A DNA stretch of 33,258 bases from a virus, in the IMG/VR virus record IMGVR_UViG_3300031565_000202, positions 1 through 33,258 of that record; one strand, given 5' to 3'. A program made the position numbers and the translations under genes. Below are positions 1-33,258 of this stretch, in pieces. The number at the start of each line of letters is the position of its first letter. Positions within the stretch are counted from its first letter, which is position 1. The notes under the pieces are model-generated. The model was not told the DNA's origin and did not search any database. It saw only the letters and a program-made list of their open reading frames with translations.

Positions 1-36
1 TAATTCAGTAATAATTTTGTCGATTAAGGTTTCCAT
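1..36 (-). CDS. 5' end of a gene cut by the left window edge
   Basis: An ATG at position 36 (minus strand) opens a frame reading METLIDKIITEL up to the edge. It follows the 69-residue gene at 59-268 by 22 bases and is preceded by the AT-rich sequence usual for starts here. Only twelve codons are visible, so no function can be given. It is probably the next gene of the same operon. Confidence 0.4.
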   Translation of the reverse strand, partial: METLIDKIITEL

Positions 37-58
37 AATATTTATATTAAAGTTTTCA

Positions 59-268
59 TTATCTTTTAGGTTTATTAAATAAGTCTTTCAATTCAAGTTC
101 ATCAAGTAGTACCCCGCTGTCAAACTCCCTGCATTGGATAAGCGTGTCCGGCTCAAAGAAGTAGTAAGCATCCTTAACAGTCTTCTGCTCATCATGATCG
201 TACAACAACAAAGTAACTTCAATGTTTTTCTTCCTGCTGAAGCCTACAAGCCGAAGTGGAGTATTCAT
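59..268 (-). CDS. hypothetical protein, 69 aa
   Basis: This small soluble protein has a basic start (GFSRKKNIEV), an acidic middle rich in Asp and Glu, and a basic end (FNKPKR). I see no membrane segment, signal peptide or recognised motif. Its ATG overlaps the stop of the YopX-like gene upstream (ATGA-type junction), so it is translated as part of the operon running leftwards from about 1470. Function unknown; being a real gene rests on the coupling and coding-like composition. Confidence 0.65.
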   Translation of the reverse strand: MNTPLRLVGFSRKKNIEVTLLLYDHDEQKTVKDAYYFFEPDTLIQCREFDSGVLLDELELKDLFNKPKR

Positions 269-681
269 AATAGTTCAGAGTTTTGATGCACATTTCCGAT
301 TACTTCAAGCTCATCCCATTCATATTCTTGCCCTGACCACTTACCTGTTTTTTTAATATTTTCGCTTTGATTTACATAAAATTCAGGTGCATCATATTCT
401 ACTTTACCAGCAAATGAAGGATATAGCATATTGCCTCCATATCCTCCAGGTACTTTTACAATATCTTTCTCGTAAATTTCAACTCCATTCTTGTCAAGTA
501 GTCCGATAAATTGACCAAAAGTTTCTGGATTAACTTCAACAGCAGGAATTCTCCAATCCAATCCCTGATTATTCATTAATCTATCTTGACAAATAAAACC
601 TCCATCGCCGTAAGTATGTATTTGCCCATAAATCCATTCTCTTTTTAGGGATAATCCTCTAAATTTTATCGGTCTTTTCAT
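265..681 (-). CDS. YopX-like protein
   Basis: The 138-residue protein has the YopX-family layout: an N-terminal KFRG motif, W followed by YG (WIYGQ), the core VNPETFGQFIGLLDKNG with EIYEKDIV at about residues 80-107, and a C-terminal WDELEVIGNVHQN segment. Its length is normal for the family. YopX-like proteins are common in the small-gene regions of phages of Firmicutes and Bacteroidota; their role is not established. It lies between a 64-residue gene and a 69-residue gene, with an ATGA-type overlap to the latter. The start is the only ATG matching the conserved MKRPIKFRG opening. Confidence 0.9.
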   Translation of the reverse strand: MKRPIKFRGLSLKREWIYGQIHTYGDGGFICQDRLMNNQGLDWRIPAVEVNPETFGQFIGLLDKNGVEIYEKDIVKVPGGYGGNMLYPSFAGKVEYDAPEFYVNQSENIKKTGKWSGQEYEWDELEVIGNVHQNSELL

Positions 682-690
682 TTTAATTAT

Positions 691-885
691 TTATTTTAAA
701 TAGTTATCAAAAAGTGAGAGTACTATATCTCTGCGTTTCTTAGCACTGTTAAGATAAGGTTTATTTACATGAAGTCCTGATTCGTTACTTAATCTCATAG
801 CTCTAATTGATGAATCTAGCATTTCAAACTCACGAGTGAGTTCTTTTACTTTGTTTAGTTTTTTTCTTGCTTCTGTAATTTTCAT
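691..885 (-). CDS. hypothetical basic helical protein, 64 aa
   Basis: The sequence alternates Lys/Arg and hydrophobic residues and is probably mostly alpha-helical, with helices at about 3-28 (ARKKLNKVKELTREFEMLD) and 45-63. There are no Cys residues and no membrane segment. It sits between a zinc-ribbon gene and the YopX-like gene in the left small-gene operon. The leader before its ATG resembles that of the 74-residue gene (TTTTAATT-type sequence, then TC before ATG). Function unknown. Confidence 0.7.
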   Translation of the reverse strand: MKITEARKKLNKVKELTREFEMLDSSIRAMRLSNESGLHVNKPYLNSAKKRRDIVLSLFDNYLK

Positions 886-896
886 GATTTCTAATT

Positions 897-1298
897 TTAA
901 AGTGCTACAAATCCTGAATAGTCTGCAATATCATCATCACAATAACCTTCCGGCGCTTCCTCTGAATGTTCACATTGATTACACAGCATACGGCCACCAG
1001 TATAAAACCAGTCAGGACTTCCGCATTCCGGACATACCTCATCACTTATTCCGTATTGATCACCAACTAATTTAAGCGCTCCTAAGGCCTTAACCAGGCT
1101 TGGGAAGTCGTTACCACTAACTATAACAGACAAGTGCTTTAGATCGTCTCCTAATAAGTCCAGGAGGGTATTATTACAGAACTCCGGCTCGTCTTGTAGA
1201 TCGAAGTCCTTATAAAGGTGCTTCATGATTTTATTCGAAAGCTCAAGAAATTTGACTGAATTATCCGGCCTTTTGATTGTAAGTTTGAATTGTTTCAT
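897..1298 (-). CDS. hypothetical zinc-ribbon protein, 133 aa
   Basis: Residues 1-80 form a predicted alpha/beta region with no recognised family. Residues 89-109 carry two cysteine pairs, CPEC and CNQC, separated by about 13 residues around DWFYTGGRM. This is a classic zinc-ribbon spacing, often used for nucleic-acid or protein contacts. The C-terminus is acidic (EEAPEGYCDDDIADY). It follows the acidic 36-residue gene at 1360-1470. The leader ends in AATAAG before ATG, like the early genes at the right end. The exact partner cannot be told. Confidence 0.75.
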   Translation of the reverse strand: MKQFKLTIKRPDNSVKFLELSNKIMKHLYKDFDLQDEPEFCNNTLLDLLGDDLKHLSVIVSGNDFPSLVKALGALKLVGDQYGISDEVCPECGSPDWFYTGGRMLCNQCEHSEEAPEGYCDDDIADYSGFVAL

Positions 1299-1359
1299 CT
1301 TATTTTGGTTTTAAGCGGTAACGAGCCTTTGAGATTATCGCCGGCCCGACCGTCAAGTT

Positions 1360-1470
1360 TTATTCGTCTCCAAGCTGCCCTGACTTGTTGTAATAAGTGC
1401 CAGTTTCGTCGTCATAGTATTCATTATCATCGCAGATGTCCATTTTGCTTAATTCATCTTGTGTTTTCAT
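1360..1470 (-). CDS. small acidic protein, 36 aa
   Basis: This short frame reads MKTQDELSKMDICDDNEYYD and ends in SGQLGDE before TAA. It is strongly acidic, with a Tyr/Asp-rich middle (EYYDDETGTYYNKSG). It is the first gene after the operator/promoter-like region at 1471-1548, and its ATG has the same TC-ATG-A context as its neighbours. The start comes from that promoter position. It could be a spurious ORF, but it fills an otherwise empty 400-base gap and stays open in a coding-like composition. Phage proteins of this size and charge are sometimes host inhibitors; nothing here shows that. Confidence 0.5.
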   Translation of the reverse strand: MKTQDELSKMDICDDNEYYDDETGTYYNKSGQLGDE

Positions 1471-1548
1471 GATACGGTTTAATTAATTTATAGTACTAAG
1501 GTAAACAATTGAAATGAATTAAAACATGATATTTGTCATGTTTTTGCA
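1471..1548 (-). promoter_or_regulatory. operator/promoter module A
   Basis: An inverted repeat, AAAACATGAT and GTCATGTTTT around ATTT (1521-1544), lies upstream of the 36-residue gene. Read on the minus strand it is followed by GTTTTA, then ATTGTTTACCTTAG and an AT-rich leader to the ATG at 1470. Module B at 2085-2160 has the same parts in the same order, and 16 bases are identical (1532-1547 and 2145-2160). I read this as a repressor or activator site overlapping the -33 region of a weak Bacteroidota promoter; this is inference. Confidence 0.5.
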
Positions 1549-1555
1549 CTTTTTT

Positions 1556-1720
1556 TTATGTTTGATAACATGTTTTTTGCCAGTCTTCAATTAATTTAAC
1601 AAGTGCTTCAACTCGACTGGAGTGTTTTTTCGGTATCTTGTTCATCCGGATACCTCCCCGATCTCCTCTTGTGAGGAACCGGGAGAGCTCGGACCAGTTG
1701 ATTAAGTCTTTGGGGGTCAT
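1556..1720 (-). CDS. small conserved-looking phage protein, 54 aa
   Basis: The frame starts MTPKDLINWSELSRFLT and contains RGGIRMNKIPKKHSSRVEAL, ending EDWQKTCYQT. The pattern W-S-E-L-S-R-F-L ... R-x-N-K-I-P-K-K-H looks like a compact helix-turn-helix, with the second half as recognition helix. I recall similar small proteins in Bacteroidota mobile elements but cannot name a family. Its ATG overlaps the stop of the upstream gene by ATGA (1717-1720), which fixes the start. Being next to two palindromic operators, it is a candidate for the regulator that binds them. Confidence 0.75.
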   Translation of the reverse strand: MTPKDLINWSELSRFLTRGDRGGIRMNKIPKKHSSRVEALVKLIEDWQKTCYQT

Positions 1721-1863
1721 AATATTTTTCTATCATCAAAGACAGCAATATTATCAATTATTTCATAATTATCACGTCTTTTAGGTTTTATAAAAACTCT
1801 TGCTTTTTTGAGAGATTTAAATTCCCAGGCTAGCCCTTCTTTGTTAATGATTAATGTTTTCAT
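1717..1863 (-). CDS. hypothetical basic protein, 48 aa
   Basis: The likely start is the ATG at 1863, which overlaps the stop of the upstream 74-residue gene by ATGA; a longer frame back to 1905 would need a TTG start. The protein begins MKTLIINKEGLAWEFKSLKK and has a KPKRRDNYEIIDNIAVFDD middle. It is basic, with short beta-like segments. No family is recognised. It belongs to a three-gene unit (74, 48 and 54 residues) behind promoter module B. Confidence 0.65.
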   Translation of the reverse strand: MKTLIINKEGLAWEFKSLKKARVFIKPKRRDNYEIIDNIAVFDDRKIL

Positions 1864-2084
1864 GATGTAAATGCCCCTCCTATTAATTGATACTTCGCTC
1901 TCCAACTTTCCCCTAATTCCTTACGCATGAACAACTCATCAAGTTCTTTTGCTTCTTCATCATTGATAATTGCCCATTTTCCCGATCCGGGATTTAAAAG
2001 AAGATAATCTCCTCTACGATATTTCCGCAATCTTGGTGCAATTCCCTTTTCAATGTTCTGTTTTGCTAATTCAAGTGCTTTCAT
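1860..2084 (-). CDS. hypothetical protein, 74 aa
   Basis: This is the first gene behind operator/promoter module B. It has a helical N-terminus (ALELAKQNIEKG), a basic RLRKYRRGDYLLLNPGSGK segment at about 18-36 that could contact nucleic acid, and an acidic helix (DEEAKELDELFMRKEL) at about 42-57. There are no Cys residues and no membrane segment. It overlaps the next gene by ATGA. Function unknown. Its position right after the promoter suggests it is made early or under repressor control. Confidence 0.7.
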   Translation of the reverse strand: MKALELAKQNIEKGIAPRLRKYRRGDYLLLNPGSGKWAIINDEEAKELDELFMRKELGESWRAKYQLIGGAFTS

Positions 2085-2160
2085 GATTTCTAGTTTTAAT
2101 TTCTATAGTAAAGATACACAATCGGGTATTATAAAACTATGACTTTTGTCATGTTTTTGC
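2085..2160 (-). promoter_or_regulatory. operator/promoter module B
   Basis: The inverted repeat AAAACtATGAC TTTT GTCATGTTTT (2133-2157) is followed on the minus strand by GTTTTA, then ATTGTGTATCTTTA (TATCTTTA is one base from TAnnTTTG), CTATAG and a leader to the ATG at 2084. The arrangement closely copies module A. The palindrome would overlap the -33 position, which suits repression or activation by a dimeric regulator. No transcription start can be proven from sequence. Confidence 0.5.
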
Positions 2161-2173
2161 TCAAATGTGCAAA

Positions 2174-2212
2174 AAGTTATTAACAGACTTTTCAACAAAT
2201 TGTTAATAACTT
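2174..2212. repeat. perfect 12-bp inverted repeat
   Basis: AAGTTATTAACA (2174-2185) is repeated as its exact reverse complement TGTTAATAACTT (2201-2212) around a 15-base spacer. It lies between module B and the terminator at 2226-2253, in non-coding DNA. Each arm contains TTATTAACA, one base from a DnaA box (TTATNCACA). It has no U-tract on either side, so it is not an obvious terminator. It may be a protein-binding or recombination site. Confidence 0.6.
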
Positions 2213-2225
2213 ATATCATATATGC

Positions 2226-2253
2226 AAAAAACCGCCAGATATAAACCTGACGG
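2226..2253 (-). terminator. intrinsic terminator
   Basis: On the minus strand CCGTCAG and CTGGCGG pair (one G-U) around an 8-base AT-rich loop, followed by TTTTTTG. This is a standard Rho-independent terminator. It is the second of two terminators after the lysis genes and insulates the left small-gene operons from late transcription. Confidence 0.8.
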
Positions 2254-2352
2254 CAGCCAGAACATACTCTGCTAATGTTCCTGTGGGTAAAAGGTTCGCA
2301 CCTTTGAATTATAAAATTACAACTAATATTTTTAATAAACAAATATATTTTT
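2254..2352 (-). other. structured stretch between two terminators
   Basis: No ORF is supported in this 99-base stretch. On the minus strand it can form AAAGGT-GCGA-ACCTTT (2290-2305) and GAACAT...ATGTTC (about 2260-2282), just before the terminator hairpin at 2226-2253. A TATATTTG sequence at 2340-2347 matches the -7 element TAnnTTTG, but no TTTG lies at the expected -33 distance. It could be a small RNA or simply a structured 3' tail. Confidence 0.3.
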
Positions 2353-2377
2353 AAAAAGCCCCACATTTCTGTGAGGC
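2353..2377 (-). terminator. intrinsic terminator after the lysis genes
   Basis: On the minus strand GCCTCACA pairs with TGTGGGGC (one U-G) around a GAAA loop, followed by TTTTTAAAAATAT. It begins about 50 bases after the stop of the spanin-like gene and should end the long late transcript. Confidence 0.85.
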
Positions 2378-2430
2378 CCCGACATGTAAACCTTAAACCA
2401 TGCCTACTTGCAAGCTATTTTATGAATTAC

Positions 2431-3069
2431 TTAACGTAAAAATGTTATTTCCTTAGTGCTGATCCCTCCACATTCAGAATCAATTTTCTGCTTATACTGC
2501 CACTTCCCGAATCTGATAAACAGGAACTTCCGGGGACGTTCTTTGAAGTACACATCTGTAGTTTTGTTGCTGTAAAAAAACAAGGTCCTATTAACGCTTA
2601 GCGAGTCATTTAACAAGAAAGCATCTGCCTGCCATTTAAAACATGATCCTGAATCTTTAATTTTCCAAAAATTCTGCCTGGAAATATAAACAGGAACCGG
2701 TACTGGTATCGTATCATGATCGATTAAAGTATTAGTTATTATTTTCTCAATCTGTTTTGGCTTGATCCGAAGGGCCTTAGCGAGACTATCTCTTTCCGCT
2801 AATACTTTCCCTGTTAATTCCCTTTCCTTCAATACTAGCGTTGTCTTTTGCCTATTCTCACCCATTAACTGCATATTGTTAAGCTGCACCCGATCAATCT
2901 CTTCCTTTTGTGCCTTGATCTTCTTTGCCTGAATCTTGACAGTAACTATTGCAGAAGCCAGAAAAAGGACCGCAATACCGATCCCGATTAATTTAATGTT
3001 TTTCATAACAGGTTTTATTAAAGGTTTTAAAAAATTGTAGATTTTATACAACGTCGAGACTTTTACCAT
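2431..3069 (-). CDS. spanin-like membrane-anchored protein, 212 aa
   Basis: The protein has one N-terminal membrane helix at about 25-46 (KLIGIGIAVLFLASAIVTV) preceded by Lys residues, then a charged coiled-coil region at about 47-100 and a globular C-terminal part with Trp/Phe-rich strands. This topology (cytoplasmic N-terminus, periplasmic coiled coil) and its place after endolysin and holin candidates suggest an inner-membrane spanin acting in the last lysis step. Its ATG overlaps the stop of the GIY-YIG gene by seven bases; an internal ATG at residue 22 would also keep the membrane helix. I cannot see a separate outer-membrane spanin. The role is inferred from topology and context only. 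Confidence 0.6.
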   Translation of the reverse strand: MVKVSTLYKIYNFLKPLIKPVMKNIKLIGIGIAVLFLASAIVTVKIQAKKIKAQKEEIDRVQLNNMQLMGENRQKTTLVLKERELTGKVLAERDSLAKALRIKPKQIEKIITNTLIDHDTIPVPVPVYISRQNFWKIKDSGSCFKWQADAFLLNDSLSVNRTLFFYSNKTTDVYFKERPRKFLFIRFGKWQYKQKIDSECGGISTKEITFLR

Positions 3070-3575
3070 ACCGCTAATTTATATTTCCAAATAAAATTAC
3101 CTGCTGTTTTACGATTTTCAGTAAGGCAACTATTAATATTCCCTTTATTTATTGATAGGGTTTTACCAGCATTTACAGCACAATCCCAATCTTTGATAAA
3201 ACACATATTTTTACTAAATTGTATAATTGGTTTTTTGTTAGATTCACTCAATTTCTTTCTGGTTTCCTCTGAAACATTTCTGCCTAAAGAACTTCCGGCA
3301 ATTTTACAGATATTAAAATAAGGTTTCAATTTATTGATATAATATTGTTCCCTGGCTGTTAAAAATTCAGGAAAACATAATTCAATAATTATAAAAATTA
3401 AATCTGATTGTCCATATTTATTGTAATGCCTTTGAAGTTTAATAGAATGATGTTTATTTAATTTAAGATCACTTAAATGTCTTATCCATCGTTGTTTCAT
3501 ATTTACGGCACTCCCAGTATAGACCCTCTCTGGTTTTAACTTACTTTCAATCTTATAAATACCTGTAACTTTCAT
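3063..3575 (-). CDS. GIY-YIG homing endonuclease with NUMOD domains
   Basis: The catalytic GIY-YIG module is at the N-terminus: GIYKI at 5-9, VYTGSA at 18-23, the conserved Arg near 29, Glu76 in LTAREQYYI and Asn88 in PYFNIC. It is followed by a NUMOD3-type motif (GRNVSEETRKKLSESNK, 98-114) and a NUMOD1-like DNA-binding module (KPIIQFSKN ... NINSCLTENRKTAGNFIWKY, 115-167). This order is typical of free-standing or intron-encoded homing endonucleases that nick DNA to copy themselves. It sits inside the lysis cassette, between a small membrane protein and the spanin-like gene, and overlaps the latter. I see no intron, so it is most likely a free-standing selfish gene. Confidence 0.9.
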   Translation of the reverse strand: MKVTGIYKIESKLKPERVYTGSAVNMKQRWIRHLSDLKLNKHHSIKLQRHYNKYGQSDLIFIIIELCFPEFLTAREQYYINKLKPYFNICKIAGSSLGRNVSEETRKKLSESNKKPIIQFSKNMCFIKDWDCAVNAGKTLSINKGNINSCLTENRKTAGNFIWKYKLAVW

Positions 3576-3587
3576 ATATCAAAGATA

Positions 3588-3758
3588 CTATTTCTTTGAG
3601 TCAATATATTGTTTCCCGGTAACTAAAAATACAATAAAAGGAAGTGAGAACATAAATGCTGTTGCACCTGCTCCGGCACGTAAATCGAGCCATATAGCAC
3701 CAATCAAAATTAAGGTAGCAATAACTTTACTCCAAGTAATTGTAATATCAAATTTCAT
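3588..3758 (-). CDS. small membrane protein, holin candidate, 56 aa
   Basis: The frame starts MKFDITITWSKVIATLILIG and has hydrophobic segments at about 10-24 and 32-46 (TAFMFSLPFIVFLV), ending in a charged QYIDSKK tail. Two short membrane helices, small size and a charged C-terminus are holin-like. The ATG at 3758 overlaps the stop of the DUF5675 gene by ATGA, which supports the start and shows it is a real gene. It may be a holin or antiholin paired with the 53-residue protein at 4177-4338. The two proteins show no obvious sequence similarity. Confidence 0.65.
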   Translation of the reverse strand: MKFDITITWSKVIATLILIGAIWLDLRAGAGATAFMFSLPFIVFLVTGKQYIDSKK

Positions 3759-4180
3759 AATATATGCAATTCAAATTTATCCGGTAATAATTTAAGCAGT
3801 TTTTCCATTGCTTTTGTACTATCCTGCACGTCCAAATTACCGTCAAGATTAATATCAACGAATCGCATCCCTGGCAAAATACAACCTTTGGTATCAACCT
3901 TTTCCCCTGTTGCAAAGTTCCCGATATGAATTTCAACCATTGTTCGGCCCGGTACATTTTTAAGTAAAAAACAACGCCCTTTTGTCGGACTTATAATTTT
4001 CTCAACAGGATAGATTCCTTCCGGGATACAAGTCACATTTTGTGCATTAACAGGAAAAGGAATGAAGACTTTCGGGAGCTCAATTGTCACACATTCGAAT
4101 AATTTATCGACTCCTTCCATTACGAACAGGGCGCTCCGAGTTTGTTTTAACTCGTATGTACGTGAAATTATACATTTCAT
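3755..4180 (-). CDS. DUF5675 family protein, candidate lysis enzyme
   Basis: The 141-residue protein matches the DUF5675 pattern: a basic start followed by LFECVTIELP, a CIPEGIYPVEKI strand at about 51-62, R69 CFLL, VPGRTMVEIHIGN (78-90) and VDTKGCILPGM (97-107). The conserved His in HIGN and Cys in KGC recall the catalytic pair of L,D-transpeptidase-like folds, but no activity is proven for the family. It is flanked by two small membrane proteins with ATGA overlaps on both sides, the arrangement of a holin-endolysin cassette. It probably acts on the cell wall; this is inference. The C-terminal DINLDGNLDVQDS segment resembles a calcium-binding loop and is an odd insertion. Confidence 0.75.
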   Translation of the reverse strand: MKCIISRTYELKQTRSALFVMEGVDKLFECVTIELPKVFIPFPVNAQNVTCIPEGIYPVEKIISPTKGRCFLLKNVPGRTMVEIHIGNFATGEKVDTKGCILPGMRFVDINLDGNLDVQDSTKAMEKLLKLLPDKFELHIL

Positions 4181-4338
4181 TTCTTAAGTACCTTTCTCCA
4201 GGCTATTATAGCTGTAGCGGTCAATCCAACTAAACCAACACATACCGTTGCAAATTCCAGTATTGGTGTTAATTCCACAATCCAATGGATAGTCCCGATT
4301 CCAAGCGAAACAATCCAACCCATTATTACTTTTTCCAT
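4177..4338 (-). CDS. small membrane protein, holin candidate, 53 aa
   Basis: The frame starts MEKVIMGWIVSLGIGTIHWI and has two hydrophobic segments, about 5-21 and 27-47 (LEFATVCVGLVGLTATAIIAW), with a basic RKVLKK end. This is a class II-type holin profile. Its TGA overlaps the ATG of the DUF5675 gene (ATGA at 4177-4180), fixing the frame. It lies between a gene for an exported protein and the candidate endolysin. I call it a holin candidate from topology and neighbours, not from a recognised family signature. Confidence 0.7.
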   Translation of the reverse strand: MEKVIMGWIVSLGIGTIHWIVELTPILEFATVCVGLVGLTATAIIAWRKVLKK

Positions 4339-4344
4339 ATCATT

Positions 4345-4818
4345 TTATTTTTTAAGTTCTTTTATCGGGATTGCAATTCCAAAACCTAAAAACACTCCAC
4401 GGCCCAAATAAGTGTTTGGCGGATTCATCTTCTTCATTACTTTATCCCATGTCGAAGTGCCTCCTATGTAATTCAATCCCAGTCCTCTTGTTGTGTTATA
4501 TGTGTAATCAAATAAACCAATCCGCAGACTTGTGTAACTTGCTAAATACCAAAACCATTTTTTCTTATCATAATCAATTATAAAAGGACTTGACAATAAT
4601 AGTCCTATGCTTGCAGCATTACAGGCGTGTCCCCATCCTTTATTTCCGTCATCATTCAATCCGTCACCAACTGCATTCAGAATTATGGATGAGCTATATA
4701 AAATAATAACTTTTGCTGCCTCCCCTTTTTTTGGTTTGACAATTACTGAATCGAAATACTGCCCTGAAGCGAACAGTGACAAGCTACTTAATAAGCTTAT
4801 CAATAATAATTTTTTCAT
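4345..4818 (-). CDS. exported protein with signal peptide, 157 aa
   Basis: The N-terminus is a signal peptide: MKKLLLISLLSSLSLFASGQ, with a basic start, hydrophobic core and probable cleavage after Gly19 (Bacteroidota exported proteins often begin with Gln). There is no lipobox Cys. The mature part holds hydrophobic stretches (VIILYSSSIILNAV, SIGLLLSSPFIIDY) that may be membrane segments, and a Gly-rich end. Its start overlaps the previous gene by 35 bases. It may be a phage-encoded envelope protein, for example for superinfection exclusion, but no motif shows this. Confidence 0.7.
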   Translation of the reverse strand: MKKLLLISLLSSLSLFASGQYFDSVIVKPKKGEAAKVIILYSSSIILNAVGDGLNDDGNKGWGHACNAASIGLLLSSPFIIDYDKKKWFWYLASYTSLRIGLFDYTYNTTRGLGLNYIGGTSTWDKVMKKMNPPNTYLGRGVFLGFGIAIPIKELKK

Positions 4819-5080
4819 CTATTTCTTTTATTATCTCAATAGGTAAAACTTCCTTAACCAGTGTAACTTTTCCATCAACAATATAAAGTTTATTATCTTC
4901 CGCAACTTCACCATCCTTTAATACAGGTATTTTAGTTACCGGAATAGCTTTTATGTCAGTGTATTTTGTTATCGCTTGCATAGTCTCCACCCTGCCTGTT
5001 ATCTTTGCAGCTATAATAGTTTCACCTGATTTATTATCAGTTACAATACAGTACTCTCCAAAAAATCTTATGTCTGCCAT
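4784..5080 (-). CDS. hypothetical protein, 98 aa
   Basis: This is a soluble, beta-rich protein with repeated short strands (FFGEYCIVTDNKSGETIIAA; IPVTKIPVLKDGEV; KLYIVDGKVTLVKEV) and an Ile/Lys-rich C-terminus that overlaps the exported-protein gene by 35 bases. It directly follows the FN3/repeat fibre gene, four bases after its stop. Small proteins after a fibre gene can be fibre chaperones or tip subunits; nothing in the sequence decides this. Confidence 0.65.
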   Translation of the reverse strand: MADIRFFGEYCIVTDNKSGETIIAAKITGRVETMQAITKYTDIKAIPVTKIPVLKDGEVAEDNKLYIVDGKVTLVKEVLPIEIIKEIDEKIIIDKLIK

Positions 5081-5084
5081 TATC

Positions 5085-6200
5085 TTAATTTGTTACAACC
5101 GTGTTAAGTCTGCCTGCTCCCTCTAATGTTAATACTGCTGCGTTACTTGCTGCTGTACGTGCTGCACTACTTCCTTGCAATGTTATTACTTTGCTTATAA
5201 GTGCCACACTTGCTGCCATATCTATTAACATATTATCAATTTCAGTTGAATCATAACCATAACCTGCCGATGGGTTAATCATTATTGTTGTATTACCCCA
5301 TGTTGCTCCTGCTGTATAGTCTATCATTGCACAAGGATCTAAAGTACATATTATTAAATCTGATACAACTGGATTAAGATCACCCGAAAGAGTGTTGAAA
5401 CCAGTAACATGTAAAACAGTCAGAGAAGTAAGTGCTGCGATACTACCCGATAGAGTGTTGAGACCTGATATAACTACATGAGTCAGAGAAGTAAGTGCTG
5501 TTATACTACCTGAAAGAGTGTTGTTACCTCCCACCTCTACATAAGTCAAAGCACTTAATTTACTAATATTACCTGCAATACTTGCTGCATTAACCCCGGA
5601 AACCCATAGAGGCCATCTTGTTACATTGGCAGGATTAGGGAATGTCATAGTAGCCGTCCCTGTAGTACATTTCAGATAAATAGTTCTGTCTGCACCAGAG
5701 ACAATCGCCCACGTTGCAGATTCTCCCAAAGTACCTGCCGCATCTGTATAGAACTTTGCATTAGCACCAAGTGTCAATGTCATATTTACAGCAACTTGCA
5801 TAATCAGCGTACTTACACCTACTCCTGTACCTGTTGAGGTGAGAAGCATATTATAAAAAGTTGTATCAGAATCAACATTTGAATAAGCAGAATAATGAGT
5901 TCCCCTGTAATATCTTATCCGATAATAATAAAGAGTATCAGCCGTTAATCCAATATTTGAATATGCCACGCTCCCTGCCGCAATGGTAATTATCTCTGCA
6001 TAAGTAATCCCGTCAAGACTTCTTTCAATACTCACTCCATCATAATCTACATCACCGTTATTTGTCCATGCCAAATCAATGCGAACATCTGAAATCGCTG
6101 TCGCTGTTAATAATGAAGGATAGCGTGTCACCCAGTACGTCAACCAATTAAAAGCGCTCTGGATTCTCATATTTGTCCCTATGCCAATCTTTAGGCTCAT
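5085..6200 (-). CDS. FN3 and 21-residue-repeat protein, likely tail fibre or surface adhesin
   Basis: The 371-residue protein has a fibronectin type III-like domain at about 30-115 (DVRIDLAWTNNG ... YYYRIRYYRG ... YSNVDSDTT), a beta-rich linker to about 205, then three 21-residue leucine-rich-type repeats at 215-277 (L-T-S-L-T-x-V-x-x-S-G-x-N-T-L-S-G-S-I). A C-terminal helix-rich region ends LQGSSAARTAASNAAVLTLE. FN3 and leucine-rich repeats are binding folds, and the gene follows head-connector genes and precedes the lysis genes, so a host-binding fibre or capsid decoration is likely. There is no signal peptide. It begins one base into the previous stop (TAATG). Confidence 0.7.
   Translation of the reverse strand: MSLKIGIGTNMRIQSAFNWLTYWVTRYPSLLTATAISDVRIDLAWTNNGDVDYDGVSIERSLDGITYAEIITIAAGSVAYSNIGLTADTLYYYRIRYYRGTHYSAYSNVDSDTTFYNMLLTSTGTGVGVSTLIMQVAVNMTLTLGANAKFYTDAAGTLGESATWAIVSGADRTIYLKCTTGTATMTFPNPANVTRWPLWVSGVNAASIAGNISKLSALTYVEVGGNNTLSGSITALTSLTHVVISGLNTLSGSIAALTSLTVLHVTGFNTLSGDLNPVVSDLIICTLDPCAMIDYTAGATWGNTTIMINPSAGYGYDSTEIDNMLIDMAASVALISKVITLQGSSAARTAASNAAVLTLEGAGRLNTVVTN
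5370..5558 (-). repeat. three 63-bp coding tandem repeats
   Basis: The fibre gene contains three copies of a 63-bp unit encoding 21 residues (consensus LTSLTxVxxSGxNTLSGSIxA). The first two copies in plus-strand order share the 19-base GTCAGAGAAGTAAGTGCTG at 5419 and 5482, so their duplication looks recent. Repeat number could vary between related phages. Confidence 0.8.
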
Positions 6201-6514
6201 TACACTCCGTACCCTACATAAATATCTTCTGCCATGTCTCTTTGCCCCGGATTAAGATCAGCAAATATCTTCCTGCAAACTTCCGGGTCAATGAAGATAT
6301 ATGAAGTATCCCATTGTTTTTCTATTGCCTCGCCGTCCGTCTTATTCAAAATAGGACAATATCGTAAAAATCCCGCTGTCTCGACACGGATAAAAAATCC
6401 TTGTTCGTCGACGAAATTACCATCAAGATCAAAATATTCACATGGTGTTTGAGCGTCCATGTTAACAGCAATTACCCGCTGTATGTTACCCATTGAAATT
6501 ACTGAATCTGCCAT
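6200..6514 (-). CDS. hypothetical protein, 104 aa
   Basis: This soluble acidic protein has an N-terminal beta region (VISMGNIQRVIAVNM), a DLDGNFVDEQGFFIRVE turn at about 29-45, and a C-terminal segment FIDPEVCRKIFADLNPGQRD. It lies between the connector-like gene and the fibre gene and overlaps the latter by one base. The position suggests a minor structural or assembly protein. No family is recognised. Confidence 0.65.
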   Translation of the reverse strand: MADSVISMGNIQRVIAVNMDAQTPCEYFDLDGNFVDEQGFFIRVETAGFLRYCPILNKTDGEAIEKQWDTSYIFIDPEVCRKIFADLNPGQRDMAEDIYVGYGV

Positions 6515-6540
6515 AATATTTTAGTATAAATTGTTAATTA

Positions 6541-7080
6541 TCAGTCACCTATGACCTTAAAAATTCCACGATTATCATTACAAGTCAATCCGCCACAACC
6601 GAAATCAGCCCATAGAGGGTAAAGTTTATAATTACGGTTAAGAAATAAAAGCACTTCGCACATAATAGCATCGGCCGTCAATCGTGCCTCTGTCTCTAAT
6701 CTTTGAATAGTCTTATCAGATGCCGGAGTCGAGAGGTCACTGTCTTTGACCGTTATTCCTGCTGCTGTGTAGTTATAAGAAGTGCGGTTTGAGAATCGGG
6801 CAAAACTATAGTACAAAATTCCTGCTTTAAGTCCCTGAAAAAGATATGTTTTAGTCAAATAGACATAAGATCCGCCGTTCAAAAGTGTAGTATTATCCGC
6901 TGTAAGTGTTCCGGCAACAAACTGAGTAACTAACTCGTTCAAAAGAGCATCGCCGATCTGAACTTTTATATCCAACATCTGAGCTTCTGAAACGAATTGA
7001 GGCCAGACAGCAGAATTTTTTATGGATTCTGCGATATATTTATACGCCTGTGCGTCGGCTAAAGTTACTAGTGCTGTCAT
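6541..7080 (-). CDS. head-tail connector-like protein (DUF6712-like)
   Basis: The 179-residue protein is mostly helical. It opens with TALVTLADAQAYKYIAESIK, has a central QMLDIKVQIGDALLNELV helix and a long C-terminal LETEARLTADAIMCEVLLFLNRN helix. This resembles Bacteroidota head-completion proteins that sit below the portal; the DUF6712 assignment is from memory of the pattern. It directly follows the portal gene with an ATGA overlap (7077-7080), the usual place of the first connector. It ends with a Cys-containing FGCGGLTCND segment of unknown purpose. Confidence 0.65.
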   Translation of the reverse strand: MTALVTLADAQAYKYIAESIKNSAVWPQFVSEAQMLDIKVQIGDALLNELVTQFVAGTLTADNTTLLNGGSYVYLTKTYLFQGLKAGILYYSFARFSNRTSYNYTAAGITVKDSDLSTPASDKTIQRLETEARLTADAIMCEVLLFLNRNYKLYPLWADFGCGGLTCNDNRGIFKVIGD

Positions 7081-8228
7081 ATTATTGAAGGATTTGAAGG
7101 TATATAAGATTTTGGCTTAATGCTGAAATCCGTAAACTGAACCGGATAAAACTTGAACAGATCCATGAAGGCTCTTTCGAGATCATCTCTTTCATCAGAA
7201 GTAACAGAATTGATATAATCATAAGCATTAGTAAGCAGGTCACTCCCAAAACCATTTCCAACGTCGATGCCTCTTAGCACCGGGGGTAGTTTAAACATCC
7301 GTCCGATATTTTCCTGTACTGTTTTTTCAGTTACCTCATATTGACGATCATAATTCTTTGCATCGAAAGGTATAAATTCCGGTAGTTCCTCATCAGAATC
7401 AATATCAACAACCCAGATTTTAGAGGTGTTCATATCGCCTTGCATCCTTAATATTTCAGCACGACTATTTTCCTGTTCTTGATTATAGCGATCTAAAGCA
7501 TCAACGGCCCTGTCTTTGGTTAATACAGGTTTGATCCCTTTACGAACCAAAATACCGGCAGGAAGAAAGTTAAATTTGGCATTGCGGTGCTTAACAGTAG
7601 AAACACTTTCCTCTGTCAACATATCAGTTATGATAGGATCAAAAGGACAGATCGGATATTCAAAATCTCCATCATCAGTGTAGTAAAATATCTGACCAAA
7701 ATAAAATCCGGGTCCACCTGCCTCAGCGATTTGCTGTGCTGCAGCTTCCGGATCATATTTAGGAATAAATTTGACATCGTCCATCCTGAAAGGGAGTCCT
7801 GCCAAATTTGTCCAGTCAGGATGTACGGCTATACGTCCGGTGTATTTTTTCTTACCGTCAATTTCTATTCTGCAATGTTCAAATGGTATATTGTAATAAG
7901 CATAAGGAATGGCGTTAAAATCATACTTAACCAGACAGGCAAATCCATTAAAAGATTTAAGATCTTTTGCGAATTTACTCAAAAGTGAACTGACTCTTTC
8001 GTTATTAGCATTAATTATAAGATCATTAAATATCTCATCTGTGAATCCTGATCCGCGAACGAACTTAACATAAGTATCAAAGCAAGTCTTTCCAGTGCCG
8101 GAACTTGCAATAATTTCTAATATCTTTTGCGGATAGTCATTACCATCACCATATCCCTTAATCCTTTTGCTTGTAAGATATTGATTCCGCTCGACCCTCG
8201 GCAATGTCTTTGTAGCGGATACTCTCAT
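7077..8228 (-). CDS. portal protein
   Basis: The 383-residue protein has portal-like features: an N-terminal clip or wing region with GDGNDYPQKILEIIASSGTG, a FNGFACLVKYDFNAIPYAY segment, the region SVSTVKHRNAKFNFLPAGIL, and the C-terminal stem signature QENIGRMFKLPPVLRGIDVG followed by acidic helices (SDERDDLERAFMDLFKF). The portal forms the dodecameric DNA gate at one capsid vertex. It is somewhat short for the family (usually 400-500). It overlaps its neighbours on both sides. Unusually, it is downstream of the capsid gene and about 20 kb from the terminase. The call rests on motif layout and on the connector next door. Confidence 0.75.
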   Translation of the reverse strand: MRVSATKTLPRVERNQYLTSKRIKGYGDGNDYPQKILEIIASSGTGKTCFDTYVKFVRGSGFTDEIFNDLIINANNERVSSLLSKFAKDLKSFNGFACLVKYDFNAIPYAYYNIPFEHCRIEIDGKKKYTGRIAVHPDWTNLAGLPFRMDDVKFIPKYDPEAAAQQIAEAGGPGFYFGQIFYYTDDGDFEYPICPFDPIITDMLTEESVSTVKHRNAKFNFLPAGILVRKGIKPVLTKDRAVDALDRYNQEQENSRAEILRMQGDMNTSKIWVVDIDSDEELPEFIPFDAKNYDRQYEVTEKTVQENIGRMFKLPPVLRGIDVGNGFGSDLLTNAYDYINSVTSDERDDLERAFMDLFKFYPVQFTDFSIKPKSYIPSNPSII

Positions 8229-8626
8229 TATTTCCGTCGTTTAGTGGCAACAACTTTTTTTTTCGGCGTAGCTTTAGGTACGACTTTTTTCTCCGGAATG
8301 ATTTCCGATTCAACAATTTTAACTTCAGGTTCAGTTCTAGTTTCAGAAACTGATTTGACAAAATCTTCCACTATCTTGGGCACTTCCTTTTCAGGAGGTA
8401 TGATAATTGTCGGCCCTGGCCTGCCAGGAGGACGATTCCTTATCTCATCCGGTACATTTGCCCTACCAGGGATAATTGCAAATAATCTATCAACACCCGG
8501 AACGTGATCTAAATACCATCTTGCCAGTTCATCGGTAAAATGGGGACTGTCATTAGTGACGGTCTTTGATGCGTCACCAAAAGCCTGAAGTAACACACCT
8601 CGTTTTAATTTATAATTTTGCGCCAT
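8228..8626 (-). CDS. hypothetical protein with Lys-rich tail, 132 aa
   Basis: The N-terminal half contains FTDELARWYLDHVPGVDRLF at about 26-46, then a Pro-rich linker (RNRPPGRPGPTIIIPPEKEV). The C-terminus is a Lys-rich tail (KKVVPKATPKKKVVATKRRK) that could bind DNA. It is the first gene after the hairpin at 8664-8678 and overlaps the portal start by one base. A DNA-binding head protein is possible, but no family is recognised. Confidence 0.65.
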   Translation of the reverse strand: MAQNYKLKRGVLLQAFGDASKTVTNDSPHFTDELARWYLDHVPGVDRLFAIIPGRANVPDEIRNRPPGRPGPTIIIPPEKEVPKIVEDFVKSVSETRTEPEVKIVESEIIPEKKVVPKATPKKKVVATKRRK

Positions 8627-8644
8627 TATATTATTTTAAAGGGT

Positions 8645-8680
8645 TAAAAAAAAATTAAAGAAAGGAGGCTTAGCCTCCCT
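8645..8680 (-). terminator. probable intrinsic terminator inside the head operon
   Basis: On the minus strand GGAGGC pairs with GCCTCC around TAA (8664-8678), extended by an A-A-G/C-T-T flank, and is followed by TTTCTTTAATTTTTTTTT. It lies just after the stop at 8685 and before the 132-residue/portal genes. It may partly terminate, giving more capsid and 205-residue protein than portal. Confidence 0.65.
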
Positions 8681-8684
8681 TATT

Positions 8685-9302
8685 TTAGTCACAGCATGGA
8701 GCTAATAGGCTCGCAAGTGCTATTCTGGTTAATGCTAATGATGTATCAAAATAAGTGCGTGGTATTAATGATTCCTTCAATGTATCGGAACATCCTGCTG
8801 TTATGACCCATCCACCGAGCATCTCTGCATCATTTACGTCTCTTACCGCAGCATTTATTTCTAAACCAAAATCCCATCCCAGTATCTCAAAAACAGTCCT
8901 TCCTTCAACGGTCACGCCGTCATTCTTGTTATAATTATTTTCAATGATAACTATAAATCTGCTGTCTTTTGCATTCTCGATCCACAACTTATCTTCCGGT
9001 GTATTGTCAAAAATACGAAAAATGAAATTATGTTCCCAATTTTTTTGATACTTGGTCTTGACCATTGCCACATTATGTTCATTAGAGAAATTATATCCCT
9101 CAACACAATAAGCATAACAATCTGGAGAAACGCTTTTTAAAACAAGAGCAGTGCATAACAACGAATTAGTAGGATCAAATGTACTTAACGTCTTATCAAT
9201 ACAATCATAATTGATAAAATAAGCCTTATCCTTAATGCCCGGAACGAGGTTTGCACAGTTTTTAAGGATACAGGCGACTATTTCATTACAGCCTATTGTC
9301 AT
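8685..9302 (-). CDS. structural protein, tail-tube candidate, 205 aa
   Basis: This is a soluble protein with several Cys residues and a beta-rich middle: NWEHNFIFRIFDNTPED, then DSRFIVIIENNYNKNDG, VEGRTVFEILGWDFGLEINA and a C-terminal TYFDTSLALTRIALASLL. The central part, with a long strand and a VFEILGWD-GL turn, and its size are compatible with a tail-tube or head-tail protein. No other gene here is an obvious major tail protein. It lies right after the capsid gene and before a hairpin, so it may be made in high amount. No family is recognised with certainty. Confidence 0.6.
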   Translation of the reverse strand: MTIGCNEIVACILKNCANLVPGIKDKAYFINYDCIDKTLSTFDPTNSLLCTALVLKSVSPDCYAYCVEGYNFSNEHNVAMVKTKYQKNWEHNFIFRIFDNTPEDKLWIENAKDSRFIVIIENNYNKNDGVTVEGRTVFEILGWDFGLEINAAVRDVNDAEMLGGWVITAGCSDTLKESLIPRTYFDTSLALTRIALASLLAPCCD

Positions 9303-9313
9303 AATATCGTTTT

Positions 9314-10405
9314 TTAAATTCCTACCTGAACAAGTCTGTCGTCAATGATTTTTGCATCAAAAGCATCTCTCGCCTCGATTCGATTGATGCGACTTCTTTG
9401 ATCATAAAATGAATTGATATTATCAAAGAGTCCGTTGCATTCCATCCCGACATTCAAATTAGAAACGGTTGTATAAACTACCCTGTGAGGATTATTCCAT
9501 GCCACGCCGTTATTTTCATATGCACGAATCCACTGATCCCATAAAGGAATCGAGATAATTTTTATCCCATCCCAGTTGGCAAATTCCAGACCGTTAAGCA
9601 TAAGGGTGTAATCCTGAAACACGGTTCCAAGTGCCTGTAATTGTCTGCGAATCCTATCCATTACCGACTTAGTAACAAGTATTACCCTGTCCGACTGTGC
9701 TGCCAGCTCAGGGATAGCCGTGTCAATTACAAGATTTAAAGCCGTATAGGTCAAAAGCGGTGTTGCTACTGTTCCTTGTAAGGCATAGGTAAGCTGTGTA
9801 TTGCCCGGCATAGCTGTCAATTTTGTTGGATCGGCAGCATAAATAACTGCTAGTTGCTGAAAGAATCCGTTGAAAATATTGAAAAATCCAACGTCATAAC
9901 CGTCTGTTATAACACCTCCTGCGTTAACATTAGCGGCTGCCGTGTTACCAAACCACACATGTCTAAGGATCATCTTTTCAATGTCCTTGACAAGAATATC
10001 AAGAATAAAAGCAAATACCTCTGTATTGGTTAGATCAAAGGCTTCTATCCCGCATTTGGTAGCTAATTTCATGAGTGTATCATCCAATTCATTCTTGCAC
10101 ATATCAATGATTATCTCAATGACTTTTGGTTCCCATGTTTTCTCAACGGCTGTATCTTCATAGCATTGAGCAACCGGGTTACAGTTCTGACCTGCTTTTC
10201 CAACAAGCCCGAACGTGCCGGGTATGATTCCTATTCTACGGTCATTCTTGATCCCTGTGACAAGCGTATGAAACGCTGACAATGCGGGTGCTTCGAGAAC
10301 GGCTGTTACGACGAGTTCATTCAGAGACCGAAGTTCATCGGCGGTGAAGTGAAGTGCGTCCAAATTGATGGTGCTTGCGCACGCTGGTGATGCTCCGATT
10401 GGCAT
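9314..10405 (-). CDS. major capsid protein
   Basis: The 363-residue protein directly follows a ClpP-type prohead protease with a scaffold-like tail, the usual place for the shell protein. It has the expected length, an extended N-terminal arm (to about 40), a helix-rich region with conserved Cys and acidic residues, and a C-terminal domain with NGLEFANWDGIKIISIPLWD at about 275-295, like the loop-and-strand region of HK97-fold capsids. The C-terminus (NSFYDQRSRINRIEARDAFD ... LVQVGI) is typical of phage shell ends. The call comes from position, size and general layout; sequence alone does not prove it. Confidence 0.75.
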   Translation of the reverse strand: MPIGASPACASTINLDALHFTADELRSLNELVVTAVLEAPALSAFHTLVTGIKNDRRIGIIPGTFGLVGKAGQNCNPVAQCYEDTAVEKTWEPKVIEIIIDMCKNELDDTLMKLATKCGIEAFDLTNTEVFAFILDILVKDIEKMILRHVWFGNTAAANVNAGGVITDGYDVGFFNIFNGFFQQLAVIYAADPTKLTAMPGNTQLTYALQGTVATPLLTYTALNLVIDTAIPELAAQSDRVILVTKSVMDRIRRQLQALGTVFQDYTLMLNGLEFANWDGIKIISIPLWDQWIRAYENNGVAWNNPHRVVYTTVSNLNVGMECNGLFDNINSFYDQRSRINRIEARDAFDAKIIDDRLVQVGI

Positions 10406-10407
10406 AA

Positions 10408-11550
10408 TTATTTAGTTTTAGATTCGTACATTTTTCTGATTTCTGCGACTCTGGCAAGATTGATATTTCCAACCTTGTCAGTATTAGCGAAACTCCTGTT
10501 TCTGCTGTCTGGCTTCCATGAATTTTTAAGATTCGTGAGTTCAGTTACAATTCCCTGAGCCAGATCAACTGCCTCTTTGGCTTTCGTCTGTGCCAGTTCT
10601 GCCTCTGTCTTAGCTGCTTCGGCTTCGGATTTAGCTACTTCACTATCAGCAATCTTAGCTTCCAGCTCCACGATCTTCTCGTTTGCCAGTTCAAGCTCAG
10701 TTTTATCTGCTACCGCTGCTTCTTTAATTGAGCTGATCACACCACCTTCGATGGTGATTGTCTTTCCGCTCTCCATTACATAAGTGCCATCCGGTGTGGC
10801 TTTATCTCCTACAGCCGGGACTCCTGTCTCCTTTTCAAGAGTAAACTCATTACCATCCTTATCTTTCAAAGTCTGGTTGGAAATCCTTGAAAGGTTTTTC
10901 ATTTTGGCTATCGCTCCATCGAGTGACGAGCCAAGTTTTTCAAAAAACGTTTTTTCGTCCATTTTAAATTTATTATTTGGTTTCAAATATGCAAATGCCA
11001 TTATTGGCTCGACTATTTTTGTTGCAAATCCCAGAGAAAGCATATCTTCTGCTGACAATTTGGTATCTTCTTTCATGTATTCAGCTAATGTTGCTTCATC
11101 TGAACCGGTTTTCTGTACATAAAAATCAAGTATCTTTGCTTCTTCTTGTCGTAATGCTTCTGCGATAGCTTCCAGATCACCTGCCTCATATTTATCTGCA
11201 AGTGTATATTCCGGAATAAAAGGATTATGAATTAATCCATCGGCATTTTTCATGAATTCTCTTTCTGTACCTGCGAGAAATACGATAGTAGCAATCGAAT
11301 AAACTTTCCCTTCACCTATTGTTTTGATTCTTTTACCTGAATTGACCAACAGATCATGAATTGTCCAGCCTTCCTGAACGTCACCGCCACGAGAATTGAT
11401 TTTAACCGTGATCCCTGTTGCGTCTTTGTTCTCATCAAGAAAATCAGAAACGACCTTTGCAGAGATAGTGTCATCAGAGACATCAAACATCTCAAGCATC
11501 TTATCAGGCTCACCAATGTCTCCGTATATCTTTAGAACTGCTTCCATCAT
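10408..11550 (-). CDS. ClpP-type head maturation protease with scaffold-like C-terminus
   Basis: The N-terminal 200 residues are a ClpP-fold serine protease. Numbered from the ATG at 11550, the substrate strand INSRGGDVQEG is at 51-61, the nucleophile Ser85 lies in VYSIAT and His108 in LIHNPF; an Asp in KEDTKLSAEDML is a likely third member. Residues about 285-340 are an Ala/Glu/Lys-rich coiled coil (ELANEKIVELEAKIADSEV and on), as in protease-scaffold fusions. The enzyme cuts scaffold and capsid arms during head maturation. An upstream ATG at 11562 is possible, but 11550 overlaps the stop of the small ORF before it by ATGA. Confidence 0.88.
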   Translation of the reverse strand: MMEAVLKIYGDIGEPDKMLEMFDVSDDTISAKVVSDFLDENKDATGITVKINSRGGDVQEGWTIHDLLVNSGKRIKTIGEGKVYSIATIVFLAGTEREFMKNADGLIHNPFIPEYTLADKYEAGDLEAIAEALRQEEAKILDFYVQKTGSDEATLAEYMKEDTKLSAEDMLSLGFATKIVEPIMAFAYLKPNNKFKMDEKTFFEKLGSSLDGAIAKMKNLSRISNQTLKDKDGNEFTLEKETGVPAVGDKATPDGTYVMESGKTITIEGGVISSIKEAAVADKTELELANEKIVELEAKIADSEVAKSEAEAAKTEAELAQTKAKEAVDLAQGIVTELTNLKNSWKPDSRNRSFANTDKVGNINLARVAEIRKMYESKTK

Positions 11551-11678
11551 ATCAATCCACATTCAAATAAATAATAGTATGGATAATCCGATGTTTCTTG
11601 CGGATAGCTATCATCGTGAATCCAATGTAAAACCGGGTCCATATATAAGCTCCAAGGGGTGCATAAAGTTTCGCTCAT
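11547..11678 (-). CDS. small aromatic-rich ORF at the head of the head operon, 43 aa
   Basis: This frame, starting MSETLCTPWSLYMDPVLHWI, is rich in Tyr, Trp, Asp and Pro (SDYPYYYLFECGLI end). Its TGA overlaps the ATG at 11550 of the protease gene, giving the same ATGA coupling as elsewhere. The ATG lies in the second arm of an inverted repeat (CATACT/AGTATG, 11676-11697), so its translation may be sensitive to leader folding. No family is recognised. It may be a leader peptide that couples ribosomes into the protease gene, or a small virion protein. Confidence 0.5.
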   Translation of the reverse strand: MSETLCTPWSLYMDPVLHWIHDDSYPQETSDYPYYYLFECGLI

Positions 11679-11700
11679 ACTTTTTTACTTTAGTATGAAG

Positions 11701-11750
11701 CAAAATTATACTATGCTATTTGATGTTTTACTGTGCTTAAATTCACAGTA
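11701..11750 (-). promoter_or_regulatory. promoter-like region of the head operon with palindrome
   Basis: TAATTTTG (minus strand, 11701-11708) matches the Bacteroidota -7 element TAnnTTTG. There is no TTTG at the -33 distance. Instead an inverted repeat, TACTGTG and CACAGTA with an 8-base spacer (11729-11750), starts exactly there. This arrangement suggests a promoter that needs an activator. It sits between the sugar-cassette terminator and the first head gene. Confidence 0.5.
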
Positions 11751-11779
11751 AATAAAAAGCCCCTCCGGGATGGAGAGGC
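11751..11779 (-). terminator. intrinsic terminator closing the sugar cassette
   Basis: On the minus strand GCCTCTCC pairs with GGAGGGGC (one U-G) around a 5-base loop (11759-11779), followed by TTTTTATTT. It lies about 57 bases after the last gene of the cassette and separates it from the head operon. Confidence 0.88.
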
Positions 11780-11835
11780 AGACAATTAAGGAAATAAATG
11801 AAATGACTAAATATTTTTAATAAATAAATATTTTT

Positions 11836-12351
11836 CTATATATCTTTCAATATTCCTTCTCCATAAATTATCAATTTGCATCCTTTTTTCTCAAGTGCAT
11901 CCTTTAAATTCATGAAATGAATCTTAATTTTGTCACATAAATCTGTTTTCAAATGGGGATGATTAACCATATCACAACCAAAAAGATGAATCTCTGTTGC
12001 ATCGTAATGTCTAAATGCGATCTGGCAAGCCACAAACGGTGAGCAAAATGATTTATAAAACTCTGGAATATCTAAGTTTATTTCAGCATTAGGATAGTGA
12101 GGCAGGAAATTAATCTTAACAAATCCTTCTTTAAAATCCCAGTTGACTATCTGACTGTAGAAAGCCCCTGGAGTACATTCATTTATTATCCGGAAACGGT
12201 CATCATTAAAGGCAGTTCTTTTATTAAGACAAACAACAACATCAGTTTTATGAAATCGCCAAATATCATTAACACCGATTGAAAGATCATATTCATTTTT
12301 GTATAAACTAAGTGAAGGGCCAATCCCAAGTACAGCTATTATCTTTCCCAT
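11836..12351 (-). CDS. DUF115/MptE-like protein of the sugar cassette
   Basis: The 171-residue protein opens with a Rossmann-like strand and loop VLGIGPSLSLYK (7-18) followed by SIGVNDIWRF. This G-x-G-P-S-L ... G-V-N pattern is that of DUF115-type proteins, including those linked to sugar transfer onto flagellin and phage-borne relatives. A second conserved part is ATEIHLFGCDMVNH at about 117-130. It is shorter than cellular members and has no membrane segment. It is the last gene of the cassette, overlapping the previous one by 13 bases and followed by a terminator. A role in transferring or handling a nucleotide sugar is likely but not shown. Confidence 0.6.
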   Translation of the reverse strand: MGKIIAVLGIGPSLSLYKNEYDLSIGVNDIWRFHKTDVVVCLNKRTAFNDDRFRIINECTPGAFYSQIVNWDFKEGFVKINFLPHYPNAEINLDIPEFYKSFCSPFVACQIAFRHYDATEIHLFGCDMVNHPHLKTDLCDKIKIHFMNLKDALEKKGCKLIIYGEGILKDI

Positions 12352-13034
12352 CCCGGATCTATTTCAGGTAATCTTTTTGATTTTCTTATATCCCTTGTCC
12401 CCCTTGTATCGTGCTGTATATACTCTCTCGGTTCACCAGTCCAGGTCCATCCCGAACTTGATGAATGACCCAACCCCGGAAATTCAATAAGTATTTTATC
12501 TGATAAACCTTGTCGTTTTATCTCATTCATAGTTTTAAAACAGGGAGCCCCATGATGAACGAAAGGAGGAAATTTAAAATATTGCTCAACAGATATTAAC
12601 ATAAAATAAGGATGCAAATATTTAACAGGTGTCTGATTAGAATGATGTTTATGCGCTCCATATTCAAAACCATCATCACCAGTTAATTCAATATATCCAA
12701 CTCCGTAAGTATCTTCTTTCATTAAATTTAACATCTGCTCAACAGGGCTCTTCAGAAAAACAATATCACTATCAAATATTAAAGCATATTTAGTTTTTAC
12801 CATCCCAAGAGCTGCATCCATGCCACGTCCATGACCTATATTGTAATTAAATATTCCAATGATTGTTTTTTCCGATGCTATAGAACAAACATACTTCCGG
12901 CACGGATCAAACTTATCTGAGCCGTCGATTATTATTAGTGACATATCAGGATGAAACTTTCGGAATGAGCTATAAGCTCTTTCCATTAAGTCCTTACTGT
13001 TACTACATACCGATATTGCAGTAATATCGCTCAT
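12339..13034 (-). CDS. GT2-like glycosyltransferase
   Basis: From the ATG at 13034 the protein (231 aa) starts MSDITAISVCSNSKDLMERA and has a GT-A layout: LIIIDGSD at 33-40, NYNIGHGRGMDAALG at 63-77 and the metal/nucleotide-sugar motif ALIFDSDIVF with Asp88-x-Asp90. A C-terminal EFPGLGHSSSSGW may close the acceptor site. There is no membrane helix, so the enzyme is soluble. Starts at 13046 (ATG) or 13052 (GTG) are possible; all overlap the upstream gene. The sugar donor and acceptor cannot be told. Confidence 0.75.
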   Translation of the reverse strand: MSDITAISVCSNSKDLMERAYSSFRKFHPDMSLIIIDGSDKFDPCRKYVCSIASEKTIIGIFNYNIGHGRGMDAALGMVKTKYALIFDSDIVFLKSPVEQMLNLMKEDTYGVGYIELTGDDGFEYGAHKHHSNQTPVKYLHPYFMLISVEQYFKFPPFVHHGAPCFKTMNEIKRQGLSDKILIEFPGLGHSSSSGWTWTGEPREYIQHDTRGTRDIRKSKRLPEIDPGWER

Positions 13035-13725
13035 AAATTTTTGCATCTTCACCGATTAATGATTTTAAGTAATTCAAATTTGTATCTATATTTTTTGACC
13101 ACCAGGAATGTCCTGCTCCAATACCGGGACGGCCCGGAAGACCTTTTATCCCTATTGCTAAATTTCCTTCCTGAAATAAATTTTTATTCTCTGCATTTTC
13201 CCAAATCCTACAATCTATGAATCTATGAGAATAACTATTTTTAAGAAGTGGTATAACCTTGCATGTAAATGCTGTTTGAAATAAACTTGCATGAATAAGA
13301 TTAGGATTTGTGACTGCTGTACGGTAATAGACGTTGTAATAAATTGTATTTGTCTCCCCGGAAATATCATAACCATTTAATCTCAACATCATTCTTTCGA
13401 GATATATCGGTTTATAATAATCATCATCCTCAATTATAAATATACCCTCAATTTCCTCTTCTTTATAATTAGCAAGTAATGTGTTTATTCCTACCGAGAT
13501 ATTCCGGGCCTGTGTGTTTTGTCCTTCCTGCCATGAAGGAAGAGGATATTTTTTTATTATAGTCCAGTTCTCCCGAAAGTCATCCGGTATTTCAACAGTC
13601 CGGGGAATACAATCATCAATTATTATCCAGACAACTTTTCCGGGATAGGTTTGTTGTTTCATTAATTTTTCACAGATATTTATTTGTATCTGGCGCCCGC
13701 CGGTTGGTGTAATTAATGCTATCAT
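13003..13725 (-). CDS. GT-A fold glycosyltransferase-like protein
   Basis: Starting at the ATG at 13725, which overlaps the stop of the GT11-like gene by ATGA (a longer frame would need TTG), the 240-residue protein opens MIALITPTGGRQIQINICEK. It has VVWIIIDDC at 31-39, QGQ-like EGQNTQARNIS and the acidic motif IIEDDDYYKP at 98-107, which fits a DxD metal site. The C-terminal GIKGLPGRPGIGAGHSWW is a Gly-rich loop probably near the active site. It lacks membrane segments. It is most likely a GT2-type enzyme, somewhat diverged; donor and acceptor unknown. Confidence 0.7.
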   Translation of the reverse strand: MIALITPTGGRQIQINICEKLMKQQTYPGKVVWIIIDDCIPRTVEIPDDFRENWTIIKKYPLPSWQEGQNTQARNISVGINTLLANYKEEEIEGIFIIEDDDYYKPIYLERMMLRLNGYDISGETNTIYYNVYYRTAVTNPNLIHASLFQTAFTCKVIPLLKNSYSHRFIDCRIWENAENKNLFQEGNLAIGIKGLPGRPGIGAGHSWWSKNIDTNLNYLKSLIGEDAKIYERYYCNIGM

Positions 13726-14447
13726 ATTTGTATCCAATTTTTACAATTAATATCATCAGTCTGTACTGGTAATCCCGGGAACCAATCACCCGGGAATATT
13801 GCCTTTGCCTTTGATAACCATGCACCCCACCAACCGAAGGTACTATTTGAACCAATTATATATTTAGCTTTTGTCATTAAATAAAAATCATCTATGGGAG
13901 TATTACTAATATATTCAAAATCCTCTTTTATCGTATCTTTAGCCTTTTGTGGATCATCAGTAATTACAATCACCCTGCGATCTGGAAATTGCTTTAAGGC
14001 TTTCATATAGTAATCTTTAGTCATATTTGTAAATCCCATGTCGAGATACTGCTGTGCGTAATTACGACAATGAATTAAAATACAATCCTTATAAGGAGAC
14101 TTGCCCCTGTATTTAAGAGTGAAATAATACCGGATCAAATCCTCACAATGCTCGAAGTATTTTTCCGATTGCATGTAACCCCAGATTGAGGAGTTATCAG
14201 GAATATCAAAACCAAGAAAATTGCCCTCCGGTATTTCTACATTTGTATAATTACCGGATGTAATTTTTGGCAAAGGATGGACAAAATACTCCTGATTATT
14301 CCATTTAGGGAATCCATAGGAATATCCATTTTTTACAGCTATTCCTATCGTGGAGGCAATAAAGAAAAGAATATTACCGAAGGTATTATCTCCTCTTATA
14401 TCTGCCTTTGGTCTGTTTGAAAACCATTCATTTCTAAAAGTTATCAT
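13722..14447 (-). CDS. GT11-like (alpha-1,2-fucosyltransferase type) glycosyltransferase
   Basis: The 241-residue protein ends with the GT11 signature SNSTFGWWGAWLS at 200-212 (family form SNSSFSWWAAYL), preceded by ITDDPQKAK (162-170). The usual nucleotide-binding HxRRGDY motif is replaced by IHCRNYAQQY at 125-134: His and the first Arg are kept, the following Arg-Gly-Asp is not. The family transfers L-fucose or related sugars from GDP-sugar, but the changed motif makes the donor uncertain. It is soluble and shorter than most members (about 290). It overlaps both neighbours by four bases. Confidence 0.75.
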   Translation of the reverse strand: MITFRNEWFSNRPKADIRGDNTFGNILFFIASTIGIAVKNGYSYGFPKWNNQEYFVHPLPKITSGNYTNVEIPEGNFLGFDIPDNSSIWGYMQSEKYFEHCEDLIRYYFTLKYRGKSPYKDCILIHCRNYAQQYLDMGFTNMTKDYYMKALKQFPDRRVIVITDDPQKAKDTIKEDFEYISNTPIDDFYLMTKAKYIIGSNSTFGWWGAWLSKAKAIFPGDWFPGLPVQTDDINCKNWIQI

Positions 14448-15049
14448 TGTTTTATATATAAAGCGTCACCCCAGGTTATGCCATCCCATTGTGTTTTTAC
14501 TCTTTTGAAATTATTTAAAAATAAATCTATCTCTTCCACTCTTGCACAATTTTTATAAACTTCATCCCGATTTACTTCTGTATAAATTATATCAATAGAT
14601 TTTAAGGTCTCAATAGCTCCCTTGAATACTTCCAATTCATATCCTTGTACATCTATATTGATCATATTATATATAGTGCGATTAAAAGGAATATTATCTA
14701 ACTTATCCATTTTCACAATCTCTTTAGTATCGAATTTTATACCCGGATAACTTGATAGGTGCGTCCCTGGTTCAAGCAAAGAACAACTTTGCCCGGTGTT
14801 TACTGTTTCGATATACATTTCCCTTACTCCTCTTTCGTTGCCTAATGCTATATTATAAGTTCTAGTATTTTCAGGAAGTGATTCAATTAGAATTTTATAA
14901 TTAGCTTGTACGGGTTCAAAGAATATCATATTTTTAATTCCACATTCAGAATAAATTCTATACTCTTCTCCATAGTGTGCCCCAATATGGATAACACCTT
15001 TGATCTTTAAATCAAAATCTTCAATAATATTTTTAAGTGGCATTAACAT
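14444..15049 (-). CDS. FkbM family SAM-dependent methyltransferase
   Basis: The 201-residue protein has the class I methyltransferase motif I as GVIHIGAHYGEEYRIY (18-33), acidic motif II as MIFFEPVQANY (41-51), a central TYNIALGNERG, and MINIDVQGYELEVFKGA followed by IIYTEV near 127-158. These are FkbM-family marks; members O-methylate sugars or small molecules. In this cassette a methylated sugar is the likely product. A start at 15043 (TAATG overlap with the previous stop) is as likely as 15049. No membrane or export signal is present. Confidence 0.85.
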   Translation of the reverse strand: MLMPLKNIIEDFDLKIKGVIHIGAHYGEEYRIYSECGIKNMIFFEPVQANYKILIESLPENTRTYNIALGNERGVREMYIETVNTGQSCSLLEPGTHLSSYPGIKFDTKEIVKMDKLDNIPFNRTIYNMINIDVQGYELEVFKGAIETLKSIDIIYTEVNRDEVYKNCARVEEIDLFLNNFKRVKTQWDGITWGDALYIKQ

Positions 15050-15579
15050 CTTGCTACAAGTATATCATTTAAATAAGTAATCTTTAAATCGTAATCATAA
15101 CCATCCTCAAATGTAAATATATAATCAGGGTTAATCTCTTTAATTTTCTCCATCAGATTATTAATATCAAATCCATGTATATTTTTATCCCACCCCCGGA
15201 GATCATCTATTAAAATAGTATGATTCTTTACATTATGGTTCTTAATCGCTTCTAACTCCTGAAGGAGAGGTGAATTTAAACTACCTAATGCCGTTTCACC
15301 TCCCGAATAATGACCATCCAGCCAAAACGTAACAGACTCTTTTATCATTGTTAGTAGAGTGTCAAGCATCTCACCTGAGTCACCAAGTATAAGATGAATA
15401 TTATTATTTTCCTTGAACTTGTCCACGCAATTCTTGTAAAGATTCTTTGATAATTCTATTGAATAGATTGTATTAAATCCTTCATCAAGAGCTTGCTGAA
15501 TACCATCACCCTTATAAGAGCCTGTTTCTATAAAAATATGATTAGGATATTTCCTAAAAAGTCCTCTAGGGGCTGACAT
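15043..15579 (-). CDS. SAM-fold protein, probable methyltransferase
   Basis: The 178-residue protein shows HIFIETGSYKGDGIQQA at 14-30, a variant of SAM-binding motif I, then TIYSIELSKNLYKNC (37-51), HLILGDSGEML (62-72) and FWLDGHYSGGETALG (85-99). The Rossmann-like order fits a class I methyltransferase, and the G-H-Y-S-G-G-E-T loop is distinctive. It pairs with the FkbM gene downstream, overlapping it by one to seven bases. I recall similar proteins next to phage and surface-sugar glycosyltransferases but cannot name a family with certainty. Confidence 0.6.
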   Translation of the reverse strand: MSAPRGLFRKYPNHIFIETGSYKGDGIQQALDEGFNTIYSIELSKNLYKNCVDKFKENNNIHLILGDSGEMLDTLLTMIKESVTFWLDGHYSGGETALGSLNSPLLQELEAIKNHNVKNHTILIDDLRGWDKNIHGFDINNLMEKIKEINPDYIFTFEDGYDYDLKITYLNDILVARC

Positions 15580-16150
15580 ATTGATTAAAATTATTAATGA
15601 TTTGTTCGTAGTTCACTTCTCTTTGCTCTATATCTGAAAATCCAGTGCGTTGAGTTGCCACAAGGGGAGTTATAATATAGCAATTAAATTTGAGCTGCAC
15701 GTCATAGGCATAAAAAACATCTATCGTTTTTCGTAGCTCCGTTTCATAGTTATCAAAATTATTTACAATATAATTCACCATGCGTTGAGAATTATAGATA
15801 ATAGCATGAGCGCAGAAGGCCTCCGTTATTCTGCAAAGATTTTCAGAGTATCTCTCTACAGATCTCATCAGTGTAGCACCCAGCCACAGCGCATCCCATG
15901 TTAAAGGAAGTTGTGATATTGCTTTTTCAACAATATCCCACGACTGAAGCAATTCACAATCATCTTCAAATATTGCAAAAGGATATTCTTTCTGCCTGCT
16001 CATAATAAGTAATTGAGAAGCCGTGCAACCAATCCATCCGGGATCGGTTTTAATAGCATTGAATCGCTCCACTTCGAACGGAAATTTATTCTTTTTAAAT
16101 TCCTCCATCCGATCTGTTCTTTCAAGAAGATTTACAACATACGCTTTCAT
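15566..16150 (-). CDS. GT25-like glycosyltransferase
   Basis: The 194-residue protein starts MKAYVVNLLERTDRMEEFKK, the GT25 opening (VINLxxRxDR), followed by FEVERFNAI (25-33), GCTASQLLIMSRQKEYPFAI (41-60) and the acidic FEDDCEL (61-67) that fits the metal site. GT25 enzymes add galactose or similar sugars to LPS or proteins. The protein is about 50 residues shorter than bacterial LPS members and has no membrane segment. It lies between the radical SAM gene (six-base gap) and the SAM-fold gene (14-base overlap). Confidence 0.8.
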   Translation of the reverse strand: MKAYVVNLLERTDRMEEFKKNKFPFEVERFNAIKTDPGWIGCTASQLLIMSRQKEYPFAIFEDDCELLQSWDIVEKAISQLPLTWDALWLGATLMRSVERYSENLCRITEAFCAHAIIYNSQRMVNYIVNNFDNYETELRKTIDVFYAYDVQLKFNCYIITPLVATQRTGFSDIEQREVNYEQIINNFNQYVSP

Positions 16151-16156
16151 GGGCTT

Positions 16157-17251
16157 TTATATCATTTTTGACCAATTAGTTAATGTTTCTATCGATTGTT
16201 CATAAGTATAAAATGGTACTCCTGATTCTAAATATGTATTATCATCAAATCCATATTCTTTTGCTTTACGGTGTATCTCCGTTCCCGGAAGAATCCATGC
16301 GATATTCGGACCATATTGAGTTATCCTGCTTCTTAATCTATTTTGTCTTGTCTCTTCAATATTTTTATAAGTATCTCCAGGAAGCCCAACAAGAAATAAA
16401 CTCATAGTATTAATTCCAATTGTTTCTGCTATTTCGATTCCTTTTAACATTTTTTCAACTGTAGTTTTTTTATTCATTCTATCTAAAGCATCCTGACTTA
16501 ATGATTCGATTCCTAAATGAATTTTCCTGCATCCTGCCCTGTAAAGTTCTTTACAAAGTTCCTCATCCAATGATTCAGCCCTTCCAACGCATTCCCAGAT
16601 TAAACTACCATCTAGATGCGAACATATTTCGAACACTCTTTTTTTGTTTGCAGTAAAATTATCATCATAAAAAATCCAGGTATTATAACCTTCTGACTTT
16701 CTTTTTTCTATCTCTAAAATTACATTATCTACTGATCGTATCTTGTAACTATGTCCCCAGAAGTTGGAAGAGCCGCAAAAATTACAAGAGAACGGACATC
16801 CACGAGAAGATATAATTGAAATACCATGTGGACTATTAAAATTAAATCCCGAATAATCAGGTAATGGAACTTCATTTATACCATAAAAATATTTACGCTC
16901 ACAATTAACTATCTTTGAGTCGTTCCCTTGAATAATATCTATTATAGCATTTTCACCCTCACCAATTACGACTTGATCATAACCTATTGAAATCATTTGA
17001 TCAGGAAGAGCCGAAGGATGATGACCACCACAAATCAATTTTCCTTTGAATCTTTCTCTTATTTGTTTTGCGTATTTAACCGAGAAGCTATGGAAACTAA
17101 CCCCGACTAAATCGTAATCATCTGAAATAACATCACTGATATTTCTTGCATCAACATCTACTTTCCAATGTTTTAAAGCAGCCTGTAAATAACCGATTGC
17201 CGGAGGTGGTAACTGATCTTTTTCCCAAGGATCTATTAAAAGTACTTTCAT
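16157..17251 (-). CDS. B12-binding domain radical SAM protein
   Basis: From the ATG at 17251, which shares one base with the previous stop (TGATG; the longer frame would need TTG), the protein has 364 residues. Residues 1-115 resemble a cobalamin-binding domain: PPPAIGYLQAAL, LVGVSFHSF and GGHHPSALPD, then IGEGE. The radical SAM core follows with Cys152-x3-Cys156-x2-Cys159 in RGCPFSCNFCGSS, then a KIHLGIESLSQDALDRM strand near 245-261. Such enzymes do difficult methylations or rearrangements, including on sugars and peptides. Here the neighbours suggest sugar or sugar-protein modification; the substrate is unknown. Confidence 0.88.
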   Translation of the reverse strand: MKVLLIDPWEKDQLPPPAIGYLQAALKHWKVDVDARNISDVISDDYDLVGVSFHSFSVKYAKQIRERFKGKLICGGHHPSALPDQMISIGYDQVVIGEGENAIIDIIQGNDSKIVNCERKYFYGINEVPLPDYSGFNFNSPHGISIISSRGCPFSCNFCGSSNFWGHSYKIRSVDNVILEIEKRKSEGYNTWIFYDDNFTANKKRVFEICSHLDGSLIWECVGRAESLDEELCKELYRAGCRKIHLGIESLSQDALDRMNKKTTVEKMLKGIEIAETIGINTMSLFLVGLPGDTYKNIEETRQNRLRSRITQYGPNIAWILPGTEIHRKAKEYGFDDNTYLESGVPFYTYEQSIETLTNWSKMI

Positions 17252-17871
17252 CAGAAATCTTTTGGGTGAAAGTGACAAACATAATATTCCGGTGTTGGTA
17301 TTTTCATTGAAGGATGAGGTAAAAGATATTTTTCAATCATTCGCCAATCATGAGCGTAACCATCCCCCCAAACAACATTCAAGTCTTTACGATGTGCTAT
17401 CATACTCGTTCCGATATAGTATAACTCAGGACTTACTTCTCTTTCTTTAAAGATCAGGTCCTCCCCCTCCTTGCCCTGTATTAAATAATCATTATAGTAA
17501 ACCCAGTCATCTTTGAAGTTATCATTTATGATCTTGAGATGATCTATTCCTATATAATCATCATGATCAAGATAAGTTATTATTTCACCCTGTGCCATCT
17601 CAATACCTGTCTGCCTGACCCTTCCACCAAAGATAGATTGCTTTTCAATATAGGCATATTTAATCCGTGATATATGAGAGAATTCAATATCATATAATTG
17701 TTCAGTAATCTTGCAACCATCGGAGATTATAATAAGTTCAGTATCATTAAATGACTGCCTGATAAATGAATCGACTGCACGAAGAAATTTTATCACAGGA
17801 TCTTTAGCACTTTTTATTTCATTGATCTCGTAAGCTTGAAGAAATGCAGGCATTATAACAGAAATTCTCAT
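17251..17871 (-). CDS. GT2 family glycosyltransferase
   Basis: The 206-residue protein starts MRISVIMPAFLQAYEI, a standard GT2 opening, with ELIIISDGC at 45-53 (nucleotide binding), GGRVRQTGIEMAQGEIITYL (82-101) and the DxD-type motif DHDDYIG at 102-108. A C-terminal WGDGYAHDWRMIEKYL holds the probable catalytic Asp region. It is a compact, soluble, single-domain enzyme. It overlaps the 79-residue gene upstream by ATGA and the radical SAM gene downstream by one base. Donor and acceptor are unknown. Confidence 0.85.
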   Translation of the reverse strand: MRISVIMPAFLQAYEINEIKSAKDPVIKFLRAVDSFIRQSFNDTELIIISDGCKITEQLYDIEFSHISRIKYAYIEKQSIFGGRVRQTGIEMAQGEIITYLDHDDYIGIDHLKIINDNFKDDWVYYNDYLIQGKEGEDLIFKEREVSPELYYIGTSMIAHRKDLNVVWGDGYAHDWRMIEKYLLPHPSMKIPTPEYYVCHFHPKDF

Positions 17872-18107
17872 ATTTCGTTCTCCATTGTTTTTTTAATTCT
17901 ATAAACACTCCATTCACCTATTTTGAAATCTTCACTAACATAAAATACTGATTTGCTCACATTATGACCTTGTTTTTTATAGTAATCAAATCTGGAATAA
18001 ATCTCAAAATGTCTTATAACAGATGACGGAAGAACACCTAATTTTATTTGTTCTTTTATTCCATCGGGTTTTAGAATGTTTTTATTTATGTATTCGAACC
18101 TGTTCAT
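17868..18107 (-). CDS. small possible helix-turn-helix protein, 79 aa
   Basis: The protein is helical and basic. GVLPSSVIRHFEIYSRFDYY (24-43) followed by VSKSVFYVSEDFKIGEWSVY (50-69) and RIKKTME suggest a compact winged or helix-turn-helix fold with the last helix as reader. It lies directly between the tape-measure gene (ATGA overlap) and the first glycosyltransferase (ATGA overlap). It could regulate the cassette or be a tail-assembly protein. No family is recognised. Confidence 0.6.
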   Translation of the reverse strand: MNRFEYINKNILKPDGIKEQIKLGVLPSSVIRHFEIYSRFDYYKKQGHNVSKSVFYVSEDFKIGEWSVYRIKKTMENEI

Positions 18108-20560
18108 ATCACTGCCCGGATTTCAACTTTTGTCTTTGCCTTTGCCACATTTTCATACGCCTCAACAGTTACGATCGGAGTCGGTAATTTACTAATAGCA
18201 TTTGCAATGTCTGCTGCTGTTAATAAGTTTTGCGGTGCTACGTTTAGTTGTTGTTGTGTCAGTTGTGGTTGTGTGAAAAAAGAGGAAGCAACCGGAGAAG
18301 CAAATGTTCTTTGTGCTGCCGGAGTTGATGTTATGGATGTTGGTGCTGATATTGACGGAGTTCCTTTTCCGGATGTGTCAACTTTTAAAATATTCTTTAC
18401 AGTAGCTAATCCCGATAAAATTATGGTTACCATTGCTGCTATACGTGCAAACGTTGAAGGCATTGTGGGATCACGTAAAGCCAGAGATGCACCAACCCAA
18501 GTATTAATTGTAGCCTGTGCTGCTGCAAAAAACTTACCTGCTGTTGTTTCCTCTCCTAAAACAGAAGACAAAGCACCAAGCGCATCTGCTGCTCTATCCC
18601 TATTCGTTATCCATATTTCAGTAGCAAGATTATCCGCATTTATTCCATCTCTTATTATAGCTTCATTTCCTTTTTGAACATCCTCATTAAATTTGAGTTC
18701 ATCAAGCTTTATTTGTTTTCTGGTTTTTGATCCAAGCAGATCATTATTTATTAACTTCTGTAAATTTTCTATTTCTTTTTCCATGCCTTTTTTAGAAGCT
18801 TCCATTGCTTTTACAGCATCTTCTTTAGCTTTTACAGCAGCTATCGTAGCTTTTTCAGCAGCTTCCACTTCTGCCTGTTGTCGTTGTAGTTTTTCAGTTG
18901 CTATCCGCTTTTCCTCTGCTTCTGCTTTTAATTTTATTTTTAATAAATCATCTTCCTTCTTTTTTTCAATTTCCATCACAGAGGACATACTATCTGAATA
19001 TTCCTGAGTTTGTTTCTTACTTCTGAATGCAGCATTGCCTAAAGCATTCCAGAAACCTATACCTTGATCACCATAAAATCTAAATTTATCTCCAAAAGTC
19101 TCGATAGTTCGTACATCAAACATCCTGTCTACAGCTGGCTTTCCTGTCGTATTTATGTAAGTCACTATTGCTGTTAATCCACTCAAAAAACTTTTTAATG
19201 CCCCGGTAGATTTATTAAGTCTTAATATAAATCCTTCCCATGCACTTTTAAGAATAATTACTGATCCCTGTACATTATCTAACATAACCCCTGCCATGTC
19301 TTTTGCTGCCCCTTCTATATCCCGCAAACGATTAGCAGATTCTTCCATTATATCATTATTGTCTGCTAATATAAGCCCTGCCACTGCTCCTCTTTTTCCA
19401 AATAATGCAAGTGCCGTAGACGCCTTACTTTGTGAACCCTGTATTTTATTCATAGCTTGATCCCATGTCAATCCTGACTTTGCTAATTCCAAATATATAT
19501 TACGTAATGAAGTTCCTGCTGTACTTGCATCCAATCCGGCATCAGCTAAAAATCCCAACTTGTTAGTTGCATCTTCTATATCATCACCAACAGCAGCAGC
19601 AACAGGGCCAGCTTTTGCCATAGCAATTTCAAACTTAGTAATATCAAGCGCTGAAGTGCTGAAACTCATTGCCATAACATCTACTACCCGCCCCATTTCA
19701 GAAGCATCAAGATTAAATTGTCGCATGGTAGCACCAGCAACTTTTGAGGCCGTACTTATATCAGTACCAACGGCAGCAGCTAAGTCTAATGTTGCTGCTG
19801 TAATTGCAAGTATTTCATTTGTTGTAAATCCCAATTTAGCATATTCTTTTTGAAGCCCTGCCACTTCCGTTGCTGTAAATTTTGTCGACCCTCCAAGAGA
19901 AATTGCATTTGATCGCAACCTATCAAATTCATCTGATGTTGCTCTTGTAATTGCCTTTACCTGGGACATGGCATATTCAAAATTAAATGTAGTTTTAAGT
20001 CCATTTTTTATTACATTAAAGAAAGCTCTTGCTGCCATCGCCACAGAAGCATAAATACCAAGAGTTGACATTAGATTTTTTGCCATTCCCCCGATTGATT
20101 GAGAATATCTCCCGACATTTGTACGTCCATCTTTTTGAGCCTGATCATATGCTATTACTGCACCTTTTGCTTGTGATAATGCCTTAACCTGATTAATATA
20201 TGCTTGAGACAAAACCCTGACTCCTTTTTCATTTATTGTGTAAGTATTTGCCAAAGCACCTAATCGCTTTTGTTCTAGTGTCACAATAGCATTAAGCTGT
20301 TTTCTGGAATTGATATTTGAGTTATTAGCTTGTGTCTGAAGGTCAACAGCTTTTTTAGCATCCCTATATTCCTTTTGTGCATTGCGAAGCGCTGCACTTG
20401 TCTTCTCTTTTTCCGCAGTTGTAGCCTTATCACTAGCCTGCATCTTCATATTTTCAAGAGTCAGTCTCTCAACTTCTTCCCGTGCCTTCGCTGCATCCTT
20501 AGCGTACTTATCCAGATTACTCTCTACATTTACCAGATATTTTTTTTCTTCTGTTGCCAT
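18104..20560 (-). CDS. tail tape measure protein (TP901 type)
   Basis: The 818-residue protein has an N-terminal coiled coil (about 10-140), then the TP901-family core at about 190-430: FNFEYAMSQVKAITRAT, SLGGSTKFTATEVAGLQKEY, TSALDITKFEIAMAKAGPVA, GLDASTAGTSLRNIYLELAK. A Lys/Glu-rich coiled coil (about 535-640) and a hydrophobic segment near 690-745 (ARIAAMVTIILSGLATVKNI) follow. The protein sets tail length; at roughly 1.5 angstrom per residue, tail length would be about 120 nm, i.e. a long-tailed phage. It shares one base with the previous stop and overlaps the 79-residue gene by ATGA. Confidence 0.93.
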   Translation of the reverse strand: MATEEKKYLVNVESNLDKYAKDAAKAREEVERLTLENMKMQASDKATTAEKEKTSAALRNAQKEYRDAKKAVDLQTQANNSNINSRKQLNAIVTLEQKRLGALANTYTINEKGVRVLSQAYINQVKALSQAKGAVIAYDQAQKDGRTNVGRYSQSIGGMAKNLMSTLGIYASVAMAARAFFNVIKNGLKTTFNFEYAMSQVKAITRATSDEFDRLRSNAISLGGSTKFTATEVAGLQKEYAKLGFTTNEILAITAATLDLAAAVGTDISTASKVAGATMRQFNLDASEMGRVVDVMAMSFSTSALDITKFEIAMAKAGPVAAAVGDDIEDATNKLGFLADAGLDASTAGTSLRNIYLELAKSGLTWDQAMNKIQGSQSKASTALALFGKRGAVAGLILADNNDIMEESANRLRDIEGAAKDMAGVMLDNVQGSVIILKSAWEGFILRLNKSTGALKSFLSGLTAIVTYINTTGKPAVDRMFDVRTIETFGDKFRFYGDQGIGFWNALGNAAFRSKKQTQEYSDSMSSVMEIEKKKEDDLLKIKLKAEAEEKRIATEKLQRQQAEVEAAEKATIAAVKAKEDAVKAMEASKKGMEKEIENLQKLINNDLLGSKTRKQIKLDELKFNEDVQKGNEAIIRDGINADNLATEIWITNRDRAADALGALSSVLGEETTAGKFFAAAQATINTWVGASLALRDPTMPSTFARIAAMVTIILSGLATVKNILKVDTSGKGTPSISAPTSITSTPAAQRTFASPVASSFFTQPQLTQQQLNVAPQNLLTAADIANAISKLPTPIVTVEAYENVAKAKTKVEIRAVI

Positions 20561-22836
20561 TATAATTTTATTAAATCAACTGTGCATAATCTGCCTGAAA
20601 TATAATTGTTAATTTTGTTGACGTAAAAGTACGCTTTATATTGAGATAAATAAACAGGCACGTTATGCTGTAATCCTGCAACTTCATAAACAGGTAAGTT
20701 AAATTTAGCTCTTCGTAGATTTGTTTTTGTGAGTAACCGGGAAAGAGATGCGTAATTTGTCACCAGATTAGAAAATGATATTTCAAGCGAAGATGCTATC
20801 CTTACATCAGCGATACTTGCCGAATTAACATCACGGTCAACCGTATCCCATGCAACAAACGTCCTTCCTGTGGCTCGCTTCACATATACAACCCTCGCAT
20901 CGATTGTCTTTTCCTGTGCATAAGCTCCCACTTTATTGTCGTATTTATTAAAGGTTATTCTTGATACTGTTGTTGGGATTGTAGTTGCAATGATCACTTC
21001 ATCACAAGTAGATAAAGGCAATGTAATAACGTCCTTCTGTGATTGCAAGGTTTCATCTTCAACCTGCATTATCCCTTTGCCGTTATCTTTTATTACATCA
21101 TCTGACTCTTTATAATTTAGTAAGTTGCTTTGTGCGTAATCGCCGAACTTAAATTCTGATTCATCTTCACGCTCCGAAAGATAAGCAGACCAATCCCGGG
21201 CAATAGACATATTTTTATATAAATCTGAGTAGTTCCAGAACTTGATTTTTTTATCTCTTGATATGACCTCCGGGATAAGTCCAAACATATTACAAATCAT
21301 CTTTATAAAATCTGTTTGCGTAAAATCAGGTAAATGATTAGCTGCAACAACCGTTGAATTATAAGCGATTGTTGCTCCTGTTATTTCAGTAATAGCAATA
21401 GAATAATAATGACACAAAAACGCAGTAGTTAATATAGCCACTGCCTGACCTGCTATTCCTGTTACTTCATATTCATAAGTAGTACCAATAAGAAATGTAT
21501 TAACAATAGTCATATCTCCATCATAAACACCGCCCAAATATACTGATAATGTTGGTGAAAATCCAATCGGTTGCCATACTGTAACTGTCATCTTATACGT
21601 TCCGGAATAAGGTAAAATGTAATATCCTCTTAAAAAATCTGCATCTCCATTTATTAATGTCGCTCCTGTGAATGCAAGCAACTCATCATTGACAGTAGTA
21701 TGAGAACCTATCCACCAAACGGAATACAAATACTTATCAGTACTCCCCTTTGTAATATTGAGATTATTAATTGGCATATACATTGACAAGAATCTATCAT
21801 CTGTAAGTATATCCCCGGATTTGCTATATCCTGCGTCGGAAAATATCTCATCCCATAGCTTTGATACTTTAAAGAAAGGCCAGATAAATCCACCATACAT
21901 ATTAACCGTGTTACCTGCAAGTCCCAATGGAGCAATACCAGAATCATCCGATGGCTCGCATAAAGGATAAAGATAATCCGGTAATGCAACAGAGTCCTGT
22001 GATGCTTTTATATTTGCTATTGTCCAGTCATGATCAGCAATAGTTGTTATATCAGCCAGTTTTTTGTCAGCTATCAGATTAAAAAAAGATCGGTTCCCTG
22101 AAAGTATTGAAACATAATAATACTGATCATCTGTTTTATCAAGTATCATCTCTCCTGCTGTTATGACTTCAACGCTGTCTTGTACTAATTTACAAGTTTG
22201 TTTTTGATAAGGAAAAGTGGTATTAGCTCCGACCTCTCCAGATAGTTCAAACAGTGCCATCATTGCACGAGTCTTTCTTATTCGAAACTGTGCAGTAAAA
22301 TCAGACTGCCTGTCCTGCATCTCTGCAATGTCATTGACTTGTTTGTTCAACGGTATTATTTCATCATCATCAAGATCGCAAAGGGTATCTCCAATGTATA
22401 ACTTAATCAGATTCTGGAAGACAGTTGATCTTAATAGCATCTCCTTCCGAGTTATCGTGAAGTCAAAAATATAAGCATCAGTATCAGGATTCTTAATAAG
22501 ATGATCGCCTCTTGTTATCTCTACTTCGTACCATTTAACACCTTCGTATTGTTCTACTTTCTCCGCCATAAGAAGATTGGCGAATCCCCTGATGTTTGCG
22601 GGTGTGATTCCTGATAGTGTTACCTGATATGAATATTCTGCATCTAGTTTTGTCGGACGTTCTACTTTTGATACTCGTGAAAACATTCTTGTTACTTGCG
22701 TATCCAGTGATTCGGACTGCATCACAATTTCATAACCATTCTGAAAGTTGAAGTAATGCCAACCATTATACCACCATTTCAGATATATTCCTGTAATACA
22801 ATGAGATATATTTATTCTAACTGGGCCAATTTTCAT
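20560..22836 (-). CDS. large tail or baseplate protein, 758 aa
   Basis: No standard family is obvious. Residues 13-40 contain ITGIYLKWWYNGWHYFNF, almost the same as residues 48-66 of the 500-residue lectin-like protein at 23227-24729, and similarity continues for about 100 residues (VTLSGITPANIRGFANLLMA / WYEVEITRGDHLI). The middle has a beta-sandwich-like region (about 380-480) and DFTQTDFIKMICNMFGLIPE (500-519), a segment typical of tail-tip proteins. The gene lies just before the tape measure. I infer a distal-tail or baseplate hub component sharing an attachment domain with its neighbour. Confidence 0.65.
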   Translation of the reverse strand: MKIGPVRINISHCITGIYLKWWYNGWHYFNFQNGYEIVMQSESLDTQVTRMFSRVSKVERPTKLDAEYSYQVTLSGITPANIRGFANLLMAEKVEQYEGVKWYEVEITRGDHLIKNPDTDAYIFDFTITRKEMLLRSTVFQNLIKLYIGDTLCDLDDDEIIPLNKQVNDIAEMQDRQSDFTAQFRIRKTRAMMALFELSGEVGANTTFPYQKQTCKLVQDSVEVITAGEMILDKTDDQYYYVSILSGNRSFFNLIADKKLADITTIADHDWTIANIKASQDSVALPDYLYPLCEPSDDSGIAPLGLAGNTVNMYGGFIWPFFKVSKLWDEIFSDAGYSKSGDILTDDRFLSMYMPINNLNITKGSTDKYLYSVWWIGSHTTVNDELLAFTGATLINGDADFLRGYYILPYSGTYKMTVTVWQPIGFSPTLSVYLGGVYDGDMTIVNTFLIGTTYEYEVTGIAGQAVAILTTAFLCHYYSIAITEITGATIAYNSTVVAANHLPDFTQTDFIKMICNMFGLIPEVISRDKKIKFWNYSDLYKNMSIARDWSAYLSEREDESEFKFGDYAQSNLLNYKESDDVIKDNGKGIMQVEDETLQSQKDVITLPLSTCDEVIIATTIPTTVSRITFNKYDNKVGAYAQEKTIDARVVYVKRATGRTFVAWDTVDRDVNSASIADVRIASSLEISFSNLVTNYASLSRLLTKTNLRRAKFNLPVYEVAGLQHNVPVYLSQYKAYFYVNKINNYISGRLCTVDLIKL

Positions 22837-22943
22837 TTTTGCTTTTTCTCTTTTAACTGTTTCTCATAATACTGTTCATTATAAAGAACAATGATTTTTT
22901 TAGCGTGTTCGTACGCTGCTTTTGTAATTCTCTTTTTTTTCAT
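22833..22943 (-). CDS. very small basic protein, 36 aa
   Basis: The frame reads MKKKRITKAAYEHAKKIIVL and ends EKQLKEKKQK. It is a single basic helix with many Lys and Tyr residues. It overlaps the gene before it and the gene after it by ATGA on both sides, which is strong evidence that it is translated. No function can be given; it may mainly couple translation into the 758-residue gene. Confidence 0.65.
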   Translation of the reverse strand: MKKKRITKAAYEHAKKIIVLYNEQYYEKQLKEKKQK

Positions 22944-23230
22944 ATCTTTAACCATTCATAAAGTTTATTCCAGATCATTGACATCAGTATCCCGGCCGAA
23001 CAAAAAAATAACATTTCAATAACGTTACCAGAAATATCAAAATGCTTTGTAATAATAAAATACCACAAACAGACTTGTCCGGTCAGGCATATATGACAAC
23101 CTCCCAGAGGCCGGCAAAGCCATTCAGGTAATTGGCAAATCAATTTACGATACCAATGGAATATCTTACCTTTTTCACCAAGAGCGTAAAACATGTAACA
23201 GATAAGGGATATCTTTAGTATCAAAATCAT
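22940..23230 (-). CDS. small membrane protein with CxxC motif, 96 aa
   Basis: It starts with a hydrophobic segment (MILILKISLICYMFYALG), has a central PEWLCRPLGGCHICLTGQVC (35-54) and a second hydrophobic stretch (VIEMLFFCSAGILMSMIW, 70-87). The C-x-x-C (CHIC) with further Cys residues could be a redox or metal site near the membrane. It lies within the tail module, between the lectin-like tail protein and a 36-residue ORF. Membrane proteins are unusual there. I recall similar phage proteins but no named function. Confidence 0.7.
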   Translation of the reverse strand: MILILKISLICYMFYALGEKGKIFHWYRKLICQLPEWLCRPLGGCHICLTGQVCLWYFIITKHFDISGNVIEMLFFCSAGILMSMIWNKLYEWLKI

Positions 23231-24729
23231 GTCACTAAATCTTTACAAAGTTTAGCTGCACTATCAGTATGTCCCGGTTGTGCAATAATCAGATCAGTAT
23301 TATTTGACCCCGTTCCTATTGCTGTCCCTGTTCCTGTAACTGCTACGTTTGTTATATTTGACCACGCATGAGTATCTTCCGTAGTAGGGGGGGCAGATTC
23401 ATAATATCCATAAGAGCCACCTCCTAAATCAATCTTATGAAATATATATCCGTCAGCAGGGCCACCATCTCTTAATACATATATATCGCCAGCTATAAAA
23501 TATCGGCAAGCTCTGAATAATGTTGCGTTTCCTTTTGGTACATAAATTGCTCCTGCTCCTGCAAAGCTATATCCTGATGAACCATTTGCACCATTTTCAG
23601 TACTTGTCAAGTATGTTACCGCAGAGAATCCCCCCATGCCAAATAAATGCAATTGATTGTACATTGCAATTGATTCATCTAATGAAGGCAGGAACCAATC
23701 ATCAAATATCGGAGCTGTATCTTTCACCAGCCTGACAGAAAGATAAAATGTTTTTAAAGCATTGTAAAAATCTAATGCGGCAGAATTATTAAATACTCTT
23801 GCAAAATAACCCCTGTCTCCATCATATTCTGTTGCTGTCCATACAGCAGCTATTAACCCTAATCCATAATAATTAGATGGGGACCAGCCATAACCATTAG
23901 GAAGTAATGTAAATCCATAAGTATCAACTGCCCCTGTATTGGGTGCATCCCAGTGATCAGTACCAACCTCTTTTAATTCACCTCCTGCCACGGCTAATCC
24001 ACCTATCTCTGTAATAAGGTTTTGCCAGTTCGCAAGTGTCGCAACATGCCAGCCGAAAGGCGCAAAACCAGAAGCATTAATCTGTGCCCATGTATATAAT
24101 CCTCCATAGATCGCACGGTTTGATTCGTCGTCATTATAAACTTTTGAGCCCGGATATTTCGAATCATAATTTTTACATGACCATATAAGTGAACCTATTA
24201 TTACTTCACAAAGGCCCGGATCACCGGGATCAACTTCCGGTATATCATCAACAGGACTGTAACCAGTCGGTGATATTTCCCTGCTTCCTATTGTAGTTAT
24301 AATCTCCTGTTCGTATCCATTGATCTGATTTTTGTAAGTGATGACTGATCCTTGTTCAACCCTGATATTTTTCCAACCATCGGAAGTTAATATATAGACT
24401 TCCCGGGTAAGCAGTATTGTTCTGATAGCCTGGACCTGGTTATAGCTGATTTGTCCTGATCCCATTGTTACCTTCCTGGTTCCAATTGTACGATATTCTT
24501 CTCCTTCTGTTATCATATTTATTTCACCCGGACGAAAGAACCAATAGTGCCAGCCATTATACCACCATCTCAAATAGTAACCCTTGCACGCATTTCTGAT
24601 GGGAATTGTTGTTGGCCTGTCAACTATTGTTCCTATCCTGATCGGAAACCCAGCAGCGGTATAGATAATCTCTCCGTCAGCTGTCCGCAAATCAGAATAT
24701 TCAAGTATATGACTTATTCCTACTTTCAT
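23227..24729 (-). CDS. tail protein with FISUMP and DUF1566-like lectin-fold domains
   Basis: The 500-residue protein has an N-terminal attachment domain (about 46-150, with YYLRWWYNGWHYWFF) shared with the 758-residue tail protein. A FISUMP domain spans about 172-337: IGSLIWSCKNYD, YGGLYTWAQI, FGWHVATLANWQNLI, WTATEYDGDRGYFARVF and the closing LSVRLVKD. A DUF1566-like domain is at about 342-410 (DDWFLPSLDESIAMYNQLHL, TSTENG). Both belong to the C-type-lectin fold group that phages use for host binding and that is often targeted by diversity-generating retroelements. It is the best receptor-binding candidate here. It overlaps the next gene by ATGA. Confidence 0.82.
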   Translation of the reverse strand: MKVGISHILEYSDLRTADGEIIYTAAGFPIRIGTIVDRPTTIPIRNACKGYYLRWWYNGWHYWFFRPGEINMITEGEEYRTIGTRKVTMGSGQISYNQVQAIRTILLTREVYILTSDGWKNIRVEQGSVITYKNQINGYEQEIITTIGSREISPTGYSPVDDIPEVDPGDPGLCEVIIGSLIWSCKNYDSKYPGSKVYNDDESNRAIYGGLYTWAQINASGFAPFGWHVATLANWQNLITEIGGLAVAGGELKEVGTDHWDAPNTGAVDTYGFTLLPNGYGWSPSNYYGLGLIAAVWTATEYDGDRGYFARVFNNSAALDFYNALKTFYLSVRLVKDTAPIFDDWFLPSLDESIAMYNQLHLFGMGGFSAVTYLTSTENGANGSSGYSFAGAGAIYVPKGNATLFRACRYFIAGDIYVLRDGGPADGYIFHKIDLGGGSYGYYESAPPTTEDTHAWSNITNVAVTGTGTAIGTGSNNTDLIIAQPGHTDSAAKLCKDLVT

Positions 24730-25238
24730 GAAGTATAAGTGATTGTAGCTCCGTAAATTGCATCGTCAATATCTATTGAGGTAACAATAATAATGTAAAT
24801 ATACAAACTATTATCAATGACTGCCCCCATGATCGAATCGTCCCTGGTATTAACAAATTCATAACACATATCAACCACGTTCAGATCAGACAGTCTAATC
24901 CTTTTTAGACTGTAATGTTCAGCTCCCGCTGCAGCGTTACCCGATACCTTAACACTCGTGACAGTAGCTCCGTGGGGCAAAGAGACAGGAGCACGCATAA
25001 AAACCCCATCCATGTTGGCAGTAAAAGTACCGAGATCGTTTAAAGTAATATCATCAGTATCAGGATGACTACCAACGAAATTAGTGCCGGCGCAGCTCCA
25101 GTATTTTGTTTCACTAACAGCAAGTAATCTCGCCACGGTAGTATATTCCGTTACTCCTGTTGTGATGTTATGAATAAGTAATTTGTCAGTTGGTAAAACT
25201 GTCGCCCGTAGGGCTAAATCGGTTGGAAATATTGCCAT
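24726..25238 (-). CDS. tail-associated protein, 170 aa
   Basis: The N-terminus (LRATVLPTDKLLIHNITTGV followed by EYTTVARLL, about 10-39) resembles the short helical/strand segment found in many phage tail-fibre proteins (TDKLLIHD...G). The rest is a beta-sandwich-like region (THAT-type VSLPHGATVTSVKVSGNAAA, 85-105). It overlaps the lectin-like gene by ATGA and may be a fibre partner or a tail-surface protein. No catalytic motif is visible. Confidence 0.65.
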   Translation of the reverse strand: MAIFPTDLALRATVLPTDKLLIHNITTGVTEYTTVARLLAVSETKYWSCAGTNFVGSHPDTDDITLNDLGTFTANMDGVFMRAPVSLPHGATVTSVKVSGNAAAGAEHYSLKRIRLSDLNVVDMCYEFVNTRDDSIMGAVIDNSLYIYIIIVTSIDIDDAIYGATITYTS

Positions 25239-25250
25239 AATTTCTATTTT

Positions 25251-26222
25251 TTATTCTGGTATTTCAATTTCTGCGGTCATGTGATGTGCCGTTGCTGGGA
25301 TTGTAGTCTCGTCGATAGTCAATGAATTAATAAAGCCTTCCAGTTCATCAGCTGCAACATTGGTTACAATATCAGCCCCTAACTGTGTATTAGCGGAGTT
25401 GTATATTTTCAGTGTCACGATCAATTCAGAAGCTGGAAATACTATAGGAAATTCAGGAAGGATAAAAGATATATCAAATGGTAAGCCTAAAAAATAAACA
25501 GGCTCATCAAATAGATTAAGGAATGGCGCATCGGCAAGAGTTGTCGGAACATATTCATGAAGATTAGATCCTTGTTCCTCACTTCGTACACACTCACCGT
25601 AATACCAAAGTATCTCATCAGACGGCGGCGATATACAACCACCTTCCGGTATCCAGCCTTCCGAACTTCCGTACCAGGCTCCCCTGTATTCAAATGACCA
25701 TTTGCCAGATTTGGTTGTCTCTTTCATTATCTGCGCCGTGTAATCGCCTACTTTTCCCAGTGCGGTATGAATTCTTAGAATACCAGAGACATCAAGGTCA
25801 GCATAACCAAACATGTCAGGGGAAGCAATAACGGTCAATGTCTCAACAATATCATTAATTGTTAATCTGCCTTCAAAGTAATAACCCCCATAGACAGTAT
25901 TATCATTCAGATAAGTAATATTCATTCCAGCGACATAAGGAATATCCGTTGTCAGAATGTCCCCGGCTACATTGGTAATCGTCCCTACATACATCGAATT
26001 GTTTGTCAGGTTATAAACTGCAATAGCATCATCATCTGTTCCGGTGAAAGGCGTTGACGTTGTGATCTCCAAAAATCCTCCATTATCTGCTGTTGCTCCT
26101 ATGAGCCAGTCCTGACGTAATAAACGGAAATTATTTGCTGACTCCGTTGCAACCCATCGGGATATTATCAGCGGGTCCAGCGGTTCAGCGTATTCAGGGG
26201 TGCTAATTAAACTTATGGCCAT
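25251..26222 (-). CDS. tail-associated beta-rich protein, 323 aa
   Basis: The protein begins AISLISTPEYAEPLDPLIIS, has beta-rich modules (about 5-90; 110-200 with FEYRGAWYGSSEGWIPEGGC), and a C-terminal region with ATAHHMTAEIEIPE. Its Trp/Tyr/Gly content and lack of enzyme motifs suit a structural or adhesin role in the tail. It starts 12 bases before the next gene and its start is overlapped by the stop of a 43-residue ORF. No family is recognised. Confidence 0.65.
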   Translation of the reverse strand: MAISLISTPEYAEPLDPLIISRWVATESANNFRLLRQDWLIGATADNGGFLEITTSTPFTGTDDDAIAVYNLTNNSMYVGTITNVAGDILTTDIPYVAGMNITYLNDNTVYGGYYFEGRLTINDIVETLTVIASPDMFGYADLDVSGILRIHTALGKVGDYTAQIMKETTKSGKWSFEYRGAWYGSSEGWIPEGGCISPPSDEILWYYGECVRSEEQGSNLHEYVPTTLADAPFLNLFDEPVYFLGLPFDISFILPEFPIVFPASELIVTLKIYNSANTQLGADIVTNVAADELEGFINSLTIDETTIPATAHHMTAEIEIPE

Positions 26223-26334
26223 TTCGTTTCTTTTTAGTATCTGATATTTTTGTTATCAATTCATTCAGAAATTCAGGGCTTCGCTTTTGCATTATCGCCC
26301 TGATCTTACGTTTTAATTCCAGTGTTAGTGTCAT
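26203..26334 (-). CDS. small basic protein, 43 aa
   Basis: The frame starts MTLTLELKRKIRAIMQKRSP and ends KKKRNGHKFN. It is basic and helical. Its ATG overlaps the stop of the 148-residue gene by ATGA, and its stop lies 20 bases inside the next gene. The coupling supports translation; no function is visible. Confidence 0.5.
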   Translation of the reverse strand: MTLTLELKRKIRAIMQKRSPEFLNELITKISDTKKKRNGHKFN

Positions 26335-26777
26335 AATACCTCCATAGTAATTTTATCAATTGCCGAACCAAATTTTTTATCAATCTTCTCAATAGTCTTT
26401 TTTCGTTCTGTCTCATAAATGTCCACAAATATTTTATTTCTGAATTGTTTATTTCCGTACTTGTTAATGTACCAGGTCACATATTTTGCTTCATTAATCT
26501 TACCTTTTGCCGTGCCGGAACGAAACATATTACGCCTCTGCATCCACTTGTATATGATTTGCCAAAGATTATAATTTTTAGTACTCTTTCGTGGCCCTCT
26601 ACCTCGCTGCAAAACTCCTAACCAGTATGGAACTAATATTCCTGCTCCATCGGCCCGGACTTCAATCTCAAACATCTTCATTATGCTGTCAGAAATCTTG
26701 TTGCCTGAATACATATTCTTTTTAGCTATGTTATCAATCAGTTCTTGGAGCTCCGGCTTAAGATCAATTCCTATCAT
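26331..26777 (-). CDS. tail-completion-like protein, 148 aa
   Basis: The protein starts IGIDLKPELQELIDNIAKKN, has EVRADGAGILVPYWLGVLQR (52-71) and GRGPRKSTKNYNLWQIIYKW (72-91), then basic helices. The pattern of an N-terminal helix, a strand region around YW-GV-Q-GRGPR and a basic C-terminal half is like HK97 gp10-type tail-completion proteins of Bacteroidota phages. Those sit at the neck and join tail to head. It overlaps small ORFs on both sides by ATGA. Call from general pattern and position. Confidence 0.6.
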   Translation of the reverse strand: MIGIDLKPELQELIDNIAKKNMYSGNKISDSIMKMFEIEVRADGAGILVPYWLGVLQRGRGPRKSTKNYNLWQIIYKWMQRRNMFRSGTAKGKINEAKYVTWYINKYGNKQFRNKIFVDIYETERKKTIEKIDKKFGSAIDKITMEVL

Positions 26778-26890
26778 TCTATTATGCCTAATTCAACCAT
26801 TTCATATTCTGTTAATTCCTTTACTTCTTCTGTTTTAATTGGAATATTCCAATTCTCAGACCATGTAATTTTCGTTATTATTACTTCCAT
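26774..26890 (-). CDS. very small acidic protein, 38 aa
   Basis: The frame starts MEVIITKITWSENWNIPIKT and ends MVELGIIE. Its stop overlaps the ATG of the 148-residue gene (ATGA), and it follows another small ORF by four bases. Composition is coding-like (Glu, Ile, Trp). No function visible. Confidence 0.55.
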   Translation of the reverse strand: MEVIITKITWSENWNIPIKTEEVKELTEYEMVELGIIE

Positions 26891-26894
26891 TCAA

Positions 26895-27065
26895 TTAAGT
26901 ATTATTTCTATATTTAACTTCAACTTCAACTTTTTCCCTTCCATCCTCTTCAACAATAAGGATTATAAAATTATCTTTCAGCTCAGTAATATCTCCAGTA
27001 AAAAACTCTTGCCCGATATTTTTTACTTTTGCCATTGGTACATAAACAACCATTATTTCTTTCAT
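26895..27065 (-). CDS. small protein, 56 aa
   Basis: The frame starts MKEIMVVYVPMAKVKNIGQE and is beta-rich, with a strongly acidic and basic C-terminal strand (EEDGREKVEVEVKYRNN). It resembles small SH3-like or OB-like phage proteins in strand pattern, but no motif is diagnostic. It lies between the 154-residue gene and the 38-residue ORF. The leader before the ATG is AT-rich (TTAATTAAAAACCTAAAGCT). Confidence 0.55.
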   Translation of the reverse strand: MKEIMVVYVPMAKVKNIGQEFFTGDITELKDNFIILIVEEDGREKVEVEVKYRNNT

Positions 27066-27109
27066 AGCTTTAGGTTTTTAATTAATTAAATATTATAAGG
27101 TTAAATAAA

Positions 27110-27574
27110 TTATTCATACATCGGGGGGCTTGTAATTGGTAAACAATGTTCATCATTCTTAATCAGAATCCAGTTAATCGGAATCGACCATCCTATCACA
27201 TTAGCATCATATTTTGACTCTAAAACCTTTGAAAGTGTGACCTCTCCTATCTTATGAAATATTCCTGATTCAATTGCTTTATAAATAAATGTTTTGCAAG
27301 TCTTAAGAAGATTCTCTAATACTACCTCATTATGATAAGCCAGGTCTTCTGGTCTGACCTGTTGAAGTATTTCGACTGTAAAGATAGGACATTCTGTTAT
27401 ATTGTTTGATTTGACCTGAAAAATCATCTCATTAGGCTGCACAACGAGACCGATTATATCTGCCGGAATGCTTTCATCTGTTCTTATGTTTGAGAGGTTA
27501 TCCGTCTCGTTAAACACCAACGTACAGCCGGAATTTATTAATAGCGCTTCTATATTGTGAATTAGTGCGTTCAT
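27110..27574 (-). CDS. tail-terminator or connector candidate, 154 aa
   Basis: The N-terminus NALIHNIEALLINSGCTLVF (helix then strand), the central VEILQQVRPEDLAYHNEVVL (68-87) and the C-terminal NVIGWSIPINWILIKND fit a small alpha/beta protein like lambda gpU or similar tail-completion proteins. It overlaps the 216-residue gene by ATGA. Location between terminase and tail genes supports a neck or tail-completion role. This is inference from size, fold pattern and context. Confidence 0.55.
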   Translation of the reverse strand: MNALIHNIEALLINSGCTLVFNETDNLSNIRTDESIPADIIGLVVQPNEMIFQVKSNNITECPIFTVEILQQVRPEDLAYHNEVVLENLLKTCKTFIYKAIESGIFHKIGEVTLSKVLESKYDANVIGWSIPINWILIKNDEHCLPITSPPMYE

Positions 27575-28221
27575 TTCTTGTATTTTGATTTAGCTTCATA
27601 CTGTTCTCTTTCAAGTTTGAAATATCTGTCCTGATAGTCCGCCACCTCTTTAGCGTTCATGAACCGGACAAGACATTCGTTATAAGGGGTTAACAGCACT
27701 TCCGGCACGGTGCACTTCATTGCGTCACGCAAGAAATCCAGGGAGTTAAGTTCTGAAAAGACATTAAGCTTTTCAATACCGGCAGCCAGCTCCACCTTTG
27801 AAGGTTCCCGATACAGGAGTACTTTCTCCTTTTCTGCTATCTCATTTATAAGAGTTACGAAGTGCATAGCGACTGGATATAATTCTTTTGCTTTGCAAGT
27901 TATAACTTTATTTCTAAATAACAATGCTTTTTCTTCATCCCATTTTTCATTCGTGGCAGCAGGATAGTAGTAACCACTTATCATTCTTGTTATTAAATCT
28001 ATATCATTTTCTTCTTCACGTGCCAGAAATAACCGTTGACCATAGCATATATTTTTTGCCATCTCTTCCATTATTTCAGGAACCCTATATGACAAGAATC
28101 TTATCGTTAACCTATAAGGGCAAGGCAATTGAATAAGACCGTCGGCAATTCCGGAATATGTCTCCAGATCATTTGCCATATCCTTTAACGTGAGATATTC
28201 TATATTCTTTATCCTCGCCAT
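27571..28221 (-). CDS. hypothetical protein after terminase, 216 aa
   Basis: The protein is mostly helical: RIKNIEYLTLKDMANDLETY, VPEIMEEMAKNIC (47-59), AREEENDIDLITRMISGYYY, and a charged C-terminus (ADYQDRYFKLEREQYEAKSK). There is no metal or nucleotide motif. It overlaps the terminase stop by 13 bases and the next gene by ATGA. It may be an assembly or head-tail joining protein. No family is recognised. Confidence 0.65.
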   Translation of the reverse strand: MARIKNIEYLTLKDMANDLETYSGIADGLIQLPCPYRLTIRFLSYRVPEIMEEMAKNICYGQRLFLAREEENDIDLITRMISGYYYPAATNEKWDEEKALLFRNKVITCKAKELYPVAMHFVTLINEIAEKEKVLLYREPSKVELAAGIEKLNVFSELNSLDFLRDAMKCTVPEVLLTPYNECLVRFMNAKEVADYQDRYFKLEREQYEAKSKYKK

Positions 28222-29519
28222 TGCTGGTGTGATATTCTTTCCGGTTTTACTTCATAATACATTCGCATAATAAATACATCCAACCAGTCAGGCGAACGAC
28301 CGATATTTTCTTTAATCTTCTCCTTTGGCATGATTCTTAACTTACCATCTTTATCCGCATCGTATGTTTTTAGCATCCCTAATTCTTGTCTGATCATTTC
28401 TATTTCCGTATCAGGTAACTCGCAAGCAATATATATCTGATCCGCTAATTCTGCTAATTTATACCCACATTCTGATTTCAGATTCTGATAGTTTGGGTTG
28501 TTGGGTGACGAATTATTAACAAACCCTGTACATCCTAACTCATCTACGATACCTCCTCCGATTCCATCTTCATCACAAATGATATCTGAAAGCTGAACCT
28601 TATTCCTTACTCTTATTGCGTTAATCGCATTTTTTATGTCAACTGTTGATGATATGTTAAATATTATGAACTCCACTAATCTTAATCCTTCCCATGCTGT
28701 TATGATTGCTCTGTCAGATCCATATCGGGCAATGTCAGCCACTATCTTTGTGCGGCCCTTGGGAACATAAGTATTTGAAAACATATTGTTAATCATCTCA
28801 TATTCGATCATCACAGCCGGATCATCCTCATAATCCCAATTGCCAAACATTAATCTCTCTTTTGTTGATTTGTCTTTTATCCCTTCAAGTTGTTTGCCAT
28901 ATTCAATAACTGTATATGGATTGTCTTTATAAAGGCTTTGGATAAATTTAACATTATCAGGTAATGTTCCATTCTTTGAAGCAAGGTAAAAATTTGTATA
29001 TGTCCAGTTCTTTTTAGGATTTCCGGTTAATGCCATTGTTGCCCTAATTCCTAGTTCACTATTTAAATGCCTATTGATTCTTGTTTTCAGTACATCATAA
29101 GCAAGAAAATGAATCTCCCCAGTCTCTTCTATTGCGCCATCAGTGTATTCAGTAGAACCAAATCTTTCATATAATGGATCTGATGGTAAAAACTTAACAT
29201 CTAATAAATCAATTCGTGAACCATTTTTAAACTCAATGTAATTATACTGACCATTCAATGACCAGTCGTTCCTGGGTATCTGATGCCAATGACAAACCTT
29301 GCACCATGTCAAATAAGTTGATGACATGAGCCTTTTTAATTCTTCTCTGGCAAAAAATGATTTATACCCGGGATATAAATAACAATTGAGGAGTCTTGTT
29401 TCACAAAGCCACCATGATTTTCCACCTCCGGCCCCACCACCAAAGAATACTATATCATATTCTTTTAAAGCCTCCCACGCTTGGTGCTGCTTATTTGTCG
29501 GGCAAATTGTTATCTCCAT
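28209..29519 (-). CDS. terL: terminase large subunit
   Basis: The packaging motor has an N-terminal ATPase: Walker A FGGGAGGGKSW at 26-36 and a Walker B region TDGAIEETGEI at 126-136. The C-terminal nuclease holds KIVADIARYGSDRAII (258-273, Asp262) and SDIICDEDGIGGGIVDEL (311-328, acidic cluster), with another acidic part near the end. At 436 residues (from the ATG at 29519; the frame to 29531 uses TTG) it is of normal size. It drives ATP-dependent DNA entry through the portal and cuts the concatemer. It overlaps terS and the next gene. Confidence 0.95.
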   Translation of the reverse strand: MEITICPTNKQHQAWEALKEYDIVFFGGGAGGGKSWWLCETRLLNCYLYPGYKSFFAREELKRLMSSTYLTWCKVCHWHQIPRNDWSLNGQYNYIEFKNGSRIDLLDVKFLPSDPLYERFGSTEYTDGAIEETGEIHFLAYDVLKTRINRHLNSELGIRATMALTGNPKKNWTYTNFYLASKNGTLPDNVKFIQSLYKDNPYTVIEYGKQLEGIKDKSTKERLMFGNWDYEDDPAVMIEYEMINNMFSNTYVPKGRTKIVADIARYGSDRAIITAWEGLRLVEFIIFNISSTVDIKNAINAIRVRNKVQLSDIICDEDGIGGGIVDELGCTGFVNNSSPNNPNYQNLKSECGYKLAELADQIYIACELPDTEIEMIRQELGMLKTYDADKDGKLRIMPKEKIKENIGRSPDWLDVFIMRMYYEVKPERISHQQWRG

Positions 29520-29988
29520 TTTGCGGGACAATATAATTTATTCCTGTAATTATTTCGCCTGAATGTTTCACATCTGATTTATCTGAAAGCCCCAAATCTC
29601 TTGCTATTATATTCGGATTAAGGAATCCAGCAGCAGCCCCGACGAACTTTTGATTATAGATAATTTCCTTCACGTGCGTTATGACCTTGGAAAAATCTTT
29701 ACTTATTTCATCTTTTTTCCCTTTTAACCCATCTTCAAAATCATTGAAATACAATGTGTTAACATCTAAAAAACAAGTAAGCCCCTGTATTGTGTAAGCT
29801 CTCATTTTTGGCAATTCAATCTTTTTTAATTGTGATCCTCTAAAATCTACTTCCATTAATGGATTCTTCTCACACCATTTAAAATACTCATAAGCCGCCT
29901 CAAGCATCATATTAGGAGTGGTAAATATTTTATCTCTCCCATGTTTAGACCGAAGTTTCCAAAACTGATTATTTATTGGTGCTGCCAT
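29491..29988 (-). CDS. terS: terminase small subunit
   Basis: The 165-residue protein starts AAPINNQFWKLRSKHGRDKI and has FTTPNMMLEAAYEYFKWCEK (22-41), the packaging-type pattern known from Bacteroidota phages, followed by a helical DNA-binding region and VGAAAGFLNPNIIARDLGLS (116-135), a helix-turn-helix-like segment near the C-terminus. It recognises phage DNA and hands it to TerL. Its stop lies inside the terL start region. It is the first gene after the promoter/terminator pair at 29997-30090, so it heads the structural transcript. Confidence 0.9.
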   Translation of the reverse strand: MAAPINNQFWKLRSKHGRDKIFTTPNMMLEAAYEYFKWCEKNPLMEVDFRGSQLKKIELPKMRAYTIQGLTCFLDVNTLYFNDFEDGLKGKKDEISKDFSKVITHVKEIIYNQKFVGAAAGFLNPNIIARDLGLSDKSDVKHSGEIITGINYIVPQNGDNNLPDK

Positions 29989-29996
29989 TTTCTTAA

Positions 29997-30032
29997 TTTA
30001 AAAAGCGGGCCAGCATCAGAGACTGGACCCGC
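29997..30032 (-). terminator. intrinsic terminator just before terS
   Basis: On the minus strand GCGGGTCCAG pairs with CTGGCCCGC (one bulged T) across a 9-base loop and is followed by TTTTTAAATT. It ends nine bases before the terS ATG, so transcription from the early genes should be reduced here. It also lies downstream of the promoter-like sequence at 30059-30090. Confidence 0.85.
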
Positions 30033-30058
30033 CTCCCTAACTAAACCTATGAAAAGCG

Positions 30059-30090
30059 TAAAATTAAATTATTTTTAATTACAAAGCAAA
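30059..30090 (-). promoter_or_regulatory. Bacteroidota-type promoter candidate upstream of terS
   Basis: On the minus strand TTTG (30087-30090) and TAATTTTA (30059-30066, one mismatch to TAnnTTTG) are separated by 20 bases, the spacing of Bacteroidota promoters. The start of transcription would be near 30051. The terminator hairpin would then be inside the leader before terS, so the late genes could be controlled by antitermination. Confidence 0.5.
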
Positions 30091-30095
30091 TTTAT

Positions 30096-30209
30096 TTACC
30101 TGAATTTGCTATTTAACCATTCCATCAATCTCGGGATGCCTAATACAAGGATCAAGACAATGCAAATTGTTATTATTCCGGATATTCCCAGGTTGTGTAA
30201 TTCTTCCAT
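30096..30209 (-). CDS. very small membrane protein, 37 aa
   Basis: The frame starts MEELHNLGISGIITICIVLI and contains one hydrophobic helix (about 9-26) with a basic tail (LNSKFR). It follows the 58-residue gene by three bases. Single-helix micro-proteins are common in phages and often act on host membranes. No family is recognised. Confidence 0.55.
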   Translation of the reverse strand: MEELHNLGISGIITICIVLILVLGIPRLMEWLNSKFR

Positions 30210-30212
30210 AGC

Positions 30213-30389
30213 TTATTTCTTTATATTTTTTCCCCAGTATTCATAAACTTCGTTAAGAGTCAAATATATTTCTTTATCATCGTCCCAAAAAGCAATCTCT
30301 GTACTACTCCTTTGTGTTTGATCAAATATGTTGTCTACTAAAAGCCACAATATAAACTTTTCAGGATAACTTTGTTTTTCTCTTTTCAT
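30213..30389 (-). CDS. small protein, 58 aa
   Basis: The frame starts MKREKQSYPEKFILWLLVDN and has EIAFWDDDKEIYLTLNEVYE, ending YWGKNIKK. It is a mixed alpha/beta, strongly charged protein with several Trp residues. The leader (AATAAG before ATG) matches neighbouring early genes. No function visible. Confidence 0.6.
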   Translation of the reverse strand: MKREKQSYPEKFILWLLVDNIFDQTQRSSTEIAFWDDDKEIYLTLNEVYEYWGKNIKK

Positions 30390-30415
30390 CTTATTACATT
30401 TTTTTGGTCACACAT

Positions 30416-30634
30416 CTAATAACCCTCCCAGCGGGGTAATATTATTTTACTATAATCATAAATTTTCTTATAAAACTGACAAGCCCCTTTACATTTTACA
30501 TTTTTAGCTTTATTGCAATCACAAGAAGTCAATAAAGTACATAGAAATTTACCTGTAATTATATTACCAATCCAATTATGATACATACAATTTTCAATAG
30601 ACTCAATTTCCCTTTCTAATCTGTTTCTTTTCAT
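30416..30634 (-). CDS. Cys-rich small protein, 72 aa
   Basis: The protein has six Cys residues (CMYH, CTLLTSCDC, CKGAC) in its first two thirds and a basic start (KRNRLEREIESIE). Their spacing suggests a zinc- or disulphide-bound fold. It ends KIILPRWEGY. The leader carries AATTAAATAACAACTAA before the ATG, one of the repeated early leaders. Function unknown. Confidence 0.7.
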   Translation of the reverse strand: MKRNRLEREIESIENCMYHNWIGNIITGKFLCTLLTSCDCNKAKNVKCKGACQFYKKIYDYSKIILPRWEGY

Positions 30635-30658
30635 TTTAGTTGTTATTTAATTAGATTA

Positions 30659-31147
30659 TCAAATTGCACTGTCGCAATCCTCACATGCTTTATAGCCTTC
30701 TATTTCAAACATCGGACACTCTTTGTGTAATAAATAATCACTACACCCAGTATGTTTTTTTATCTTTTTATTACCCATCTCCTTCATTTCCTGCGATTCA
30801 AGTATGTGGTATTGCTGAGCGTATTCTTCGAATAAATTAAATAAATCAGAAGTTGCTTTAGGAGTTTTGTAATCTTCATTGTGAAGATATTCGATAATAA
30901 GACTATTAATCTTATGTTTCATTTTCTCTGCACTCACAGGTTCTCCCCGTTGTTTGAGAGCGGCAATCTCGGATTCAAGTTGCTTAATATCGCTTCTTAA
31001 ATGTCTATATCCATGTAATATAATTCCATCATTCTTTCGTGCTTGAAATTGACTATAATTATCTTCAAGTTCATGGTCAAGATTTTCGATTAAATCATTT
31101 TTTAAAATGTCTAATTTTTCATGTTTCTTTTCTAATTCTGTTTTCAT
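30659..31147 (-). CDS. coiled-coil protein with Cys-rich tail, 162 aa
   Basis: Residues 1-70 form charged helices (LEKKHEKLDILKNDLIENLD, IKQLESEIAALKQRGE). LESQEMKEM (about 117-125) repeats a phrase also found in the 107-residue and 146-residue genes. The C-terminus is Cys-rich (GCSDYLLHKECPMFEIEGYK then CEDCD), a possible zinc site. The gene overlaps the 56-residue ORF before it by ATGA. It appears to be a mosaic early protein of unknown function. Confidence 0.7.
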   Translation of the reverse strand: MKTELEKKHEKLDILKNDLIENLDHELEDNYSQFQARKNDGIILHGYRHLRSDIKQLESEIAALKQRGEPVSAEKMKHKINSLIIEYLHNEDYKTPKATSDLFNLFEEYAQQYHILESQEMKEMGNKKIKKHTGCSDYLLHKECPMFEIEGYKACEDCDSAI

Positions 31148-31314
31148 GGCTTTGGGTTTAAATAATCATAATAGTCCACATAGGTTCCTATAAACCAAAT
31201 TATACCGTCAATGCTTTTAATATGATATGTTGTAACGACTGTTGTTGGAGCTCCTTGTGTAAAATCTGGTGATATATACACAGATGTTTCGTTTTTACTA
31301 ATTAGTGCTGTCAT
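31144..31314 (-). CDS. small protein, 56 aa
   Basis: The frame starts MTALISKNETSVYISPDFTQ and continues with beta-like strands (TTVVTTYHIKSIDGIIWFIG), ending YDYLNPKP. Its stop overlaps the ATG of the 162-residue gene (ATGA at 31144-31147) and its start lies just after the stop of the 107-residue gene. Both support a real gene. No function visible. Confidence 0.6.
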   Translation of the reverse strand: MTALISKNETSVYISPDFTQGAPTTVVTTYHIKSIDGIIWFIGTYVDYYDYLNPKP

Positions 31315-31317
31315 GGC

Positions 31318-31641
31318 TTATTTAGTTAGATTATTTTTGATGTCATGATATGCTAAATAACACTCTTCTTGTTTTTGATCATCAATTTGGAAAGTTGGAT
31401 GCAATGCAATGACCGATTCCATAAATCTTCCAATCATCTCATCTGTTATTTCCTTCACTTCCTGCGATTCAAGAGCTGCGAGTTCGGATTCAAGTCTTTC
31501 AAGTATTGATTCAAGTTGTTTTAATCCAATTTCCCACATATCTACCCTGATATCTCCATGAACAAATTTTTGCCAATGTTTTATTATTTTATTCAGAATC
31601 TTTTCTTTTTCTTTCAGTTTTGCAATTATCTCGTCTTTCAT
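31318..31641 (-). CDS. coiled-coil early protein, copy A, 107 aa
   Basis: The first 60 residues (MKDEIIAKLKEKEKILNKII and on, to SELAALESQEV) are almost identical to those of the 146-residue gene at 32369-32809, because a 199-bp segment is duplicated (31456-31654 and 32624-32822). The rest (KEITDEMIGRFMESVIALHP and on) differs. The shared part is a charged coiled coil, suited to dimerisation. Function unknown. Confidence 0.7.
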   Translation of the reverse strand: MKDEIIAKLKEKEKILNKIIKHWQKFVHGDIRVDMWEIGLKQLESILERLESELAALESQEVKEITDEMIGRFMESVIALHPTFQIDDQKQEECYLAYHDIKNNLTK

Positions 31642-31654
31642 CTTACTTGTTATT
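31456..31654. repeat. 199-bp direct repeat, copy A
   Basis: This segment matches 32624-32822 with about three mismatches near its left end (around 31474-31479). It covers the first 60 codons of the 107-residue gene plus 13 bases of leader. Copy B is 1168 bases away. Between the copies are an HNH gene and a 104-residue gene. Confidence 0.9.
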
Positions 31655-31957
31655 AATTTCGTTTAACCAATATTCAAATACTTTATCCATATCTGGAAAT
31701 GTTTTATAATCACCTCCATTGTCATTCAAAATAGAATATTTATAACCTAAATCATCCCTATCATCAATATCAACATATTCTATACAGTATCTCACAAATA
31801 ATTCAGGATAGCCTTTCTCTGTGTCCTCTATTACTTCTTTAAGTTCATCTATTAAATGTGATCTTAATTCGTATTTATCTTTAGGATATTGAATAAGAAA
31901 ACTTAAAATCCTATCAAGAACTCTTTTTCTTCTAATGTCTATTCTTGTGTATTTCAT
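31643..31957 (-). CDS. hypothetical acidic protein, 104 aa
   Basis: Helical N-terminus with basic residues (MKYTRIDIRRKRVLDRILSF), then acidic segments (YVDIDDRDDLGYKYSILNDN) and a C-terminal VFEYWLNEINNK. It follows the HNH gene by seven bases and its stop is one base from the start of copy A. It has no recognised motif. It is one of the genes lying between the direct repeats. Confidence 0.7.
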   Translation of the reverse strand: MKYTRIDIRRKRVLDRILSFLIQYPKDKYELRSHLIDELKEVIEDTEKGYPELFVRYCIEYVDIDDRDDLGYKYSILNDNGGDYKTFPDMDKVFEYWLNEINNK

Positions 31958-31964
31958 GGGTTAA

Positions 31965-32357
31965 TTATTTAAATTTTTCATAATAAAATATAATTGGTGT
32001 AAAAACCTCCATTACAAGACCATATCTTTTGGCAATTCTGTAATTAGAACTATAATCATTTAATCTCTTAACCTGCTCTGATAGTTCGCTTCGGAATAAT
32101 TCCAGATGATGTGCTGATTCCCATTTATTACAAACTCTACAAGTAGGAAATAGATTATCTATATGGTTAACATCTTCTTCTTTTAAATGAAGTAAAAATA
32201 GTGGTATCTTAAATTTATTTTTTATGTGCCATACAAAGAACTGTTTAGGAATTATATGATCTACTTGCATATCTTTTAACTCAATAGATTCACCACAATA
32301 GGCACACCGACCATCATATTTATTATATATTTCTTGCCTATTAATTTTTTGTTTCAT
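31965..32357 (-). CDS. HNH endonuclease
   Basis: The 130-residue protein has the HNH layout with a structural zinc site: RCAYCGESIE (C18, C21), the catalytic MQVDHIIPKQ (D33-H34), NHIDNLFPTCRVCNKWES (N68; C73, C76) and a following helix. Such enzymes cut or nick DNA; in phages they can be homing endonucleases or packaging factors. Here it is far from terminase, without introns, between the two copies of a 199-bp repeat, which suits a mobile gene. The leader is of the early type (AATTAAACCAGAATAAG). Confidence 0.9.
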   Translation of the reverse strand: MKQKINRQEIYNKYDGRCAYCGESIELKDMQVDHIIPKQFFVWHIKNKFKIPLFLLHLKEEDVNHIDNLFPTCRVCNKWESAHHLELFRSELSEQVKRLNDYSSNYRIAKRYGLVMEVFTPIIFYYEKFK

Positions 32358-32368
32358 CTTATTCTGGT

Positions 32369-32809
32369 TTAATTAGATTTTTTAATTGTGATTTTGATAT
32401 TCTCAAGGCTTATTCCGTTACCATAACCATTCATAGCTCCAATGATAGTTGGGATATTGTCTTTTATACTTAATCCTGCCATGCAATGACCATCAAAATC
32501 AATGTCATATTCCTTTTCGTCTGTTACCTTTGAGGACTGTTGGGAGTATTCTGCAAGCTCCTTAATTCTCATTAATCTTGCTGTTTCAAATCCTTCATCA
32601 AATCCTTTTTTATATTCTCCCTCCACTTCCTGCGATTCAAGTGCGGAGAGTTCGGATTCAAGTCTTTCAAGTATTGATTCAAGTTGTTTTAATCCAATTT
32701 CCCACATATCTACCCTGATATCTCCATGAACAAATTTTTGCCAATGTTTTATTATTTTATTCAGAATCTTTTCTTTTTCTTTCAGTTTTGCAATTATCTC
32801 GTCTTTCAT
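32369..32809 (-). CDS. coiled-coil early protein, copy B, 146 aa
   Basis: The first 60 residues are near-identical to the 107-residue gene. After LESQEVEGEYKKGFDEGFET the sequence diverges into a charged helix (ARLMRIKELAEYSQQSSKVT) and a C-terminal beta region (DEKEYDIDFDGHCMAGLSIK, GNGISLENIKITIKKSN). Copy A and B look like one gene duplicated and then given different ends. Function unknown. Confidence 0.75.
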   Translation of the reverse strand: MKDEIIAKLKEKEKILNKIIKHWQKFVHGDIRVDMWEIGLKQLESILERLESELSALESQEVEGEYKKGFDEGFETARLMRIKELAEYSQQSSKVTDEKEYDIDFDGHCMAGLSIKDNIPTIIGAMNGYGNGISLENIKITIKKSN

Positions 32810-32822
32810 CTTACTTGTTATT
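32624..32822. repeat. 199-bp direct repeat, copy B
   Basis: Copy B of the repeat at 31456-31654, 1168 bases away. It includes the leader and first 60 codons of the 146-residue gene. Differences from copy A are confined to about three bases near 32642-32647. Confidence 0.9.
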
Positions 32823-33018
32823 TAATTAGATTAATTTTTAAATCTACAATAAATACTTCTTCACAAAATGGACATTCTACTTGAAAAGGTGTAATAGGAA
32901 TAGAAAGCCCTTTGTCTTCCGTATCGCCATTTATAATCTCCTTACAATATGGACATTCACAGCAATATGGAATATTTATATCAGCAATAAAAATATCTTT
33001 TGCATTAACTCTTTTCAT
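32818..33018 (-). CDS. double zinc-ribbon-type small protein, 66 aa
   Basis: Two CxxC pairs flank the protein middle: CCECPYCKE (18-26) and CPFCEE (about 50-55), spaced by 25 residues around NGDTEDKGLSIPITPF. This is a zinc-ribbon arrangement. The N-terminal MKRVNAKDIFIADINIPY is beta-like. It is in the early small-gene run with the leader AATAACAAATAAG. It may bind nucleic acid or protein; no family is recognised. Confidence 0.75.
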   Translation of the reverse strand: MKRVNAKDIFIADINIPYCCECPYCKEIINGDTEDKGLSIPITPFQVECPFCEEVFIVDLKINLIK

Positions 33019-33030
33019 CTTATTTGTTAT

Positions 33031-33210
33031 TTAATTTTGCAATTCTAAAAAAGAATCATTCCGTATTGCTCTTTTACGTTCATATTTAGCAAGTATCTTT
33101 TTAGCAGCAATACTTGTCGTCGAGTCTATAAGCACTTCAAATTCAAGTCTCATTTGCAAGTTCTTAAATGCTAATCGGGTGTTCCGTTCTTCAATTAGTT
33201 TTTCTTTCAT
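33031..33210 (-). CDS. small helical protein, 59 aa
   Basis: The frame starts MKEKLIEERNTRLAFKNLQM and continues as basic and acidic helices to NDSFLELQN. Its ATG overlaps the stop of the gene cut by the right edge (ATGA, 33207-33210), and its stop is 13 bases before the zinc-ribbon gene. Function unknown. Confidence 0.6.
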   Translation of the reverse strand: MKEKLIEERNTRLAFKNLQMRLEFEVLIDSTTSIAAKKILAKYERKRAIRNDSFLELQN

Positions 33211-33258
33211 GTCTTTAGTTGTTTAAGATATCTGTTAATAATTTTATCATCTACAACA
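33207..33258 (-). CDS. 3' end of a gene cut by the right window edge
   Basis: The last codons of a frame entering from the right read VVDDKIINRYLKQLKT before TGA. The stop overlaps the next ATG by ATGA, like most junctions here. The gene itself cannot be identified. Confidence 0.5.
   Translation of the reverse strand, partial: VVDDKIINRYLKQLKT

Follow-up and report, generated by a model that had tools for sequence, protein, structure and literature searches.

A modular cassette of glycan enzymes in the virion operon of Bacteroidota-type tailed phages, with a probable role in virion glycosylation

A cassette of ten genes lying among the structural genes of a Bacteroidota-type tailed phage is, in our judgement, probably a modular virion-glycosylation locus, which combines core transferases with exchangeable decorating enzymes. 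The same design is found in several unrelated phage groups, so that the cassette probably serves to attach a variable glycan to the particle itself. An initial annotation, made from the DNA sequence, had read these genes as decorating virion proteins, and this reading is supported by the comparisons presented here. A virion protein as the acceptor, the identity of this protein, the order of the enzymes, the glycan and the benefit are inferred. Virion glycosylation has been described for few phages and is considered unusual.

The locus

The window, i.e., the whole stretch of DNA which was analysed, is an IMG/VR virus record of 33.3 kb, the genes of which lie on the minus strand. In the order of transcription it carries the genes for the small and large terminase subunits, tail genes, the tape measure gene, the cassette genes c1-c10, a hairpin, the head maturation protease gene, a major capsid protein (MCP)-like gene and the portal gene. 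The cassette is a run of ten ORFs on the same (minus) strand, 11836-18107, which are adjacent or overlap. The features in the order of transcription are:

18104-20560, minus strand: tape measure (phrog_1533, E 1.5e-53)
17868-18107, minus strand: c1, HTH-like protein of 79 aa, next gene after the tape measure and constant left edge of the slot (phrog_17790, E 4.9e-5)
17251-17871, minus strand: c2, GT2 glycosyltransferase, variable part (PF00535, E 2.5e-10)
16157-17251, minus strand: c3, B12-binding-type radical SAM enzyme, variable part (PF04055, E 2.6e-26; PF02310, E 1.3e-8)
15566-16150, minus strand: c4, GT25-like glycosyltransferase, variable part (PF01755, E 0.0013, below its cut-off; phrog_24091, E 1.3e-11)
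15043-15579, minus strand: c5, class-I methyltransferase-like protein, variable part (glycine-rich SAM-fold motif FIETGSYKGDG)
14444-15049, minus strand: c6, FkbM-type methyltransferase, variable part (PF05050, E 1e-15; TIGR01444, E 1.2e-15, above cut-off)
13722-14447, minus strand: c7, GT11-type glycosyltransferase, variable part (PF01531, E 1.1e-10; phrog_2644, E 1.1e-32)
13003-13725, minus strand: c8, predicted glycosyltransferase with a GT-A fold, from an unnamed family; conserved core gene bounding the exchangeable part on the right
12339-13052, minus strand: c9, GT2 glycosyltransferase, conserved core (PF00535, E 2.8e-9)
11836-12351, minus strand: c10, predicted glycosyltransferase, GT42/MAF-like; conserved core gene with which the cassette ends
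11759-11779, minus strand: intrinsic-terminator-like hairpin 3' of c10 (8 bp, 6 G-C, T tail; MFE z -2.3)
10408-11562, minus strand: head maturation protease (phrog_94, E 8.9e-36)
9314-10405, minus strand: MCP-like gene (phrog_38780)
7077-8228, minus strand: portal (phrog_11226)

The ten-gene run with the tape measure on one side and the head protease on the other, as described in the initial annotation, is borne out by the ORFs and the phrog matches, and the two GT2 enzymes (c2 and c9) as well as the GT11-like, FkbM and B12-type radical SAM proteins (c7, c6 and c3) that it named were all found again by Pfam. The GT25-like assignment of c4 is backed by the phrog match and by a weak Pfam match, which stays below its cut-off, and for the second SAM-fold protein, c5, the motif can be read in the sequence but the Pfam search gave no significant match. 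The genes coding for glycan-type enzymes, or for proteins with the folds of such enzymes, are c2-c10; c1 is a small HTH-like protein and not a glycan enzyme. The claim that membrane segments are absent holds for all cassette proteins, the maximal Kyte-Doolittle value in any 19-residue window being at most 1.40. Sugar-nucleotide-type enzymes, also said to be lacking, are absent from the cassette of the window but present in the cassettes of relatives.

The core transferases

The c8 protein gave no match in Pfam, PHROG, NCBIfam or PADLOC. It had been taken for a diverged GT-A enzyme, and its AlphaFold model (pLDDT 89) indeed has a GT-A fold with 250 PDB matches at E <= 0.001, the top ones being glycosyltransferases including SpsA and TarP. 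The residues DD37-38 and EDDD99-102 are invariant among the homologues, and with this acidic metal-binding motif and the modelled fold c8 qualifies as a predicted GT-A glycosyltransferase. The second core protein is the GT2 enzyme c9, the true start of which may be 13046 or 13034.

The initial annotation called c10 DUF115-like. No family match and no sequence-profile match in the PDB was found for it. When its model (pLDDT 93.6) was compared with the PDB, the best match was the sialyltransferase CstII (1ro7; E 1.1e-3, prob 1.00, TMq 0.50), with the MAF flagellin glycosyltransferase 5mu5 at rank 9. Invariant residues in c10 are G9, G11, S13, N28, D29, H122, G125, D127 and H145.

For close pairs the dN/dS values (NG86) are 0.11 for c8, 0.07 for c9 and 0.11 for c10, compared to 0.11 for the protease and 0.07 for the MCP. 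Pairwise identities correlate with those of the MCP with r values of 0.48 (c8), 0.67 (c9) and 0.66 (c10), the values for the protease and the portal being 0.58 and 0.53. The core c8-c10 is under purifying selection and is inherited along with the head genes.

Phages with the same head genes

Phages which carry the head genes of the window are here called lineage 1. A search with the MCP gave 48 relatives, and a search with a c8 profile gave 214 confirmed places, 80 of which were kept; the lineage-1 counts take in the 31 loci in which the sequence reaches more than 3 kb beyond the protease on its upstream side. Both c8 and c10 are found in 31/31 of these loci and c9 in 29/31, L015 and L083 being without it. 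The seeming absence of c10 or c9 from L013, L028, L051 and L040 was an artefact of overlap filtering, and the ORFs are present. About 20 of the 31 loci were retrieved by the MCP alone, so the use of c8 as a query does not account for its count. Homologues of c1, 39-54% identical, lie directly after the tape measure gene in relatives whose sequence covers that place.

The interval between c1 and c8 holds two to seven genes, and the set differs between phages. The gene types which are swapped include GT2 types, a DXD-type transferase, an NAD-dependent epimerase, RmlD-like enzymes, radical SAM enzymes and methyltransferases, among them a C-methyltransferase (PF08484). The check suggested earlier, a search for the cassette at the corresponding place in relatives, thus had a divided outcome: the slot and the three-gene end recur, but the full set of ten does not because the middle is exchanged, and only c1, c8, c9 and c10 are constant.

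The exchanged genes of the window can be followed into other phages. Homologues of c2 (50-68%) occur in L009, L010, L012, L029 and L037; in the PHROG search c2 also matched a GtrB-like family weakly. Those of c4 (56-65%) are found in L001-L004, L009 and L012, and those of c5 (52-61%) have c4 adjoining in every case. Homologues of c7 lie in phages of other types (83% in L001, 78% in L003), and in these two types the block c3-c4-c5-(c6)-c7 of the window is found at 61-83% identity, upstream of a portal gene in L001 and upstream of a terminase-like gene in L003.

For c3 the ATG at 17251 was preferred as start to the TTG at 17278. The protein carries a CPFSCNFC motif and has both a B12-binding and a radical SAM domain. 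Its NCBIfam matches (PhpK, 1.6e-34; AprD4, 3.1e-22) are all far below cut-off, and the nearest solved sequence is AprD4, a radical SAM enzyme which acts on a sugar and is named as a diol-dehydratase-type enzyme (E 8.5e-21). Because this nearest solved relative acts on a sugar, deoxygenation is as possible a reaction for c3 as methylation, judged by sequence similarity.

A second lineage and the exchange of blocks

Many further c8 loci belong to a second lineage with complete-looking contigs of 65-71 kb. The structural genes of this lineage have no BLAST match to those of the window, and no capsid similarity was detectable. Its genes start with head morphogenesis and a protease-like gene, after which come head decoration, MCP and one or two small genes, followed by an MptE-like gene (PF01973), variable enzymes, c8, a sulfotransferase (PF13469), head-tail connectors, the major tail protein and the tape measure. 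Here the enzyme cassette ending with c8 thus adjoins the capsid gene, just after it. Homology between c10 and the MptE-like protein was considered and rejected, since a profile comparison aligned only 25 columns with a probability of 6%; a search of PDB sequences with the MptE-like family profile gave nothing useful.

Families shared between the lineages were counted after strict clustering with 75% two-way coverage, a looser first clustering having chained unrelated proteins through fusions. Many enzyme families are common to both lineages, with up to 77% identity, and the number of common structural families is zero. A block of GT2-like, GT2, radical SAM and epimerase genes is common to L067, L089 and L119 of lineage 1 and L093 and L111 of lineage 2, and a six-gene block is common to L037 (lineage 1) and L120 (lineage 2). 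Whole blocks in common mean that sets of enzymes pass from one virion operon to another, unrelated one. They dock at different places, each with c8 adjoining.

The cassette phages of both lineages are all metagenomic contigs, and the sole hint of a host is one lineage-1 contig (L122) binned with a Bacteroidales genome.

c8 in bacterial genomes and in cultured phages

Homologues of the cassette found mainly in host capsule loci had been named as the observation that would speak against a virion role. For the core this is not what was seen: c8 is rare in bacteria, with only 13 loci in about 85,000 GTDB species genomes, and it lies mostly in prophage structural operons. At least five of the 13 are inside such operons of further types. 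A Lysobacter prophage has c8 with an HK97-type portal, a Thiobacillus prophage has an HK97-type portal, MCP, c8 and head-tail adaptor, a Parvularcula prophage has a fused protease-MCP beside c8, upstream of it, and in a Roseovarius prophage c8 is directly downstream of the head-tail adaptor. In a Firmicutes contig a c10 homologue and a c8 homologue adjoin each other after the terminase, and other genes separate them from the tape measure. Two c8 homologues (L123 and L131) are apparently chromosomal, without visible phage genes.

A search of 50,697 records of cultured phages with three diverse c8 queries and with c10 gave no match. Bacteroides phage BS-TP3 has the gene order of the window, and its MCP, portal and terminase are 29%, 30% and 38% identical. 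A homologue of c1 with 27% identity, gp61 (annotation 'Mor domain'), occupies the same position after a tape-measure-like gene and is followed by non-transferase genes up to the protease. Brevundimonas phage MaInes has an MCP 36% identical to that of lineage 2, and one small gene separates MCP and connector. No cassette was found at either slot in these two cultured relatives, so the cassette is an addition to working virion operons and not an indispensable part of the head.

Proposed role and alternatives

The cassette encodes its own glycosyltransferases (GT2 twice and GT11, together with predicted GT-A and GT42-like folds), and their linkage to virion genes extends over 31/31 lineage-1 loci, lineage 2 and further prophage types. 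We propose that the enzymes are soluble and are made late in infection together with the particle proteins. The glycan would be linked to a virion protein, most likely a head protein; c8, c9 and c10 would supply its constant part and would probably act at its start or as capping enzymes. A head protein is favoured because in most phage types only a few genes separate c8 from the capsid or connector genes; the tail genes are equally near in lineage 1, which makes the choice of the head a guess. The exchangeable enzymes (c2-c7 in the window) would add further sugars from host sugar nucleotides and alter them chemically, to make the variable part, an outer glycan which is methylated or unusual in some other way and differs from phage to phage. 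The likely benefit would be an altered particle surface (adhesion, masking, stability), and the exchange of enzymes may be driven by selection for novelty.

A wider version of this proposal, which we put forward tentatively and to which we give slightly less than an even chance, is that of a mobile and hitherto undescribed 'glycan cartridge': c8-type transferases, nearly confined to phages, would mark a docking point in virion operons across several bacterial phyla, and enzyme sets swapped between unrelated phages would give variable coats resembling serotypes. If the cassettes act on virions as their setting suggests, protein-linked glycans should be common on uncultured Bacteroidota phages and present on some Pseudomonadota and Firmicutes prophages, and should differ between phages by exchange of enzyme sets. 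The particle surface could then vary independently of the capsid sequence, which bears on adhesion, recognition and stability. The cassettes would also be a source of soluble enzymes for unusual sugars, including a radical SAM enzyme related to the sugar-acting AprD4. The c8 family would serve as a marker for such phages, and the Lysobacter and Roseovarius prophages offer a cultured route for testing the proposal.

Modification of the host surface is the alternative which fares best, although we regard it as unlikely. The enzymes would alter LPS, capsule or other host glycans and in this way block superinfection or change receptors. Loci for surface polysaccharides typically contain GT2, GT11, GT25, epimerases and sulfotransferases, and a glycosyltransferase of the 'Gratiaviridae', phages of gut Bacteroidota, which has its gene between those of the portal and the MCP, has been read in this way (PMC8008677). 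The position among the late genes would suit a late role at the host surface or in superinfection, but it also leaves little time for surface remodelling, and the rarity of c8 in bacterial genomes speaks against such a role. Among 17 records of 33-71 kb, which are possibly incomplete contigs, there was no match to GtrA (PF04138; 7/14 controls positive) or to a Wzx-type flippase (PF01943; 13/14 controls positive), in agreement with the earlier statement that a flippase is absent. Since neither GtrA nor Wzx was found and no cassette protein has a membrane segment, a host-surface role is less likely than virion glycosylation. GtrABC-type O-antigen conversion was rejected on the lack of PF04138 matches and membrane segments, and a Wzx/Wzy surface polysaccharide locus on the lack of PF01943 matches in the same records.

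DNA hypermodification, in which the transferases would glycosylate modified bases of the phage DNA against restriction, is less likely still, and we consider it very improbable. Hydroxymethyl bases have their source in a thymidylate-synthase-fold enzyme. No match to this fold (PF00303) was found in the 17 records, which may be incomplete, with 9/14 controls positive, and it is for this reason that we rank DNA glycosylation below a host-surface role. A search for TET/JBP was empty too, but the controls were also silent and the result is uninformative. Virus-encoded glycosyltransferases hypermodifying DNA are known (cited in PMC12619734), but many different sugar enzymes and a sulfotransferase beside capsid genes fit poorly with such a role.

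The least credible alternative is a RiPP-like pathway in which the radical SAM enzyme and the transferases would modify a small peptide, the product of the Cys/Tyr-rich ORF 11547-11678. The pattern C...YY.LF.C of this ORF is conserved at the same place just before the protease in many relatives, overlapping the protease start, but the ORF is absent from L055, L067, L089 and L119, although these have c8 and c10 as well as radical SAM genes, and none of the RiPP-specific NCBIfam models scored above cut-off. A known anti-phage defence system was also rejected, PADLOC having given the candidate model PDC-M51A for the radical SAM protein (E 5e-9) and otherwise marginal matches only.

Relation to known systems

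The mycobacteriophages Che8, Rita and their relatives have phage-encoded glycosyltransferases and carry glycans on capsid and tail-tube proteins (Freeman et al., 2023, as cited in PMC11256854 and PMC12619734). The window cassette likewise has phage-encoded glycosyltransferases; it differs by its many more enzyme types and by the layout with constant ends and an exchangeable middle. In the cluster F1 phage Maravista, unlike the window, the glycosyltransferases are near the 3' end of the genome, outside the structural operon (PMC11256854).

The major capsid protein of chlorovirus PBCV-1 is decorated by transferases which the virus encodes, one of them having a methyltransferase domain, and a five-sugar core is conserved in all chloroviruses (PMC7826918, PMC4691112). 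The logic of a constant core and a variable outer part is the same, but the chlorovirus is a eukaryotic giant virus with N-linked capsid glycans. Of the MAF/GT42 enzymes, which include those of flagellin glycosylation, CstII is the closest in predicted fold to c10, with MAF 5mu5 at rank 9. c10 differs from them in having no sequence-profile match in the PDB, a moderate TM-score and a much shorter length than MAF. GtrABC O-antigen conversion also uses phage-borne glycosyltransferases, and the GtrB-like match of c2 recalls it, but the window cassette has neither GtrA nor membrane proteins and sits within a virion operon.

We have provisionally classed the cassette with phage virion glycosylation. 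Phage virion glycosylation as such is already known, whereas the c8 core family, the architecture and the breadth appear to be new; in the open-licence literature we found no description of the core family or of the layout with constant ends and exchangeable middle in virion operons.

The hairpin after c10

The initial annotation let the cassette end at a strong terminator. The hairpin is real in the window, but it is not part of the general cassette design, as comparable ones were found in only 9 of 48 sequences, the window included. On shuffling, 0.1 would be expected.

Enzymes of the cassettes in related phages

In the lineage 2 phages, which have other structural genes and carry the cassette just after the capsid gene, a sulfotransferase-family gene (PF13469) follows the GT-A-fold glycosyltransferase gene c8 in nearly all loci (32 found, L107, L110 and L120 among them), which suggests that a sulfated group is made in this lineage. 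Some of these cassettes encode, near the capsid gene, very large proteins of 943-1207 aa, which look like cassette enzymes fused to one another:

L082:5050-8673, very large cassette protein
L107:4912-7842, very large cassette protein
L076:6662-9493, very large cassette protein

Within the shared GT2-like/GT2/radical SAM/epimerase block, the radical SAM gene is cut down to a 70-aa fragment in L110 (8256-8468) and, at the same place, in L108 and L109, and the block lacks the gene in L113, L115, L116 and L085. The GT2-like/GT2/epimerase block thus persists without radical SAM in these phages.

Other open reading frames of the window

11547-11678, minus strand, 43-aa acidic, Cys/Tyr-rich ORF (MSETLC...YYYLFECGLI)
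3063-3575, minus strand, GIY-YIG-like endonuclease-type ORF
31318-31641 and 32369-32809, minus strand, two ORFs with a near-identical N-terminal part (MKDEIIAKLKEKEKILNKIIKHWQKFVHGDIRVDMWEIGLKQLESILERLES...)

The first lies between the terminator and the head maturation protease gene, whose start it overlaps as ATGA. In most lineage 1 relatives, those with the head genes of the window, the equivalent position holds an ORF of about 43-59 aa that shows the pattern C...YY.LF.C; among the relatives compared such an ORF is absent from L055, L067, L085, L089 and L119.

Relatives of the GIY-YIG-like ORF are found at variable positions inside or near the cassette in L058, L060, L119 and L094-L096, and are possibly homing endonucleases which aid gene movement. 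The last two ORFs lie upstream of the terminase genes and, judged from their common N-terminal part, would be a recent duplication.

Follow-up and report, generated by a model that had tools for sequence, protein, structure and literature searches.

Genes and domains of the locus

The window, i.e. the whole stretch of DNA analysed here, comprises 33,258 nucleotides of the virus record IMGVR_UViG_3300031565_000202, and the features under study are presented in Table 1. The preliminary description had reported open reading frames of 758 and 500 residues sharing the WWYNGWHY motif, and both frames and both copies of the motif were recovered. The longer protein is referred to as the hub and the shorter one as the head; their N-terminal domains are designated D'' and D', respectively, and the corresponding domain of relatives with a hub lacking it is designated outgroup D. 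The motif region was also visible as a DNA repeat of 43 nt with 79% identity (24534-24576 and 22743-22785). The M1 protein of the window gave profile matches to the loci L104, L031/L082, L103, L108 and L086. The window belongs to a phage of Bacteroidota-type bacteria.

Table 1. Positions of the tail genes, domains and motifs in the window.
Feature	Position (strand)	Size or residues	Remarks
Head gene	23227..24729 (-)	500 aa	D', FISUMP domain and further C-terminal region
D' domain	24250..24618 (-)	head, about 38-160	family alignment; AF2 model; Foldseek and VIA matches
Head WWYNGWHY motif	24544..24567 (-)	head, 55-62	belongs to a strand pair in the model
FISUMP (Fib_succ_major) domain	23722..24180 (-)	head, 184-336	Pfam PF09603
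Hub gene	20560..22836 (-)	758 aa	D'' and gp27/gp44-like core
D'' domain	22411..22836 (-)	hub, 1-142	family alignment; outgroup hubs without D''
Hub WWYNGWHY motif	22753..22776 (-)	hub, 21-28	
Hub core, gp27/Mu gp44-like	20563..22410 (-)	hub, 143-758	VIA match to Mu gp44 1wru
C1q/TNF-like beta-sandwich inserted in hub core	21367..21750 (-)	hub, 363-490	VIA, Foldseek
M1 protein	25251..26222 (-)	323 aa	related by profile match to the initial part of outgroup M1-D
Accessory protein	24726..25238 (-)	170 aa	between M1 and head; no D carried
Small protein	22940..23230 (-)	96 aa	between head and hub; same place in most relatives
Tail tape measure protein	18104..20560 (-)	818 aa	downstream of hub

The head matched the FISUMP families PF09603 (75.4 bits, cut-off 33.9) and TIGR02145 (81.8, cut-off 41.65). 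FISUMP was detected in 25 of the 27 heads scanned; in the window it lies directly behind D' with no Pfam domain between them. Several relatives have a beta-helix or LamG domain fused N-terminally to D'' or D'. The position of D' is an exchange site for host-range modules (FISUMP, beta-helix, LRR-like), with LamG found on D''. FISUMP is listed in PMC4159848 as a target class of diversity-generating retroelements (DGR). Such an element was considered and rejected: RVT_1 was detected neither in the window (0/1) nor in the related, possibly incomplete, records (0/20), and the direct repeats of the window included no template repeat near the head.

Homology and single duplication of the N-terminal domain

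In a single BLASTP comparison, hub residues 5-43 matched head residues 39-76 around the motif (45.8 bits, E 3e-9). The local alignment of the two window domains scored 108, and none of 1000 shuffles exceeded a score of 58. A profile alignment of both N-termini had been proposed as a check, and the family profiles of D' (25 heads) and D'' (26 hubs) matched with a probability of 99.3% and E 1.2e-20 over 106 columns. The window pair itself fell to chance when the motif was removed: the score of 26 equalled the shuffled mean and was reached by 488 of 1000 shuffles. Without the motif, the head and hub profiles matched only at 21.9% (maximum of 2.6 in 200 column shuffles), while outgroup D matched the head at 95.3% and the hub at 92.7%, the maxima of 100 column shuffles per comparison being 8.2 and 4.0, respectively. 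The longer similarity of head and hub is firm only via the outgroup family. The weakly similar pairs noted previously (VTLSG.../VTMGSG... and TITRKE/TIGSRE) do face each other in the multi-family alignment, and a Trp at hub 102/head 119 is present in 67 of 68 domains. On these sequence comparisons, the N-termini of the hub (1-142) and the head (about 38-160) are homologous.

The motif had also been called rare. It occurs in both proteins, but it is not rare within the family, as the WWYNGWHY 8-mer was found in 22 ORFs of the fetched loci, some of which represent one contig fetched twice. The usual form is YYNGWHYW in most heads and WFNGWHYF in most hubs, so the identity of the 8-mer in the window pair is partly luck.

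The tree of 68 domains separated 25 heads, 25 hubs and 18 copies of outgroup D, every group lying on one side of a branch with the support values of 94/95, 100/99 and 97/90, respectively. One hub with an insertion inside the domain (L029_hub) was left out, as were repeated contigs and near copies (L009, L015, L017, L025, L026, L039, L040, L042, L045). The W-to-Y spacing of the motif was 7 in all 25 heads and all 25 hubs and 9-10 in 18/18 outgroup D; similarly, the motif His was present in every head and hub of the tree (25/25 each) and in 0/18 outgroup D. Three clean groups together with the derived changes common to head and hub copies indicate one old duplication. About 17 residues, kept in all hub and outgroup copies, are missing from the head copies. 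Pairing a head with the hub from its own phage gave slightly higher scores than pairing it with other hubs (24 pairs, the observed mean being reached by 20 of 2000 permutations). Concerted evolution of the two copies is not claimed on this account, as shared phage ancestry explains the excess equally well as gene conversion.

Gene order and co-occurrence agreed with the tree. In the relatives whose hub lacks the N-domain, D was encoded in the ORF directly upstream of the hub in 34 of 34 loci, and these hubs start at a position aligning with residue ~145 of the window hub. The outgroup D profile was built from 18 of the 34 loci and found the remaining 16; L108, the core of which matched only from profile position 338, was counted in the 34. 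M1 and D are separate genes in L104 and L086 and fused as M1-D in outgroup phages such as phi46:1. The outgroup D carrier of phage phi46:1, gp19, has an MS-based annotation as a virion protein, and PHROG 37065 matches this protein, BS-TP3 gp58 and L095. The window's clade contained a D''-carrying hub in 37 contigs; near copies are among them, so the number of independent cases is below 37. A separate upstream head gene with D' was found in 31 of the 32 D''-hub contigs having at least 2.7 kb upstream; L023, a contig of only 5.9 kb, has a D'' hub with no head upstream. Three loci without the hub start (L030, L032, L038) were left out of the with/without-D'' counts.

Predicted folds of D and the hub core

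The AF2 model of D' had a mean pLDDT of 70, with the residue blocks 51-70 and 81-150 averaging 79-90. Among the Foldseek matches listed against the PDB, 49 of 50 were, as read from their titles, phage tail, tail-like-machine, neck or T6SS tube proteins, and none had E <0.001. With VIA, D' was aligned to residues 1-134 of the distal tail protein (Dit) of p2 (2wzp_P; Z 7.6, rmsd 3.0, 100 aligned), which was among the top matches; every Z was <8, and five of the 50 matches listed, including the first one, were phage-unrelated proteins with tied Z (flavin reductases, PlzA, LnzB). In the full-length hub model, D'' had a pLDDT of 24-50 and showed the strand/helix order of D' with no confident fold. 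The head and hub N-domain profiles matched no solved Dit or tube among the PDB sequences, no Pfam family matched the D domain, and the Pfam scan of phi46:1 gp19 and of the M1 and D proteins of L104 as well as the phage-record search with the head N-domain gave no match. Dits diverge past sequence detection. A tail-tube/Dit-like fold is predicted for D' with moderate confidence.

The hub model superimposed on Mu gp44 (1wru) with residues 142..758 along the whole of gp44 (VIA Z 13.5, 290 aligned), and over approximately residues 140-758 the Z values to Mu gp44, MuSo2 43 kDa, VgrG1, and the AFP and P1 hubs were 12-15. By these model comparisons, the hub core is of the gp27/Mu gp44 type. The C1q/TNF-like insert gave VIA Z values up to 13.2 (117 aligned, rmsd 2.5) and a best Foldseek E of 2e-5; the search of the hub against PDB sequences resulted in a single chance-level match, Cerebellin-4 (E 0.54), on this insert. 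Together, the predicted tail-tube/Dit fold of D' and the gp27/Mu gp44-type hub core point to D as a probable tail-tip ring domain and not a generic peg.

Proposed role in the tail tip and comparison with known systems

The proposed interpretation, to which we assign a probability of about two in three, is that D is a Dit-like domain of the tail-tube fold which was duplicated once, D'' residing on the hub and D' forming the base of a putative receptor-binding FISUMP protein. Related phages, with a single D in the tail protein whose gene precedes that of the hub, would represent the earlier state. In the lineage of the window, D'' would have been added N-terminally to the hub of the gp27/Mu gp44 type, and D' would have become the base of a receptor-binding protein displaying lectin-like FISUMP heads. 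D', D'' or both may lie in or around the ring joining the tail tube and the hub. As D'' keeps the loop of outgroup D, it may also keep a ring-stacking role, while D' may hang the heads on the ring through the same lateral interface. Points against this interpretation are the gene order, in which the tape measure follows the hub, and the chance that the real Dit is the M1 protein instead of D.

Tentatively, a homohexameric Dit ring could have turned into a 3+3 hetero-ring, made up of three D'' from the trimeric hub and, alternating with them, three D' bearing the FISUMP heads. Hcp heterohexamers are described in PMC13323088 as a case where paralogous tube-fold proteins can share a ring, and such a heterohexamer (PDB 9vne) was among the Foldseek matches listed for the D' model. 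If this arrangement were true, the heads would form part of the tail-tube wall next to the hub, and receptor binding, wired into the tube-hub junction, could pass straight to the hub opening. A rather doubtful variant of the Dit-like interpretation places D' alone in a six-fold Dit ring with the heads outward and D'' in an extra three-fold hub collar beneath. It follows the usual layout of a Dit hexamer on a Tal trimer described in PMC7291167, and the separate gene of D' leaves its copy number free. However, D' and not D'' lost the segment that corresponds in position to the 'long loop' of the tube, reported to mediate ring-ring contacts in T5 (PMC10038345), and such a loss is odd for the tube-stacking copy.

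The duplicated domain with copies on a hub and a host-binding head, as proposed initially, was substantiated by the single duplication on the tree, the gp27/Mu gp44-type core and the FISUMP head. The accompanying proposal of a docking domain, according to which D is a peg fixing two independent proteins to one tail-tip site with no ring, is unlikely. The unrelated partners of the two copies agree with it, and the modules fused before D'' or D' in several relatives would suit a carrier of modules, but the fold prediction points to the ring domains of tail tubes and Dits, and outgroup D belongs to one protein next to the hub. In addition, the residues lost from D' make identical sites improbable, and D' and D'' would probably not replace each other at the "same site". 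That only an aromatic-rich hairpin is shared, by chance or recombination, between otherwise unrelated N-termini would agree with the motif-free comparisons of head and hub but is largely refuted and highly improbable given the outgroup matches, the conserved Trp and the strand-helix order alike in both models.

Under the Dit-like interpretation, the way from one tail-tip protein to a pair of hub and receptor binder can be traced through apparent intermediates: fused M1-D, separate M1 and D (L104, L086) and, in the window's clade, D', D'' and heads. The interpretation suggests the copying of a structural ring part as a route to a host-gripping device in such phages and offers a candidate assignment for PHROG 37065, a Bacteroidota phage protein family of unknown function. 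No earlier description of the D duplication was found in the parts of the literature on Dit/Tal, evolved Dits, FISUMP and Bacteroides phage baseplates that were searched.

In comparison with the Dits of siphophages (p2 ORF15, T5 pb9, SPP1 gp19.1), D' likewise has a predicted tail-tube-type fold and D is encoded beside the hub, but the solved Dits have no sequence match to D, and D is present twice in the window's clade. The order tape measure-Dit-Tal is described for most, not all, siphophages (PMC7291167), whereas here the D protein precedes the hub and the tape measure. The evolved Dits of lactococcal and streptococcal phages resemble D' in carrying lectin-type domains, and their carbohydrate-binding modules likely aid adsorption (PMC7291167, PMC10688798). 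In those, however, the sole Dit harbours the module within its galectin domain, whereas here FISUMP is fused behind a duplicated copy and the hub bears the other one. The hub resembles the gp27/Mu gp44/VgrG-type hubs in its core, to which the N-terminal D and the C1q-like domain are added.

The order of D protein, hub and tape measure was the same in Cellulophaga phage phi46:1 (gp19-gp20-gp21, with MS-based annotations of gp19 and gp20 as structural) and Elizabethkingia phage TCUEAP1. These phages and Bacteroides phage BS-TP3 have only one D, fused behind M1, a hub without the N-domain and no FISUMP head at the place of the head gene. A precedent for the duplication of a tail-tube domain in tail rings is T5 pb6 and pb3, whose duplicated or fused tail-tube domains give pseudo-sixfold rings (PMC10038345). 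In T5 a single polypeptide contains both copies, whereas in the window's clade they are in two proteins.

Gene order around the head and the hub

All genes discussed here are coded on the minus strand of the window, an IMG/VR virus record of 33,258 bases, and the transcription order is M1, 170-aa protein, head, 96-aa protein, hub, tape measure protein. At residues 184-336 the head carries the lectin-like domain FISUMP (75.4 bits with the cut-off of 33.9), which was matched by TIGR02145 as well. The hydrophobic 96-aa protein has a CxxC pair and occupies the same head-hub gap in most relatives. The 170-aa protein beside the head shares its initial ~40 residues, perhaps another attachment segment, with a 175-aa protein of locus L012 (7361-7885) that is otherwise different and there separates the 96-aa gene from the hub rather than lying beside the head.

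Features of the window
Feature	Position	Strand	Remark
Putative mobile 170-aa protein	3063-3575	-	homing-endonuclease-like
371-aa protein	5085-6200	-	fibronectin-like and LRR-like repeats
63-nt tandem repeats	5382-5570		within the 371-aa protein gene
Cassette	12339-18107	-	between tape measure and capsid-protease genes
B12-binding/radical SAM protein	16157-17278	-	in cassette
Family-2 glycosyltransferase	17251-17871	-	in cassette
Tape measure protein	18104-20560	-	818 aa
Hub	20560-22836	-	758 aa
C1q/TNF-like insert of hub core	21367-21750	-	Z values close to those of the hub fold itself
96-aa protein	22940-23230	-	between head and hub
Head	23227-24729	-	500 aa
170-aa protein	24726-25238	-	between M1 and head
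M1	25251-26222	-	323 aa
Direct repeat, 215 nt	31452-31666 / 32620-32834		96% identical, 1168 nt apart

The cassette also holds several unassigned genes, and its content differs among relatives. Relatives of the other 170-aa protein (3063-3575) lie at varying places in other loci; in L006 one is found between the head and the 96-aa gene, with Pfam matches to GIY-YIG and NUMOD3. The gene is classed as mobile and homing-endonuclease-like.

Similarity of the N-terminal domains

The N-termini of the hub and the head are related, as the preliminary description had proposed from the shared motif WWYNGWHY and a weaker similarity over about 100 residues. BLASTP aligned them with 20/39 identities (45.8 bits, E 3e-9), and the domain alignment score was 108, the maximum of 1000 shuffles being 58. 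The profiles of 25 heads (A1) and 26 hubs (A2) matched at 99.3% over 106 columns. Two results spoke against similarity beyond the motif. With the motif removed, the window pair alone was at chance (score 26, equalled or passed by 488 of 1000 shuffles), and the head and hub profiles matched at only 21.9% (200 column shuffles gave ≤2.6).

Similarity beyond the motif was established via a third family. Comparison loci were collected by viral-contig scans with the hub (36 loci), with the head N-domain (7 loci) and, to avoid favouring the N-domain, with the hub core lacking it (69 loci); a genome-contig scan added one locus, a Bacteroidales MAG. Distant hubs, including Cellulophaga phage phi46:1 gp20, TCUEAP1 and BS-TP3, lack the N-domain and start at the position aligning with window residue ~145. 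In some of these loci, the A1 and A2 profiles located the shared domain, D, in the C-terminal third of a ~380-aa protein directly upstream (strongest match 7.8e-9, L095). The outgroup profile, built from 18 upstream proteins and then run on all outgroup loci, found D in the upstream ORF of 34/34. The whole outgroup D matched the head at 97.8% and the hub at 97.7%. After cutting the motif the values were still 95.3% and 92.7%, with column-shuffled controls of ≤8.2 and ≤4.0, and these results put homology along the entire domain on firm ground.

Duplication and modularity

In the maximum-likelihood tree of 68 domains, which has long branches and is rooted by midpoint only, the 25 heads (support 94/95), 25 hubs (100/99) and 18 outgroup domains (97/90) each occupied one side of a branch. 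All 25 heads and all 25 hubs had a W-to-Y hairpin spacing of 7, which in 18/18 outgroup domains was 9 or 10; the motif His was present in every head and hub and in 0/18 of the outgroup. Both are derived features common to heads and hubs, and the head copy (D', residues ~38-160) and the hub copy (D'', residues 1-142) are assigned to one duplication. The proposed duplication was thus confirmed as real and old by the tree and these features.

Counting one locus per contig, 37 contigs had a hub with D''. A head with D' was found in 31 of the 32 having at least 2.7 kb upstream, the sole exception being L023, a 5.9-kb contig. M1 of the window resembles the first part of outgroup proteins in which D follows M1 (L104, L031/L082, L103, L108, L086); in L104 and L086, M1 and D are separate ORFs, D alone measuring 156 and 172 aa from stop to stop. 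Probably an M1-D fusion was split and D was duplicated, after which one copy joined the hub core and the other a lectin-like head; this sequence of events is inferred.

A beta-helix is fused N-terminal to D'' in L058 and L112 (Pfam), and by eye also in L010 and L006/L017, with a weak Pfam match for L006 only; LamG precedes D'' in L023, and a beta-helix precedes D' in L043. These fusions indicate that both copies can bear extra N-terminal domains. In L007 the LRR-like module, which has its own gene in the window (371-aa protein), forms part of the receptor-binding head, and L052 has it in a partial ORF.

Predicted fold and proposed place in the tail tip

The head N-domain model had a mean pLDDT of 70; blocks 51-70 and 81-150 averaged 79-90, as against 61 in block 71-80, and confidence was poor ahead of residue 42. 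Judged by titles, 49 of the 50 Foldseek matches listed were tail tubes, Dits (distal tail proteins), baseplate/neck proteins and T6SS tubes, none of the 50 having E <0.001. VIA-align superposed D' on the p2 Dit with Z 7.6 (rmsd 3.0, 100 residues), unrelated proteins standing at tied Z in 5/50 rows, the first included. In the viral structure library, D' resembled many uncharacterised phage proteins, including those of Flavobacterium, Cellulophaga, Nonlabens and Polaribacter phages. The hub core (142-758) resembled gp27-type hubs, e.g. Mu gp44 (Z 13.5, 290 residues); a C1q-like domain interrupts the core at roughly residues 363-490. Because the hub N-domain was modelled with pLDDT of 24-50, the assignment of the D' fold to D'' rests on homology and the same order of strands and helix.

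The stretch from motif to helix was 40 residues in D' and 57 in D'', in all 25 of each, and 57-63 in outgroup D, making D' 17 residues shorter than D'' and 17-23 shorter than the outgroup (17-19 in 17/18). In T5, the long loop of tail-tube domains provides much of the ring-to-ring contact in the stack (PMC10038345). By its position, the segment missing from D' would correspond to this loop, and the shortening suggests that D'' would retain the axial contacts and D' would be limited to a lateral or peripheral place. FISUMP was detected in 25 of 27 heads scanned (exceptions L018 and L081); D' would display these domains, D'' being fastened to the hub. D' and D'' may form a common ring (3+3) or be stacked, or D' may be a mere decoration.

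In known siphophages (PMC7291167, PMC10688798), the Dit hexamer links the tube to the hub trimer and bears receptor binders, and evolved Dits bear carbohydrate-binding modules. By analogy, D would be the equivalent ring domain between tube and hub. The old duplication stands; the label of a docking domain is better replaced by Dit-like ring domain.
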